A DNA stretch of 64,000 nucleotides from Saccharopolyspora phatthalungensis (GTDB taxonomy: Bacteria; Actinomycetota; Actinomycetes; Mycobacteriales; Pseudonocardiaceae), in contig NZ_JACHIW010000001.1 in NCBI RefSeq assembly GCF_014203395.1, positions 1,984,001-2,048,000 of the forward strand, read 5' to 3'. The position numbers and the translations under genes were made by a program. The notes beneath the pieces were generated by a model that did no database searches, was not told where the DNA came from, and was given only the letters and a program-made list of their open reading frames with translations. Positions 1-64,000 of this stretch are shown here, in pieces (position 1 is the stretch's first letter; every line of letters starts with the position of its first letter).

Positions 1-581
1 GCCACCGAGCCGCCCGCCGCGTCCGCGGCCACCACCCCCGTCGGCACGACCCTGCCGGTCGCGGCGAACTCGGGGGCCACTTCGACGGCGAACCCATCGG
101 TCGGCCGGAAGCCTTCGACGAGCAGCCCGCGCGTGGTGACCACGATCGGCCGGACCACGAATTCGACCAGGTAGTCCAGTTCCGGCCAGCCGGACGGGCG
201 ACCGTCGAGCAGCCGCCGCAACCTGCCGCCGGTGAACTCCCCCAACGGCACGGCCAAACGCTGGTTTCCCGGCGAGTCCCCGGGTGCTCCGCAGTACAGC
301 GCAAGCAGATCGTCCCGCGCGATCAAACCTCGTACGTTGCTGGAAATCGACGCTCCTGCCGACGCGACCGGTCCCTGCTCGCACCACCGGCGAAACGGTC
401 CTCCGAGAAGTGCTTTTCGTTGACAGCGGAGCTTAGTTGCTGGTCCGCGGCGATCGCTTCCGGCGTCTACGTGGGCGACGTGCCAGCGCGGCACGCGCCC
501 CTCCGCCCGGTAACACCGTGGTGGACGATCGTCGCGCGAGCCGATGAATTCACCTGGGCCGAACTCATCGGCCACCGGCAC
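1..581 (-). CDS. IucA/IucC-like protein, C-terminal end cut by the window edge (partial)
   Basis: The minus-strand frame is open from the window edge to about position 660 with no stop, and third-position GC is high from about 326 down to 1. The translated part contains VRPIVV and then GFAVEVAPEFAATGRVV. This aligns by eye with residues 296-345 of the large fusion protein at 4819-8268 (GVAFELSPELQATGRIV). The layout resembles the C-terminal lobe of IucA/IucC siderophore synthetases, but no catalytic motif is visible in the fragment. The start is unresolved: GTG at 581 is one choice, TTG at 326 a shorter one, and codon use is less typical above 326. It follows a small gene in the same orientation by about 80 bp. 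The family call is inference from weak similarity. Confidence 0.45.
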   Translation of the reverse strand, partial: MPVADEFGPGEFIGSRDDRPPRCYRAEGRVPRWHVAHVDAGSDRRGPATKLRCQRKALLGGPFRRWCEQGPVASAGASISSNVRGLIARDDLLALYCGAPGDSPGNQRLAVPLGEFTGGRLRRLLDGRPSGWPELDYLVEFVVRPIVVTTRGLLVEGFRPTDGFAVEVAPEFAATGRVVPTGVVAADAAGGSV

Positions 582-660
582 CCGAAGTCCCGGCTCGATC
601 AGCCGCAACGCGAGTGAATCGCTACCGTGACGCGAAAAAACCCGTCCCGTCGCCGAAAGG

Positions 661-969
661 TCATTCGCCGTCGCCGAGTTGCACCGATGAGACGTATTCG
701 GCGTCCGCCAACCGGCCCAAAGTCACTGCGCCGCGAAGTTCCAACTCCTGCCGAGAAATCCAGCCCGCAGCGAAATGACGGTAGGACTGCGCGAGCAGCA
801 CCAGCTCGGCCAGCTGATCGGCGCAGCGCCGTCGCAGTTCGACCGGCAGCTGCGGCAGCAAACCGACCTGGGAATTCACCACCTCGTCGAGCACCTGCGC
901 GCAACGCAGCGCCCGCGCGCGCCGCCAGCCCGGGATCAGCTTCGTCGGCGTCCACTTCGCGATCCTCAT
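661..969 (-). CDS. hypothetical protein, 102 aa
   Basis: The protein starts MRIAKWTPTK and ends QLGDGE. The ATG at 969 is preceded by GGATGGG about six bases upstream, and third-position GC is high throughout, so it looks like a real gene even though longer upstream frames exist. It is rich in Arg, Leu and Ala with predicted helices (around RCADQLAELVLLAQSYRHF). It has no signal peptide, membrane segment or motif I recognise. It lies immediately upstream of the IucA/IucC-like fragment on the same strand and may be cotranscribed with it. The function is unknown. Confidence 0.6.
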   Translation of the reverse strand: MRIAKWTPTKLIPGWRRARALRCAQVLDEVVNSQVGLLPQLPVELRRRCADQLAELVLLAQSYRHFAAGWISRQELELRGAVTLGRLADAEYVSSVQLGDGE

Positions 970-1179
970 CGATAGCCCATCCAGTAGCCATGCAACCGAT
1001 GCACCAATGCGCACATCTGGTTTACCCGGACGGACCGCGGCCGTCACTGGGCATAATCGAAAAAAGTCGTGTCCGGCGCAAGTCCGCCCGAATGGACGCA
1101 CCCTCTTGGCCGATTCAGGTTCTCATCTTCGCGACGGCGCGATCATTGCGGCCCGCCGCGCCGCCGCTGGCCAACGGCG

Positions 1180-2091
1180 TCAGCTGTACGGGGCCCATTG
1201 GGTCACCAGATCTCCGTCGCGGATCGTTCGCAGCCGGCGATGCAGCTGGTCGCGAACCCCCGGATTGCTCCGCAGGATGGGCAGCACACCGGTGGTGATC
1301 TTGAGTTCGCGTAGCTGGCGCAGCACCGGAAAGCCTTCCCACGCGGTGATGTCGAAGCCGTAAGCGCGGGCCAGATCGTCGTGCCAATCAGGTGGGTGCC
1401 CCATCCGCAGGCGCCCCACCGCGATCGGCGTCAGGTCCCATTCCGGCGGGCCGATGCACAGCGAATCGAGGTCGCACAGCAGCGGCCCATCGGCGCCGCC
1501 GATCACGTTGCCCAGGTGCGCGTCGGCGTGGATGATGCTCTGCGGCAGCGGGAATCGCAGCGATTTCAGCCGTTCTTCGAGGTAGTCGCACCGCTGCTCA
1601 AGGAAGTCGTGGTCGGCCGGATCGATGTCCACCGCGTCGGCCAGTCGGCGCCGGATGTCGGCCATCGGCTGCCAGTCCAGGAACGTCGGGGACACCGGCA
1701 TGGAATGCATCCGGCGCAGCAGTTCGCCGAGGTCGCAGCCGCTGGGCACGGGGCCGATCTCCGGCACGTGCTGCCACAGCGTCGCGAAGTGTTCACCGAC
1801 CTGAACCGGCTGTTCCAGGCCGGGCAGCAGGCGCACGGCGGGCACGCCGTGGCAGGCCAGCCAGCGCGCGGCTTCGACGGCGTTGAAAGCGCGGTAGGTG
1901 AAAGACGGGGAAAGCACGATGCGGACCACGACAGGGTGCTCTTGCAGCAAGAAAACCCCGTTGTTGACGAATCGGATCAGGCGCGCGCCTCGCGGATCCA
2001 GGCCGACGGCCACGCAGATTTCGGTCAGTGCGGACTCCAGCTCCGGCGGGATGCACGGGCCCTCTGCCACCTGGTATGTCTTCATGCTCAT
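1180..2091 (-). CDS. aminoglycoside phosphotransferase (APH) family kinase-like protein
   Basis: This 303-residue protein has the APH/choline-kinase fold signature. The catalytic loop HADAHLGN is at residues 188-195 and the metal-binding Asp follows in LLCDLDSLCIGPPEWD at about 207-209. The N-terminal lobe carries the nucleotide-binding strand region around VVVRIVLSP. Members phosphorylate hydroxyl groups of small molecules; the substrate here cannot be told. The ATG at 2091 was chosen over upstream in-frame starts because these would run into the upstream regulator gene, which ends at 2135. The 43-bp gap and shared orientation suggest an operon with the XRE-TPR regulator, a pairing I believe recurs in Pseudonocardiaceae. 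Confidence 0.85.
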   Translation of the reverse strand: MSMKTYQVAEGPCIPPELESALTEICVAVGLDPRGARLIRFVNNGVFLLQEHPVVVRIVLSPSFTYRAFNAVEAARWLACHGVPAVRLLPGLEQPVQVGEHFATLWQHVPEIGPVPSGCDLGELLRRMHSMPVSPTFLDWQPMADIRRRLADAVDIDPADHDFLEQRCDYLEERLKSLRFPLPQSIIHADAHLGNVIGGADGPLLCDLDSLCIGPPEWDLTPIAVGRLRMGHPPDWHDDLARAYGFDITAWEGFPVLRQLRELKITTGVLPILRSNPGVRDQLHRRLRTIRDGDLVTQWAPYS

Positions 2092-2134
2092 GTTCTCAAA
2101 CGGCGGGCGAACCGGACGAACCGGTTGGCGAGCC

Positions 2135-3505
2135 TCAGCCCTGGCGGAACCGCCGGACTTCCTCGAACAGGTCGCGAACATCGGAATTCATCCGGTGTTT
2201 GCCCGCCTCGATTTCCAACGGCTTGAGCCGGTCGGCGACTCGCGCGGATTTGACCAGGTCGCCGAACTGCAGCGCCCGCCGGCCGACCTTGATGCCTTCC
2301 TGCAGGTCACCGGCCCGGAAGTGGTTGGTCGCCTGCAGACTCAGCCCGAACACGTGGGTCCGCTGCATGTCCGCGCCGTATGCCTCGTTGCACTTGATGG
2401 TCTCGGCGACCGCGATCGAGGCGTGCCGCTTCGGATCGAAGTTGGCCAGCGCGTCATGTGCCGAACCGATCATCCCGTGCAGGTCGTTCTCGTTGAAAAA
2501 CCGCACCCAGTCCGGCGCCTCGTCGGCCTTGGCTCGGGCGAACTCGTCCTTGGTCCGGCCCACCATCTTCTGCACCTGGTCGGGCTTGTTCAGCATGCCG
2601 TAGGCCCACGCTTCGTTGGCGCACAGCACCGCGACGGTCAGCGCCGAACCCGACTCCTGCGCGGCGATCTGGCCCAGCTGGAACAGCTTCAGCGCCTCGT
2701 TGGGCTCCTGGTAGTGCAGGTAGACCCGGCCCATCCGGTAGAGCACGCTGGCCACCAGGCCGTCGTCGTTGGCCTGCTTGGCGAACTCCAGCGCCTTGCC
2801 GAAGTGACCGCGCGCCGGGTCGAGCAAACCGATGTCGAAGGAGGTCCAACCGGCCAGGCTGTGCATGTCCGCCAAGGCGACGAACAGTTGCTTGCGCACG
2901 GGATCCGCCGCGCTGGACTCGAGCAGTTGCTGCGCCCAGGACAGCTGGGCGACCACGGCGTCGCGGCAGGTCCCGCCCCCGTAGCGGTAGTCGAGGTCGC
3001 GCAGCGCCTTGGTGGCGGCCTGAATCTGCTGCACATCGGTCATGCCGATGCGCGCCGGGGCGGGTGTCTGGGCGCTGGTCGGCACCCAGTTGTTGTCCCC
3101 CTCGCCGAACACGGCCGCACCCATGGTCACGGCCGCGGCATGGGACAAGAACTTCCGACGCTTCACCGACTCGTCCTCCTCAGCATTGGGGGCGTTGGCC
3201 GCCTTGGCGACCCGCATGGCGGTAGCCCCGTCGTATGCGAGGCCCATGTAGCCCCGCGGAATTCCCAGCCCGTCGGCGATCCGGGCCAGCACGTCATAGG
3301 CCATGACCTGCCGCCCCTTGAGAATCTCGGACACCTCGGACTGCGACTGCCCCGTCGAGGCCGCTATCTGGCGCTGCGAGACGCCGTGCCGGCGCAGTTG
3401 CCGGTAGATCTCGCTGACGTCCCGTCGGGCCAGCGCATCCCGCATTTCCCGATCGTTCCAAACGTCGGGTGTAACGGGAGAGCCGCCAGAACCGATGATG
3501 TTCAT
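2135..3505 (-). CDS. XRE-family regulator with TPR-like C-terminus (NsdA-type)
   Basis: The 456-residue protein has an N-terminal Cro/C1-type helix-turn-helix (about residues 30-90, with GVSQRQIAASTGQSQSEVSE). A linker contains a KRRKFLSHAAAV segment near residue 115, followed by a long all-helical TPR-like region from about 160 to the end. This architecture matches the actinobacterial NsdA-like regulators that affect differentiation and secondary metabolism; that is family knowledge. It is divergent from two small genes at 3729 and 3988, and the intervening 223 bp probably holds both promoters. The KRRKF segment followed by small and hydrophobic residues mimics a Tat signal. Because it sits after a DNA-binding domain, I read it as a family feature, not an export signal. 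Confidence 0.85.
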   Translation of the reverse strand: MNIIGSGGSPVTPDVWNDREMRDALARRDVSEIYRQLRRHGVSQRQIAASTGQSQSEVSEILKGRQVMAYDVLARIADGLGIPRGYMGLAYDGATAMRVAKAANAPNAEEDESVKRRKFLSHAAAVTMGAAVFGEGDNNWVPTSAQTPAPARIGMTDVQQIQAATKALRDLDYRYGGGTCRDAVVAQLSWAQQLLESSAADPVRKQLFVALADMHSLAGWTSFDIGLLDPARGHFGKALEFAKQANDDGLVASVLYRMGRVYLHYQEPNEALKLFQLGQIAAQESGSALTVAVLCANEAWAYGMLNKPDQVQKMVGRTKDEFARAKADEAPDWVRFFNENDLHGMIGSAHDALANFDPKRHASIAVAETIKCNEAYGADMQRTHVFGLSLQATNHFRAGDLQEGIKVGRRALQFGDLVKSARVADRLKPLEIEAGKHRMNSDVRDLFEEVRRFRQG

Positions 3506-3728
3506 CTAGACCCCCTGACGCTCTGCACGGGCGTTGGTCGCAGAGTAAGGGCACTGCGGCAACCCGGTGAAGTGCGTATCGGTAGAGGTGATCGGCGGGG
3601 GTGAAGTCCGCCGACCGCTCGTCGTTGCCGTCGGCCCGGTTATCGCCTACCTCTAGGCGAAGTGGCCCGACTCGTTCCAATCTAGTCAGCACAGGCAAAC
3701 CGAGCACGAACGGGAACGGTGACGCGAG

Positions 3729-3974
3729 ATGCGGGCAGCACAGGATGGCGACGGCCGTTCGGCCGAATTCGCCCCCGTACCCGCGGACCGTCGCCGGTGG
3801 TGGCGAGTGGACTGCCGAGACGTAGCGAACTCGCGACGCTTCCTGGACGTGCTGGTCAACCGGGACAGGGTGGTGCTCGTCGGACCGCCCGGCCACTCCG
3901 CAGCGCTATCGGCCCACGGCCTCGGCCAGTTGTCGGCCGCGCTGCGGGATGCCGCTGTGCAGGCGAGAAAGTGA
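3729..3974 (+). CDS. small conserved actinobacterial protein, 81 aa
   Basis: The protein has RRRWWRVDCRDVANSRRF, then a VVLVGPPGHSAALS stretch and an Ala-rich helix ending in AAVQARK. High third-position GC and position opposite an XRE regulator support it as real. Similar short proteins accompany XRE/NsdA-like regulators in Pseudonocardiaceae (recalled, not checked). No catalytic motif is visible: VGPPGHS only superficially resembles a P-loop. Its stop lies 13 bases before the likely start of the next gene. Confidence 0.6.
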   Translation: MRAAQDGDGRSAEFAPVPADRRRWWRVDCRDVANSRRFLDVLVNRDRVVLVGPPGHSAALSAHGLGQLSAALRDAAVQARK

Positions 3975-3987
3975 CGGTGACGTTTCG

Positions 3988-4326
3988 GTGGATGAGATCC
4001 TGGGGCAGGTGCTGCGCAAGGCGGTACGGGAGCGGCTCGACTTGTTGAGCGAGCTCGCGAACCGCGCCGACGCCCCTTCCCTGCTCTCCGTGGCGCGTTC
4101 CGAACTCCCCCGACTCACCGAGGGGTGGCGGACGCTGCTCACCGCGCACGACGCCGACGAAAAGGGCAACTGCCCGGAGTGCTCCGGCCGTTGGCGCCCG
4201 CAGAAAGCACCGTGCTCGGTGTGGCGCTCGGCCTATGAGCATCTGGTGGCAGGGGCCCTGGCACCCCGTCCCGCACGGCACCTGCGCCCGGCGCACGCAC
4301 TGCGCCCGGCCGCGCCGGTGCCGTAA
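3988..4326 (+). CDS. small protein with a CPEC...C zinc-binding-like motif
   Basis: Using GTG at 3988 the product is 112 aa (an ATG at 3949 would overlap the preceding gene). After a helical N-terminus (DEILGQVLRKAVRERL) it has CPECSGRWRPQKAPCSVW, a spacing that could bind a metal, then a Pro/Ala/Arg-rich tail that may be disordered. It follows the 81-aa gene in the same direction and is divergent from the XRE-TPR regulator. The function is unknown. A role as partner of the regulator is inference from position only. Confidence 0.6.
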   Translation: MDEILGQVLRKAVRERLDLLSELANRADAPSLLSVARSELPRLTEGWRTLLTAHDADEKGNCPECSGRWRPQKAPCSVWRSAYEHLVAGALAPRPARHLRPAHALRPAAPVP

Positions 4327-4610
4327 AGCCGGCGGACTCGGACCCGGACAGCACGACCTCCTCCCCGACCCGGGTTCCCGAGCAGCCGCCTGGTGGCGGC
4401 CGATGAGCGACCAGTCGTGACTCCCCGACCTCGACCAACGGTCATCGGCCGCCGCCCCAGAACTGCACAGCGGACCGCCCGGTTCTTCCGGCGCGGCAAC
4501 CAGATTTCCGCGGGCCGGTGCCGACGCACTCCCCTCCCCCGACCGGTACCGGTCCGCGGACTCCAACCACTCCGGTACAGCCGTTTCCCCGGACGGCCCC
4601 GGAGTCTGGA

Positions 4611-4656
4611 AAGGCCCTGGAGCTCGCTTCCTCGACCGAGCCCAGGGCCTTTCTTA
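4611..4656. terminator. hairpin terminator between convergent genes
   Basis: AAGGCCCTGG at 4611 pairs with the inverted copy at 4642-4651, followed by TTCTTA on the + strand. It sits between the + strand gene ending at 4326 and the - strand fusion gene ending at 4819, so it could serve both. The rest of 4327-4818 shows no gene I can support. Confidence 0.7.
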
Positions 4657-4818
4657 CTTGCTCCTCAATGATTTCCCGCGCAGCGGCCCCTCGGCTGCCT
4701 TCTCGGCCGCGCCAATTCCCGGGCGGTGGAATGAGAAAGCGTCGCTTGCCGAAGCCCAGCGTCGGCTGGTATCGACTCCTGCCTTGTGCGGCAAGGCTTT
4801 CCGAATCGCTGGTTGGAG

Positions 4819-7800
4819 CTACTTGCGGCGGAGGCGGGCCCGGGCGGCGAAGTCCGGGTCCAGCCGGATACCCGGCGGAGTGCTCGCAACCCGCTGGGCC
4901 GGCACGGCGGCGCCGGCCGGTCCGGTGAGGTGGGTGCGTTGCGCGGGCACCATCAACCACGGCTGGCGGGGGCCGAGCAGCGGCGAATACACCGGCACGA
5001 AACCCTGGTCGAGCAGCGAGATGGCGAAATCCACCGCCACGTTGCCGCGGGCGTCGAGCACCCCGGTGCCCTGCCAGGGCAGCAGGCCGGAGCCGCCGAG
5101 GTAGGTGAACCCGAGGCAGCCCTCGCGGACCGCGCTGAGGGTCAGCCGCACCCGGTTCGGGAACATCCGCTCGTAGCCGAACTCCTCGTCGACCTGCATA
5201 GTCGCCAGGTAGCGGACCACCGCGTGCCAGGCGCGACGCAGCACCGCGCAGCGCGCCTGCCGCACCTTGGCCGACACGCTCCGGTCGGCCAGGTTGTAGA
5301 TGTCGGCATAGACCACAGTGGACCATTCCAGCCGGTCCGTGCCGGGCGGCACCACGACCGGCACCGAATACACCAACGACATCAGGATTTCCCGGAACAG
5401 CCCGATGATCTGGGGCCGGAACCCGGTCATGGTGGCAGTGTGCAGGTGCACGCGTTCCAAGGTCCGCAGCGGGTTGTCGGTGATGTCGAAGCGCGACAGC
5501 GACTCGGCGAGCATTTGGCGATAGCGGCCGATCAGAGCGATGCGCTCCTTCGGTAGGCCCGGCCCCAGCCGCTGCTCGGCGACGGTGTCGATGTCCGCCA
5601 CGGTGGTCCGGTCGCCGATGCCGACCAGGTCGACGTACTCGCGCAGCTTCTTCTGGTAGGCCTCGGTGATCGCGTGCGGCCGACTGCGGAAGTGCCGGCC
5701 GTCGGTGAGGATGTTGAAGTGCAGGCCGGGCGGATACACCGCGCTGACGGCCCGCTGGAGTTCCCGCAGTCGCGCCATCCCGCCGAATTCGGCGAAGTCG
5801 GGTAGCGGCCCGGCCGCCTTCAACCGGTTCAGACACTGCTTGACCGGGAAGCCGAGCAACACCACCTCGACGGGCTCGCCCCGGCGCACGAAAGGTCCGG
5901 CGTCCCGCCGCAGGTCGGCCGGTTGATAGTGGGACCGCGAACCCTTGATGAACTGCTTGCGGGTGAACACGTGGTGCATTGCCGCCAAGACCTGCTCCGG
6001 AGCGCTGCGGTCGTCGATACCGAACTTCGCGGCCGCGCCGCGCCCGGTCCGGGCCGCCGCCCGGTCCACGTCGGCCAGCACGGAGTGCAGGATGGCGCGC
6101 GACTCCTGCTCGGTCAGGTGCACGGCCCAGTGCTGTGCCAAGCGGTTCTTGCGCAGCGCGCCGATCTGCAGTTCCTCCAGCGAATGCGTGTTGGACAGCC
6201 GCGGGCCGATGCGCGCCGCGGGTCGCGGCGTGGTTTCGAAGGTGGCGATCACGGCCTCGGCATCGACGACTGGTTGGTCCGGGGGGCGTTCGGTGGCCAG
6301 GCCGGGGACCTCGACGGCGATCGCAAGCGCCTCGCCGAACTCCTTGGTCATCGCGATCCGGTTGGCCGGCTCGTCGTCGAAGACCGCGACGACGTCGAGC
6401 TCGCCGAGCTCGCGGAGTTTCGCCACCTTCAGCTCGGAGCGCGGGCGGCCACCGTCTTCGGGTAGGCACACCAGCGTCGCGTCCGGCACCCCGGCGGCGG
6501 CGAGTACCTCCTCGGTGGGCTCCCGGAACCGCTCACGGTGTCCGCTGCAAAACACCACCCGCCCGCCGGCGTCGCGCACGTCCCAGACGAACCGGGCCAG
6601 CCCGGCGTTCACGCTGTCGGTGCGAAGTTTCTCCCTCGGGCGGGCCAGGAAAGCGCGTACGAAGTCGGCGTGCACCTCGTTCCAGTCCACCGTGGGGTAG
6701 CGCTTGCCGAGGCCGCTGAGCTCGACGAAGTTGCGCCAGGCACCGGTGGAGTGGGTCGGCAGCACCGGCAGGGCGCCGGGCCCGGCCAGTTCGAGGATGC
6801 CCTCCGGCGCACCCGGTCGCGGCCCCGAGACCGCGCGCGCGGCGTCTAAAACCCGTTGCAGCGGCACGAGTCCGCACAGGCCGAGATCGATGATGACGGC
6901 CGGCTGTGGCAGTCGGCCGTCCCAGCGGCGCCGACGGGTTCGTTGCTGCACCCGGTCCAGCACCGATTTCAACACCGCGTCCTGGGATTCCGGCACGGTG
7001 TGGGCGTAGTACCGCAGCGGTTGTTCACCGGAGAGCAGTTCGGCGGTGTGCGGCGCCAGGTAGCGCAGTTCCTCGGCAATCACCCGGTCGACGGCTCGCC
7101 GCACCCGGCTTTCCCGCTGCCCGGCATCGAGCTGGCTGAAGGCGGCGCTCAGTTCGTCGAGAGTCGCGACCAGGGCGCGCACGCCGGTCGCGACCTCGGC
7201 GCGGGTCGGCTCGTGGCTCACCCGCAGGTAGTCGGTGAGCACGATCCGGCCGGTGGCCTGCAGTTCCGGCGAGAGCTCGAAGGCGACACCGGTCTCGTCC
7301 AGGGCGAACAGCCCGATCCGGTGCGCGTCGAGGGCCAGCCGGAAGGCCCGCAGCAGCGGGCGGACGAAGCGCTCCAGGAAATACTCGAGCTGATCCTCCC
7401 GCCGCTCGAAGCGGTTGTCGAGCACCACCCGCAGCAGTCCTGGTGCACCATCGTTGCCCGGGTGCAGCAGCGTGGACAGGTCGGCGGCGATGGTGCCGCC
7501 GGGGTGCGTCGGGTGCGCCGGCGCGGGCTCGGTGATTCGGGTCAGGGCGGCCGAACCGGTGGCGGTGTCGACCACGGCGGCCGGCACCGGCAGGGTTGCG
7601 CAGTGCATCCGCAGGTCCGGATCAGACTCCACAATGGACGACAGCCGTTCCCAGCCGCGGAGCTGGCGCAGCGCGCGCTCGCGGGGACCGGTGGCCTGCA
7701 ACTGTACGGTGCGCTCCGGTCCGCTGACGGTGATCTGCTCCGCGGGGAACGGCACGCTTCGGTTCGGGCCGGTCACTGCGGCGAGGCAGTCCTCGGCAAG

Positions 7801-8268
7801 TTGCCGCTGGGCCGAGGTCAGCAGGTCGAGACGATCGGCGGGCAGCGGCACCGATCCGCCGGCGCCGCGGTCGGCGGTCAGGGACCGGGTCAGGCGGTGC
7901 AGCCAGGCAGGATCGAACACCCGGCGCGTGCGCCGCAACCGGATCAGGGCTCGGTAGAGATCGGACCAGTTCGGCTCGCCGCCCAGCGGTAGTCCGGCAC
8001 CGGCACCGGCGCCGCTGAGCCGCAGCGTGCCGTGCGCGGACCGCTCCACCCATAGCCCGTAGCCGCCGTCGGAGAGCAGTGCGTTCGCTGCCGGAATGGT
8101 CAACGGCTGCCACCACCCGGGCGCGGGGCCCGGTTCATCCGCCGCGGCCTCGCGGAGCGGGCCCGACGGGGCGGGGAGCGCCGAGGTCAGCCGCGCGGTC
8201 ACGCGGCGGTGCGCGTCGCGCGCGAAGCCGAAAAGACATGGGTACCGGCGGCACTGGTACCGCGGCAC
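4819..8268 (-). CDS. IucA/IucC-like - HAD-like - isocyanide synthase (DIT1/PvcA) fusion protein
   Basis: The 1149-residue protein starts at GTG 8268. Residues 1-440 are an unnamed region. Residues 265-345 (LEYFLERFVRPLLRAF... ELQATGRIVLTDY) resemble the C-terminal lobe of IucA/IucC synthetases. Residues 455-665 look like a HAD domain: IIDLGLCGLVP (461-), VVFCSGHR (572-), Lys at 614/617 and VAVFDDEPANR (628-). The second Asp of motif I is Gly. Residues 700-1110 match the DIT1/PvcA isonitrile-synthase family: FPVKQCLNRLKAAGPLPDFAE (807-), YPPG (845-848), TDGRHF (855-860), and LLPWQG (1062-) where the family usually has PWHG. PvcA/IsnA-type enzymes convert Tyr or Trp to isonitriles with a pentose phosphate and are about 330 aa. 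I know no characterised protein with this architecture. No 2-oxoglutarate oxygenase partner lies nearby. Confidence 0.85.
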   Translation of the reverse strand: MPRYQCRRYPCLFGFARDAHRRVTARLTSALPAPSGPLREAAADEPGPAPGWWQPLTIPAANALLSDGGYGLWVERSAHGTLRLSGAGAGAGLPLGGEPNWSDLYRALIRLRRTRRVFDPAWLHRLTRSLTADRGAGGSVPLPADRLDLLTSAQRQLAEDCLAAVTGPNRSVPFPAEQITVSGPERTVQLQATGPRERALRQLRGWERLSSIVESDPDLRMHCATLPVPAAVVDTATGSAALTRITEPAPAHPTHPGGTIAADLSTLLHPGNDGAPGLLRVVLDNRFERREDQLEYFLERFVRPLLRAFRLALDAHRIGLFALDETGVAFELSPELQATGRIVLTDYLRVSHEPTRAEVATGVRALVATLDELSAAFSQLDAGQRESRVRRAVDRVIAEELRYLAPHTAELLSGEQPLRYYAHTVPESQDAVLKSVLDRVQQRTRRRRWDGRLPQPAVIIDLGLCGLVPLQRVLDAARAVSGPRPGAPEGILELAGPGALPVLPTHSTGAWRNFVELSGLGKRYPTVDWNEVHADFVRAFLARPREKLRTDSVNAGLARFVWDVRDAGGRVVFCSGHRERFREPTEEVLAAAGVPDATLVCLPEDGGRPRSELKVAKLRELGELDVVAVFDDEPANRIAMTKEFGEALAIAVEVPGLATERPPDQPVVDAEAVIATFETTPRPAARIGPRLSNTHSLEELQIGALRKNRLAQHWAVHLTEQESRAILHSVLADVDRAAARTGRGAAAKFGIDDRSAPEQVLAAMHHVFTRKQFIKGSRSHYQPADLRRDAGPFVRRGEPVEVVLLGFPVKQCLNRLKAAGPLPDFAEFGGMARLRELQRAVSAVYPPGLHFNILTDGRHFRSRPHAITEAYQKKLREYVDLVGIGDRTTVADIDTVAEQRLGPGLPKERIALIGRYRQMLAESLSRFDITDNPLRTLERVHLHTATMTGFRPQIIGLFREILMSLVYSVPVVVPPGTDRLEWSTVVYADIYNLADRSVSAKVRQARCAVLRRAWHAVVRYLATMQVDEEFGYERMFPNRVRLTLSAVREGCLGFTYLGGSGLLPWQGTGVLDARGNVAVDFAISLLDQGFVPVYSPLLGPRQPWLMVPAQRTHLTGPAGAAVPAQRVASTPPGIRLDPDFAARARLRRK

Positions 8269-8602
8269 CTGGCGCTGCGCCCGGTCGGTGTCCGCCGGGA
8301 AAACACCGCACGCGGCGTGGCGGGAAAACGAGGTGCAGCCGGGCAGTGACCCACGATGACCCTTCTGTCACGGAGAATGACAACGAACTCACACTAGATA
8401 GCGACCTGTGCGCTGACAACATGACTCACTGCATATACCAGCGTGTAACGGCGGGTGGATCCGCAGGTCAAAGCCACCGCGCCGAACGGGTCGATGGGCG
8501 GACATCCCCGCGCGGTCAAGCCGTGCCCCCGTAATTCACCCGATCGACTGATACCGTCCACGGCATGTCCGTAGCGCACGACCGCCCACGGGCCGGGAAA
8601 CT
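8269..8602. promoter_or_regulatory. intergenic region upstream of the fusion gene
   Basis: This 330-bp stretch separates the divergent fusion gene from the TetR side. It becomes more AT-rich around 8345-8460 and contains a weak 5-bp inverted repeat TGTCA/TGACA at 8365-8381. It probably holds the promoter of the fusion gene. I see no convincing gene in it. Confidence 0.35.
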
Positions 8603-8773
8603 ATGGACATCACCGAAATCGAGGGCAATCCTCACAACCCGCCGGTGAACCAGACCGCCGAGTCGAACGCTCGGCACCATCTCCCCCAGGGCTCCCCTGA
8701 AAGAGGATCACGGTCGTGGTCGGCAAGATGGTCAGCGAACATGATCAAGGAGTCGCCTTGCCTGCCGAAGTAG
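8603..8773 (+). CDS. possible small ORF, 56 aa, overlapping the tetR start
   Basis: This ATG frame begins MDITEIEGNPHNPPVNQTAE and ends IKESPCLPK. Its first 33 codons have the third-position GC expected of coding DNA. The remainder overlaps the start region of the TetR gene in another frame and looks less coding-like. No clear Shine-Dalgarno is seen. It could be a short leader peptide, a small gene or chance. No family is recognised. Confidence 0.25.
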   Translation: MDITEIEGNPHNPPVNQTAESNARHHLPQGSPERGSRSWSARWSANMIKESPCLPK

Positions 8774-9405
8774 CCCCGCTGCGGCGAAAGCCGGTCCAGC
8801 AGCGCAGCGCACAACGTGTGGAGAAGATGCTCTCGGCCTGCGCCGAGCTGATCGACGAGGTGGGCTATGACGGTTTAACAACCACCCTCATCGCCGAACG
8901 AGCCGGTGTCGCGGTCGGTTCGCTGTACCAGTTCTTTCCGGACAAGCGCGCCGTGGTGCAGGAACTAACGCTGCGCAACCTGGACCGCTTCGTGCGCACC
9001 GTGTCCGTCCGGTTCGACCAGCTGGAGCTGGAGCACTGGTGGGATGCGGTGGACGCCGTCTTCGACGTCTACCTGACGATGCACCGGGAAGTCCCGGCAT
9101 TCAGCCGACTGCACTTCGGCGACGTGGTCGACCTGCGGCTGCTGGATCCGAGCAAGGACAACAATGCGGTGATCGCGGAGAAGCTCACCGGCCTGATCGC
9201 CGAGGAGTTCGAGCTCGACCCGACGGAACTGCTGCTGCCGCTGGCGGTCGCGGTCGAGGCGGCGGACGCGGTGCTGCACTTGGCGTTCCGACGCGACCCC
9301 GCCGGCGAGCCGACGCTCGTCGCGGAAGCCAAGGAACTGGTGCGCGGCTACCTGTCCAACCGGATGCCCGGCGGTCAGCCGAAGGATCTGCCCTCACCCC
9401 GGTAG
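8758..9405 (+). CDS. TetR-family transcriptional regulator
   Basis: The N-terminal TetR helix-turn-helix is clear: SACAELIDEVGYDGLTTTLI, AERAGVAVGSLYQFFPDK. A helical ligand-binding C-terminal region follows. I chose TTG 8758 because AAGGAG lies five bases upstream and the N-terminus is then of typical length (215 aa). GTG 8716, with AAGAGG nine bases upstream, would add 14 residues. The 3' end overlaps the 3' end of the convergent PLP-enzyme gene by 31 bp. Possible targets are the divergent fusion gene or the operator at 10593-10617; both are inference. Confidence 0.85.
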   Translation: MPAEVAPLRRKPVQQRSAQRVEKMLSACAELIDEVGYDGLTTTLIAERAGVAVGSLYQFFPDKRAVVQELTLRNLDRFVRTVSVRFDQLELEHWWDAVDAVFDVYLTMHREVPAFSRLHFGDVVDLRLLDPSKDNNAVIAEKLTGLIAEEFELDPTELLLPLAVAVEAADAVLHLAFRRDPAGEPTLVAEAKELVRGYLSNRMPGGQPKDLPSPR

Positions 9406-10574
9406 GTGGGCACGGTGGCGGCCAGCCGATCGGCCGCCACCAGGTGGTAGTGGGCGAACCGCTCGGCCAGCTCGCCAGCCTTGGCGTGCCGGAACCAAAC
9501 CCGGTCGCCGAGCCGGAGCCGCCGGGCCGCCTCCCCGACGACGGGTGTCTGAACCTCGCCGGCACCCTCGGTCGCGAGCAGCCGGATTCCGCTCGGCGAG
9601 CAAGGCGCGGGCACCCGGTCGGCGCCGATCGGCCCGGAGGCGGGGTACCCACCGCTGAACACCGTCGCGATGCGCGCGGCGGGGCGGTGCACGACCGGTA
9701 GTGCGAACAGAACTGCCGGTCGTGGCCGAAAGGCTTGGTAGCAGTCGAACAGCGTCGGGCCGATCAGCCCGGAACCGGCGGCGACCTCGGTGACGGCTGG
9801 TTCAGCGGCGGTGCGCTCCAGGCTGCCGGTGCCTCCGCCGTTGACGTACTCCAGCGGAGCCAGCGCCCGCACCGCCCGCACCACGGCGGCCCGGCGCTCG
9901 GCCAGTTCCGCTGCCGACCGCTGCTGCATCCAACGCAGCGCGGCGGCCTTCAGCGGCTGTCCGCCCGGCGCGTCGCCCAGCCCGGCGATCTGGCCTTCGT
10001 AGGCCATCAGCCCGACGAGGTGAAAGCCCTTGCGGCGCAGCACCAATTGGGTCAGCCGACGCGCCTGCGTGACGGTGTGCACCGGCGACCGGCGGGGGCC
10101 GACGTGCAGGCCGGGCAGCGGCCGCCAGGACGCGTCGACCTCGATGCAAAGCCGGATGTCGTGCCGGGCGGAGCCGGCGGTGGCGCCGAGTGCGGCGTCG
10201 ATCAGATCGAGGTGTTCGACGGAGTCGACCATCACCGCGATCGATGCCGCCGCGGCCGGGTTGGCCGCGAGTTCGCGCAGCGCCGCGCGATCGGCGGTGG
10301 GGTAGGCGACCAGGACGTCGTCGCTCAGGCCCGCACGGTGCAGCCAGAGCGCTTCGGCCAGGCTGTAGCACATCAGCCCGGCGAAACCGGGGGTGCGCAG
10401 CACCCGTTCCAGCAGGTAGCGGCAACGCACCGATTTGGTGGCGACTCGAATCGGTCGCCCGCCGGCCCGACGCGCGAGATCGGCCGCGTTGTGGTCGAAC
10501 GCGTCGAGATCGACCACCGCGAACGGCGGGTCGAGCTCGCTGGTGATCTCGTCGTACCTGCGCACGCCGTTCAC
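9375..10574 (-). CDS. PLP-dependent D-threonine aldolase / amino-acid deaminase-like protein (alanine racemase fold)
   Basis: The protein starts near NGVRRYDEITSELDPPFAVVD. It has an alanine-racemase-type N-terminal barrel with the PLP lysine in RVATKSVRCRYLL, then GFAGLMCYS and AYEGQIAGLGD. A C-terminal beta domain ends with the metal-site-like GDRVWFRHAKAGE. Family members cleave or deaminate D-hydroxy-amino acids. The start is GTG 10574 or GTG 10565 (399 or 396 aa). The long upstream open frame is a shadow of the divergent oxidase gene. In Actinobacteria this enzyme often stands next to a sugar-lactone oxidase, as here. Confidence 0.8.
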   Translation of the reverse strand: MNGVRRYDEITSELDPPFAVVDLDAFDHNAADLARRAGGRPIRVATKSVRCRYLLERVLRTPGFAGLMCYSLAEALWLHRAGLSDDVLVAYPTADRAALRELAANPAAAASIAVMVDSVEHLDLIDAALGATAGSARHDIRLCIEVDASWRPLPGLHVGPRRSPVHTVTQARRLTQLVLRRKGFHLVGLMAYEGQIAGLGDAPGGQPLKAAALRWMQQRSAAELAERRAAVVRAVRALAPLEYVNGGGTGSLERTAAEPAVTEVAAGSGLIGPTLFDCYQAFRPRPAVLFALPVVHRPAARIATVFSGGYPASGPIGADRVPAPCSPSGIRLLATEGAGEVQTPVVGEAARRLRLGDRVWFRHAKAGELAERFAHYHLVAADRLAATVPTYRGEGRSFG

Positions 10575-10592
10575 CGTAGGCCGAAGACCCTT

Positions 10593-10617
10593 ATTATGTG
10601 AATAAGATTCACTTAAT
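10593..10617. promoter_or_regulatory. palindromic operator in a divergent promoter
   Basis: An 11-bp imperfect inverted repeat, ATTATGTGAAT-AAG-ATTCACTTAAT, has a perfect GTGAAT/ATTCAC core. It sits exactly between the divergent PLP-enzyme and oxidase genes in an AT-rich island. It is a good candidate binding site for a dimeric repressor controlling both genes; the TetR regulator at 8758 is one candidate. Confidence 0.6.
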
Positions 10618-10652
10618 AGGTTCTCCTCGTGACACCCGAAGGAGTGCCAACG

Positions 10653-11996
10653 ATGCAGCGTTGGACCAACTGGGCACGCACCGTTACCGCTGCCCCCGGC
10701 TCCGTGGTGGCACCGCGCGACACCACAGAAGCGGCGGAGGCGATCCGCGCCGCAGCACGCCGTGGCGGTACCGTCCGGCCGCTGGGCGCCGGACACTCGT
10801 TTTCTGGCATCGGCTCGCCGAACACCGGCTGCGCGCTGGACCTCTCGCACTGGTCCGGGATCGTGCAGGCCACCCCGGACGATGGCCTGGTCAAGGTGCG
10901 CGCCGGCACGCCCCTGCACCAGCTCAACGCCGAACTCGACGGCCTCGGCCTGGCGTTGGCGAACCTGGGTGACATCGACCGGCAGACCATCGCCGGGGCG
11001 ATCGCCACCGGCACTCACGGCACCGGAGCCGGGCTCGGCGGCCTCGCGACCCAGATCGAGGAGCTGGAACTGCTGCTCGCGGACGGCACCGAGAAGCGCT
11101 GCTCCGCCACGGAGAATCCGGAGCTGTTCGCTGCCGCCCGGGTCGGCCTCGGCGCGCTCGGGGTGATCACGACCGTGACGCTGCGTTGCGTTCCGGCGTT
11201 CGCCTTGGCCGCCGACGAGCGGCCAGCCCGGCTTGATGACGTGCTGGACGGCTTCGACGAGCTCGCCGCCGACAACGACCACATCGAGTTCTACTGGTTT
11301 CCGCATGCCTCGAAAACGCTGGTCAAGCGGAACAACCGGCTCCCGGCCGGGGAATCACCGCGCCCGCTGCACCCGCTCCGGCACTTCCTCGAGTACACGG
11401 TGCTGGAGAACCGGCTGTTCGGCGCGGTATGCCGACTCGGACGCGCGGTCCCGGCGTCGGTGCGACCGCTTAACCGGTTCTGCGCCTCGACCTGGTCAAC
11501 GCGTTCCTACAGCGACCGCTCTTACCGGGTCTTCACGACGCGGCGCGACGTCCGGTTCGTCGAATGCGAGTACGCCGTGCCGCGGGAAGCGCTGCGCGAC
11601 GTGCTCGACGAGCTGCGGATCGCGGTCGGACGCCTCGCCGACCCGGTGATGTTCCCGGTGGAGGTGCGGGTGGCGGCGGCCGACGATGTGTGGCTGTCCA
11701 CCGCCTACCGCCGCCCGTCGGCCTACATCGCGGTTCACCAGTTCCAGCGGATGCCGTACCGGCGCTGGTTCGACACCTTCGAGGACATCGTCGGCGCGGT
11801 CGGCGGGCGACCGCACTGGGGCAAAGTGCACCGGCTCGACGCCTCAGCCCTGCACGAGCTCTACCCGCGCTTCGACGACTTCCGCCGGGTGCGCGCCGAG
11901 GTCGACCCCGGCGGGGTCTTCCGCAACCCGTACCTCGACCGCGTCCTCGGCCCTGTGGATAACTCGGTCGATTTCAAGTGGAAATCGACGCGCTGA
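10653..11996 (+). CDS. FAD-linked D-arabinono-1,4-lactone oxidase family protein
   Basis: The product has 447 aa from ATG 10653. AAGGAG eight bases upstream favours this start over GTG 10629. It contains a PCMH/FAD_binding_4 N-terminal domain (RPLGAGHSFSGI near residue 50, GAIATGTHGTGAGLGG near 115) and a C-terminal ALO domain ending with the conserved HWGKVH and YPRFDDFRRVR. Such enzymes oxidise aldonolactones or alditols using oxygen. It is divergent from the D-threonine-aldolase-like gene across a shared operator. The TGA stop falls inside a hairpin at 11967-12013. Confidence 0.85.
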   Translation: MQRWTNWARTVTAAPGSVVAPRDTTEAAEAIRAAARRGGTVRPLGAGHSFSGIGSPNTGCALDLSHWSGIVQATPDDGLVKVRAGTPLHQLNAELDGLGLALANLGDIDRQTIAGAIATGTHGTGAGLGGLATQIEELELLLADGTEKRCSATENPELFAAARVGLGALGVITTVTLRCVPAFALAADERPARLDDVLDGFDELAADNDHIEFYWFPHASKTLVKRNNRLPAGESPRPLHPLRHFLEYTVLENRLFGAVCRLGRAVPASVRPLNRFCASTWSTRSYSDRSYRVFTTRRDVRFVECEYAVPREALRDVLDELRIAVGRLADPVMFPVEVRVAAADDVWLSTAYRRPSAYIAVHQFQRMPYRRWFDTFEDIVGAVGGRPHWGKVHRLDASALHELYPRFDDFRRVRAEVDPGGVFRNPYLDRVLGPVDNSVDFKWKSTR

Positions 11997-12013
11997 ATTC
12001 CCTTGAAATCGAC
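11967..12013. terminator. bidirectional hairpin with CGATTTCA arms
   Basis: GTCGATTTCAAG (11967-11978) pairs with CTTGAAATCGAC (12002-12013). A competing inner arm GAAATCGAC lies at 11981-11989. It overlaps the stop of the oxidase gene and precedes the convergent gene end at 12019. A very similar arm sequence occurs at 60158-60203. Confidence 0.6.
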
Positions 12014-12018
12014 GCCGG

Positions 12019-12675
12019 TCAACGGAGCGCCGTGCGGACGGCTTCGGGGAGCGGGGTCTCGCCGTTGACGACCTCCAAGGCACGCCGGGCGGCACCGAGC
12101 TCCGGCAGCAGGGCCAGCAGCACCGCCGCGACGTCGGCGCGGGTGACCTCTGCCCGGGGAACCGACTCGGCGAGCTTGACGCGACCGGTGGGTGGGTCGT
12201 CGGTCAGCAGCCCGGGGCGCAGGATCGTCCAGTCCATCGCACGCCGCCGCAGGTCTTGCTCCGCCTCCCGCTTGGCATTGAGGTACGCGCCGAACACCGG
12301 GTCCACATCGGGCGGATTCGGCCGCGTCGTCCCCATCGAACTCACCTGCAGGATCCGACGAATTCCGGCCCGCTCGCACGCATCCGCCAACAACACCGAG
12401 GCACCTCGGTCCACAGTGTCCTTCCGCGACGCGCCGCTGCCGGGCCCGGCCCCGGCGGCGAACACCGCGGCATCCACATCGGACAGCTGGAGGGCGAGCG
12501 AGTCGGCATCGATCTGCTCCAGGTCGGCCAGTTGCGGCTCGACCCCGTCGGCACGGAGGTCCGCGGCGTGTTCCGGTTTGCGGATCAGGCCGAGCACGGT
12601 ATCGCCGCGCTCGACGAGCATCCTCCCCAGGTGTCGCGCGATCTTGCCGTGGGCACCCGCAATCACGATTCGCAT
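12019..12675 (-). CDS. NAD(P)H-binding atypical short-chain dehydrogenase (SDR5-like)
   Basis: The Rossmann motif MRIVIAGAHGKIARHLGRML opens the protein. LQVSSMG and the YLNAKREAE stretch follow, as in YwnB/SDR5-type NAD(P)-binding proteins. ATG 12675 has GGAGG upstream but unusually close; an alternative TTG lies at 12684. The predicted product is cytoplasmic, about 218 aa. The substrate cannot be inferred. It stands alone on the minus strand, convergent with the oxidase gene. Confidence 0.8.
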   Translation of the reverse strand: MRIVIAGAHGKIARHLGRMLVERGDTVLGLIRKPEHAADLRADGVEPQLADLEQIDADSLALQLSDVDAAVFAAGAGPGSGASRKDTVDRGASVLLADACERAGIRRILQVSSMGTTRPNPPDVDPVFGAYLNAKREAEQDLRRRAMDWTILRPGLLTDDPPTGRVKLAESVPRAEVTRADVAAVLLALLPELGAARRALEVVNGETPLPEAVRTALR

Positions 12676-12724
12676 GCCCTCCAACGTAGGACACCCGGCG
12701 ACGCCCGGCCGGTCGCGCAGAACC

Positions 12725-12754
12725 TGTGGACAACTGCCCGCTTCCTGTGGATAA
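12725..12754. other. two consensus DnaA boxes outside oriC
   Basis: TGTGGACAA at 12725-12733 and TGTGGATAA at 12746-12754 are exact actinobacterial DnaA boxes in the same orientation, 21 bp apart, upstream of the NAD(P)-binding protein gene. A third exact box is at 11954-11962 inside the oxidase gene end. They may titrate DnaA or be chance. Confidence 0.5.
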
Positions 12755-12765
12755 CCCCGCCCAAT

Positions 12766-12814
12766 GGTCGTGAGTGCGCAGCCGGCAGGTGCGCCCGGTC
12801 ACGCACTCACGACC
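12766..12814. terminator. 13-bp-arm hairpin
   Basis: GGTCGTGAGTGCG (12766-12778) is perfectly repeated inverted at 12802-12814 with a 23-nt loop. It lies just past the minus-strand gene ending at 12839, where a terminator is expected, but it lacks a U-tract. Confidence 0.55.
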
Positions 12815-12838
12815 TGTTCCCCAGGGGCCGGCTCGTGA

Positions 12839-13480
12839 TCAACTGCGGGACGGGGCGGGGGCCTCGGTCGCGAGCAGCTGCTGGTAGATGACCTCGTTCA
12901 CCCAGCGGGACACGGCGGTGTGCTCCACCGGCGGGGCGTCGTCGAAACACCGCCCGCTCAGCTCCACCTGCACGTCGTCGCCGTCCGCGCTGAGCACCGC
13001 GATGCCGAACTGGCGGGCGCGGATCAGGCAGGTCGAGGTGAAGTCGGGGGCCACCGCGACGTTGCGCGGCACCACGATCGCGGCGCTGGCGAACCGGGAG
13101 AACGGCACCGCGGCGGTCAGCGCGCTGCGCCAGTGGCGAGCCGGGGCGAGCACGCCGGTGACCCGGGCCGCGGGCGGCGGGACCCGCCCGTCCATCTCGG
13201 GCCACACCCAGGTGGCGATCTCGGCCCGGTCCAGCACCGGTCCGCTGCCGAAGCACAACCGTTCGGCGTGCGCCTCGGAGAGCAGCTCGGCGGTCGCGAT
13301 GATCTGCCGCCCGAGCAATTTCACGGGCGGCAGCACGCTGCCCGACCAATTCAACGTGTCCACCGCCTGCTGGGCGAGCCGGCCCATGGAGGCGGCGAGC
13401 CCCAGCGGGGCCCGAAGCTGCGTGGTCGAGCAGGCTCGGAGCTCCTCTTCGGTCCAGGCACGTCCCGGCATTCCGGTCAC
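12839..13480 (-). CDS. conserved hypothetical protein, 213 aa
   Basis: The protein begins MTGMPGRAWTEEELRACS. It has a helical N-terminal half, then a strand-rich half (SAAIVVPRNVAVAPDFTSTC, FGIAVLSADGDDVQVEL), and ends with AVSRWVNEVIYQQLLATE. There is no signal peptide, membrane segment or recognised catalytic motif. Coding bias is strong. Its neighbours, an IclR regulator and a reductase-like gene, do not suggest a role. Confidence 0.7.
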   Translation of the reverse strand: MTGMPGRAWTEEELRACSTTQLRAPLGLAASMGRLAQQAVDTLNWSGSVLPPVKLLGRQIIATAELLSEAHAERLCFGSGPVLDRAEIATWVWPEMDGRVPPPAARVTGVLAPARHWRSALTAAVPFSRFASAAIVVPRNVAVAPDFTSTCLIRARQFGIAVLSADGDDVQVELSGRCFDDAPPVEHTAVSRWVNEVIYQQLLATEAPAPSRS

Positions 13481-13688
13481 GGCGTTCCGCCTCCCTCATG
13501 CGCTGCGCTTGCACTCCGCGGCCACCGACAGTGGGGCCACTGTCGACTAAAACAGCTCGGAGTGGGTTTTGTGCTGCTCAACAGGGGTCGGTGCGACCGG
13601 CGGCGGGCTTCGGTCGGTGACTGGTCGACGAATGACATCAGGACTTCAGTCCAGCGATGCGGCCATTCAGGTGACGCCGGTGCGGCAC

Positions 13689-14477
13689 TCAGCGGGATAA
13701 CAGGTCGAGGTTGATGCGATCTTGCTCGACGAGCCGCTGGCGGATCCCCTCCGCGGCCGGCAGCAGCGGCTTGACGAGCTTCGAAACTTCGTCGCGAACA
13801 CTGTGCGCCACTACTCCGAGTGCCGCGACGGCTACGCCGTTGGCGTCTTGCACCGGGACCGCAACCGAGCAGTTCCCGAGCGTCATCTCCTCATTGGCCT
13901 GAGCGAAGCCGCGGTTGCGCACGCCCTGCAGTTCGCGGCCGAGCCGACCGGGTTCGGTGATGGTGTAGGGCGTGTACCGGCAGAGCCCGCGCTCGCAGTA
14001 CTGGTGCACGACCACAGTCGGCGCGTGCGCTAAGAGCACCTTCCCGACGCCGGTCGAGTGCAGCGGCAGCCGTCCGCCGCTGCGCGAGATGACCGGCACG
14101 GCGCGCGGCGTGGTGAGCTTCTCGACGTACACCACGGACATTCCGTCACGCACCGCGAGGTGGACGTTGTCGTGGGTGCTGCAGCACAACTCCTGCATGA
14201 ACGGCAGAGCGATCTCGCGAAGCCGGCTGTTCACCGGGGCCAGCAGCCCGATCTCCCACAACCGCAAACCGATCGCGTAACGGCCTTCGCCGTCGCGTTC
14301 GAGAGCGCCCCACATCTCCAACTCGCGGACCAGCCGGTGCGCGGTGGCCAGCGGGATCTCGGCGCGGCGGGCGATGGCGGTCAGGGTGAGCCGGACGTGG
14401 TCGATGTCGAAGGCGGTGAGGACGCTGAGCGCCCGAGCCGTGACCGACCGACCAGGATCCCGGCTGTTACCCGCCAT
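13689..14477 (-). CDS. IclR-family transcriptional regulator (PcaR-like by context)
   Basis: This 262-aa protein starts at ATG 14477 behind GGGAGG. The winged HTH occupies about residues 15-75 (TLTAIARRAEIPLATAHRLV). The IclR effector domain follows with VYVEKLTTPRAVPV and LPLHSTGVGKVLLA, and includes the CSVAVPV strand with NGVAVAALGVV. IclR proteins of this type control aromatic-acid degradation. The gene directly downstream of a 3-oxoadipate enol-lactonase-like hydrolase supports that reading, but no other pca genes are in the window. Confidence 0.85.
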   Translation of the reverse strand: MAGNSRDPGRSVTARALSVLTAFDIDHVRLTLTAIARRAEIPLATAHRLVRELEMWGALERDGEGRYAIGLRLWEIGLLAPVNSRLREIALPFMQELCCSTHDNVHLAVRDGMSVVYVEKLTTPRAVPVISRSGGRLPLHSTGVGKVLLAHAPTVVVHQYCERGLCRYTPYTITEPGRLGRELQGVRNRGFAQANEEMTLGNCSVAVPVQDANGVAVAALGVVAHSVRDEVSKLVKPLLPAAEGIRQRLVEQDRINLDLLSR

Positions 14478-14645
14478 CGTTTCCTCCCGTGCACGCGGCC
14501 CGAGACCGCGGGATCCCGATCGCCCGGCAGGAACGGGAGCTGGAATCCGTCCATGCCGCCTCCAGTGTTCACCCGAACGACGTCCAAGCCCAGCACAGTC
14601 GGCGGCTGCCGCCAAGACCAAGGCACCAAACGCCGGAATCGGGGG

Positions 14646-15413
14646 TCAGTCGAGTCCGAGCAGCTCATTGAACGCCTCGGCCTGCTCGACGTTGGCCAGG
14701 TGGGCAGCGTGCGGCAGCACCACCAACCGGGCGTTGTCGCCGATGCCGGAAACGATCGCTTCCGAGTGTTCCGGGGGCGTCGCGGGATCCTCGGCACCGG
14801 CAACGACCAGCGTCGGGGCAGCGATGGCGGACAGGTCGGCTCGCAGATCAACGCTCCCGATCAGCTCTTCGCACCATGCGTACGCTTCGTCATCGGTGCT
14901 GGCGATCATGGCGGCGTAAACCGCCGTTTCGGCGTGCCACTCGCGGAAATAGGGCGTGAACCAGCGTTCGATGGTCGGCGAAACCAGCTCGTTGGTCCCG
15001 TGCTCCCGGGCGATGGCGGCCCGGGCGAGTTCCCGCTGCTCCTGCCCCAGCCAGGCGGAGGTGCCGCAAACCGTGAGTCCGTCGATGCGCGCACCCGCGT
15101 GCGCACCCAACCACAGCCCGATCATCCCGCCGAGCGAGGAACCCATGAACGAAGCCCGCGGAACCTCCAGGTGGTCCAGCAGCGCGAGCACGTCCTCAGC
15201 GAGCCCTGCCAAGGTGTAGGGACCGGGCTCAACCGGCGACTCGCCGTGTCCGCGCTGGTTGTACCGGATCACGCGATACGCACTGTTGAGCACGTCGAGC
15301 TGCGGATCCCACATCCCCCAGGTGCATCCGAGCGCGTTGCCCAGCACCAAGACCGGAGCGTCGGGATGCCCGGACTCCCGCCACTCCAGACCGAGTTGTT
15401 CCCACCGAGTCAA
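14646..15413 (-). CDS. pcaD: alpha/beta hydrolase, 3-oxoadipate enol-lactonase-like
   Basis: With TTG 15413 as start (GAGGGG just upstream) the product is 255 aa, the usual PcaD length. It has the oxyanion strand LVLGNALGCTWGMWDPQ, RVIRYNQRGHGESP, the nucleophile elbow GSSLGG, the acid region in VVAGAEDPATPP, and the catalytic His in LPHAAHLAN. PcaD hydrolyses 3-oxoadipate enol-lactone in the beta-ketoadipate pathway. Only an IclR regulator of the expected context is nearby, so a different ester or lactone substrate is possible. It follows the HD gene by seven bases, implying cotranscription. Confidence 0.75.
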   Translation of the reverse strand: MTRWEQLGLEWRESGHPDAPVLVLGNALGCTWGMWDPQLDVLNSAYRVIRYNQRGHGESPVEPGPYTLAGLAEDVLALLDHLEVPRASFMGSSLGGMIGLWLGAHAGARIDGLTVCGTSAWLGQEQRELARAAIAREHGTNELVSPTIERWFTPYFREWHAETAVYAAMIASTDDEAYAWCEELIGSVDLRADLSAIAAPTLVVAGAEDPATPPEHSEAIVSGIGDNARLVVLPHAAHLANVEQAEAFNELLGLD

Positions 15414-15420
15414 ATGCCCC

Positions 15421-15867
15421 TCACAGCCCGAGAAGCGCCCGCAGGTGCGCGTACTTCCGAGTGAGCCGCTCCCTCGTCGCTTCGTCCAGCACGGCCAACC
15501 GCGCCGGGTCGGCATTGTGCGCCAGGTCTGCCTCTTTCACCAGCAAAGCCCCGGGCGTCCGCAGGATCCGAGTCGCGTAATCCGCCGGAGTCTCGCCGGC
15601 CCGCTTGGTCACGGCCAGCACGATGTCTTTGGTTTCGGCTGCCAGCGGCGCGGTCTGCAGCCACTCCTCCGAAACCGCCCCGTCCTCAACGGCATCGTGC
15701 AACCACGCAGCTGCGACCTGAGCTTCGCTGCCGCCGCGAGCCACTACCCCAGCGGCAACAGCGGCCAAGTGCTCGACGTAAGGTCGCCCAGCCTTGTCGA
15801 CTTGCCCACCGTGGACCCGAGCGGCAACGGCCGCAACCTCGTCGAGCCCCAGCACTCGCACCGTCAC
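15421..15867 (-). CDS. HD-domain phosphohydrolase (RelA/SpoT hydrolase-like)
   Basis: The protein of about 148 aa carries the HD arrangement: AARVHGGQVDKAGRPYVEHL, then AAAWLHDAVEDG and a later KEADLAHNADP. This matches the metal-dependent hydrolase half of RelA/SpoT-like proteins. It is much shorter than full Rel and lacks synthetase and ACT domains, so it may be a small (p)ppGpp or nucleotide hydrolase. The GTG 15867 start is chosen from the family N-terminus; an upstream in-frame start at 15894 is possible. It is probably cotranscribed with the pcaD-like gene. Confidence 0.75.
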   Translation of the reverse strand: MTVRVLGLDEVAAVAARVHGGQVDKAGRPYVEHLAAVAAGVVARGGSEAQVAAAWLHDAVEDGAVSEEWLQTAPLAAETKDIVLAVTKRAGETPADYATRILRTPGALLVKEADLAHNADPARLAVLDEATRERLTRKYAHLRALLGL

Positions 15868-15934
15868 GACCGAACCGTAACAACCCAACACCACAGTCCG
15901 TCCCGGGAAAAGGTCCGCGAACCGCCGCCACCAC

Positions 15935-15972
15935 CCGTGAGCACTTCGGGGCGGTGCCCGAAGTGCTCACGG
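15935..15972. terminator. 16-bp perfect hairpin terminator
   Basis: CCGTGAGCACTTCGGG (15935-15950) and its perfect inverse (15957-15972) enclose a six-base loop. It lies 17 bp beyond the stop of the minus-strand methyltransferase gene. There is no strong U-tract, as is common in actinobacteria. Confidence 0.75.
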
Positions 15973-15988
15973 CCGTCGCTGGGTGCGA

Positions 15989-16828
15989 TCAGCTCGGTTT
16001 AACGGCCACGAACTGGCCGACGGTGAAGACGCCCGCGCCGCGGGCGGCGTCCAGGGCGCGTTTGCCGTCGTGGAACAGATCGCCCTCCTCGCCTTCGTAG
16101 GTCAGCCAGCCCTGGGCGTCGTTTGAGGGCGTGCTGCCCCAGCACTCGACCCCGGCCCACATGTCTTCGGCGACCTTCACTTCGAATCCGGCCTTCTCGA
16201 TCATCTTCCGGTAGCTCTCGACGGTGCCGTGCCACGGGATCGAGATGAACCTTTCCACGGGCTCCATCCACCGCTTGATCTGCTCGTCGGTCTGGTTCTC
16301 TCCGAAAGGCCGCTGCAGCCAGTCGATCCCGATCAGATGGCCACCCGGCTTCACCAGCCGGTACGCGGAGTCGAAGAACCGCTGCTTGTCGGGGAGGTGC
16401 ACGACGGACTCGTAGAAGGTGACCAGGTCGAACGACCCGTCGGGCCAAGCCCCCAGGGTCTGGTACTCCTCGTCGCCAATGGTGTGGAAGAACACCTGGT
16501 CGGCCATTCCGCGCTCGTGCGCGTGCGCCCGGGCGCGCCCCGATAGCCATTCGTTGTTGGAGATGCCAATGAACGTGGCCTGGGAAACGGCGGCCATGTG
16601 AATGGTGGACCCGCCAACGCCGGACCCGAAGTCAAGCGCCCGGCCACCGGGCTGGATCCCGCTGGCCCGAACCAACTCCTCGGCCAGCTCGAGCCCGGCC
16701 TCGACCGGCGAGAGCCCCCGCTCCTCGGCGTCACTCTTCCCGTGGTGCCAGACGTCTTCCATCAAGCTGGCGTAAGCCGGGCCCGCCACGTCGTAGAACC
16801 GCCGAACCTGCTGCTCAACACTTCCCAT
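15989..16828 (-). CDS. class I SAM-dependent methyltransferase
   Basis: This 279-aa protein starts at ATG 16828. Motif I is ALDFGSGVGG (about residues 67-76) and the motif II/III regions are FIGISNNEWL and FDLVTFYESVVHL. It has the KPGGHLIGIDWL strand typical of small-molecule O/C/N-methyltransferases such as rebeccamycin-type and geranyl-diphosphate-type enzymes. The substrate is unknown. It is the last gene before an IS21-type insertion whose left end begins 160 bp upstream of it. Confidence 0.8.
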   Translation of the reverse strand: MGSVEQQVRRFYDVAGPAYASLMEDVWHHGKSDAEERGLSPVEAGLELAEELVRASGIQPGGRALDFGSGVGGSTIHMAAVSQATFIGISNNEWLSGRARAHAHERGMADQVFFHTIGDEEYQTLGAWPDGSFDLVTFYESVVHLPDKQRFFDSAYRLVKPGGHLIGIDWLQRPFGENQTDEQIKRWMEPVERFISIPWHGTVESYRKMIEKAGFEVKVAEDMWAGVECWGSTPSNDAQGWLTYEGEEGDLFHDGKRALDAARGAGVFTVGQFVAVKPS

Positions 16829-17101
16829 GCCAACATCGCCTCTCGCCCGGGAATGGCTCACGGCCAAAAGATCATCACAGCGCCCCCGACAGGGGCAAGC
16901 AAACGTGTGTCGAACGGCCGATGAGCCCAGGCCGATAGGCCGCCCGGCCGCCAAGCTGATCCGCTGATGGCGCTCAGGTGAATCTCCCCAGACCTGCTCA
17001 TTGAAATTCCCCACCCGGCGTGGCTCCGCCGAGACGGGCGGGGCCCCTTCGACGCTGGCGGTCTCTGACCACTCGCCAGTTCGAAGGGACCCCACGTCTC
17101 C

Positions 17102-18493
17102 ATGCTCACACGGGAGGAAGACATCGACGCACACGCCCTGTTCGCCCGGGGTTGGACGATCTCGGCGATCGCCCGCCACCTGGGCAGGGACCGTAAGACC
17201 ATCCGCGCCTATCTCTCCGGCGTTCGCCAGGCAGGCGCTCTCTCCGGCGTTCGCCAGGCAGGCGCTCGTGCCCGCAGCACGCCTGATCTGTTCGAGCCGT
17301 TCGCCGCCTACTGTGCGGCGCGGCTGACCGAGGCCCCTCATCTGTGGGCCACCACCCTGTACGACGAGCTGCTCGAACTGGGCTACGGCTCGTCGTATCC
17401 GACGCTGACACGCCAGTTGCGCGAGCGTGGCCTGCGCCCGCCGTGCGAGCCGTGCCGACCGGCCAAGGACCGGGCGGTGGCGGTGATCGAGCACCCGCCC
17501 GGGGATGAGACCCAGTGGGACTGGCTCGACCTGCCCGACCCGCCCGCGCACTGGGGCTGGGGTAAGACAGCGCATCTGCTGGTCGGGGCGCTGTCGCACT
17601 CGGGCCGGTGGCGTGGGGTGTTGTGCGCGAGCACCGATCAGCCGCACCTGATCGACGGCCTGGACCGCATCACCCGGGCACTGGGCGGGTGCACCCACGC
17701 GTGGCGGTTCGACCGGATGGCCACCGTGATCAACCCCGAGTCGGGTCGGGTACAGGCCTCGTTCGCGGCGGTGGCCAAGCACTACGGTGTCGCGGTCCGG
17801 GCCTGCCCGCCCCGGCGGGGGAACCGTAAGGGTGTGGTGGAGAAGGCCAATCACGTTGCGGCGCAACGGTTCTGGCGCACCCTGCCCGACGATGTCACAC
17901 CCGAGCAGGCCCAGCAGCGGCTCGATGCCTGGTGCGCCACGCGGGGCGACACCCGGCTACGCGCCACCACCGACGGCAAAGCCACAGTGGCCGCCCTCGC
18001 GCACGACGAGCCGCTGCGACCACCTCCAGCGGCCCCGTTCCCCGCCACCCTGACGGTGTCCCGGGTCGCCTCGGCGCAGGCGCTGGTGTCCTTCCGTGGC
18101 AACCGCTACAGCGTGGCCCCTGAACTCGCCGGCGCCACCGTCACCGTCTCCCATCGGCTGGGCACCAGCCACCTCGATATCGCTACCGAGTCCGCGACGG
18201 TGATCGCCCGCCACACCCTGGCACCCGAGGGCGCCGGGGCGATGGTCCGCGACCACGGCCACGTGACCGCGCTCGAACACGCCGCGATAACCGCCACCAC
18301 CGCTCGGCCACACCGCGGCAAACAACGCATCCCACCCGGCCCGCACGCGCGAGCGGCCGCACAGGCCCTGCGCGGACAGCAGCCCAGCGGTACCACCACC
18401 GGCGGTGAGGTGGTCATCGACCTCGCCCGCTATGCCCAAGCAGCCGCCGCCCGCCGCACCCTGCCCCCGGCCGGCCCGGCCCTCCAGCAGTGA
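17102..18493 (+). CDS. istA: IS21-family transposase IstA
   Basis: The 463-aa protein has an N-terminal HTH (ISAIARHLGRDRKTIRAYL). The DDE core includes QWDWLDLPDP with the first Asp, later Asp residues around FDRMATVI, and the Glu in KGVVEKAN. A C-terminal beta region (VSFRGNRYSVAPELAG) follows. A 27-bp in-frame duplication (17213-17266) gives LSGVRQAGA twice between the HTH and the next segment. Otherwise the length is normal for IstA. Confidence 0.9.
   Translation: MLTREEDIDAHALFARGWTISAIARHLGRDRKTIRAYLSGVRQAGALSGVRQAGARARSTPDLFEPFAAYCAARLTEAPHLWATTLYDELLELGYGSSYPTLTRQLRERGLRPPCEPCRPAKDRAVAVIEHPPGDETQWDWLDLPDPPAHWGWGKTAHLLVGALSHSGRWRGVLCASTDQPHLIDGLDRITRALGGCTHAWRFDRMATVINPESGRVQASFAAVAKHYGVAVRACPPRRGNRKGVVEKANHVAAQRFWRTLPDDVTPEQAQQRLDAWCATRGDTRLRATTDGKATVAALAHDEPLRPPPAAPFPATLTVSRVASAQALVSFRGNRYSVAPELAGATVTVSHRLGTSHLDIATESATVIARHTLAPEGAGAMVRDHGHVTALEHAAITATTARPHRGKQRIPPGPHARAAAQALRGQQPSGTTTGGEVVIDLARYAQAAAARRTLPPAGPALQQ
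17213..17266 (+). repeat. 27-bp perfect tandem duplication inside istA
   Basis: Two adjacent copies of a 27-bp unit begin CTCTCCGGCG (17213-17239, 17240-17266) and add nine residues in frame after the transposase HTH. It looks like recent replication slippage. Confidence 0.85.
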
Positions 18494-18516
18494 CACCCAA
18501 CCGGAGAGGAAACCCA

Positions 18517-18719
18517 GTGACAACAACAGCAACAGGGGCGTGGGCTCGTGGGGCGAGGTCCTCGGCGATACCACCGTCGCCGCCGCCCTACTCGACCGGC
18601 TCCTACACCGCTCGGTCGTCCTCAGCCTCGAGGGCGACTCCTACCGGCTTCGCGACCACCACGCCCGCGCCGACACACTCCGACAAACCACCACCGGCAC
18701 CCGCCAACCGCTACGCTAA
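18517..18719 (+). pseudogene. istB: istB remnant (IS21 helper ATPase) with internal deletion
   Basis: A GTG start at 18517 with GGAGAGGA six bases upstream encodes only a few residues. From about 18531, in another frame, the sequence reads NRGVGSWGEVLGDTTVAAA...LDRLLHRSVV, which is the conserved C-terminus of IstB, ending at TAA 18719. The whole AAA+ core (Walker A and B) is missing, so roughly 200 codons are deleted and the reading frame is broken. The junction lies in an ACAACAACAGCAACAGG stretch. Confidence 0.8.
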
Positions 18720-18907
18720 CCACCACCCCCAAGTGGGGAATTTCAGTGAGCAACTCTGGCCAAGATCAATAAGCGGCATCACCGCTGAACAACCGCGCGA
18801 ACCACCCAAACCGCAACAACCTGTTCGCTATCCGCAGAAGTAAACGCAACAACAACCCAAACTCAACGACCCAACAACCCAAGGGCCACAAACCCGCGAA
18901 CCGACAA

Positions 18908-19040
18908 CCACACGCCGAAGGCGCCAATCCCCAGACCAACCCCAAACCACACGCCGAAGGCGCCAATCCCCAGACCAACCCCAAACCACACGCCGAAGGC
19001 GCCAACCCTCAGACCAACCCCAAACCACACGCCGAAGGCG
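18908..19040. repeat. 39-bp tandem repeat, 3.4 copies
   Basis: The unit starts CCACACGCCGAAGGCGCCAA and recurs at 18908, 18947, 18986 and (partial) 19025. The third copy has small changes (CAACCCT for CAATCCC). No supported gene covers it. It follows the right end of the IS element. Confidence 0.85.
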
Positions 19041-19222
19041 ACCTTCACCACACCCGAACCACCCACACGGCCAGCAGCCCTAACGATCAAGCCCACCGGA
19101 ACCAAGGAGATAACTCACAAATCCAAGAACGATCGGAAAAAGTGGGAGAACGCGAGAAACGCCACGCTCCGACACGGCTCGTCGGCCCGAAGAACAAGGA
19201 AAGCCGGGAAGCGCGCACGAGA

Positions 19223-19482
19223 CGAAGGAGGTGGCTGGTCGAAGACCAGGCCGGGAACACCCCAGAAAGTAAGGAGCTCCGCCAGAAGCAACCACCGCAC
19301 CCTGGGACCTGCGGGGGTCGCCGCAAGGCAAACACGAGAAAGGTCCCCCTCCGAAGGAGGTGGCTGGTCGAAGACCAGGCCGGGAACACCCCAGAAAGCA
19401 AGGAGCTCCGCCAGAAGCAACCACCGCACCGTGGGGGCCTGCGGGGGCTCGGCCCCCGCAAAGGAAATACGAGAAAGGTCCC
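19223..19482. repeat. 129-bp imperfect tandem duplication next to tRNA-Leu
   Basis: Positions 19223-19304 recur nearly identically at 19352-19433 (CGAAGGAGGTGGCTGGTCGA...). The flanks also match, each ending in ACGAGAAAGGTCCCC. The second copy contains a perfect GC hairpin at 19440-19460. It is noncoding as far as I can see. Confidence 0.8.
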
Positions 19483-19507
19483 CCGGCGAAGCATGAGCCG
19501 GGGGACC
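19477..19507 (-). terminator. terminator hairpin of tRNA-Leu
   Basis: GGTCCCCCGGC (19477-19487) pairs with GCCGGGGGACC (19497-19507), seven bases past the 3' end of the minus-strand tRNA-Leu. Confidence 0.65.
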
Positions 19508-19513
19508 GTCGAG

Positions 19514-19596
19514 TGGGCGAGGAGGGAGTTGAACCCTCACGTCCTTTCGGACACACGGACCTGAACCGTGCGCGTCTGCCATTCCGCCACTCGCCC
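19514..19596 (-). tRNA. tRNA-Leu(CAG)
   Basis: A class II tRNA. Acceptor stem GGGCGAG/CTCGCCC, D arm containing GGCGGAATGGCAGACGC, anticodon stem CACGG/CCGTG with loop TTCAGGT (anticodon CAG), a long variable arm (TGTCCGAAAGGACG) and T arm GAGGGTTCAACTCCCTC. CCA is not encoded. Confidence 0.95.
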
Positions 19597-19805
19597 GTGG
19601 CTGGCTGGAAGCCTATCCTGCTCACTTCCGGCCCTCGGCACCGGGGCGCTTTCGCGTCCGCTGCCCTGTTGGCGGAAGCAGATTAGCACGGGCTGACGAG
19701 GGGGTTCCGTGGGGGGGTTGGGCTAGTTCGGAACTGGGCGGTGTCTTGACCCGTTGGCCCAGATACGATGGGCGCCAGGAGTCGTACGCGTGGAGGGATT
19801 TTGCC

Positions 19806-21134
19806 GTGGGCCTCGTGCAGCGCTTTGAGCGCCGACTCGAAGGCATCGTCGGTAACGGCTTTGCGCGCGTTTTCGGCGGAAAGGTCATTCCCCAGGAGGT
19901 GGCCCAGGCTCTGCAGCGGGAAGCCGAGCTGCAGGTCCGGGAGCTTGCGGGGGGACGGCTGCTCGCTTGTAACCATTACATTGTGCAACTGAGCCCGTCC
20001 GATCACGATCGGCTTACCGGAGATGAGGCCCGGGTGACCGACCTCCTCGCCGACTGCGTTCAGGAGCATCTCACCGAGCAGGGGTGGGACACATATGGTG
20101 ACGTCGTAGTCTCCCTGGAGCGCTCTGAGACGCTGCACACGGGACAGTTTCGAATCAGCTCGACCGTCGACCCCGACGTGACTCGACGGCCGGCACAACC
20201 GCGTACCGCAGGAGACCGACCCATGAGCCAGCCACCAGGCCACTACCCCCAGGGAGATCCGTACAACCAGCAGGGGCAGTACGGCTACGACCAGGGTTAC
20301 GGCCAAGGCCAAGACCCCAACTATGGCTACGGTCAGCAGCCCGGCTATGACCAGGGCGGCTACGGCCAGCCGCAACCCGGTTACGACCAGGGTTATGGCC
20401 AGCCGCCGCAGCAGCAGGGTTACGACCAGGGTTACGGCCAGCCGCAGCAGCAGGGCTATGGCCAGCCGCAGCAGGGCTACGACCAGGGCTATGGCCAGCC
20501 CGCCGGTTACGACCAGGGTTACGGCCAGCCCCAGCAGGGTTACGACCAGGGTTACGGCCAGCCCCAGCAGGGTTACGACCAGGGTTACGGCCAGCCGCAG
20601 CAGCCCGGTTACGACCAGGGCGGCTACGGGCAGCCCCAGCAGGGTTACGACCAGGGTTACGGCCAGCCCGCCGGCTACGACCAGGGCTATGCGCAGCCCG
20701 GCTACGACCAGGGTTACGGCCAGCCAGGTGGGGCCTACCCGCAGTCCGGTGGGTTCCCGGACCAGGGCTATCCCCAGCAGCCCGGTGGCGCCTACCCGCA
20801 GAGCGCGCCCGGCGGTTACCCGGCGGGCGGCCCGCGTGCGCAACTCACCGCGACGCTGCACCTCGACGACGGTTCGAACCGCTCGTACACGCTGCAGCAC
20901 GGCTCGAACATCATCGGCCGCGGCCAGGAAGGGCAGTTCCGGCTGCCCGACACCGGGGTGTCTCGCAAGCACATCGAGATCACGTGGGATGGCCAGAGCG
21001 CGATGCTGGCCGATCTCGGTTCGACGAATGGCACCACGGTGAATGGCACGCCGGTGCAGACTTGGCAGTTGGCAGACGGCGACGTGATCAGGGTGGGCCA
21101 CTCCTCGCTGATCTTCCGCGCTCAGCAGGCCTGA
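19806..21134 (+). CDS. fhaA: FHA-domain protein FhaA (DUF3662 + FHA)
   Basis: This 442-aa cytoplasmic protein starts at GTG 19806 (GGAGGG upstream). The N-terminal DUF3662 domain ([20 protein letters not shown]) covers about residues 1-125. A long Gly/Tyr/Gln/Asp/Pro linker follows, built from many [14 protein letters not shown] repeats (about 150-335). The C-terminal FHA domain has [19 protein letters not shown] and [10 protein letters not shown]. In mycobacteria FhaA binds phosphorylated MviN and other PknB targets and modulates peptidoglycan synthesis. It is first in the fhaA-fhaB-pstP-rodA-pbpA-pknA-pknB block. The linker looks unusually expanded. Confidence 0.95.
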
Positions 21135-21180
21135 GCTGGCGGGAAACCGCGTCCGGACAGAGTAGGAGCGTTCACAACAA

Positions 21181-21645
21181 GTGCCAGAGCTGGTGATTCA
21201 GCTGACCAGAGCAGGGTTTCTCGCCCTGCTCTGGTTGTTCGTGCTGGCTGCGCTTCGCGTGGTTCGCTCGGATCTTTATTCGGCGTCCGGGATGCGGGTC
21301 CCGATGCCAGGTGCGAGTCGGCTCCCGGGCAAGAAGGCCCGGGGCAAGAGCAAGGTGCCCCGCCAGATGGTGGTGACGCATGGCGCTCTCGCCGGCACGC
21401 GCATCTCCCTGGACGGCCGGCCGATCATGATCGGCCGTGCCGACGACTCCACGTTGGTCCTCGACGACGACTACGCGTCGACACGACACGCGAGATTGTC
21501 GCTGCGAGGCTCCGATTGGTACGTGGAGGATCTAGGCTCCACTAACGGCACATACCTCGATCGGGCGAAGGTCACGGGACCGACCAAGGTCCCGCTCGGA
21601 GTTCCGATCAGAATCGGCAAGACGGTGATCGAGCTGCGCTCATGA
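21181..21645 (+). CDS. fhaB: FHA-domain protein FhaB (FipA)
   Basis: The 154-aa protein starts at GTG 21181. It has one N-terminal membrane segment (GFLALLWLFVLAALRVV), a basic linker (KKARGKSKVPRQ) and a C-terminal FHA domain with IMIGRADDSTLVL, STRHARL and GSTNGTYLD. FhaB/FipA bridges septal proteins in mycobacteria and is phosphorylated by PknA/PknB. The stop overlaps the pstP start by four bases (ATGA), which indicates translational coupling. Confidence 0.95.
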   Translation: MPELVIQLTRAGFLALLWLFVLAALRVVRSDLYSASGMRVPMPGASRLPGKKARGKSKVPRQMVVTHGALAGTRISLDGRPIMIGRADDSTLVLDDDYASTRHARLSLRGSDWYVEDLGSTNGTYLDRAKVTGPTKVPLGVPIRIGKTVIELRS

Positions 21646-23024
21646 CCCTCGTCCTTCATTACGCAGCCCGCAGCGACCGCGGCCTGGTGCGCTCCAACAA
21701 CCAGGACTCGGTCTATGCCGGCCCACGACTACTCGCCCTCGCGGACGGCATGGGTGGCCATGCCGCCGGGGAGGTCGCCAGCAAGGTCGTCATCGCGGCG
21801 TTGGCGCCGCTGGACGACGACGAGCCCAGCGACGACCTGCTGGGTCAGCTCCGCGCCGCGGTGTTGACCGGCAACGGTGCGATCGCCGAGCTGGTGGCCA
21901 ACGATCCGGACCTGGAGGGGATGGGCACCACGCTCACCGCTGTGCTGTTCGCGGGCAGCAGGCTGGGCTTGGTGCACATCGGCGACTCCCGGGCCTATCT
22001 GGTCCGCGACGGCGAGCTGACCCAGATAACCCACGACGACACCTTCGTGCAGTCGCTGATCGACGAAGGCCGGATCACCGAGGAGGAGGCCGCCAACCAC
22101 CCGCAGCGCTCGCTGCTGCTGCACGCGTTGACCGGCCACGAGGTGGAACCGAGCCTGGCGATCCGCGAGGCCCGCGCCGGCGACCGGTACCTGCTGTGCT
22201 CGGACGGTCTGACCGGACCGGTTAGCACCGAGACGATGGCCGAGGCGTTGCGGATCCCGGACCCGCAGCAGTGCGCGGACCGGATGATCGAGCTCGCTCT
22301 CAAGGGCGGCGGTCCGGACAATGTGACTGTGATCATCGCCGACGTCGTCGACGTCGAGTTCGGCGACGACGCCCCGATTGTCGGGGGCGCGGCGGGAAAT
22401 GGCGATGAGCATCCGCAACCTGATTCGTCGGCGGCGCGCGCTTCCGCGGTGACCATGCCGCGGCCGCAGCCGCAGCGTTTCGAGCCCACCTCACCTCCCC
22501 CGGACAGGCCGCGCAAGCGCCGCTGGCTGCGTTCGCTGTTGGTGACGTGCGGCGTGCTCATCGTGTTGGCCGGAGTTGCGCTGGTTGGGCGTTGGTGGGT
22601 GCTCAACCAGTACTACATCGGCGCGAACAGCGCCGATGAGGTGGTGATCTTCCAGGGCGTGCAGGGCAGTGTGCTGGGTGTCTCGTTGAACTGGCAGGTC
22701 GAGACGTCCTGCCCGATGGATTCGGCTACGGACTGCACCCCGATCAAGTTGTCCGATCTGCAGGAAGCGCAGCGGCCGGACGTCCGCAACGGCATCACCG
22801 AGGTCAATGGGCTGCAGGATGCCCGCGATGCGATGCGGCGGCTCCGGATGACTGCGCTGCTGCCGGAATGCCAGAAGCCCCAGCCGACGCAGCTGCCGCC
22901 GGTGACCACGCCGACTCCTTCCCCGTCCGCGGGGCAGCAGCCGCCGCCGGAGTCGCCGTCGGATGCCACGCCGCTGCAGACGGAGGAGCAGAAGCCGGGC
23001 GTGACCTGCCGGATGGTGAGTTGA
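21642..23024 (+). CDS. pstP: PP2C-type Ser/Thr protein phosphatase PstP
   Basis: In this 460-aa protein the PP2C catalytic domain covers about residues 1-240. Metal-binding motifs are RGLVRSNNQDS, LALADGMGGHAAGE, GDSRAYL, CSDGLT and GGPDNVTVII. A linker leads to one transmembrane helix (about 288-312, LLVTCGVLIVLAGVALVG) and an extracytoplasmic tail ending Pro-rich. PstP removes phosphates from PknA, PknB and their substrates at the growing wall. It overlaps rodA by one base. Confidence 0.95.
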   Translation: MTLVLHYAARSDRGLVRSNNQDSVYAGPRLLALADGMGGHAAGEVASKVVIAALAPLDDDEPSDDLLGQLRAAVLTGNGAIAELVANDPDLEGMGTTLTAVLFAGSRLGLVHIGDSRAYLVRDGELTQITHDDTFVQSLIDEGRITEEEAANHPQRSLLLHALTGHEVEPSLAIREARAGDRYLLCSDGLTGPVSTETMAEALRIPDPQQCADRMIELALKGGGPDNVTVIIADVVDVEFGDDAPIVGGAAGNGDEHPQPDSSAARASAVTMPRPQPQRFEPTSPPPDRPRKRRWLRSLLVTCGVLIVLAGVALVGRWWVLNQYYIGANSADEVVIFQGVQGSVLGVSLNWQVETSCPMDSATDCTPIKLSDLQEAQRPDVRNGITEVNGLQDARDAMRRLRMTALLPECQKPQPTQLPPVTTPTPSPSAGQQPPPESPSDATPLQTEEQKPGVTCRMVS

Positions 23025-24433
23025 TGGCACAGCCGGTCGCTACGTCCGGAGCTACCAGCGGGGCCCCCCGAGTCGCCACTCGGCGGGGCACCGAACTGTT
23101 CATGCTGGTCTGTTCCGCGTTCATCGTCACATTCGCGCTCGTCTTGGTGGAGCTCGCGCAGGAGCAGACGGTCACCCGGGAGCTCTTCTACTACGGGTTC
23201 GCGTTCCTCGCGCTCTACGGCGCGGCGCACTTCGGCGTGCGCCGGTGGGCGCCTTACGCCGACCCGTTGATCCTGCCGCTGGTATCGCTGATCAACGGGA
23301 TGGGCCTGGTGATGCTGCACCGGCTCGACTTGGCGCCGGTGGTCGGCGCCCCGTTCACCGGCAAGCAGATCATCTTCACCACGGCCGGTGTCGTGCTGTT
23401 CATCCTGGTGCTGGTGTTAGTCAAGGATCACCGGACGCTGGCGCAGTACGGCTACACCTGCGGCTTCGTCGGGCTGGCGCTGCTGGCGCTGCCCGGTCTG
23501 CTGCCCTCCAGCATCTCCGAGGCCAACGGCGCGAAGCTGTGGATCAACCTGGGCTTCCTGTCCATCCAGCCCGGCGAGTTCGCCAAGATCTTGCTGCTGG
23601 TCTTCTTCGCCTCCTTCCTGGTGTCCAAGCGTGAGCTGTTCACCACGGCGGGCAAGCGGTTCCTCGGGGTGGACTGGCCGCGCCCGAGGGACCTGATGCC
23701 GGTGATCGTCGCCTGGTTCCTGTCGATCGGCATCGTCGTGCTGGAGAAGGACCTGGGCACCTCGCTGCTGTTCTTCGGCATCGTGCTGGTGATGATCTAC
23801 ATCGCCACCGAGCGGGCGGTGTGGGTGTTTCTGGGCATGGCCATGTTCGGGCTCGGCTGTGTCGTGGCGTTCAACCTGTTCGCGCACGTCCAGGCGCGGG
23901 TGAACACGTGGTTGGATCCGTTGGCCGAGGGAGCGCAGAACGACCAGCTCCGCACCGGCCTGTTCGGCATGGCCAACGGCGGGATCGGCGGCTCCGGGCT
24001 GGGTTCGGGCATGCCGAACCTGACCTCGTGGGCGGTCAGCGACTTCATCATCTCCGCGATCGGTGAGGAAATCGGCCTGGTCGGGCTGATGGCCCTGCTG
24101 ATGGTGTACCTGCTGTTGATGATGCGCGGCCTGCGCAGCGCTCTGGCGGTGCGCGACTCGTTCGGCAAGCTGTTCGCGGGCGGTTTGTCGTTCACGATCG
24201 CGCTGCAGTTGTTCGTGGTCGCCGGCGGTGTCACCGGGTTGATCCCGATGACCGGTCTGACGGCCCCGTTCCTGGCCGCCGGTGGTTCCTCGATGCTGGC
24301 CAACTACGTGCTGGTCGCGCTGCTGCTGCGGATCTCGGATGCCGCACGTCGTCCGCAGGCACCCGCGAAGCCGAAGCCGAAGCAGGCTCCGATCGCGGAA
24401 GCACATACCGAGTTGGTGGAGCGTCCCCGATGA
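23024..24433 (+). CDS. rodA: SEDS peptidoglycan polymerase RodA
   Basis: This 469-aa polytopic membrane protein of the FtsW/RodA/SpoVE family has ATG 23024 overlapping the pstP stop (TGATG). Characteristic stretches are LWINLGFLSIQPGEFAKI, VVLEKDLGTSLLFF and GGSSMLANYVLVALLLRIS near the C-terminus. RodA polymerises lipid II into glycan strands together with a class B PBP, here the next gene. The last four bases overlap pbpA. Confidence 0.95.
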   Translation: MAQPVATSGATSGAPRVATRRGTELFMLVCSAFIVTFALVLVELAQEQTVTRELFYYGFAFLALYGAAHFGVRRWAPYADPLILPLVSLINGMGLVMLHRLDLAPVVGAPFTGKQIIFTTAGVVLFILVLVLVKDHRTLAQYGYTCGFVGLALLALPGLLPSSISEANGAKLWINLGFLSIQPGEFAKILLLVFFASFLVSKRELFTTAGKRFLGVDWPRPRDLMPVIVAWFLSIGIVVLEKDLGTSLLFFGIVLVMIYIATERAVWVFLGMAMFGLGCVVAFNLFAHVQARVNTWLDPLAEGAQNDQLRTGLFGMANGGIGGSGLGSGMPNLTSWAVSDFIISAIGEEIGLVGLMALLMVYLLLMMRGLRSALAVRDSFGKLFAGGLSFTIALQLFVVAGGVTGLIPMTGLTAPFLAAGGSSMLANYVLVALLLRISDAARRPQAPAKPKPKQAPIAEAHTELVERPR

Positions 24434-25884
24434 ACAAGCCGCTGCGCCGGGTGGCGCTGGCGATGATGGTGATGGTCGTGCTGCTGATGGGCAACGCGAC
24501 CTACGTCCAGGTGATCCAGGCCGACGAGCTCCGGGAGCACCCGCTCAACAAGCGGACGATGTACGAGGAGTTCGCCCGGGAGCGCGGGCAGATCATCGCG
24601 GGCGGGCAGTCGCTGGCGAGTTCGGTCCCCAACAACCACGACCGGTACAAGTATCTGCGCACGTACCCGAACGGTCCGTTGTACGCGCCGGTGACCGGGT
24701 TCTACTCGTTCTTCTACGGCTCCAACGGGATCGAACGCGCCCAGGACAAGATCCTCAACGGCACCGACGACAGCATGGCCTTTGACCGGCTGTCCGACAT
24801 GATCACCGGCAAGGCGCCGCGCGGTGGCAGCGTGGAGCTGACCATCAACCCGGCGATGCAGCAGGTCGCCTACGACCAGCTGACCAGCAAGGGGTTCCAG
24901 GGTTCGGTGGTGGCGCTGAACCCGTCGACCGGCGAAATCCTGTCCATGGTCAACGCGCCGTCGTACGACCCGAACCCGCTGGCCGCCGTCGATAACAACG
25001 CGGTGGCCGAGCAGTGGAACAAGCTGAACAACGACCCGCACCAGCCCATGGCCAACCGGGCGGTTTCGGAGATCTACCCACCGGGTTCGACGTTCAAGTT
25101 GATCACTGCAGCCGCAGCGCTGGAGAGCGGCTACACGCCGAGCAGCAAGGTGCAGGACGCCCCGTTCATCACGTTGCCCAACAGCAGAACCCCGCTGCCG
25201 AACTACGGCGGCAAGCAGTGCGCGGGCAACACCCTGACCGATGCGCTGGCGCATTCGTGCAACACGGCGTTCGCCGAGATCGCCGGGAAGCTCGGCGTGG
25301 ACAAGATGCGGCAGACCGCCGCCGCGTTCGGCTTCGGCCAGGATCTGCAGATCCCGATGACCGTCGCCAAGTCGGACCTGGGTGCCATGTCCGACGCCGC
25401 GTCGCTGTACCAGAGCGGCATCGGGCAGCGCGACGTGCGGGTCACCCCGATGCAGAACGCGATGATGGCCGCGGCGATCGCCAACGGCGGCAAGCTGATG
25501 AAGCCGCAGCTGGTCAAGGCGACCCGCGCCCCGGACATGGCGGAGCTGGACACCTTCCGGCCGGAGGAGATGAACCAGGCCGTTTCCCCGGAGATCGCGC
25601 AGATGATCCGCGACATGATGATCCAGTCGGAGAAGAACACCAAGGGTGAGGGCAAGATCTCCGGCGTCGAGATCGCCTCCAAGACGGGTACCGCCCAGCA
25701 CGGCGACGTGAAAGACCAGCCGCACGGTTGGTACGTCGCGTTCGCCCCGGCGGAGCACCCGACCATCGCGGTCGCCGTGATCGTCGAGAACGGCGGCGAC
25801 GAGGGCGCGGAGGCCACCGGCGGCTCGATCGCCGCGCCGATCGGTCGGGCGGTCATCCGGGCCGGTCTGCAGGGAGGTGGCTGA
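24430..25884 (+). CDS. pbpA: class B penicillin-binding protein PbpA
   Basis: The 484-aa protein has an N-terminal anchor (VALAMMVMVVLLMGNATYV), a dimerisation domain and a transpeptidase domain with SxxK at STFK (220-223), SxN at SCN (277-279) and KTGT at 419-422. It is extracytoplasmic and crosslinks peptidoglycan as partner of RodA. ATG 24430 overlaps the rodA stop by four bases. Confidence 0.95.
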   Translation: MNKPLRRVALAMMVMVVLLMGNATYVQVIQADELREHPLNKRTMYEEFARERGQIIAGGQSLASSVPNNHDRYKYLRTYPNGPLYAPVTGFYSFFYGSNGIERAQDKILNGTDDSMAFDRLSDMITGKAPRGGSVELTINPAMQQVAYDQLTSKGFQGSVVALNPSTGEILSMVNAPSYDPNPLAAVDNNAVAEQWNKLNNDPHQPMANRAVSEIYPPGSTFKLITAAAALESGYTPSSKVQDAPFITLPNSRTPLPNYGGKQCAGNTLTDALAHSCNTAFAEIAGKLGVDKMRQTAAAFGFGQDLQIPMTVAKSDLGAMSDAASLYQSGIGQRDVRVTPMQNAMMAAAIANGGKLMKPQLVKATRAPDMAELDTFRPEEMNQAVSPEIAQMIRDMMIQSEKNTKGEGKISGVEIASKTGTAQHGDVKDQPHGWYVAFAPAEHPTIAVAVIVENGGDEGAEATGGSIAAPIGRAVIRAGLQGGG

Positions 25885-25887
25885 TCC

Positions 25888-27195
25888 GTGCTGACCTCCG
25901 GCCAGTTACTCGCCGACCGGTACCGGCTTGGCCACCGCATTGCCGTCGGTGGGATGGGCGAGGTGTGGCAGGCGGTGGACGTCCGGCTGGACCGGACCGT
26001 GGCCATCAAGGTGCTCAAGGCGGAGCTGTGCGGTGACGCGGAGTTCCTGCACCGGTTTCGCACGGAGGCCCGGACCACCGCGTCGCTGAACCACCCGGGG
26101 ATCGCCGCGGTGCACGACTACGGTGAGACCGCCTCCATCCCGGATGGGCCGGAGGATACCGCGTACCTGGTGATGGAACTGGTCGAAGGTGAGCCGTTGG
26201 CCGCGATCCTGGCCCGCGAGGGCCGGATCAACACCGACCACACGCTCGACATGCTGGAGCAGGCCGGTCGCGCTTTGCAGGCCGCGCACGAGCGGGGCCT
26301 GGTGCACCGCGACGTCAAGCCCGGCAACATCCTGATCACCCCCGAGGGCAAGGTGAAGCTGACCGACTTCGGTATCGCGAAGGCCGCCGATGCCGCGCCG
26401 GTGACCCGCTCGGGAATGGTGATGGGCACGGCCCACTACATCGCGCCGGAGCAGGCGTTAGGCAACGACGCGACGCCATCCAGCGACGTGTACTCGCTCG
26501 CCGTGGTCGGCTACGAGTGCTTGATGGGGCATCGCCCGTTCCTGTCCGAGAACGCGGTGACGGTCGCGATGATGCACATCCGGGAGATCGCGCCGCCACT
26601 GCCGCCCGACGTGCCGCCCGGCGTGCGGGCGCTGGTCGAGGCGACGCTGGTGAAGGACCCGCGGCGTCGCTACGCCGACGGCGGCGAGTTCGCCAACGCC
26701 GTCGGTGCGGTGCGCGCGGGCAAGCCGCTGCCCGCCCCCTCTTCGCTGGTCGTGCCGCAGCATCGGCATCAGCTGAACGTCAGCGTGCCGAATACCGGCG
26801 TGCACCAGATGCCCGCGCAGCTGCCGCCGATGGGCAACACGTTTCCACCGGGGCTGATCCCGCCGCAGGCGCCGGCCCCTCAGCTGCCGCCACCTGCGAC
26901 ACCCGCACCCCGTACCAACAAGATCGTCGTCTGGGTGCTCGTGGCGGTGCTCGCGGTAGCCTTGCTGATCGCTGTCGGATTGGCCGCCTACTCGGTGGTC
27001 AATTGGGGCCAGGGGTCGGTCGGATCCGGCCATGTGACAACGCACCACCTGGATCCGGCGGCGGCCTTAGGCCGGACTTCGCTTCGGCGCGCGCCCGTGA
27101 TCGGGGCGGACTTGGCGGGTTGGCCGGACACCGTAGTCGGGGGAACACCGCACGTCGCCCTGCTGGCGCCGACCGAAAGGGGCGAAACAGCATGA
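25888..27195 (+). CDS. pknA: Ser/Thr protein kinase PknA
   Basis: The 435-aa protein starts at GTG 25888, three bases after pbpA. The kinase domain covers residues 1-270 with the glycine loop GGMGEV (21-26), Lys41, HRDVKPGN (140-147) and DFG (160-162). A Pro-rich juxtamembrane region follows, then one transmembrane helix (345-370) and a short outside tail without PASTA repeats, as in PknA. It phosphorylates division and wall factors such as Wag31 and FhaB in mycobacteria. Confidence 0.95.
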
Positions 27196-27232
27196 TGGGA
27201 CGATCGTTGACAAGGATCGGAACGGCGCTTCG

Positions 27233-29188
27233 ATGAGTTCACCTCGACTTCTGTCCAACCGCTACGAGCTCGGTGAGACTCTCGGCTACGGCGGTATGTC
27301 CGAGGTGCACCGCGGCCGCGACACCCGCCTGAGCCGGGACGTGGCGGTAAAGATCCTGCGCGCCGACCTCGCCCGCGACCCCACGTTCCAGCTGCGGTTC
27401 CGCCGCGAGGCGCAGAACGCCGCAGCGTTGAACCACCCGGCGATCGTGGCGGTCTACGACACCGGCGAGACCGAGTCCGAGAACGGGCCGCTGCCGTACA
27501 TCGTGATGGAGTACGTCGACGGCAGGACGCTGCGGGACATCGTCAAGACCGAGGGGCCGCTGGCGCCGCGCCGGGCGATGGAGGTCATGGCCGATGCGTC
27601 GGCGGCGCTGGACTTCAGCCACCGGCATGGCATCGTGCACCGGGACGTCAAGCCGGCCAACATCATGATCACCCGCTCCGGCGCGGTGAAGGTGATGGAC
27701 TTCGGCATCGCTCGCGCGCTGGCCGACGGACAAGCCGCGGTGACGCAGACCGCGGCGGTGATAGGAACCGCCCAATACCTGTCACCGGAGCAGGCTCGCG
27801 GCGAGGCGGTGGACGCGCGAAGCGACGTCTACGCCTCCGGCTGCGTGCTGTTCGAGTTGCTCACCGGGGAACCGCCGTTCACCGGTGATTCGCCGGTCGC
27901 GGTCGCCTACCAGCACGTTCGGGAGGAGCCGCGCAAGCCCTCCGACGTCAACCCGACGACGCCCGCCTCGCTGGACGCCGTGGTGCTCAAGGCGTTGAGC
28001 AAGAACCCGGCCAACCGTTACCAGTCGGCCGCGGAGATGCGGGCCGACCTGGTGCGGGTGCTCTCCGGGCAGCGCCCCAAGGCCCCGATGATCATGTCGG
28101 AGGACGAGCGGACGGCGATGCTCACCCAGACGTCGGCGACCGAGATGCTGCCGCCGGGGCGGCACCGCTCGGTCGACCGGGACCCGGACGAGATCGACCC
28201 CCGACAGGAACGCAAGCGCCGCAAGCACTGGATGGTCGCCCTGGTCACCGCGGCCTGCGTGGCGGTCTTCGCGCTCGCGGCGTGGCTGGTCACAAGCATG
28301 GTCAACAGCGAGCCGGAGGGGCAACCGGTACCGAACCTCATGGGCATGAACCGGGCGGCGGCGCTGGCCCAGGCCAGCAGCGAGCAGTGGAACGTCGTCT
28401 CGAAGCTGTGCCCGTCGTCGGTAGAGGACGTCGACAGAGTCGTCAGGCAGACCCCGCCGTGGCCGGCTCAGCTCGTCAAGGAACGCCAGAAGCTGGAACT
28501 GTGCTTCGGCACCGGCCCGGCCAGCGTGCCGGTGCCCGACCTGTCCGGGTTGACCATCAACGAGGCCTCGCAACGGCTGGAAGAGGCCGGGCTCAAGCTG
28601 GGGCTGACGCCGGATTACAAGGAGACCAGCGACCCCAAGTCCGTCGGCAAGGTCATGGACTGGGACAAGAAGGGCGAGACCGTCACCCAGGGCACCACGA
28701 TCTCCGTCGTGATCGGCAAGGAGATCACCACGGTCGAGGTCCGGGACGTGCGCAACATGCCCTACGACACGGCGAAGGCATACCTGGAGGGCGCCGGGTT
28801 CAAGGTCAGCAAGGTGGACCGCGACTCCGACCAGCCGCAGGGCACCGTGATCGACCAGAACCCGGCGGGCGGGAGCAAGGCACGGCCGGGCTCCGAGGTG
28901 TCCCTGGTGGTGTCCAACGGCCAGCAGCTGACGATGCCGCCCCTGACGAGAATGTCGCCGAGCCAGGCCGAGCAGGCATTGCGGTCCCGCGGCTGGGACG
29001 GCGAGATCATCGAGACCAAGCAGTCGACCACGGACCAAACGCTGGACAACAAGGTGGTCGGCACGTCGCCGGGCGCGGGTCAGAAGATGGCCAAGAACCA
29101 GCCGGTGACGCTGTACGTCGGCGAATACGACAGCAGCCCACCCACCAGTTCCCCGCCTAATGGCGGCATCATCCCGCCGTTCGGCTGA
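27233..29188 (+). CDS. pknB: PASTA-domain Ser/Thr protein kinase PknB
   Basis: The 651-aa protein has a kinase domain with Lys40, HRDVKPAN (136-143), DFG (156-158) and an activation loop with the two adjacent threonines of TQTAAVIGTA, the PknB autophosphorylation site. One transmembrane helix lies at about 333-355. Four extracellular PASTA repeats follow from 365 (VPNLMGM, VPVPDLSGL, VEVRDVRNM, MPPLTRM) and bind muropeptides or lipid II. It ends the kinase-wall operon. Confidence 0.95.
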   Translation: MSSPRLLSNRYELGETLGYGGMSEVHRGRDTRLSRDVAVKILRADLARDPTFQLRFRREAQNAAALNHPAIVAVYDTGETESENGPLPYIVMEYVDGRTLRDIVKTEGPLAPRRAMEVMADASAALDFSHRHGIVHRDVKPANIMITRSGAVKVMDFGIARALADGQAAVTQTAAVIGTAQYLSPEQARGEAVDARSDVYASGCVLFELLTGEPPFTGDSPVAVAYQHVREEPRKPSDVNPTTPASLDAVVLKALSKNPANRYQSAAEMRADLVRVLSGQRPKAPMIMSEDERTAMLTQTSATEMLPPGRHRSVDRDPDEIDPRQERKRRKHWMVALVTAACVAVFALAAWLVTSMVNSEPEGQPVPNLMGMNRAAALAQASSEQWNVVSKLCPSSVEDVDRVVRQTPPWPAQLVKERQKLELCFGTGPASVPVPDLSGLTINEASQRLEEAGLKLGLTPDYKETSDPKSVGKVMDWDKKGETVTQGTTISVVIGKEITTVEVRDVRNMPYDTAKAYLEGAGFKVSKVDRDSDQPQGTVIDQNPAGGSKARPGSEVSLVVSNGQQLTMPPLTRMSPSQAEQALRSRGWDGEIIETKQSTTDQTLDNKVVGTSPGAGQKMAKNQPVTLYVGEYDSSPPTSSPPNGGIIPPFG

Positions 29189-29205
29189 TCGGCCGCAAAC
29201 GGCTC

Positions 29206-29243
29206 GAAGGGCAGCCCGGACCGATCGGTCCGGGATGCCCTTC
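29206..29243. terminator. bidirectional terminator between pknB and trpG-like gene
   Basis: A long hairpin GAAGGGCA-CCCGGACC/GGTCCGGG-TGCCCTTC with a GATC centre lies between the convergent pknB (ends 29188) and the gene ending at 29255. Confidence 0.8.
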
Positions 29244-29254
29244 GGCTATTCGCG

Positions 29255-29920
29255 TCAGCGCCGGGCGGCCGCAGCGACCTGGCGCATGCCGCGTTCGAGC
29301 TCCGCGACCACGGACTCGTCCACCGGGTGCCCGGCCGAGGCCATCCAATTCGCCAGCATCCGGTGGCCGCCGTCGGTGAGCACCGATTCGGGGTGGAACT
29401 GAACACTCTCCACCGGAAGTTCCCGGTGCCGCATGCCCATCACGATGCCGGACGCGGTTCGCGCGGTGATCTCGAAATCGTCCGGGATGGTGTCGGCGCG
29501 GACGATCAGCGAGTGGTAGCGCGTCGCGATGAACGGCTCCGCGAGACCGGCGAACACTCCGGCTCCGGAATGGTGAATTTCGCTGACCTTGCCGTGCAGC
29601 AGTTCCGGCGCCCGCTCGACGACCCCGCCCCAGACCGCGCCAACGGCCTGGTGCCCGAGGCACACTCCGAACACCGGCCTGCGCTCCGCGGCGCAGCGTT
29701 CAATGAGCTCCATCGTGCGCCCGGCGCGGTCCGGCGTACCCGGACCGGGGCTGATCAGGACACCATCGGCGGAGGCCATGTCGGCGGCGGCGACGACGTC
29801 GTTTCGGCGCACGACGCAATTCGCGCCCAGTTGCGCCAGATACTGTACGAGGTTGTAGACGAAGCTGTCGTAGTTGTCGACGACGAGTACGCGCACGCCG
29901 ACAGCGTACGCGGTAGGCAT
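29255..29920 (-). CDS. trpG: class I glutamine amidotransferase, anthranilate/aminodeoxychorismate synthase component II
   Basis: The family starts at MRVLVVDNYDSF (GTG 29896); ATG 29920 would add eight residues. The oxyanion motif is LISPGPGTPD, the nucleophile Cys is in GVCLGHQAVG, and His/Glu are in QFHPES. It supplies ammonia from glutamine to a chorismate-using synthase. In many actinobacteria the gene next to pknB is annotated trpG although it may serve PabB; the sequence does not settle this. No synthase subunit is in the window. Confidence 0.9.
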   Translation of the reverse strand: MPTAYAVGVRVLVVDNYDSFVYNLVQYLAQLGANCVVRRNDVVAAADMASADGVLISPGPGTPDRAGRTMELIERCAAERRPVFGVCLGHQAVGAVWGGVVERAPELLHGKVSEIHHSGAGVFAGLAEPFIATRYHSLIVRADTIPDDFEITARTASGIVMGMRHRELPVESVQFHPESVLTDGGHRMLANWMASAGHPVDESVVAELERGMRQVAAAARR

Positions 29921-30257
29921 TCCGGTTTCACCGGTCTGTTCACAACGGACTGTTCACAACGGGCGCCCGATCGAGGAAGTGATCAACAACTACCGGAAAG
30001 TCCGCGACACCGTGCGCAATCGTGCGGACGACGATTCGGCGACAGCGCGAGGACCGCCCGGGATGAAGCCGCCGTGCTCCGGTCCGGTCACGGCTTGGAC
30101 CACGGAGTCGATCAACGCTGTGATTACGTTAACGTGGTAACTGGAATAACGAGTCGCGCCGCCGGAAGCCGCGCACCCGGACACCGGGCCGGAATCCGAG
30201 GCGCGGCGACCGCCCGAGCAAGCGGCGCACGATGCCGCACCACCTGGCGAGGACACC
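29921..30257. promoter_or_regulatory. divergent trpG-like/crgA promoter region
   Basis: This is 337 bp without a gene. A 14-bp direct repeat (CTGTTCACAACGGA, 29936 and 29950) lies just upstream of the trpG-like start. A 10-bp palindrome ACGTTAACGT (30126-30135) sits 120 bp before crgA. Both are candidate regulator sites; no regulator can be named. Confidence 0.4.
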
Positions 30258-30524
30258 ATGCCGAAGTCCAAGGTCCGCAAGAAGGACTCCCCCACCCCGG
30301 TGGCCGATCGCCGCACGCCGGTGAAGGCGAAGGCGGTCGGCCCATCGCACCCGATCTACGTCATCGTGATGTTGGGGATGATGCTGATCGGGCTGGTCTG
30401 GCTGGTGGTGAACTACCTGGCTGGCGAGAAGATCCCGTTCATGACCGATCTGGGCGGGTGGAATTTCGCCGTCGGCTTCTCGTTCATGATCATCGGCCTG
30501 TTGATGACGATGCGCTGGCGCTGA
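30258..30524 (+). CDS. crgA: cell division protein CrgA
   Basis: The 88-aa protein starts MPKSKVRKKDS. It has a basic cytoplasmic N-terminus and two transmembrane helices (IYVIVMLGMMLIGLVWLVV, about 37-57, and WNFAVGFSFMIIGLLMTM, about 69-87) around NYLAGEKIPFMTDLGG. This is the complete CrgA layout. CrgA binds FtsZ-ring and PBP partners and coordinates septum formation. It is monocistronic, followed by a hairpin. Confidence 0.95.
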   Translation: MPKSKVRKKDSPTPVADRRTPVKAKAVGPSHPIYVIVMLGMMLIGLVWLVVNYLAGEKIPFMTDLGGWNFAVGFSFMIIGLLMTMRWR

Positions 30525-30560
30525 TCACGACCCGCTTCGGCAAGGCAGCGGATCGTGGTC

Positions 30561-30592
30561 GAGGTCCGAAGGGATTAATCCCTTCGGGCCTC
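30561..30592 (+). terminator. crgA terminator
   Basis: A palindrome GAGGTCCGAAGGGATT/AATCCCTTCGGGCCTC begins 36 bp after the crgA stop. Confidence 0.75.
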
Positions 30593-30654
30593 ATTCGTCT
30601 AGTCGGCCCCTTGACTACGAGTCAGCGAAGAACAGCGGTGTAACTCATCCCCAA

Positions 30655-30698
30655 TGGGGATAACCCCTGTGGATAACTCATCGGCGGCAGGTGGATAA
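30655..30698. other. cluster of DnaA-box-like sites
   Basis: TGGGGATAA (30655), an exact TGTGGATAA (30668-30676) and GGTGGATAA (30690-30698) lie in the same orientation, directly before the GTG at 30701. They could let DnaA influence this promoter or simply titrate DnaA. Confidence 0.45.
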
Positions 30699-30700
30699 CG

Positions 30701-31108
30701 GTGGAGGCGGGTGGATCTCGGCAGTGGGCGACGCCGCTTGGGCTGGTCGCCTGCGGCTGGGTGCTCGCCGTCGCAGCGGCGGTGTGGTGGCTGGTCGCCG
30801 AGTCGGCGACGGACCGACTGTTCATCGGCGTGCTCGTGGTGGCGCTGGCCGCCACCGCCGCGCACGGCAGCATCTGCCGACCGCGGCTGCGCGCGGACCG
30901 CGAAGGCGTCACCGTCCGGGGCTTGCGGGGCCCGCAGCACTGGTCCTGGCCGGCGGTGGCGGTGCGGGTCCGCCAGGACCGCCGGTTCGGCCGCACCGTG
31001 CAGACGCTCGAACTCGATGCCGACCCGGAGCTGGTCGTGCTGACCAGGCTTGACCTGGGTGCGGACCCACAGGTAGTCGCGGACGAACTCCACGCGCTGC
31101 GCGGCTGA
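30701..31108 (+). CDS. PH-domain membrane protein
   Basis: The 135-aa protein has two closely spaced membrane helices (PLGLVACGWVLAVAAAVWWL and LFIGVLVVALAATAAH), followed by a small PH-like domain (LRADREGVTVRGLRGPQHW). It sits between crgA and the rhomboid/ppiA genes, where mycobacteria carry the membrane PH protein Rv0010c. The function is unknown, presumably at the envelope. Confidence 0.8.
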   Translation: MEAGGSRQWATPLGLVACGWVLAVAAAVWWLVAESATDRLFIGVLVVALAATAAHGSICRPRLRADREGVTVRGLRGPQHWSWPAVAVRVRQDRRFGRTVQTLELDADPELVVLTRLDLGADPQVVADELHALRG

Positions 31109-31112
31109 GCGG

Positions 31113-32042
31113 TCAGGCCCCCAACTGCTGGCAGCGGGTATCCGCGCCGGATCCGATGCAGACTATGTTGCCCAACTGCAGGTCACGCATGACCAGCATC
31201 GCGATCAGGACCACCAGCAGCCCGGCAAGCGCGCCCGCCTGGATCAGCGCTTGCCGATTACGGGGCGCGTAGACCAGCGCACCGGTCGCGAGCACGCCGA
31301 TGACGAGCCCGCCGAGGTGCCCGAGCAGCGAGATGCCCGGGATCAGCACGCTGGCGGCGATGTTGAGCGCGATCACCACCAGTACCGGCCGCAGGCTCAC
31401 CTTCAGCCGGAGCGCGGCTATCGCGATGCCGCCCATCAGGCCGTACACCGCGCCGGACGCGCCAGCCACCGACTTGAGCTCGGCACCGAACATAAACACG
31501 GCGGTGCTGCCGCCGAGCAGGGACAGCATGTACACCGCGCCGAATCGGAGCCGCCCCAGCACGAGCTCCAGGTCCCGGCCGATCACCCACAGGGCGATCA
31601 TGTTCATCAGCAGGTGGATCAGGCCGATGTGCAGGAACCCGGAGCTGATCAGTCGCCACCACTGCCCGGCGGCGACCAGGATCGGCCAGAGCGCGAAGTC
31701 ATCGAACAGCGCGGCCGTGTAGTTCAAACCGATGCTGCCAGCCTGCACCGCGGTGAGCACGAAGACCACCACGTTGATCGCGACCAGCACGGGCACCAGG
31801 ATCGGCTTGCTGGACAGCCGCGCTCCGGCGACCGTCACCGGTCGCCGCGCGGCACGTTGCCCCTGCGCGACGCAGTCGACGCACTGCTGGCCGACGGAGG
31901 CGTCGCGAAGGCACTCCGGGCACGCCGGCCGCTCACACCGGGTGCAGCGCAGCCCGGTGGGGCGGTTCGGGTGCCGGACGCAGGTCGGCAGCTGCGGCGG
32001 CGCCCCGTCCGCCCCAGGCTGCGATCCGGGCGGAACAGTCAC
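31113..32042 (-). CDS. rhomboid-family intramembrane serine protease
   Basis: This 309-aa protein starts with a B-box-like zinc region (CVRHPNRPTG, CTRC, CPEC, CVDC at about 21-57). Six or seven membrane helices follow, with HLLMNMIALW, catalytic Ser196 in GASGAVYG and His242 in GHLGG. Rhomboids cleave membrane-spanning substrates within the bilayer. It lies 32 bp downstream of ppiA on the same strand. The zinc-finger-rhomboid combination is common in actinobacteria. Confidence 0.9.
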   Translation of the reverse strand: MTVPPGSQPGADGAPPQLPTCVRHPNRPTGLRCTRCERPACPECLRDASVGQQCVDCVAQGQRAARRPVTVAGARLSSKPILVPVLVAINVVVFVLTAVQAGSIGLNYTAALFDDFALWPILVAAGQWWRLISSGFLHIGLIHLLMNMIALWVIGRDLELVLGRLRFGAVYMLSLLGGSTAVFMFGAELKSVAGASGAVYGLMGGIAIAALRLKVSLRPVLVVIALNIAASVLIPGISLLGHLGGLVIGVLATGALVYAPRNRQALIQAGALAGLLVVLIAMLVMRDLQLGNIVCIGSGADTRCQQLGA

Positions 32043-32074
32043 GTCAGGACCTGCTCTTCACTTCGTCGGCTGAG

Positions 32075-32623
32075 TCAGCCGCGTTCGATCGAAACCTTCT
32101 CGATGACGATGTCAGTGAGCGGCCGGTCGGCCTTGCCGGTCGGCGTCTGCGCGATCGAGTCGACCTTGTCGCGCGACGCCTGGTCGGCGACCTCACCGAA
32201 GATCGAGTGCTTGTAGTTCAGCCAGTCCGTGGCACCGACGGTGATGAAGAACTGCGAGCCGTTGGTGTTCGGTCCGGCGTTCGCCATCGCCAGCAGGTAG
32301 GGCTTGCTGAACTGCAGCTCGGGGTGGAACTCGTCACCGAACTGGTAGCCGGGGCCACCGCGCCCGGTTCCGGTCGGATCCCCGGTCTGGATCATGAAAC
32401 CTGCGATGACCCGGTGGAAGATCACCCCATCGTAGAACGGCCCGGAGCGCTCACCCTTGGCGTTGGGTTCGGTGTACTCCTTGGTTCCTTCGGCGAGGCC
32501 CACGAAATTGGCCACGGTCTTGGGCGCCTTGTCGGGGAACAGGTTGATCCGAATGTCGCCCTGCGAAGTGTGCAGGGTCGCGGTCACCTTCGTCCCAACG
32601 AGCGATCCGTTGTCTTCAGCCAC
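32075..32623 (-). CDS. ppiA: cyclophilin-type peptidyl-prolyl cis-trans isomerase
   Basis: With GTG 32623 the product is 182 aa and starts VAEDNGSLVGTKVTATLHTS. Cyclophilin motifs are VANFVGLAEG, FHRVIAGFMIQTGDPTGTGRGGPGY in two parts, ANAGPNTNGSQFFIT and HSIFGEV. There is no signal peptide, so it is cytoplasmic. It is divergent from the cwsA-like gene, the same arrangement as Rv0009/Rv0008c. Confidence 0.93.
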   Translation of the reverse strand: MAEDNGSLVGTKVTATLHTSQGDIRINLFPDKAPKTVANFVGLAEGTKEYTEPNAKGERSGPFYDGVIFHRVIAGFMIQTGDPTGTGRGGPGYQFGDEFHPELQFSKPYLLAMANAGPNTNGSQFFITVGATDWLNYKHSIFGEVADQASRDKVDSIAQTPTGKADRPLTDIVIEKVSIERG

Positions 32624-32765
32624 CAGACCATCCTGCCATCGAAGAGGCCGAACGCGGTGTCTGGGTGCAGTATGGGGGCTGATCGCCGCCTGCCGGGCGG
32701 TGTCAACGCCGGGGGCGTGGGCAGATGAAATCGACCGGCGAACGTCGGGCTGAGGAGGGCACACG

Positions 32766-33341
32766 ATGGACGAGGTGAAGGCGATGGCCCGAGCTGGCGA
32801 AAGCGTGGGCAAGGCGGTCGGGACGGGCATCAAGTCCGCCCGCCACGGCGCTAAACGCGCCGGCGAGGTCGGCGTGGCGCTGTCCAGGCAGGCTGCGGTC
32901 CGCGCCGAGCAGGAGCTCGCCAGTCGCGGCTATTCCACAGAGGAGCTGCAGGAACTTCTCGCGCAGCGGGCCACCGGGATGTCCCGCAAGGAGCTCGCCA
33001 AACGCGGCCGCAAGGCGCGCAAGCAGTGGGATAAGAAGACCGCGAAGTCTCGCAAACAGCTGGCCAAGAACACTCTCGCGGCCCGCAAGGAACTGGCCGC
33101 GCGCATCGACCCGGGCAAGCCGAAGCAGCGGCGCAAATGGCCGTGGATGCTCCTTGCGCTGATCGGCCTGGTTGCGGCCGCGGCGGCGGTGTTCTCCCGC
33201 CGCCCCGAGGAACTGCCGATCGCGGAGGCGGACAACGAGTTCACCCGGCGCGACACCCAAGCCCGCCACCGCGCGGACCGCCCAGACACGGCGACCCAGT
33301 CCGAGAGCCGGCCGAACGTCGCCCGAGAGCAATCCCGCTGA
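32766..33341 (+). CDS. CwsA-like membrane protein
   Basis: The 191-aa protein has a long, strongly basic helical N-terminus (SRKELAKRGRKARKQWDKKT), a single membrane helix at about 124-142 (WPWMLLALIGLVAAAAAVF) and a polar tail. Position beside ppiA and topology match CwsA (Rv0008c), which links Wag31 and CrgA at the cell pole in mycobacteria. Primary similarity is too low for me to name it outright, so this is a synteny-based call. Confidence 0.65.
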   Translation: MDEVKAMARAGESVGKAVGTGIKSARHGAKRAGEVGVALSRQAAVRAEQELASRGYSTEELQELLAQRATGMSRKELAKRGRKARKQWDKKTAKSRKQLAKNTLAARKELAARIDPGKPKQRRKWPWMLLALIGLVAAAAAVFSRRPEELPIAEADNEFTRRDTQARHRADRPDTATQSESRPNVAREQSR

Positions 33342-33444
33342 CCCCGTGAACCAATGGGAGGCCGGAGCGCTGGCCCGGCCTCCCATTTCTCGGAGTGGTT
33401 TAGATCACATCCGATGGGATCGGTTCTATGGTCACGATGCAGGG

Positions 33445-33939
33445 ATGAGCGAACCGACCAGCTTCGATCTGCAAGCTTCGACGCGCGTGTCCGCGACCCC
33501 GGACGAGGTGTACCGGATCGCCAGCGACATCACGCGGATGGGCGAATGGAGCCCGGAGTGCACCGGCGGCGAGTGGGCCACCGGCGAGCCGGGCACCGTC
33601 GGCGCCACCGTCAAGGGCCGCAATCGGTTCCGCGACGACACCTGGACGACCGAGTGCGAGGTCACGGCGGCCGAGCCGGGCCGCCGGTTCGCCTGGGCGG
33701 TGCCGACCCACTCGCCGACGCCGGACAACTCGGTGTGGTCGTTCGAGTTCGAACCCGATGGTGCCGGCTGCACGCTGACCCAGCGCTTCCGGATGCGGCA
33801 ACCCCCTACCCCGCTTCTTTCGATCAGGGATCGCCTGCCCGCCGAGCGGGCCGCCACCTTCCTGGATTTTCGCCGGTCGCGACTGCAGCAGGCGATGCAA
33901 CAGACGGTCGAGGCGATCAAAGACGCCGCGGAACGCTGA
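33445..33939 (+). CDS. SRPBCC-family (polyketide cyclase/START-like) protein
   Basis: From ATG 33445 the product has 164 aa. It shows the START-like pattern TRVSATPDEVYRIASDITRM, WSPECTGGEW and FEPDGAGCTLTQRF, with a C-terminal helix (FRRSRLQQAMQQTVEAIK). These proteins bind or modify small hydrophobic ligands; no ligand can be assigned. Its stop codon overlaps the first operator of the next gene. Confidence 0.8.
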   Translation: MSEPTSFDLQASTRVSATPDEVYRIASDITRMGEWSPECTGGEWATGEPGTVGATVKGRNRFRDDTWTTECEVTAAEPGRRFAWAVPTHSPTPDNSVWSFEFEPDGAGCTLTQRFRMRQPPTPLLSIRDRLPAERAATFLDFRRSRLQQAMQQTVEAIKDAAER

Positions 33940-33987
33940 TGTCAACCAGGGTTGACATCAGCCAACTTGTCAACCTAGGTTGACGTC
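33937..33987 (+). promoter_or_regulatory. double palindromic operator over a promoter
   Basis: TGATGTCAACC-AG-GGTTGACATCA (33937-33960) and GTCAACC-TA-GGTTGAC (33969-33984) are two copies of one operator, centres 28 bp apart. TTGACA (33952-33957) in copy 1 and TAGGTT (33976-33981) in copy 2, 18 bp apart, form a plausible promoter that would start at or near the ATG at 33988. Autorepression by the HTH gene is inferred. Confidence 0.7.
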
Positions 33988-34197
33988 ATGGCAGAAGCGA
34001 CGGAACTCGCCTCCGCGGCGAGCAGCCGCGACCCACGGATCGGCCTGCGGGCCGTGGCGGCGCTGCGAAAGCTGCTCGAACAGTTGGAAGCCGTACAGAT
34101 CCGCAATGCGCGCAACCAGGGCTGGTCGTGGCAGGAGATAGCCGGGGAACTCGGCGTGTCCAGGCAGGCCGTGCACAAGAAACACGGGAGGTCGTGA
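33988..34197 (+). CDS. small helix-turn-helix protein, 69 aa
   Basis: The sequence starts MAEATELASAASSRDP. It has a helical middle (LRAVAALRKLLEQLEAVQIR) and a C-terminal HTH (WSWQEIAGELGVSRQAVHKK). There is no Shine-Dalgarno: the bases before the ATG are operator 2, so the mRNA is probably leaderless. In actinobacteria such proteins are often followed by a ClpN-domain partner. Here only a 24-codon frame follows. Confidence 0.8.
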   Translation: MAEATELASAASSRDPRIGLRAVAALRKLLEQLEAVQIRNARNQGWSWQEIAGELGVSRQAVHKKHGRS

Positions 34198-34199
34198 TC

Positions 34200-34274
34200 A
34201 TGTTCGACTCACGAAGAGGCCCCGAAGCCCACGACAGTGAGCCCCGCTGGGACACAACGACACGGCAAGCTTGA
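34200..34274 (+). CDS. 24-codon ORF coupled to the HTH gene, possibly a remnant
   Basis: The ATG at 34200 lies two bases after the HTH stop with GGGAGG eight bases upstream. It encodes MFDSRRGPEAHDSEPRWD... and ends at TGA 34274. The initiation context is good, but the product is far shorter than the usual Clp-N-like partner, so it may be a truncated relic. Confidence 0.35.
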   Translation: MFDSRRGPEAHDSEPRWDTTTRQA

Positions 34275-34312
34275 TCGATCCTGGAGCGTCCCTGCGTGAT
34301 CTCCGGATCAAC

Positions 34313-34358
34313 GAGACCGGCTGGCCGGGCGGTATTTCCGCCCGGCCAGCCGTTTCTC
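34313..34358. terminator. bidirectional terminator
   Basis: CGGCTGGCCGGGCGG (34318-34332) and its inverse (34338-34352), extended by GAGA/TCTC, form a strong stem with loop TATTT between convergent genes ending at 34274 and 34377. Confidence 0.85.
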
Positions 34359-34376
34359 TACGTAACCCGCGCAGGG

Positions 34377-35327
34377 TCAGTACATCGTGTTGGGATTGGC
34401 AGAGGTCGCCGGGATGGGCTGGACGACGCTCCAGTGCTCTAGCAGCTTGCCGTCACGGACCCGGAAAATGTCGCCGGACACCGATCCCTTGGCATCGGGG
34501 AAGTCCAGCAGGTGGGCGAACAAGAAGACCAGGTCTCCTTGGGCGACAGCAAATTTCACATCGGCCCGGTATCCGGGGTGCGCGGCATACATGTCCTGCA
34601 TGAACTGTTGCAGAGCAGGGGAACCGTTCGGCACACCCGGCCAGTGCTGGAAGTAGGTGTTGTCACCGATGTAATGGTCGAGTGCCGCAAGACGCAGGTT
34701 GTCATCGCGCTCGTTGATCGCCTCATCGAAGAGGCCGACAGCCGCTTGCTTGCTGTTCGCGTCCGTGGACAGCGGCAACGGAAAGTCCACCCTGGGCGAG
34801 CTGAGCGTGGAGAACATGTCGTTGCCGATGTTCGACGGCGGCAGCACATCCTGGCTGGCCCCCCACTGCTCGGCGATCCTTCCGTGGCTGAGCCGGAAGA
34901 GGTCCATCTTGGCAAGCCCTAGTTCGCCGGGCCGTGGGACGAAGTTGTTGTGGACGATGACGAGGTCACCTTCGACGATGACCCTTTTCACGTCAAAACG
35001 CAGCTGCGGGAACTTCGCCCGCAAATCGGCCTGGTACTTCCGGAAGGCCGCACTGCCGTTGGCCACTTCGGGATTATGTTGGATGAGATCAGGCCGCATG
35101 GCCCGGTTGACGAATTGAAGCCTGCCCTCGTTCAGCGCGTCGTAGAGCGCGAGGACGACCCCCTTGTTCGCGGCCTCATCTGGCGTTTCCAACTGCCATT
35201 GCGACGCGGGCCAGTGCTGCTGCGGTGCGGCGACAGCGAGTGGCGTGATACCGGCGGCTATGGCAATGGCTGTGACGAACGCAGTAAACCCAAGTAATAG
35301 CCTTCGGGATCCATATTTTTTGGGCAT
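34377..35327 (-). CDS. secreted protein with two SnoaL/NTF2-like domains
   Basis: In this 316-aa protein an N-terminal signal peptide (RRLLLGFTAFVTAIAIAAGI, then AVAAPQQ as probable cleavage region) is followed by two SnoaL-like repeats. Repeat 1 spans about 55-165 (VLALYDALNEGRLQFVNRAM, DLIQHNPEVANG). Repeat 2 spans about 190-300 (FDEAINERDDNL, YFQHWPGVPNG). Each contains the Q/F-H-x-P motif of SnoaL aldol-cyclase-like proteins. Lower GC than its neighbours fits an acquired gene. The substrate is unknown. Confidence 0.8.
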   Translation of the reverse strand: MPKKYGSRRLLLGFTAFVTAIAIAAGITPLAVAAPQQHWPASQWQLETPDEAANKGVVLALYDALNEGRLQFVNRAMRPDLIQHNPEVANGSAAFRKYQADLRAKFPQLRFDVKRVIVEGDLVIVHNNFVPRPGELGLAKMDLFRLSHGRIAEQWGASQDVLPPSNIGNDMFSTLSSPRVDFPLPLSTDANSKQAAVGLFDEAINERDDNLRLAALDHYIGDNTYFQHWPGVPNGSPALQQFMQDMYAAHPGYRADVKFAVAQGDLVFLFAHLLDFPDAKGSVSGDIFRVRDGKLLEHWSVVQPIPATSANPNTMY

Positions 35328-36107
35328 AGGTTTCTCGTTCCCTGCAACTCAGATTGAGCCGCGCTTAAAAGGAAGCGGCCCAGGGACTGGTCGTTCATGT
35401 GTCTATCGCACTTATTCAGGGGTCGATTCGTTTCCAGGCCATCGGTGTGCCCGCCCCTTCCGGGCACGCGTCGTGGACGGACTGTAGTTAGACCCAGAGT
35501 GAGAACGGTCAATCGTCGCAGGTGGACGGTCGACCGACGCGCAGTGGGGTACCGATTCGCGGGAAAGGCGGCTGATCAGGCAGCGATTCAGCCCAGCCAT
35601 AGACTGGTATCGAAGCGCACATATCCGCACACTCCGACACTGCTCAGTGGCGACAAGGTTGCTTTTTCGATAGAAGCTCTAATCTCTGTTCGGATAAGCC
35701 GTGATATCTAGCACGTATAGTCTTAATGACCCTTAGGACACTCAGCAAGATGCGGGACCATGCCGTTATCGTTCCGAGACCTTATGCTTGAAGCGCTGGT
35801 CAGCGCGCCACAACATTGGTCAGACACCGGTACGCGATTCATCGCGTACCGGGTCGCGGGAGTAGCAGGCCGCTGACGTTATCGACGGTCTTGACCTGCC
35901 CCAGACCCGTTCGCTGTGCCGAATTCAATGCCGGTCGCCGAGTTAGTACGGGAGATGCTTCCGGTTGCCGGCATGCTGCCTATCAGATCGTGACGGTTGC
36001 ATAGTTCCCAGTGGGGGTCAAGACTGCCGACGCCCATTCGCCGTGGTCACGTGGGGCCATTGCCCGGATTTACCCTATTACATTGCCCAATTTACCCTAT
36101 TGCGAGT
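35328..36107. other. gene-poor, AT-richer accessory stretch
   Basis: About 780 bp with clearly lower GC than the surroundings (for example 35640-35760) and no frame with coding bias. It leads into the decayed integrase and probably belongs to the same degenerate integrated element. Confidence 0.5.
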
Positions 36108-36380
36108 CGTCGTCAGACGAACGGCGAAGAACCGGCCGAGGAGGTCAACCTCCCGCGCGTTGTAGTGCCGGAACACCGGTCCTCTCCCACTATCAGGTTG
36201 CCGACCTCGCCGATGCCCGCGGTATGGACGGTCCGGAGTCCTGCTCCTGGCCGACACCGGCCTGCGCTGGGGTGAGATGGCCGCACCGCGCGTTCACCGC
36301 ACCGACCTCGACCGGCGCGTCGCGTACTGGTCGCGGAGTCGGTGACGGAGGCCAGCGGACGGCTGCACTGCACCGGGTGG
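36108..36380 (+). pseudogene. tyrosine recombinase (phage integrase) remnant
   Basis: Integrase pieces follow each other in different + frames: EEPAEEVNLPRVVVPEHR (from 36129), LSHYQVADLADA (from 36184), VLLLADTGLRWGEMAA (from 36238, the conserved catalytic-Arg box) and RVLVAESVTEASGRLH (from 36317). At least three frameshifts separate them, and the C-terminal HxxR and Tyr boxes are absent. It lies 310 bp from the 3' end of tRNA-Ala, the usual target of such integrases. Confidence 0.75.
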
Positions 36381-36657
36381 TGTGCTTCGGGTTCCGAGCT
36401 TCCGGCGGGCAGTGTCCGATCGTGCCGTAGCCGAAGATTGGACCAGTCGAATTCCATCGCGCGCGCTGCGCCACACTGCGGCTTCACCGGCCATCGCCCC
36501 GGGGGCGTGAAATCGTCCAGCAGGGGTTGGGCCACAAGCCGGCGGCAATGGCTCTCGATTAGTAAGGACACCCTATTCCGAGACCGGTTGCACGAAATTG
36601 TCGCCCGAAATGATTCGCCGGTAGGTGCCCCGAATGGGCTTAGCACATGATCATGAA

Positions 36658-36686
36658 AAAAGACCAGGCGCTTCGACCTGGTCTTT
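36658..36686 (-). terminator. intrinsic terminator of tRNA-Ala
   Basis: Read on the minus strand, AAAGACCAGG and CCTGGTCTTT form a stem followed by TTTT, just past the tRNA 3' end. Confidence 0.85.
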
Positions 36687-36690
36687 ACGG

Positions 36691-36763
36691 TGGAGACGAG
36701 GGGAATCGAACCCCTAACCCCCGCCTTGCAAAGGCGGTGCTCTGCCAATTGAGCTACGTCCCC
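36691..36763 (-). tRNA. tRNA-Ala(TGC)
   Basis: A 73-nt cloverleaf: acceptor GGGGACG/CGTCTCC, D arm GCTCAATTGGCAGAGC, anticodon loop TTTGCAA (TGC), T arm AGGGGTTCGATTCCCCT. CCA is not encoded. The 3' end faces the decayed integrase. Confidence 0.95.
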
Positions 36764-36853
36764 GGCTATTGCGTCACCACTCAGGTCCGCTGACCGGTGA
36801 CGCTCGCGATGACGACCGGCTTCGCGAGCCGGTTCAAGCGCCCAGAGAAACGA

Positions 36854-36970
36854 TCAGGCCTCTGCGGTGGCTTCGCGCCACAGGTCGGCCTCGGCCTTAG
36901 CGGCCCGGTTACGCCGGATGACGAACAGCACGACCCCAGCAACTGCGGCGAGTGCGAGCAGCTTCTTCAC
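36854..36970 (-). CDS. DLW-39 family protein
   Basis: A 38-aa protein from GTG 36970 (MKKLLALAAVAGVVLFVIRR) ends in ADLWREATAEA and carries the family's name-giving DLW motif after one membrane helix and an Arg/Lys-rich stop. A perfect AGGAGG lies eight bases upstream. DLW-39 proteins of unknown function are known from this exact place between tRNA genes and gyrA. Confidence 0.85.
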   Translation of the reverse strand: MKKLLALAAVAGVVLFVIRRNRAAKAEADLWREATAEA

Positions 36971-37035
36971 TTCCGGTCGCCTCCTAGCGTGGCGTGCAGC
37001 CCGAGACTTCCTCGGATCTGGAAAAGATTGACCAG

Positions 37036-37109
37036 TGGGCCTAGAAGGACTTGAACCTTCGACCTCTTCGTTATCAGCGAAGCGCTCTAACCGCCTGAGC
37101 TATAGGCCC
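37036..37109 (-). tRNA. tRNA-Ile(GAT)
   Basis: A 74-nt cloverleaf: acceptor GGGCCTA/TAGGCCC, D arm AGCTCAGGCGGTTAGAGC, anticodon loop CTGATAA (GAT), T arm GAAGGTTCAAGTCCTTC. Confidence 0.95.
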
Positions 37110-37224
37110 TTGGTGTACTTCAAACACTACAGGATGCCTTTCGGAACCCGGAACGGGGGTCCCCGTTGCGGATGAGCCGGACGTGGCGATCCCGGTCCGG
37201 CACCGGAATCGCCACGTCAGCGGC

Positions 37225-38001
37225 TCACTCCCGCTCGGAAAGGGTGACCTCGATGCCGCCGGCGAAGTCGGCGGCCACGTTGTAGATGAACGCGGCCACC
37301 GTCGCCAGCGCGGTCACCAGCACGATGTTGATCGCGCCGATGATCGAGGCGACCCCGAACACCCGGCCCGCGCTGATCAGCGGTGCGCTGGCCGCGTTGT
37401 CGGGCTGAGTCAGCTCGGTGAAGGTGCCGTTGAGCTGGTCCCACACCCCCATGCCGTCGAGCACGCCGTACAGCACAGCGACCGCGATCATCCACACGAA
37501 GAACAGGGCCACGCTCAGCACCAGCGCGAGCTTCAGCACCGACCACGGGTCCAGCCGCTTCACCTGCAGGCTGGCTCGCCGCGGGCCCCGGCTCGGTCGC
37601 CGCGCCGAAGTCGCCGTTTGTGCGGCGCGGGTGCCAATGGCGTCGCCGGTGAACGACACCGTCGTCCGAGCGGCCTGTGGCACCTTGGTACGCACCGTTT
37701 GCTGGTCCTGCATCTGCTTCGGGATGTTCTGCGTGTCATCGGCGTCCGAGCCGGGGGCGGCGGCAGTCGCCGGTGTCCCGGTCGAGCTCTGCTCGGTCGT
37801 CGCCGATGCTCGTTGCCAGGGCGGCGGCGTCTCGGTGCCGTGCAGTGCTTCCCCGCTTCCTCCGGTGGCGGGCTGCTCCGGGGCGGAGCCGGATTCGGTG
37901 CCGGCGGTCCCGGCACTTTCGTCGACTGTCTGGGTGCTGACCGAAGCCCGGTCCGCATCCTGCTGCGGGTCGGACTGCTCCGGCTTCTCGGAAGGTGTCA
38001 C
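37225..38001 (-). CDS. DUF3566 transmembrane protein
   Basis: The 258-aa protein has a long, acidic and Thr/Ser/Pro-rich disordered N-terminus (1-150), then DUF3566 with two membrane helices ([40 protein letters not shown]) around a conserved loop. It corresponds to Rv0007, downstream of gyrA in mycobacteria, and lies 54 bp after gyrA here. The function is unknown, probably envelope-associated. Confidence 0.9.
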
Positions 38002-38055
38002 GAGCGATCCTTCGATGATCGTCGGTGGCGGTGTTCGGCGTGGTCTTCCACGGTT

Positions 38056-40551
<2,496 letters not shown>

Positions 40552-40703
40552 AGTAGAGATTCCTTTCAGGCGGATTAGCGTGTTCCGGCGCCGCCATAAC
40601 GCGGGCAAACGTTCCCTCGAACCTCTCCCGTTCCATTACAGACGAGGCACTGCTGCGGCCTTGACACGGCGATCAATCCCCTCGGCGACTGCATATGAGC
40701 TCG

Positions 40704-43177
<2,474 letters not shown>

Positions 43178-43849
43178 CTAGCCGTAGGTGTCACGTGGGC
43201 CGCGCCCGGGAACATGCCGGGGGCCGTGTCGCCAACTGGGCGCGGCCGGTCCCTGCACCTTGATGCGGCGCACCACATCGCGTCCGACACCGTCGCTGAT
43301 CCGCTTCAGAATCTGGCGTTGCAACAGGCGCAACTGCGTGGCCCACGCGGTGGACTGGGCCTGGACGGTGAGCTCGCCGTCCTTCAACGCCACCGGCTTG
43401 GTGTGCTCGGCGACGTCGCCGCCGACCAGCGCCGCCCACTTGGCGAAGACCTGGCCACCGGAGAGGTGCTCGGTCCAGCCGCGCTCCTTGGCGATCCGGG
43501 CGGCCAGCCGCCCCAGCGGCTGCGGGTCGCGGTCGTCCGGACCGGGGCCGGACCACCCCCGGCGGCGGCGCGGACGGACACCGACACCTTTCTTCTTGGC
43601 ATCGCGGCGGCGGGCCGCGGACTGCTCGCGCGCGGCCTGCAGGGCGGCACGGGCGAGGTCCGGACCGGACAGCGCGGCGCCATCGGAACCGACCGGGTGC
43701 ACCGGACCGGCGGTGCTGCGCCCTGCTGATGCCGTCGGGTTATCCACACCATCCACAGAGTTATCCCCAGATGTGGGTAGTTCGGTGAGATTCCCCGCCC
43801 CGTCGATCACTCTGGGTATACTCGATCGCTGCGAACGGTCACGGGACAC
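43178..43849 (-). CDS. DciA-like DUF721 protein
   Basis: The 223-aa protein has a disordered basic N-terminus ([14 protein letters not shown]) followed by the DUF721 core (about 110-195: [41 protein letters not shown]). DUF721 proteins related to DciA help load the replicative helicase. The GTG at 43849 overlaps the recF end by 11 bp, and the order recF-DUF721-gyrB matches Rv0003-Rv0004-Rv0005. The N-terminal coding region contains DnaA-box-like sequences (43740-43769). Confidence 0.9.
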
Positions 43850-45014
43850 GTCGCACCTCGCCTTCGCGGACGTCGAAACGGACGCCGGTGAGTTCCGCCG
43901 GAACGTCCTCCGGCACCGCCGCGGTCACCAGCACCTGCTCGGCGCCGGCGACCAGATCGGCCAGCCGGGCCCGGCGGCGGCGGTCGAGCTCGGCGAAGAC
44001 GTCGTCCAGGATCAACACCGGCTCGGCGCCATCTTCGGTGAGCAGGTGGTAGGAAGCCAGCCGCAACGCCAGCACGAACGACCACGATTCGCCGTGGCTG
44101 GCGTAGCCCTTCGCGGGCAGCCCGCCGAGCAGCAGCTCCAGGTCGTCGCGGTGCGGTCCGACCAGGGACACGCCGCGGTCGATCTCCTGCGACCGGACCC
44201 GTTCCAGCTCGGTGAGCATGGCCGATTCCAGGTCGGCCACGTCGGCGGCCTTGCCCAACGGCACGCCGTACCCCTCGGGCAGCGACTCGCTGAGACTGCT
44301 GCGGTAGCGGACCTCAGCCACCCGACCGGACGGCGCGGTCGCCTCGTCGGTGGCCGCGACGTTGGCATATGCGCTGGTCACGTGCGGGGTGATGGCGGCG
44401 ACCAGGTCGAGTCGACCGGCCAGCAGCTCGGCGCCGTACCGGGCCAAGTGGCCGTCCCAGACCTCTAGTGTCCGCAGGTCCGCCGAGCCGCCGCCCTTGC
44501 GTGCCGCGCCCGCGGACTTCAGCAGGGCGCTTCGTTGCTTGAGCACACGGTCGTAGTCGGCGCGGACACCGGCGTATCGAGGTGACCGCGCGACCAGCAG
44601 GTCGTCGAGAAACCGGCGGCGCTCGCCCGGATCGCCGCGGACGATCGCGAGGTCTTCCGGGGCGAACAGGACAGTGCGCAGGATGCCCAGCACGTCGCGC
44701 GGTTTGGCGGCGGCGCCACGGTTGATCCGCGCGCGGTTGGCCTTGCCGGGCGTGATCTCCAGCTCGACCAGCAGCTCACGTCCGCTATTGACGACCGCGG
44801 CCCGCACGACAGCGCGCAGCGCGCCGTCGCGGACCAGCGGCGCATCGGTGGCGACGCGGTGCGAGCCGAGCGTCGCGACGTATCCGATCGCCTCGACCAG
44901 GTTCGTCTTGCCCTGTCCGTTGGCCCCGACCAGCACCGTGACCCCCGGCTCCAGAGCCAGGTCGACGTGCGGCCACGACCGGAAGTCGGTCACTTGCAGA
45001 TGGCGGACGTACAC
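43839..45014 (-). CDS. recF: DNA replication/repair protein RecF
   Basis: The 391-aa SMC-like ATPase has Walker [10 protein letters not shown] (about 30-38), the signature region [14 protein letters not shown] and Walker [15 protein letters not shown]. RecF helps load RecA at gaps and has the DnaN-DnaA neighbourhood typical of bacterial origins. The start is GTG 45014. The region upstream to gnd carries no gene. Confidence 0.95.
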
Positions 45015-45260
45015 GGCGGTCCAACTTAGTCGTCGATCCCCCCGGCCCCGCGCTGCTCACCACAACACGAGGTCGGTCGGCTACTGAAGAAACGGCCAGC
45101 TCGCCTCGCTCGAAGAGGTCAGCGGTGGCGTTCGCTCCACGAGTCGGGTGCCGAGCCGATCGAGGTGAGCGGGCTGTTCGCGCCGATAGACGAGGCGATG
45201 CGGCCGCTGGCTCACGCTCGGCGACTTGTCGACAGATCGCCATCGCGACCTGTGGACACT

Positions 45261-45304
45261 GCGGTCGGTAGGTCTATTTGTCGACAAATCGACCTACCGA
45301 CCGC
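45261..45304. other. 44-bp near-perfect palindrome
   Basis: The sequence GCGGTCGGTAGGTCTATTTGTC and its inverse meet without a loop; one mismatch in 22 bp, centred on TGTCGACA. It lies nine bases past the gnd stop, so it may terminate gnd, but the absence of a loop suits a protein-binding site or cruciform. A second TGTCGACA is at 45227-45234. Confidence 0.7.
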
Positions 45305-45312
45305 GGCGCGGG

Positions 45313-46200
45313 TCAGTCCTCGGTCGCTGCTACGGCGTGGCCACCGAACTGGTTGCGCAGCGCCGCGACCGCCTTCATGGCCGGGGAGTCCTCCTGACGC
45401 GAGGCGAACCGGGCGAACAGCGAAGCGGTGATGACCGGGGTGGGCACGGCGTTCTTGATCGACTCCTCCACGGTCCAGCGCCCCTCGCCGGAGTCGTTGA
45501 CGTAACCGCGCAGCTCGGCTAATCCCGGGTCCTCGTCTAACGCGCGGACCAGCAGGTCCAGCAGCCAGGAGCGGACCACGGTGCCCCGGCTCCACGCCTT
45601 GATCGTCTCCGGCACATTGGTGACCACGTCCGAGGCGGACAGCAGTTCGAAGCCCTCCGCGTAGGCCTGCATCAGGCCGTACTCGATGCCGTTGTGAACC
45701 ATCTTCGCGTAATGCCCGGCGCCGACCGGACCAGCGTGCGCGAAGCTTTCTTCGCGCGGACCCTCCGGACGCAGCGCGTCGAAGATCGGCATGGCGCGCT
45801 CGATGTCCTCGGGGTCGCCGCCGGCCATCAGGCCGTAACCGTTCTGGGCACCCCACACGCCGCCGGAAACCCCGACATCGACGTACTTGATGCCGCGCTC
45901 GGCAAGCAGGGCGGAGTTGGCCTGGTCATCGGTGAACTTCGAGTTGCCGCCCTCGATCACCAGGTCGCCGTCCGCCAGCAGTCCGGCGAGCTCCTCGACG
46001 GTCTGCCGGGTCGGGTCGCCGTGCGGCACCATGATCCAGACGATTCGCGGGCCGGCCAGCTTCCGCACCAGCTCCGCGATGGAAGCGACGTCGCTGACGT
46101 CCGGGTTGCGGTCGTAACCGACGACGTCGTGACCGGCGGCACGCAGCCGTTCACGCATGTTGAAACCCATTCGGCCGAGACCGACAAGTCCAAGTTGCAC
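45313..46200 (-). CDS. gnd: 6-phosphogluconate dehydrogenase, decarboxylating (short GndA type)
   Basis: Starting at GTG 46200 (AGGGAG six bases upstream), the product has 295 aa. The Rossmann motif is GLVGLGRMG, substrate-site GVSGGVWGA, and the catalytic Lys lies in GHYAKMVHNGIEYG. The length is that of the dimer-lacking NAD-type family (about 300 aa), not the 470-aa form. It produces ribulose-5-phosphate. Its location between dnaN and recF is characteristic of actinobacteria. Confidence 0.93.
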   Translation of the reverse strand: MQLGLVGLGRMGFNMRERLRAAGHDVVGYDRNPDVSDVASIAELVRKLAGPRIVWIMVPHGDPTRQTVEELAGLLADGDLVIEGGNSKFTDDQANSALLAERGIKYVDVGVSGGVWGAQNGYGLMAGGDPEDIERAMPIFDALRPEGPREESFAHAGPVGAGHYAKMVHNGIEYGLMQAYAEGFELLSASDVVTNVPETIKAWSRGTVVRSWLLDLLVRALDEDPGLAELRGYVNDSGEGRWTVEESIKNAVPTPVITASLFARFASRQEDSPAMKAVAALRNQFGGHAVAATED

Positions 46201-46290
46201 CGGATCTCCCTCTGCGAGCTGTGTTTCGACTGGTTGGTCGGCGCGCATGGCCGGCCGCGGGGCTGGACCTCACCAGCTGAATCGATCCGA

Positions 46291-46323
46291 CCGGAGCCTA
46301 TCGACCGACATCGGAGGCTCCGG
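46291..46323 (-). terminator. dnaN terminator hairpin
   Basis: CCGGAGCCT (46291-46299) pairs with AGGCTCCGG (46315-46323), 28 bp past the dnaN stop. Confidence 0.65.
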
Positions 46324-46350
46324 CCGGGCGTGCGCCGGATGTGACTCAGA

Positions 46351-47475
46351 TCAGCCCGGGAGGCGGACAGGCATCAGGAGGTAGAGGTAGCCCTCCGTTA
46401 CTGCTCCATCCTCCCCGACCGGCTTGACCAGTGCGGGGCGGTTGGCGGTGGTGAACTGCAGCTGGGCCCGTTCGGTCTTCATCGCGCCAAGGCCGTCGAG
46501 CAGGTAGGCCGGATTGAAGGCGATGGTCAGCGGCTCGCCGACCAGCTCGACCGCGAGCTCCTCTTCGGCGCTGCCCTCGTCGTCACCGCCGGCGGTCAGC
46601 CGCAGCACCCGATCGGAGAACTCCAGCCGAACCTGGGTGCCACGCTCGGCGACCAGCGACACGCGCTTGATCGCCTCTACCAGCGGTGCGACGTCGACGT
46701 TCGCGGTCACCGCACTCTCGGCGGGCAGCAGCTGGCGGTACTTCGGGAACTCCGCGTCCAGCAGCCTGGTGGTGGTGCGGCGCGCGGTCCCGGACAACCC
46801 GAGCAAACCGTCGCCGGATGCCAGCGAGATCTCCACCTTGCTGCCACCGGTGCCCAGCGTCTTCGCCGAGTCGGCGAGGGTCTTGGCCGGGACGAGCACC
46901 GAGGTGTCGGTGATCGACGTACCCGGTTCCCAGGTGATCTCGCGCATCGCGAGGCGGAACCGGTCGGTGGCGACCATGGTCAGCTTGTCCGCGTTGATCT
47001 CCATCCGGATGCCGGTGAGCATCGGCAGCGTGTCGTCCTTGCCGGCCGCCACCGCGACCTGGCCGACGGCCTCGCTGAACAGATCGCCGGGCACCGAACC
47101 GGCGTGTTCCGGCATCGCGGGCAGTTCCGGGTAGTCCTCGACCGGCATGGTCGGCAGGCTGAACCGGGAGCTGCCGCAGGTGATGGTGACGCGGGAGCCG
47201 TCGACGGTGATTTCCACCGGACGGGCCGGGAGCGCCTTGGTGATGTCGGCCAGCAGCCGCCCGGAAACCAGCGTGCGTCCGCTGGCATCGATCGAGGCGT
47301 CGGTGGTGACCTGCGCCGAGACCTCGTAGTCGAACCCGGAGATGGTCAGCGCCTCCCCGGAGCTCGCGTCGAGCAGCACCCCGCCCAGCACCGGAACCGG
47401 TGGCCGCGACGGCAGGCTGCGCGCGACCCAGGCGACGGCGTCGGCGAGACCGTCACGTTCCACGCGGATCTTCAT
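46351..47475 (-). CDS. dnaN: DNA polymerase III sliding clamp (beta)
   Basis: The 374-aa protein has three clamp domains: [51 protein letters not shown] in the middle, and the C-terminal cleft [12 protein letters not shown] that binds client motifs. The ring tethers polymerase III. It is separated from dnaA by the 1.3-kb origin. Confidence 0.97.
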
Positions 47476-48771
47476 GGGTGTCCTTTCGGTTCCAGCCGTG
47501 GCTCGGCTGCCGGAGAACTGTGTCGAGCTGGAGCGAAGCAGCTCATCGGGTCGGTGTGCTTCGTGCCCACGCAGCGAGGGCGAAGCGATCCCCCACGAGC
47601 GCCGTGCACGCGAAGTCAGACCCGAGCCCGAAGTTCACGGGCGACCTTCGCGGGAGTTCCACCGTAGAGCGTGCGACGTGATCGCCGCATCCGGGTCCGA
47701 GCACTCGGTGAGGCCGTCCAGGGGGCCGCGGCCGAGTTATCCACTTATCCACCGAGCCTTCTTCTCTTTTTCTTTTTTCTTCAAAGAGAAGAAATGACCG
47801 CAGTAGTAGTAAGGGCTGTGAGTTGTGGGGACAAGTGTCGTTTGGGCTGGTCGGATGGCGTGGCTGGGTGTGGATGAACACGGGAAGTAACCGGGGACTA
47901 CGACAACCGGGTGGTGGACAACTTTTGCTTCCCCTCGGTTCATCCACAGCTACCCCGAGTTGTCCACAGTTCCATCCACAGTTGTTGGCCCAGTTGTACC
48001 CAACCCCTGTTGGTTTTCGGCCTCTCCACCGATCAGGTTGTGGGCAAAGCTGTGGGAGCGTTGTGATCAACTCGGCCTCACCATGTGGGCAGCTTCCCCC
48101 AGCTTGTGCACAGCTTGTGGATGGTTTGGGGAAAACTCCAGGTCAGCCCTGGGGATAGCGAATCTGTGGACAACTCACCCGGCGGCAGACTTTTTTGCCG
48201 ATGGGGTGAGGCGAAGACCACCCCGGCCCGCAGAAAAGTTCGGCGCCCCAACACCCGTCCGCGACAGCGGAGCGCGCTTGATCAACCTCGGAACGTGGTG
48301 GTTTGCTGTCCCGGCGGGTCCCGCGGGAGCTCGATGCGCCCAGAACCCGGGCTTGTGGAGGCCGCCGTGGAAGCCCGAAGTTTTCTGCTGAGGGCGGCTG
48401 ATCCGACCCGGCTGGTCCAACAGAAAGATCCCGGCGCGCTTGACGGTACCCAGGGGCGCCGCGCGCGAAGCGGGGCAACATTCCTGCCGCCCGGCAATCG
48501 GTGACCGCCGCTCCCGGCCCGGTGACGCGTCGCCGGACCGATGGCCTACGACGTTCGGCGACGCGCCTTTCTGTTGTCCTGGGTGCCTCACGCCGGGGCG
48601 GGGCGGCAGAAAGATCCGCCGCGCTCGCCGTAGGGGATCACACCAGGCGTGCCGCGTTAGGGCCACAGCGGGCTTCTATGCGCGCGGGCCTTCTGGCCAC
48701 GGGCATTTGCGAAGCAGGGATAGCCCAACGCGCGCAACGTCAGGCGGAACTACCTGGGAATCCTCGAAAGA
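47476..48771. other. replication origin oriC between dnaN and dnaA
   Basis: This is 1.3 kb without a gene. Exact or near-consensus DnaA boxes include TTATCCACT/TTATCCACC (47737, 47745), GGTGGACAA (47913), TCATCCACA (47940), exact TTGTCCACA (47960-47968), CCATCCACA (47972), TTGTGCACA (48104) and exact TGTGGACAA (48165-48173). An AT-rich tract with an 11-bp hairpin TTCTTCTCTTT/AAAGAGAAGAA (47759-47793) and TAGTAGTAA (47804-47812) is a candidate unwinding site. Confidence 0.9.
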
Positions 48772-50508
48772 TCAGCGCGACTGCTGCTTGATGCGAGCGG
48801 TCAGCTCCTGGACGTGCTCGTAGATGCGCCGCCGCTCGGCCATCTCCTTGCGGATCTTCTTGTCCGCGTACATCACCGTGGTGTGGTCGCGGCCGCCGAA
48901 GTACTGGCCGATCTTGGGCAGCGACGAGTCGGTCAGCTCGCGGCACAGGTACATCGCGATCTGCCGGGCCTGCGCCAATGCCTTGGTCTTGCCCGGCCCG
49001 CACAGGTCGTCGATGGTCACACCGAAGTAGTCCGCGGTCACCGCCATGATCGTCGGCGGGGTGATCTCCGGGGTCTGCGAGTCCGGGATCAGGTCGCGCA
49101 GCACGATCTCGGCCAGCTGCAGGTCCACCGGCTGGCGGTTCAGCGACGCGAACGCGGTGACCCGGATCAGGGCCCCCTCCAGTTCGCGGATGTTGCGTTC
49201 GATCCGGGAGGCGATGAACTCCAGCACGTCGGCCGGCGCGTTCATCCGGTCCTGCGCGGCTTTCTTGCGCAGAATCGCGATCCGGGTCTCCAGCTCCGGC
49301 GGCTGGATGTCGGTGATCAGGCCCCACTCGAACCGGGTGCGCAGCCGGTCCTCCAGGGTGCGCAGCCCCTTCGGCGGCCGGTCCGAGGACACCACGATCT
49401 GCTTGTTCGAGTTGTGCAGCGTGTTGAAGGTGTGGAAGAACTCCTCCTGGGTTCCTTCCTTTCCTTCCAAGAACTGGATGTCGTCCACCAGCAGCACGTC
49501 AACGTCGCGGTACCGGCGCTGAAACGCCACCTGCCGGTCGTCGCGCAGCGAGTTGATGAAGTCGTTGGTGAATTCCTCGGTGGACACGTAGCGGACCCGC
49601 ATCCCGGGGAACAAGCGCTGCGCGTAGTGCCCGACCGCATGCAACAGGTGCGTCTTGCCGAGCCCGGACTCACCCCAGATGAACAGCGGGTTGTAGGCGC
49701 GGGCCGGAGCTTCGGCCGCTGCGACGGCGGCGGCGTGCGCGAACCGGTTCGAGGAACCGATGACGAATGTGTCGAAGGTGTACTTCGCGTTCAGCCGCGT
49801 CTGCGAGGTCGGCGGCGCGTTCTTCGGCGCCGTGAACGGCTGGCCCTGCTGCGGCTCGCCCGGTTGACCGGCCCGGCCGAAGGTCGGCCAGATCTCGCTG
49901 CCGGTTTCCTGGCTCTCCGCCTCGGGCCCGGCCGTTTCCGGCTCGCCCTCGGCCTCGCCGTCACCCTCCAACGGCTGCGGCATCTCGCCGTTCGGCCACT
50001 TGAAATCGGCCGTCGGGAATTCGATCTCGGGGGAAGAATCCGGCGGGGCGTGCCGACCCTCGTTGGTGGGCACCGGCCCGATGATGGAGCCGCTGTGCGA
50101 GGTCTGCCCGAACGCCTCGGCCGCACGGCCGAAGCCCGGCACCGAGATGTACGTAGGAGACGGCTGATCGGCACCGGCCGCGGAGCCGCGCCCCGACCAG
50201 GATTCGGCCGGAGCGGGCGCTGCGACGGGTCGGGTCGGTGCGGGAACCGCAGTGTCCACCTTCACCGCCAACGACACGGCGCGGCCGAGCCGACGGGACA
50301 ACGCGTCGGTGATCGGGTCGCGCAGCGCGCGCTCAATGGCTTCCTTGGCGAAATCGCTGGGCGCGGCGAGCAATGCGGTACCGTCCAGCAGCCCGATCGG
50401 CCGGGTCACCCGCATCCAAGCGCGTTGTTGAGGTGAGAGCGTGCCGGAGGACAGCTCCTGCACCACCTCTTCCCAAACTCGACCGAGATCGGCTTGGTGG
50501 TCGGACAC
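48772..50508 (-). CDS. dnaA: chromosomal replication initiator DnaA
   Basis: The 578-aa protein starts at GTG 50508 (GGGAG eight bases upstream). Domain I is residues 1-85 ([12 protein letters not shown]). A long acidic, Gly/Pro/Glu-rich domain II spans about 85-235. Domain III is AAA+ with Walker [10 protein letters not shown] and Walker B LLVDDIQF, and domain IV has the DNA-binding signature [14 protein letters not shown] near the C-terminus. The expanded domain II is usual for actinobacteria. Confidence 0.97.
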
Positions 50509-51091
50509 CGCCTTGCTCCCCTCCCCTCGCTCGCGCAGCCCCCGGTGCGGTCCCGGGGCCTGGCTCCCACGGTGCTCGGGTGCGGGCGGTGTCACGGGAC
50601 GGTGGGGCCATACTCTGGCGGGCACCGATCCACGCAGGTGTCCACAGAGTTGTCCACAACTTGTGTATGAAGGTACGGCAGGCCGCTTCGGTGATCCCCC
50701 CTGGGGCCGTTGTACCGCTGCGATCGAGGTCAGGGTCCCTGCCGAGGCCGGTGCTCCCACCCACCGGCTGCGTATCGCAGGGGGGCACGCTAACAAGGCC
50801 GGGCCACGCTCACAAGCAACATCCCGGAGATGCCGGGAAGATCGTGATGTGGCAGCCTTGACGGCGAGTCGGCGACCCCGGTTGTGCGTCCCCTGTTGCC
50901 ACTGCGTACTCTCGTATAGTCCCCCGCTTCCTGAGCGGGCACGTCGCTGCGCCGATATTCCGGCGCCGTGCACCGCTCGGTGTCGCCGGTGGCCGCACGG
51001 ATGGCGACTGCGACTCACGAAACAGGGACACCTTGACCGAACCGTGGTTCACCGTGGCCATCGGTGCCTGTAGTAACCGGGAGATCCGACC
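50509..51091. promoter_or_regulatory. dnaA-rpmH divergent promoter region
   Basis: DnaA boxes GTGTCCACA (50640-50648) and exact TTGTCCACA (50652-50660) lie about 135 bp upstream of dnaA, consistent with autoregulation. The remainder contains the rpmH promoter; no gene is seen. Confidence 0.6.
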
Positions 51092-51235
51092 GTGAGCAAG
51101 GGCAAGCGCACTTTCCAGCCGAACAACCGCCGCCGTGCCAGGAAGCACGGGTTCCGGCTGCGCATGCGCACTCGGGCCGGCCGAGCCATCGTGGCCACGC
51201 GCCGTCGCCGGGGTCGCGCGCAGCTGACTGCCTGA
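51092..51235 (+). CDS. rpmH: 50S ribosomal protein L34
   Basis: The 47-aa, highly basic protein starts [20 protein letters not shown] and ends GRAQLTA, matching bL34. GTG 51092 has GGGAG eight bases upstream. It is first gene of the rpmH-rnpA-yidD-yidC-jag-rsmG-parAB block, divergent from dnaA as in most bacteria. Confidence 0.97.
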
Positions 51236-51247
51236 TCGCGCCCGGCC

Positions 51248-51694
51248 GTGCTTCCCGCGGCAGCCCGGCTGACCAAGAGCCAGGACTTCCGCCTGGTGGT
51301 CCGGCGTGGTCGCCGGGCCGGGCGGCCCCGGTTGGTGGTCCACGTGCTGCGTCCGGACCAGGCCCGGGGCCCCGGCCCGAACCGCACCGGCGCGGCCTTG
51401 CCGGAAGCCGACGCGAATACGGCACCCACCCGGAAATCGGATGTCTCGACCCGGGTGGGTTTTGTCGTAAGCAAGGCCGTGGGCACGGCCGTGGTTCGGC
51501 ACCGGGTCGCCCGCCGCCTCCGACACCTGATGCGCGACCGCCTACCGGCGTTGCCCGCTGGCACACTGGTGGTTGTCCGCGCCCTGCCCCCGGCAGCAGG
51601 AGCGTCCAGCCGCGAACTCGGTGCGGACCTCGATGCGGGGCTGCGCAAGCTCCGCATCCTCGATCCCGATGTTCCGGCGACGGGTTCCAGATGA
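51248..51694 (+). CDS. rnpA: ribonuclease P protein component
   Basis: The 148-aa protein starts at GTG 51248 with [20 protein letters not shown], a variable central loop, [20 protein letters not shown] (the RNR-type RNA-binding motif) and LRHLMRD. It assists the RNase P RNA in trimming tRNA 5' ends. It overlaps yidD by four bases. Confidence 0.95.
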
Positions 51695-52032
51695 TGGCTC
51701 CGGACGAACGGCACGATGACAGGCTCCGCGCCCCCGCTCGGCGCCCGAGCCCGCTTGCGTGGGTGCTGCTCGGTCCGGTGCACGTTTACCGCAAGGTGAT
51801 CTCCCCGCTGCTACTGCCGACGTGTCGCTTCTACCCGAGTTGCAGCGCGTACGCGGTCGAGGCGCTCACGGTGCACGGCCTGTTCCGCGGTGGCTGGTTG
51901 ACCCTGCGCAGGCTGTTGCGCTGCGGCCCCTGGCACCCTGGAGGTCTGGACCCGGTTCCGCCGCCCCGCGAGCGGTTCGCGTCGAGCGACCCCGTTGGTG
52001 CCCGTAAACCCGAGAAACCTGCCGAGGAGTAG
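51691..52032 (+). CDS. yidD: membrane protein insertion efficiency factor YidD
   Basis: The 113-aa protein starts at ATG 51691 (ATGA overlap with rnpA; ATG 51694 also possible). Core: [56 protein letters not shown], with the three conserved cysteines. An amphipathic helix peripheral to the inner membrane assists YidC. Confidence 0.95.
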
Positions 52033-52037
52033 CACGC

Positions 52038-52970
52038 GTGCTGGATTTCATCTACTACCCGGTGTCGGCCATTCTTTGGTTCTGGCACAAGGTGTTCGGC
52101 TTCGTGCTCGATCCGGCCAGCGGCTACGCCTGGGCACTGGCGGTCATGTTCCTCGTCTTCACGCTGCGTGCGCTGCTGTTCAAGCCGTTCGTGCACCAGG
52201 TGCGGTCGATGAAGAAGATGCAGGAGTTCGCGCCGCAGATCCGCGAGTTGCAGGCCAAGTACGGCGACGACCGGCAGAAGCTGGCCACGGAGATGCAGAA
52301 GCTGCAGGCCGAGCAGGGCTTCAATCCGATCAGCGGGTGCCTGCCGATGCTGGTGCAGATCCCGGTGTTCATCGGCCTCTTCCACGTGCTCAACGGGTTC
52401 AAGCCGGGCGCGCCGTCCAACTTCATCTTCAACGCCGATGACGTCGCCTCGTTCGTGGCCGCCGACCTGTTCGGCGCGAAGCTGTCGAACACCATCAGCC
52501 AGTCCCCCGAGGTGCTCGCCACGTTCGGCACCGACCGGCTGGAAATGATGCTGGTCGGCGTGCCGCTGATGATCGCCGCCGCGATCGCCACGCACTTCAC
52601 CGCGCGCCACTCGGTGCAGCGGCAGACGGCCGACGCGGCGGCGAACCCGCAGGCCGCGGTGATGAACCGGATGACGCTGTGGATCTTCCCGATGTTCGCG
52701 ATCATCGGCGGCCCGTTCCTGCCGCTGGCCATCCTGCTCTACTGGCTGGCCAACAACTTCTGGACGCTGGGTCAGCAGCGAGTGGTGTACCGGCGGATTG
52801 ACCGCGAGGAGGCTGCGCTGGCTGGCGCGCCCGCGGTCGTCGAATCCACTGTCGTGGAGGCCGACACCATCCGGGCGGCGGACCCGGCGGCCAAGGACGA
52901 ACCCGGTGAGATCCCCGGGGTGATCGAAGACCGTTCTCGCGACACGGGCAAGCCGGGCGAGTCCCGCTGA
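52038..52970 (+). CDS. yidC: membrane protein insertase YidC
   Basis: The 310-aa YidC/Oxa1 protein has five membrane segments in the pattern of Gram-positive YidC: N-terminal IYYPVSAILWFWHKVFG, a hydrophilic groove with the conserved Arg in FTLRALLFKPF, a cytoplasmic hairpin (KKMQEFAPQIRELQAKYGDD) and LPMLVQIPVFIGLF. It inserts membrane proteins alone or with Sec. GTG 52038 follows yidD by five bases. Confidence 0.95.
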   Translation: MLDFIYYPVSAILWFWHKVFGFVLDPASGYAWALAVMFLVFTLRALLFKPFVHQVRSMKKMQEFAPQIRELQAKYGDDRQKLATEMQKLQAEQGFNPISGCLPMLVQIPVFIGLFHVLNGFKPGAPSNFIFNADDVASFVAADLFGAKLSNTISQSPEVLATFGTDRLEMMLVGVPLMIAAAIATHFTARHSVQRQTADAAANPQAAVMNRMTLWIFPMFAIIGGPFLPLAILLYWLANNFWTLGQQRVVYRRIDREEAALAGAPAVVESTVVEADTIRAADPAAKDEPGEIPGVIEDRSRDTGKPGESR

Positions 52971-53002
52971 GTTCGTCGCGAACCCTGGAGAGGAGACACC
53001 TA

Positions 53003-53572
53003 GTGTCCGAAACCATGCAGGAGTCGAGCCCGTCCTCGGCCGAGCCCCAGACCGACACCGCTGAAGCCGCCGCGACGTCGGTCGAGGCCGCGGCCGAGGC
53101 ATCGAACACCGAGGCCCTCCTGGTGCAGGAGGGCGACATCGCGGGTGATTACCTGGAGCGACTGCTCGACCTGCTGGACTACGACGGGGACATCGACCTC
53201 GACGTGGAAGCCGGCCGGGCGGTGGTGAGCATCGACGGCGGCGACGATCTGGAGAAGCTGGTCGGCGGGCGCGGCCAGGTGCTGGAGGCGCTGCAGGAGC
53301 TGACCCGGCTCGCGGTGCAGCAGGAGACCGGCGTCCGCAGTCGGCTGATGCTGGACGTTGCGGGCTGGCGGGCCGGTCGTCGTCGGGAGCTGACAGAGCT
53401 CGGGCGTTCGACGGCCGAGGGCGTGCTGGAGACCGGTAAGGAGGCGCGGCTGCGCCCGATGACGCCGTTCGAACGGAAGATCATCCATGACGCGGTTGCG
53501 GCCGTGGACGGCGTGCACAGCGAGAGCGAAGGCGAAGAGCCGAACCGCAAGGTCGTCGTCTTCAAGAGCTAA
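53003..53572 (+). CDS. jag: Jag/KhpB-type R3H RNA-binding protein
   Basis: The 189-aa protein has an acidic N-terminus (1-45), a Jag KH domain (about 46-120: GDYLERLLDLLDYDGDI, LVGGRGQVLEALQELTRL) and an R3H domain (RPMTPFERKIIHDAV, with the R-x3-H motif). KhpB binds RNA and affects cell elongation in firmicutes. The yidC-jag-rsmG order is conserved. Confidence 0.93.
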   Translation: MSETMQESSPSSAEPQTDTAEAAATSVEAAAEASNTEALLVQEGDIAGDYLERLLDLLDYDGDIDLDVEAGRAVVSIDGGDDLEKLVGGRGQVLEALQELTRLAVQQETGVRSRLMLDVAGWRAGRRRELTELGRSTAEGVLETGKEARLRPMTPFERKIIHDAVAAVDGVHSESEGEEPNRKVVVFKS

Positions 53573-53767
53573 CCCCCTACCCCACCGGTGCCCCCGCGGT
53601 CTTCGGGCCGACGGGGGCACCGCTGTATTCGGGCTGCGTTTTCATGTTGAAACACATGCAGCGGGCGAATGGACGCCCGGCCCGTTCCGAGGGTCGGCAA
53701 TCGCTTCCGAATCGGACGCTGCCGATTTCCCCGTTCACCCGGCCGGATCGCTTCAACGTCCAGGTGC

Positions 53768-53783
53768 GGTTTCACGTGAAACA
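53768..53783. other. parS site 1
   Basis: GGTTTCACGTGAAACA differs from the consensus TGTTTCACGTGAAACA only at the first base. It lies upstream of rsmG. Confidence 0.9.
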
Positions 53784-53837
53784 TGGGTTGCCGTTCGACT
53801 GCGGACCGCGATCCGGCAGGCTTAGGTGAACACACCT

Positions 53838-53853
53838 GGTTCCACGTGAAACA
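53838..53853. other. parS-like site 2 (variant)
   Basis: GGTTCCACGTGAAACA has one change inside the palindrome core (C for T), just before the rsmG start. It may bind ParB more weakly. Confidence 0.7.
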
Positions 53854-53863
53854 TCGACACGGG

Positions 53864-54567
53864 GTGAATGCTTTGACCGAAGGTGCGCCGTCGGTGGCGC
53901 GGGTCGTATTCGGTGAGCGATTGGCGTTAGCGGAACGCTTCGTCGAGTTGCTCCGGGAGCACGGAATCCAGCGCGGCCTGGTCGGCCCGCGTGAACTGGA
54001 CCGGCTCTGGGAAAGACATTTGCTGAACTCTGCGGTTATCGCGGAGTTGCTGCCACCGAATTGCCGGGTGTTGGACGTAGGCTCTGGGGCAGGGTTGCCG
54101 GGTGTCCCGTTGGCGATCGCCCGCCCGGATCTCAACCTGACCCTGTTGGAGCCGATGGCTCGACGGGTGACGTGGTTGCAGGAAGTCATCACCGAGTTGG
54201 CGCTCACCGTCGAGGTGGTGCGTGGACGTGCCGAGGAGGGCCCGGTGCGCGAACGGCTGGCCGATCAGGACTCCGTGACAGCACGCGCCGTGGCACCGAT
54301 GGAACGGCTCGCGAAGTGGTGCCTCCCACTGCTGCGGCCGGGCGGCCGGCTGCTCGCCATGAAGGGCGAGAGCGCGGCGGAAGAACTCGACCGGGATGCG
54401 GCGGCGATCGCTGCGGCCGGTGGAGGCGGCGGCGAAGTGGTGTCGTGCGGCGTCGGTGTGCTTGAGGTGCCGACGACCGTTGTCGTGGTGGAGCGGGTCG
54501 CGGCGGCCCGAAATGCGTCCGGTCGGCGTCGTGACGATGCACGTCGAACGAGAAAGGATCGTGGACG

Positions 54568-54571
<4 letters not shown>
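53864..54571 (+). CDS. rsmG: 16S rRNA (guanine527-N7)-methyltransferase
   Basis: From GTG 53864 the product has 235 aa. It shows WERHLLNSAVIAELLP, motif I VLDVGSGAGLPGVPLAI, LLEPMARRVTWLQEV and VTARAVAPMERLAKW. RsmG methylates G527 of 16S rRNA, and its loss gives low-level streptomycin resistance in other bacteria. The stop overlaps the parA GTG by four bases. Confidence 0.95.
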
Positions 54572-55565
<994 letters not shown>

Positions 55566-55569
<4 letters not shown>

Positions 55570-56561
55570 CCGAGCGTCGAGGTGGCCTTGGGCGCGGCAT
55601 CGCCGCGCTGATCCCCAGCGGTCCCCCAGCGGGGGCCGATGGCGCCGCGCTGCGCAGCCCGGTGCTCCGCGGCTCGAAGCCCGCCGAGCCCGTGGAGCCC
55701 GTGGGGGAGCCGGTTTCACGTGAAACCGGCGGGACCGTGGCCGGTGCGGTGTACCGCGAGATCGCCATCTCCTCGATCACGCCCAACCCGAAGCAACCGC
55801 GTCAGGTCTTCGACGAGGAGGCGCTGCACGAGCTGCAGCACTCCATCCGCGAGTTCGGCCTGATGCAGCCCATCGTGGTGCGCGAGCTGGAGACCGACCA
55901 TTTCGAGCTGATCATGGGAGAGCGCCGGTGGCGCGCCTCCCAGCTGGCCGGGCTGGAGTTCATCCCGGCGATCGTCCGCAAGACGCAGGACGACGAGCTG
56001 CTCCGGGATGCGTTGCTGGAGAACATCCACCGGGTGCAACTCAACCCGCTCGAAGAGGCGTCTGCCTACCAGCAGCTGCTGGAGGAGTTCGGCGTGACGC
56101 ACGACGAGCTAGCCGACCGGATCGGTCGCAGCCGTCCGGTCATCACCAACACCATCCGGCTGTTGCGACTGCCGATGCCGGTGCAGCGGCGGGTGGCGGC
56201 CGGCGTGCTCTCGGCCGGGCACGCCCGGGCGCTGCTCGGCCTGGACGACGCCGGGACCCAGGAGGAGCTTGCCAAGCGGATCGTCGCGGAGGGCATGTCG
56301 GTCCGGGCGACGGAGGAGGCGGTGACTCTCCAGAAGTCGAATGGCCCGGTGAAGGAGAAGACCGCGGCGAAGAAGCCGATCCAGGCCCCCGGCTTCGATC
56401 GGTTGGCCGATCGGCTGTCGAACCACTTCGACACGACCGTCAAGGTGGAGCGAGGTCGGCGGAAGGGCCGGATCGTCGTCGAGTTCGGGTCGATCGACGA
56501 TCTTGAGCGACTCGCGGAGTTGATCTTGGGTGATCAGGCACGTGAAATCAACGAGCGATGA
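55566..56561 (+). CDS. parB: chromosome partitioning protein ParB
   Basis: The 331-aa protein has the N-terminal box [12 protein letters not shown], the CTPase/ParB-N domain with [14 protein letters not shown] and [13 protein letters not shown], a central HTH ([20 protein letters not shown]) and a C-terminal dimerisation domain. It loads at parS and slides as a CTP-gated clamp. A parS site lies in its coding sequence at 55713-55726. ATG 55566 overlaps the parA stop. Confidence 0.96.
55712..55727. other. parS site 4, inside parB
   Basis: GGTTTCACGTGAAACC has a perfect 14-bp core and encodes PVSRETG in ParB. Confidence 0.85.
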
Positions 56562-56667
56562 CACCGAAGTCTTTCGTCACGGTGACGATGACGATCTGTA
56601 GTTGAATTGCTCCAGATGGTGATCGAAGGGCCGGGTCTGGCCGTCCATTTGCGACCCCCAAACAAGA

Positions 56668-56693
56668 GGGCCGGTCTCGTTGGAGACCGGCCC
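56668..56693 (+). terminator. parB terminator
   Basis: GGGCCGGTCTC-GTTG-GAGACCGGCCC forms an 11-bp stem 107 bp past parB, followed by GCTGTTT, which is the start of parS site 5. Confidence 0.85.
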
Positions 56694-56695
56694 GC

Positions 56696-56711
56696 TGTTT
56701 CACGTGAAACA
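56696..56711. other. parS site 5, exact consensus
   Basis: TGTTTCACGTGAAACA matches the 16-bp consensus exactly and lies between parB and the ddl-like gene end. Confidence 0.95.
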
Positions 56712-56716
56712 GCGGA

Positions 56717-57667
56717 TCATCGCGACCGCGAGATCGCGCGCTCGATGAGCGTCGCGAAGACCTCCCCCAGGGACCGGCCCGCGGCCTCGACTGCCATCGG
56801 TAGCAACGAGGTCTCGGTCAGTCCGGGCGATACGTTGACTTCCAGGAAGTGTGGAATCCCGTTCCGGTCGATGATCGCGTCCGTGCGCGAGGCGTCCCGC
56901 AGTCCGAGCAGCCGGTGCGCGGCGACCGCCAATTCGCCCGCGGCGGCGGCCGCTTCCGGCGAGACCTCGGCGGGAGCCCGGTAACTCGTGAGCCCCGCAG
57001 TGTAGCGAGCGGCGTAGTCGTAGAAGCCGCCCGTCGGCTCGATCTGCACCGCAGGCAGCGCCTCCGGACCCTCGGGGCCATCGATGACGGTGATCGCTAC
57101 TTCCGTCCCCTCGACGAACTGCTCGACGAGTACCGCGTCCCCGTAGGACAGCGCGCCCACCATCGCCGACGGGAGCTCGGAGGCGCCGCGCACCACATGC
57201 GCGCCCAGCGCCGACCCGCCTTGGTCCGGCTTGAGCATCAACGGCAGCCCGAGCTTGGCCACGAGCGCATCCAGCACGGCCTGCGCGCCGAGTTCGCGAA
57301 AGGTGGCGTGGGGCAGCGCCACCCAGTCCGGGGTGGCCAGTCCGGCGCGCGCCAGCTCCGCCTTCGCGGTCGGCTTGTCCCAGGCCCGGCGGCAGGCGTG
57401 CGGGCCGGTGCCGACGTACGGAACTCCGACCATGTCCAGCACGGCCTGCACCGCCCCGTTCTCCCCTTCCCCGCCGTGCAGGGCGACCACGACCGCGTCC
57501 GGCCGCTCCTGCTCGATGCGGGACAGCAGCCGGGCGTCGGCATCCCACTCCGCGACGGTCACGCCGACAGAGCGCAGTGCGGCGGACAATCGACGCCCCG
57601 AGCGCAATGACACCTCGCGCTCGTGCGAAAGTCCGCCGGCGAGCACGGCAACCCAGCGATCAGACAC
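56717..57667 (-). CDS. ddl: D-alanine--D-alanine ligase family protein
   Basis: The 316-aa ATP-grasp protein has VAVLAGGLSHEREVSLRSG, VVALHGGEGENGAVQ, the ATP-grasp region PLMLKPDQGGSALGAHVV, VLVEQFVEGTEVAI and the metal site FLEVNVSPGLTETS. It makes the D-Ala-D-Ala dipeptide for lipid II, or possibly another D-amino-acid dipeptide. Actinobacteria often carry a second ddl, and this position by parB suggests it may be the accessory copy. Confidence 0.85.
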   Translation of the reverse strand: MSDRWVAVLAGGLSHEREVSLRSGRRLSAALRSVGVTVAEWDADARLLSRIEQERPDAVVVALHGGEGENGAVQAVLDMVGVPYVGTGPHACRRAWDKPTAKAELARAGLATPDWVALPHATFRELGAQAVLDALVAKLGLPLMLKPDQGGSALGAHVVRGASELPSAMVGALSYGDAVLVEQFVEGTEVAITVIDGPEGPEALPAVQIEPTGGFYDYAARYTAGLTSYRAPAEVSPEAAAAAGELAVAAHRLLGLRDASRTDAIIDRNGIPHFLEVNVSPGLTETSLLPMAVEAAGRSLGEVFATLIERAISRSR

Positions 57668-57690
57668 TCAGCACACCCCTGGAAAGTAGT

Positions 57691-57731
57691 AGTCCACTGT
57701 GCCCAGGAGAATCCCTGGTGCACAGTGGACT
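57691..57731 (-). terminator. 12-bp-arm hairpin
   Basis: AGTCCACTGTGC (57691-57702) pairs with GCACAGTGGACT (57720-57731) plus an inner CCAGG/CCTGG. It lies between the aminotransferase end and the ddl-like start, so it terminates the former or attenuates the latter. Confidence 0.65.
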
Positions 57732-57766
57732 GTTCGGATTTCGGGCCCCGGATTCGGTGAAAAACT

Positions 57767-59110
57767 CTACGCGGTGTCAGGTGAAGGAGCCTGCGGGCCC
57801 GACACGCTGCGCTGCGGCACGGTGCCGAAGGTGCGGACCAGCTCCATCTCCTCGGTCAGCGTGTTCGCCAGCCGCCGCACGCCCTCGCGGATCCGCTCCG
57901 GCGTCGGGTAGCAGAACGACAGCCGCATCTGCCGGCTGCCGAACCCATCGCGATAGAACCCGGTGCCCGAGACGTACGCGACGCGCTGGGTCACCGCTCG
58001 CGGCAGCATCGCCTTGGTGTCCACGCCTTCCGGCACGGTCAGCCAGACGAAGAAGCCACCGTCGGGCCGCGTCCACGTGCAACCGGGCGGCATGTACTGC
58101 TCTAGCGCGCCGAGCATCGCGTCGCGGCGCTCCCGGTACTGCTCCTGGAAGATCTTGATCTGCCCCTGCCAGTCGTGCGTGCTCAGGTAGCGGGACACGA
58201 TCATCTGGTTCAGCGTGGGTGGGCACAGCGTCGCCGATTCGGCGGTCAGCACCAGTTTCTCCCGGATCGCGTGCGGCGCCAGCACCCAGCCGACGCGCAG
58301 GCCGGAGGCGAAGGTCTTGGAGAACGAGCCGAGGTAGACCACGTTTTCCGCGTCCATGCTGCGCAGCGCGGGATGCGGCCTGCCGTCGAAGCCGAGCAGG
58401 CCGTACGGGTTGTCCTCCACCACGAGGATGCCGTGCTGAGCGCAGATCTCCAGGATCTCGGCGCGCCGTGGCAGGGCCAGCGTGATGCCGCCCGGGTTGT
58501 GGAAATTCGGGATGGTGTAGAGGAACTTGATCCGCTTGCCCTGCGCCGTCACGTCCGCGATGGCTTGGCGCAGCGCACCGGGCTGCAGACCGTCCTCGTC
58601 CATCGCGACGTGTACGACCTCGGCCTGGTACGCGCCGAACGAGCCGAGCGCACCGACGTAGGACGGGCCCTCGGCGAGGATGACGTCTCCCGGGTCGCAG
58701 AAGATGCGGGTGACCATGTCCAGGGCCATCTGGGAGCCCGCGGTGACCATCACGTCATCCGGGTGGGCGGAGATCCCCTCCAGCGCCATGACCTCGCAGA
58801 TCTGCTCGCGCAGCTCCGGCATCCCGTGCGCGGAGCCGTACTGCAAGGCGACCTGGCCGTCGACCGAGATCAGCCGGGCGACCTCGGCGGCCAGCGAGTC
58901 CAGCGGCAGCGCGGCGAGGTTCGGCATGCCGCCGGCCAGCGAGACCACCTCGGGGCGGCTGGCGACGGCGAAGAGAGCTCGGATCTCGGAGGCGGTCATC
59001 CCTGCGGTCCGCTCGGCGTAGTGCGCCCGGTACGCATCCAGGTTGCGTGCGGGCTTGTCGAGCGGGCTCGGGCGTTCCGGCATGGCCGGCTGGCTTCCTT
59101 GATCCGACAT
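57767..59110 (-). CDS. PLP-dependent class I/II aminotransferase (LysN/2-aminoadipate type)
   Basis: The 447-aa fold type I protein shows PEVVSLAGGMPNLAALP, QYGSAHGMPELREQICEVM, the Asn/Asp/Tyr set TIPNFHNPGG and VVEDNPYGLL, and the PLP Lys in LGSFSKTFASGLRVGW. It resembles the aminotransferase part of MocR proteins without the GntR domain, and 2-aminoadipate/aromatic aminotransferases. The substrate is not predictable. The ATG is at 59110. Confidence 0.88.
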   Translation of the reverse strand: MSDQGSQPAMPERPSPLDKPARNLDAYRAHYAERTAGMTASEIRALFAVASRPEVVSLAGGMPNLAALPLDSLAAEVARLISVDGQVALQYGSAHGMPELREQICEVMALEGISAHPDDVMVTAGSQMALDMVTRIFCDPGDVILAEGPSYVGALGSFGAYQAEVVHVAMDEDGLQPGALRQAIADVTAQGKRIKFLYTIPNFHNPGGITLALPRRAEILEICAQHGILVVEDNPYGLLGFDGRPHPALRSMDAENVVYLGSFSKTFASGLRVGWVLAPHAIREKLVLTAESATLCPPTLNQMIVSRYLSTHDWQGQIKIFQEQYRERRDAMLGALEQYMPPGCTWTRPDGGFFVWLTVPEGVDTKAMLPRAVTQRVAYVSGTGFYRDGFGSRQMRLSFCYPTPERIREGVRRLANTLTEEMELVRTFGTVPQRSVSGPQAPSPDTA

Positions 59111-59518
59111 ATCGCGCTCCGGTTTCGGTTGTGCGCTGCTCGTCCCCTCCCTCCGGGCGGGGACGATCGGGTGATTCTATCGGTCCTATCGCCGCGACCC
59201 ACCCCACATGTAACGAGTACCTCGCGAGGAATGCGCGCGGACCGGTTCGCCCGGCGAGGGTTCAGACGCTTTCTCGCGGTGCGATCGCACGTCAGAACAC
59301 CGCCGGTGCACCACGCCGCAATCTGCTCGTGAGAAGACGACTGAAACCCCGTAACCATGCGAGTTGAATGCCCACAACCGGTCGGGGCGGTAACCCATCT
59401 CACCCCATCGGGTCGCGCTCGGCGAGCGCAAGCGCTTCCGGTGTCGGGCCGCTGCGGCTTATCCTGACCACATCCCCGCGCTGTGTGCGCGGGTTCGTGC
59501 GGGTTTCCAGGAGGTCAG
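59111..59518. promoter_or_regulatory. divergent intergenic region
   Basis: Some 400 bp separate the aminotransferase from the GNAT gene. No gene or clear repeat was found. It must contain both promoters; AGGAGG at 59509-59514 is the ribosome site of the right-hand gene. Confidence 0.4.
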
Positions 59519-60145
59519 GTGTCGCGACGCGTCGTCGGCGTCACGCTGGACAACCTCGACCACCTGCCCCAGCGGTGCCGCCGATGTGTCTTCTGGGAGC
59601 TGGCGCCGAATGTCCGGGAGCAGGCCGAGGAGTTCGGCGAGACCGAACTGGAGAAGGAAGCCTGGGTCTCCAGCGTGCTGCTGGAGTGGGGCTCCTGCGG
59701 CCGCATCATCTACGTCGACGGCGTCCCGGCGGGGTATGCCATGTATGCGCCGCCCGCAGCCGTGCCACGGTCTAACTCCTTCCCCACCGCCCCGGTGAGT
59801 GCGGACGCCGTGCTGCTGACGGCGTTGCGCGTGGTGCCCGAGTTCGAGAACGGCGGCCTGGGCCGGGTGCTGGTGCAGAACGTCGCGAAGGACCTGACCC
59901 GGCGCGGGGTAAAGGCCGTGGAGGCGTTCGGCGATCTGGAGGGGTCCGCCGCGCGCTGCGTGATCCCGGCCGGATTCTTGCAGCAGGTCGGGTTCAAGAC
60001 GGTCCGCCAGCATCCGAAGTGGCCGCGGATGCGGCTTGAGCTGCGCACCGCGATCTCCTGGAAGGAAGACGTGGAGGCGGCGCTGGAACGGCTGCTGAGC
60101 TCGGTGACGATCAAGACGGCCGAACCGGTCGTCGGGGGCGCCTGA
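59519..60145 (+). CDS. GNAT-family N-acetyltransferase
   Basis: The 208-aa protein starts at GTG 59519 behind AGGAGG. An N-terminal CRRCVFWEL box leads to the acetyltransferase core with VLLTALRVVPEFENGGLGRVL (acetyl-CoA loop in variant G-x-G-x-G/R form) and a C-terminal FLQQVGFKTVRQHPKWPRMRL. The same gene lies next to cwlM in mycobacteria (Rv3916c). The substrate is unknown. Confidence 0.85.
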   Translation: MSRRVVGVTLDNLDHLPQRCRRCVFWELAPNVREQAEEFGETELEKEAWVSSVLLEWGSCGRIIYVDGVPAGYAMYAPPAAVPRSNSFPTAPVSADAVLLTALRVVPEFENGGLGRVLVQNVAKDLTRRGVKAVEAFGDLEGSAARCVIPAGFLQQVGFKTVRQHPKWPRMRLELRTAISWKEDVEAALERLLSSVTIKTAEPVVGGA

Positions 60146-60157
60146 GGGGTCATCGAA

Positions 60158-60203
60158 GGCGATTTCACTGGAAATCGATGTGCCGACTTCCAGTGAAATC
60201 GCC
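60158..60203. terminator. 16-bp perfect hairpin with CGATTTCA arms
   Basis: GGCGATTTCACTGGAA (60158-60173) and its perfect inverse (60188-60203) enclose a 14-nt loop between the convergent GNAT and cwlM genes. The right arm ends three bases before the cwlM stop. Related in sequence to 11967-12013. Confidence 0.85.
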
Positions 60204-60205
60204 GG

Positions 60206-61354
60206 TTAGGCACCTTCCGCCCGGGCGAGTTCGTGGCGCAGCAGGTCGTCGAAGGTGAAGGTGCCCGTCGGCTGATCGTCTTTGCCCAACAGGTAAAGCC
60301 GCTTGACCGCGACCAGCAGGCCCTCGGCGACGACGTCCCGGAAGGCCGGGTCCAGCAGTCGGCTGCGGTCCCCGGCGTTACTCAGGTAGCCGATCTCCAT
60401 CCGGACGGCGGGCATCCGGGTCAGCCGCAGCACGTCCCAGGTCTTGGGGTGGGTGCGGCAGTCCCGCAAGCCCGTCCGGGCGACGATCTCGCGCTGCAGG
60501 AAGCCCGCCAGCGCCTCGCCCACGGTGGAGGTGGTGCCGTTGCCGGTGCCGAAGTGGAAACTCGCCACGCCCTCCGCCAGCGGCGAGGGATTGGCGTCGA
60601 TGTGCAGCGACAGGAACATGTCTGCGCCGGCCTCGTTGGCGAACCCGGCCCGGTCGGCATCCGGCGGGCAGGAGTTGGGCCCGTGGGTGATCAATGCTTC
60701 CATTCCAGTGGCGACCATCCGGCCTTCCAGCCGGCGGGCCAGGTCCCAGGTCAGGTCGGCCTCGTGCACGTTGCCGACGGACGCCCCGCGGTCGGCGCCG
60801 CCGTGTCCCGGATCGATCACGATTCGCTTGCCGCGCAGCCGAGGCCCCGCGCGTCGCACCTTCTCCTGCTCGCGAAGGAACACCGGCCGACCGCCGCGGA
60901 CCTTCGGCGCGAGTTGCTTGAGCGCCCGCAACGTGCCCGGCCCGCAGATGCCGTCGGCGTTCAGCCCGTAGTCCCGCTGGAAGCTGCGCAGGGCCTGCTC
61001 GGTCTCCTGGCCGAAGATGCCGTCCGGGCGGCCCGCGTCATAGCCCAGCTCCAGCAGCCGCTCCTGCAACGCGAAGACGTCATCGCCGCTGACCGGCTTC
61101 GATACCAGGAACGCCAACGAACGGTCGCCGAGCCGCCAGCGCGCGTCCGTCAGCGCCCGGTAGGTCGCCGGGCCGACGACGCCGTCGGTGATCAGCCCGC
61201 GTTGTTGTTGGAAGACCCGAACCGCCTGTTCCACCGCTTCGTCGAAGATCGCCGGGCCCGTCCGGCCGTTGGCCGGTAGCAGACCCAATGCCGCAAGCGT
61301 GTTCTTGATCTCGGCAACGGCCGGACCGACGTCACCGCGGTGGAGCAGCTGCAT
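60206..61354 (-). CDS. cwlM: CwlM-type amidase-fold protein (two PG-binding domains + Amidase_3)
   Basis: The 382-aa protein has no signal peptide. Two peptidoglycan_binding_1 repeats (about 5-65 and 85-150: AVEQAVRVFQQQRGLITDGV, FGQETEQALRSFQRDYGLNA) precede Amidase_3 (about 178-360) with IDPGHGGADRG, HEADLTWDLARRL, SLHIDANPSP and RMEIGYLSNAGD. In mycobacteria, CwlM stays in the cytoplasm, is phosphorylated by PknB and activates MurA. The residues usually binding zinc appear present here. The C-terminal tail is acidic/basic mixed. Confidence 0.92.
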   Translation of the reverse strand: MQLLHRGDVGPAVAEIKNTLAALGLLPANGRTGPAIFDEAVEQAVRVFQQQRGLITDGVVGPATYRALTDARWRLGDRSLAFLVSKPVSGDDVFALQERLLELGYDAGRPDGIFGQETEQALRSFQRDYGLNADGICGPGTLRALKQLAPKVRGGRPVFLREQEKVRRAGPRLRGKRIVIDPGHGGADRGASVGNVHEADLTWDLARRLEGRMVATGMEALITHGPNSCPPDADRAGFANEAGADMFLSLHIDANPSPLAEGVASFHFGTGNGTTSTVGEALAGFLQREIVARTGLRDCRTHPKTWDVLRLTRMPAVRMEIGYLSNAGDRSRLLDPAFRDVVAEGLLVAVKRLYLLGKDDQPTGTFTFDDLLRHELARAEGA

Positions 61355-61565
61355 GCACTCCTCGCTCGATTCAGGCGCCGGTTTGGCACCGACGCGAAGG
61401 ATAGTCGGGGAGGCCCCGGTCTCGTTCTACGTGCCGGGCCCGGATGGCGGACCCGTCGGGTCATTGTGCCTTGTGTACCGGGACCCGGCGCTGCGGCCCA
61501 CGGCCACCGCGCTGGACGTGCGACAACGGTCCGTGGGTGGCTGATCTCCTCGGGTGCGAAAAAAC

Positions 61566-61605
61566 GGTCCCGCCGTCACTGTGTTATCGACATGACGGCG
61601 GGACC
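61566..61605 (-). terminator. trxB-trxA terminator
   Basis: GGTCCCGCCGTCA (61566-61578) pairs with TGACGGCGGGACC (61593-61605). On the minus strand it is followed by GTTTTTT, giving a canonical intrinsic terminator 34 bp past trxA. Confidence 0.92.
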
Positions 61606-61638
61606 GCGTTATTCGGTTGCGTCAGATGGAGTCCGATT

Positions 61639-61968
61639 TCACAAATAATCGGAGAGGTCCGACTCCAGCGCGGCCTTCGGCTTGGCACCGACGATCTGCT
61701 TGACCGGCTGGCCCTTGTCGAACAGCAGCATGGTCGGGATGGACATCACCTGATAGTCGCGCTGCAGGCTGGGGTTCGAGTCGATGTCCAGCTTGGCGAC
61801 GGTGATCTTGTCCTTGTACTCGTCGGCGATCTGCTCGAGCACCGGGGCGACCATCTTGCATGGGCCGCACCAGGTGGCCCAGAAGTCGACCAGGACCGGC
61901 TTGTCGCTGTCCAGGACCTTTTCCTTGAACGTCTTCTCGTCCACGACCACCGTGTTGGTGTCGGCCAT
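61639..61968 (-). CDS. trxA: thioredoxin
   Basis: The 109-aa protein has the active site WATWCGPCKMVAP, cis-Pro in SIPTMLLF and the KQIVGA strand. Cytoplasmic disulfide reductase, reduced by the adjacent TrxB. It lies 31 bp after trxB in one operon. Confidence 0.96.
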   Translation of the reverse strand: MADTNTVVVDEKTFKEKVLDSDKPVLVDFWATWCGPCKMVAPVLEQIADEYKDKITVAKLDIDSNPSLQRDYQVMSIPTMLLFDKGQPVKQIVGAKPKAALESDLSDYL

Positions 61969-61999
61969 GTTCCTCTCCCTCTCTTAGATGCTGCTGAAG

Positions 62000-62992
62000 T
62001 CAGTGCGTCGTGCCGGGCCCGTAGCCGCCGCCGACGAGTTCGGTGGCCTTCTCGGCCGTCGGCGAGTCATGCTCGGCGAGCCAGCGCTCGGCGTCGATGG
62101 CGGCGGCGCAACCGGAGCCGGCGGCGGTGACCGCCTGCCGGTAGATGTGGTCCACCAGGTCGCCGGCGGCGAACACACCGGGCACGCCGGTGTGCGTGGT
62201 CGGCTGCCGGACCTGCACATAGCCCGCGTCGTCCACGGTGACCTGCTCCCGCACCAGTTCGCTGCGCGGGTCGTGGCCGATCGCGACGAACATGCCGGTC
62301 ACGTCCAGCTCGGAGGTCTCGCCGGTGACCGTGTCGCTTAGCTTCAGGCCGCTGACGGTGGTATCGCCGACGACCTCGGTGACCGTCTTGTTGGTCAGCC
62401 ACTTGATCTTCTCGTTGGCCCGCGCGCGCTCCAGCATGATCTTGGAGGCCCGGAACTCCTCGCGGCGGTGGATGATCGTCACCGACCGGGCGAAGCGGGT
62501 CAGGAAGGTGGCCTCCTCCATCGCCGAGTCACCGCCGCCGATGACCGCGATGTCCTGGTCGCGGAAGAAGAACCCGTCGCAGGTGGCGCAGGCGGACACG
62601 CCGCGCCCAAGCAGCCGCTCCTCGCCGGGCACGCCGAGGTAGCGGGCGGCGGCGCCCATGGCCAGGACGATGGCTTTGGCGCGGTACTCCACGCCGTTGG
62701 CCAGCACCGTCTTGACGTCGCCGGTCAGATCGAGGCGCTCGACGTCCTCGGCCCGCAGTTCGGCGCCGAAGCGTTCCGCCTGGGATCGCATCTGCTCCAT
62801 CAGGTCGGGGCCCATGATCCCGTCCCGGAAGCCCGGGTAGTTCTCCACCTCGGTGGTGGTCATCAACGCGCCACCGAACTGGGTGCCCTCGAAGATCAGT
62901 GGTTCGAGCTCCGCTCGCGCGGCGTACACCGCTGCGGTGTACCCGGCTGGGCCAGAGCCCACGATGATCACGTTGCGGACGTCGCCAGTCAC
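62000..62992 (-). CDS. trxB: thioredoxin reductase
   Basis: This 330-aa flavoprotein has the FAD motif [18 protein letters not shown], redox centre CATCDG, NADPH motif [11 protein letters not shown] and C-terminal [10 protein letters not shown]. It passes electrons from NADPH to TrxA. The start is 62992 (M T G D V R). Located downstream of the anti-sigma gene as in mycobacterial sigM loci. Confidence 0.96.
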
Positions 62993-63200
62993 CGCGCCCC
63001 TTCCGTTGTAGCGTCCCCGTCGCGCTCGGCGCGCGACCGTATCCGGCTTAACGCGATCCTATTCGGGTCTGTTCCCGATCACGCCAGACGCCGTGCGCCA
63101 GGGCACAGCGGAGCCGACTCCCGTCCCAAGGACCGAGAGCCGGCGCAGCTTTGGCACGGCCGGTTGCGGGATCCGCACCCGGCGGCGTGGCGGTTGGGTG

Positions 63201-64000
63201 TCAGCCGCCGAACGTGGCGTCCGAGATCTTGGCGGGGTTGCCCGGGCCGCACTCGGGGCCGACCGCTAAGAGGCGGAACTTGCCGAGGCCGCCGCCCGGC
63301 AGGATCAGCAGCTGGGCCGGTTGTCCGTCGAGCGTTATCGCCCGCGCCCCGAGCGGTTTTCCGCCGTTGACGCCGTTGGCCTGCAAACAGCCGATGAGCC
63401 GCTTCGGGTCCGCCAGCGCGCCGTTGTACTGCTCGGAGTTGATGATCTCGGCGAACTGTTCGCCGCTCAGCGTGACCCGGTCGCCCTGCAACGCCAGCGG
63501 CGCGGGTGAGGCGGTCGTCGCGTTTGGGTGCGCCTGGTGGCTGCTCGGTTCCATGTCCCCCGGCATGATCGAGAACACCACTGCCGCGGCTGCGGCCGCC
63601 ACCCCGACCAGGCCGGTGCCCACCGTGATCCGCCGTCGGCGGCGCTGCTTGGCCGCTGTGAAGTCGATTACCTGGCCACCCTGCTCGGCAGCCGGAGCCG
63701 GGCGGGCGGGCTCGACCGGCGGTGCGGCACTTCCCTGCTGCTCGGCCCAGGCCCGAACCTCGTTCTCCAGTGCGGCATCGATGCGGGCCGAAACGTCGTC
63801 GGGGATCGTCAGCGGCGGAAGCGCCGCCAGATCCGAACTGGTGGCGTCCAACGCCGCCAGGATCTCCCTGGCCTCCGGGTCATCCTGGACCTGGACGCGC
63901 AGTTGATCGGCGGTCTGCTGGTCCAGCACTCCAGCGTGGAGATCGGCCAGCAAGTCCAAGGACCACGGTGGCCCCTGCGGCGCCCCCGTGCGCCGGTGTT
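63201..64000 (-). CDS. anti-sigma factor-like membrane protein (partial, 5' end beyond window)
   Basis: The frame stays open to the window edge (HRRTGAPQGPPWSLDLLADL), so the start lies beyond 64000. The cytoplasmic part has WSLDLLADLHAGVLDQQTA. A basic stretch (KQRRRRR) precedes one membrane helix (ITVGTGLVGVAAAAAAVVFSI) and an outside domain with LIGCLQANGV and VGPECGPG, a conserved Cys pair. Position upstream of trxB-trxA-cwlM corresponds to the SigM anti-sigma factor of mycobacteria; that name is by synteny. Confidence 0.8.
   Translation of the reverse strand, partial: HRRTGAPQGPPWSLDLLADLHAGVLDQQTADQLRVQVQDDPEAREILAALDATSSDLAALPPLTIPDDVSARIDAALENEVRAWAEQQGSAAPPVEPARPAPAAEQGGQVIDFTAAKQRRRRRITVGTGLVGVAAAAAAVVFSIMPGDMEPSSHQAHPNATTASPAPLALQGDRVTLSGEQFAEIINSEQYNGALADPKRLIGCLQANGVNGGKPLGARAITLDGQPAQLLILPGGGLGKFRLLAVGPECGPGNPAKISDATFGG

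Follow-up and report, generated by a model that had tools for sequence, protein, structure and literature searches.

A conserved actinomycete protein joining NIS-synthetase, HAD phosphatase and divergent isonitrile-synthase folds

Which reaction should be expected of a protein that combines the folds of a NIS synthetase, a HAD phosphatase and an isonitrile synthase (ICS)? The question is raised by a gene of Saccharopolyspora phatthalungensis, analysed here within a 64,000-nucleotide stretch of its genome (the window). This gene, ICS1, occupies positions 4819..8268 on the minus strand and is read from 8268 to 4819; its open reading frame (ORF) begins with GTG and encodes a three-module protein of 1149 aa. 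A first-pass annotation of the DNA had reported the same frame, which we confirm, without giving a strand, and had pointed out the motifs YPPG, TDGRHF and PLPDFAE, all of which are present in the translated ORF. The start codon is uncertain; the database copy of the protein (P0002) starts at ORF residue 56. Residues of the structure model are converted into ORF residues by adding 55. Codon-position GC (0.75, 0.51 and 0.89) is similar to that of the adjoining genes.

ICS1 is one conserved polypeptide in which an N-terminal NIS-synthetase fold is followed by those of a HAD phosphatase and of PvcA/IsnA. This architecture is based on homology and on confident predicted models; what is said below of reaction and product is inference. 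All three joined modules proposed by the first-pass annotation are visible in the structure model; the isonitrile or metal-binding product attached to them is not supported, as discussed below.

Three folds on one chain

The N-terminal module (ORF residues ~101–423; 7000..7968, minus strand) adopts a NIS-synthetase fold, the ICS1 model matching residues 158–559 of AcsD with 275 residues aligned and an rmsd of 3.5. The resemblance to NIS synthetases noted earlier for residues 265–345 is thereby borne out, albeit by structure comparison alone: the Pfam families IucA_IucC and FhuF, which had been suggested as a check together with HAD, gave nothing at E ≤ 1 in the whole of ICS1, NIS Pfam families gave nothing in 22 domain members, a PDB profile search did not detect the module, and HHalign against NIS frames, including 14 containing the NIS motif, reached 1–3% (reversed control, 0.1–0.3%). 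Since Pfam, PDB profile and HHalign all came back blank, it is structure only that shows the NIS fold, and because Pfam misses it, annotation may underestimate how common NIS-like modules are. No NIS chain was among the structure matches of an independent model of a Nonomuraea relative; the N-terminal part of that protein comprises only ~180 residues, so the missing match neither supports nor refutes the NIS reading.

The synthetase signature itself is not intact. The NIS motif is EAHxQN ... RD, and 14 NIS frames from relatives contain it. If the sequences are placed in register by strand order, ICS1 has GVAFELSPEL...GRIVLTD where the NIS enzymes of relatives have GIALESHAQN...RVVLKD, with the Glu invariant and Ser, Glu and mostly Leu in place of His, Gln and Asn. 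The HHalign register instead selects LALDAHRIG, whose His is found in ICS1 and in 51 of the 64 aligned sequences, Gln and Asn not being retained. In neither register does ICS1 contain an intact EAHxQN signature. A further stretch, HPxxPGGT, is nearly invariant among the 64 (H197 and P201 in all, a second His in 42, without the Lys); it may or may not correspond to the GHxxHPxxK loop, the model range putting it elsewhere. The module nonetheless has invariant residues of its own across the 64 sequences (H197, R231, R248, R255, E276, E280, G285, R286, E345, Q374 and R393 in P0002 numbering), many of them charged, and its dN/dS (0.12–0.31) is similar to that of the ICS module (0.10–0.30), which argues that it is not decaying in Saccharopolyspora.

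The central module (ORF residues ~437–679; 6232..6960, minus strand) shows a HAD phosphatase fold in the structure model, in agreement with the HAD-like domain placed earlier at residues 455–665, and the same fold was matched in the Nonomuraea model. HAD Pfam models gave no match at E ≤ 1 in the whole of ICS1; of 21 members examined, however, 16 gave weak PF03767 matches (E ≤ 1), and matches above cut-off were obtained in P0095 and P0096, which agrees with a HAD fold. Motif I of ICS1 reads D461-x-G463, the second Asp being absent, and motif IV reads D631-D632, so that DxG and DD stand where DxD and DD were sought. This combination is found in ICS1 alone among the 64 listed proteins: 46 have DxD together with DD, and the other 18 lack an intact copy of at least one of the two motifs. 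The HAD motifs, or most of the domain, are gone in Actinopolyspora, Actinoalloteichus and some others. Judged by these motifs, the module may be active in the relatives that keep DxD and DD. A helix, GLxRFxWDVxDAGG, is almost invariant across the 64 aligned sequences and altered in ICS2, the tandem paralog described below, and in the g256 group; its conservation hints at a structural role.

A divergent branch of the isonitrile-synthase family

The C-terminal module (ORF residues ~748–1109; 4942..6027, minus strand) has the isonitrile-synthase fold. PF05141 (DIT1_PvcA) matches with E 3.5e-16 and 60 bits (cut-off 26.4), within the range of 700–1110 for which such a match had been anticipated but over residues 793–923 only (5500..5892, minus strand). 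A PvcA/IsnA fold extends over the ICS domain in the model of the window protein, the fold was matched again in the Nonomuraea model, and homology was also found by PDB profile. HHalign against 18 canonical ICS frames gave 98.5%, compared with 0.8% for the reversed control, and 99.5% when 58 divergent sequences were used.

Within this fold, much of what characterises canonical enzymes has changed. Sixty-three positions within the aligned span are near-invariant in the canonical set (at least 94% in 18 sequences). In the 58 divergent sequences, 19 of these are kept at ≥85%, nine are majority-kept (N107, L115, L124, G150, F153, R201, D239, V280 and H310), 29 are majority-replaced and six face gaps; given the nine majority-kept positions and the six facing gaps, the alignment may overstate the altered part of the domain. 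RLSIHPQ, present in PvcA and PIsnA, reads RLTLSA in ICS1, the RGxxRF motif is replaced in the divergent module, and PWH has become PWQ in ICS1, PWH being retained in the five aligned ICS2 rows and in the standalone rows. Against TyIsonSynPvcA, the NCBIfam equivalog for tyrosine isonitrile synthases, ICS1 scores 27.6 bits, below the cut-off of 600. In trees, the divergent class forms one clade apart from canonical ICS with a support of 100/100 and a long branch. By sequence, ICS1 thus falls within a divergent isonitrile-synthase clade, seen so far in actinomycetes.

Many relatives are named ‘L-tyrosine/L-tryptophan isonitrile synthase family protein’ in public records. With canonical positions replaced and the class set apart as a long-branch clade, this name shows homology, not function, and it may mislead, because 29 of the 63 positions are replaced, six face gaps and the chain carries two further enzyme folds.

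Distribution and chromosomal setting

The same architecture, sought in other actinobacteria, was found as long frames in many relatives. A homologue search (8000 candidates scored, E ≤ 1e-3) lists 64 proteins of 893–1199 aa including P0002, their named sources being Saccharopolyspora, Actinopolyspora, Actinoalloteichus, Halopolyspora, Haloactinomyces and others; P0029 is the homologue of S. erythraea. In a genome scan, 93 of 390 family genomes matched at E ≤ 1e-10. At E ≤ 1e-130 there were 86 matches, spread over 65 genomes and 13 of 46 genera, and a gap separates them from the next best (3.9e-22); open frames reach at least 800 aa in 74 of them and 473–630 aa in the other 12, one of which, in G482, sits at a contig end. 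Of 22 listed genomes from the same genus, 20 carry two copies of the divergent class, one carries one and one carries none. Across 394 genomes of the class, a match of E ≤ 1e-130 strength was obtained in the own genome only, the other 10 matching genomes giving partial matches (1e-11 to 1.3e-14).

Profile searches outside the family recovered standalone forms in Fodinicola and in Micromonosporaceae MAGs as well as 819-aa three-part proteins in Nonomuraea; the ICS module also occurs on its own in some relatives, and most of the other sampled genera have a shorter stretch ahead of the HAD module. The trees are compatible with either the three-module or the standalone form as the older one; near its start, Fodinicola P0101 carries the linker that closes the HAD module in long forms, a sequence feature that suggests loss. 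P0106 (see below) and P0088 (standalone-type ICS) are listed with contigs of equal length (7498), which may be one and the same. Pairwise dN/dS over four segments and nine pairs ranges from 0.10 to 0.54 and is low in every module.

ICS1 is accompanied by a tandem paralog, ICS2, the 5′ part of which lies at 1..608 (minus strand) and which runs ~2.28 kb past the left edge of the window. ICS2 comprises a reduced NIS part, a HAD part with DxD and an ICS part, is ~35–37% identical to the HAD and ICS modules of ICS1 and is, with ICS1, the only gene with PF05141 in its genome. Between the two lie an APH-type phosphotransferase (1180..2091, minus strand) and an NsdA-family TPR-like regulator (2135..3445, minus strand; NF053720, 324.6 bits, cut-off 75), and a TetR-type regulator (8701..9405, plus strand) is the divergent neighbour. 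All 14 of the named Saccharopolyspora loci share the order TetR, ICS1, smallB, NsdA, APH, smallA, ICS2. The end of ICS2 is ~125 bp away from a DUF1775–CopC pair, which also occurs near the genes of many relatives, and in the genera with standalone forms NsdA, APH and ICS lie close together on the same strand.

These associations proved to be family-wide background. In 20 sampled genera lacking the divergent gene, each represented by a single genome and some with a canonical ICS elsewhere, the NsdA locus always holds TetR, smallB, NsdA, APH, CopC and DUF1775 (20 of 20 for each). This count led us to reject a link to copper and to set aside a regulator or operon link across NsdA, APH and ICS. 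Because the block is present in 20 of 20 genera that lack the gene, the neighbours carry no functional information. The ICS-like genes thus occupy two neighbouring positions within an older chromosomal block; the g256 genomes (L056–L059) carry their gene elsewhere. No dioxygenase, NRPS or siderophore genes were recognised among the neighbours scanned within the window, and the genes for FhuF-type NIS synthetases are on another contig.

Candidate functions and known relatives

Canonical ICS enzymes join the amino nitrogen of their substrate to a carbon of ribulose-5-phosphate, according to PMC7949033. Our preferred explanation, which we put forward tentatively, is that ICS1 is an ICS-derived enzyme of changed chemistry. 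The C-terminal module would be the working enzyme, its retained part (FPxK, a second Lys, PD..E, PG, an Asp, AW, RL and PW) binding an amine substrate and a phosphosugar-like carbon donor, and its product would differ from an isonitrile because RLSIHPQ and RGxxRF are replaced. The NIS-like module would not adenylate a substrate but would act as a substrate-holding or regulatory scaffold. Phosphate would originally have been taken off the substrate or product by the HAD module, whose activity would be facultative and lost in several lineages, probably including the window strain. Several points pull against this explanation: the invariant charged residues of the NIS module could have a catalytic role of their own, the lost ICS motifs might be compensated elsewhere, the alignment may exaggerate the change in the ICS domain, the HAD module may still work in relatives with DxD and DD, and its conserved helix is altered in ICS2 and the g256 group.

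Alternatively, ICS1 could be a true isonitrile synthase that converts an amino acid and ribulose-5-phosphate into an isonitrile; the NIS module would conjugate it with ATP, the HAD module would remove phosphate, and the product would bind metal. We consider this unlikely. Neither the isonitrile nor the metal-binding product of the first-pass annotation is supported, in view of the replaced and gap-facing canonical positions, the loss of RLSIHPQ, the PWQ in place of PWH, the low TyIsonSynPvcA score and the broken NIS signature; the scanned neighbours within the window included no recognisable partner gene for making an isonitrile or siderophore, and the copper genes are background.

Unlikely, too, is a new class of ICS-derived enzyme that combines three ancient folds into an assembly line, in which the NIS-like module, with its conserved charged site, would activate or hold an acid or amine, the HAD module would free phosphate and the remodelled ICS module would add a phosphosugar carbon. 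The resulting metabolite, neither a known isonitrile nor a siderophore, would come from a near-origin pair of genes that is fixed in the chromosome of one actinomycete genus and its relatives.

By analogy with yeast Dit1, ICS1 might instead use the ICS fold to N-formylate an amine or an amino acid, with the surface of the cell or spore as a possible destination. PMC7345447 describes Dit1 as resembling ICS, with formyl tyrosine as its most likely product and with PvcA unable to substitute for it, and the Saccharopolyspora genes do lie within a conserved chromosomal block. NsdA and the other neighbours, however, are background common to genera without the gene, and we regard this analogy as distinctly improbable. 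Lower still do we rate a non-catalytic descendant, in which all three modules would have shed their ancestral chemistry to leave a ligand-binding or regulatory scaffold. The signature losses in all three modules and the shorter or eroded HAD and NIS parts of several relatives would fit, but 19 canonical ICS positions are retained, the ICS module also exists alone and dN/dS is low throughout.

That the frame is an artefact, in which sequencing or assembly joined genes that are really separate, as the first-pass annotation had cautioned, is next to impossible and already refuted by the conservation of long frames (the 64 listed proteins, the 74 matches of at least 800 aa in 390 family genomes and the gene's presence in 14 of 14 named Saccharopolyspora loci); a NIS+HAD profile search (7999 candidates of limited length scored) did yield three matches without the synthase part, but P0104 ends inside the HAD part and the tails of P0105 and P0106 no longer match HAD, so that by sequence they look like pieces rather than intact separate genes.

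If active, ICS1 would display an unexplored ICS-fold chemistry, within a combination of domains for which no report was found by title and abstract opening in the open-licence literature. How, then, does ICS1 compare with known systems? The core fold of its N-terminal module is shared with the NIS synthetases AcsD, SbnC, IucC, AlcC and DesD. In contrast to these, the ICS1 match leaves ~150 N-terminal NIS residues unpaired, EAHxQN is not intact, and IucA_IucC, FhuF and HHalign comparisons fail to connect the two. The HAD module is nearest to phosphatases of the acid-phosphatase, PNKP-phosphatase and LNS2 types, from which it differs by a Gly for the second motif-I Asp and by the erosion of motifs or domain in several lineages. 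PvcA/IsnA proteins (PF05141; PDB 3e59, 9dh4 and 9dhm) are chains of ~310–330 aa, whereas the ICS module of ICS1 spans ~450 aa, has RLSIHPQ and RGxxRF replaced and PWQ for PWH, and is joined to two extra modules.

As regards fusions, Lim et al. 2018 describe single-domain ICS and ICS-dioxygenase proteins as the common bacterial architectures and ICS-NRPS proteins in fungi (PMC5974471). ICS1 resembles these fusions in carrying a PF05141 module within a larger polypeptide, and is unlike those reported there in that its partners are NIS and HAD folds instead of a dioxygenase or an NRPS (PMC5974471). Yeast Dit1 is a single-domain protein in that account (PMC5974471), whereas ICS1 has three modules. 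By its authors' own test, Dit1 is an ICS-family protein that makes no isonitrile (PMC7345447), and it thus illustrates that a member of this family need not be an isonitrile producer.

The HAD motif of ICS1 and its tandem paralog

In ICS1, the three-module protein combining NIS, HAD and ICS folds, motif I of the HAD module reads DLGLC (window ~6880-6882, minus strand). Among the 64 listed homologs, the window protein is the only one to combine DxG with DD, and its DxG reflects either a recent change in the S. phatthalungensis strain or a sequence error.

The tandem paralog of ICS1, ICS2, is a second, diverged ICS-like gene whose start occupies window positions 1-608 on the minus strand and which continues beyond the left edge to position 1981720 of the genome's own contig (G000:C1), sharing ~35-37% identity with the HAD and ICS modules of ICS1. 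According to the family genome scan, two copies of this gene class are present in 20 of the 22 same-genus genomes listed.

Neighbours of the ICS pair

Left of the window, a DUF1775-CopC copper-handling pair (positions 16376-17595 of locus L003) converges on ICS2 across a gap of ~125 bp; the pair is family-wide background.

Two small proteins lie close by, neither of which has an NCBIfam match. The first, of 112 aa (3988-4326, plus strand), is an uncharacterised, family-wide protein, encoded in 44 of the 46 ICS-carrying syntenic loci and in all 20 loci lacking the divergent ICS-class gene. The second, of 102 aa (661-969, minus strand), adjoins the phosphotransferase gene APH and occurs in 38/46 and 10/20 of these loci, respectively.

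Other genes of the window

A divergent pair encoding a PLP-fold (BhcC-like) protein and an FAD-linked oxidoreductase of the sugar-lactone-oxidase kind (9375-11996) is likewise found, with both genes, in 20/20 loci without the divergent gene. Further along are a protein of 157 aa that matches RelA/SpoT in part (15421-15894, minus strand) and an IS21-type transposase (17102-18493, plus strand) adjoining a methyltransferase gene.

Finally, the segment at 46354-52967, which carries genes for the DNA polymerase III beta subunit, YidD and 60KD_IMP, looks like a replication-origin region, placing the ICS pair ~40 kb from this apparent origin.
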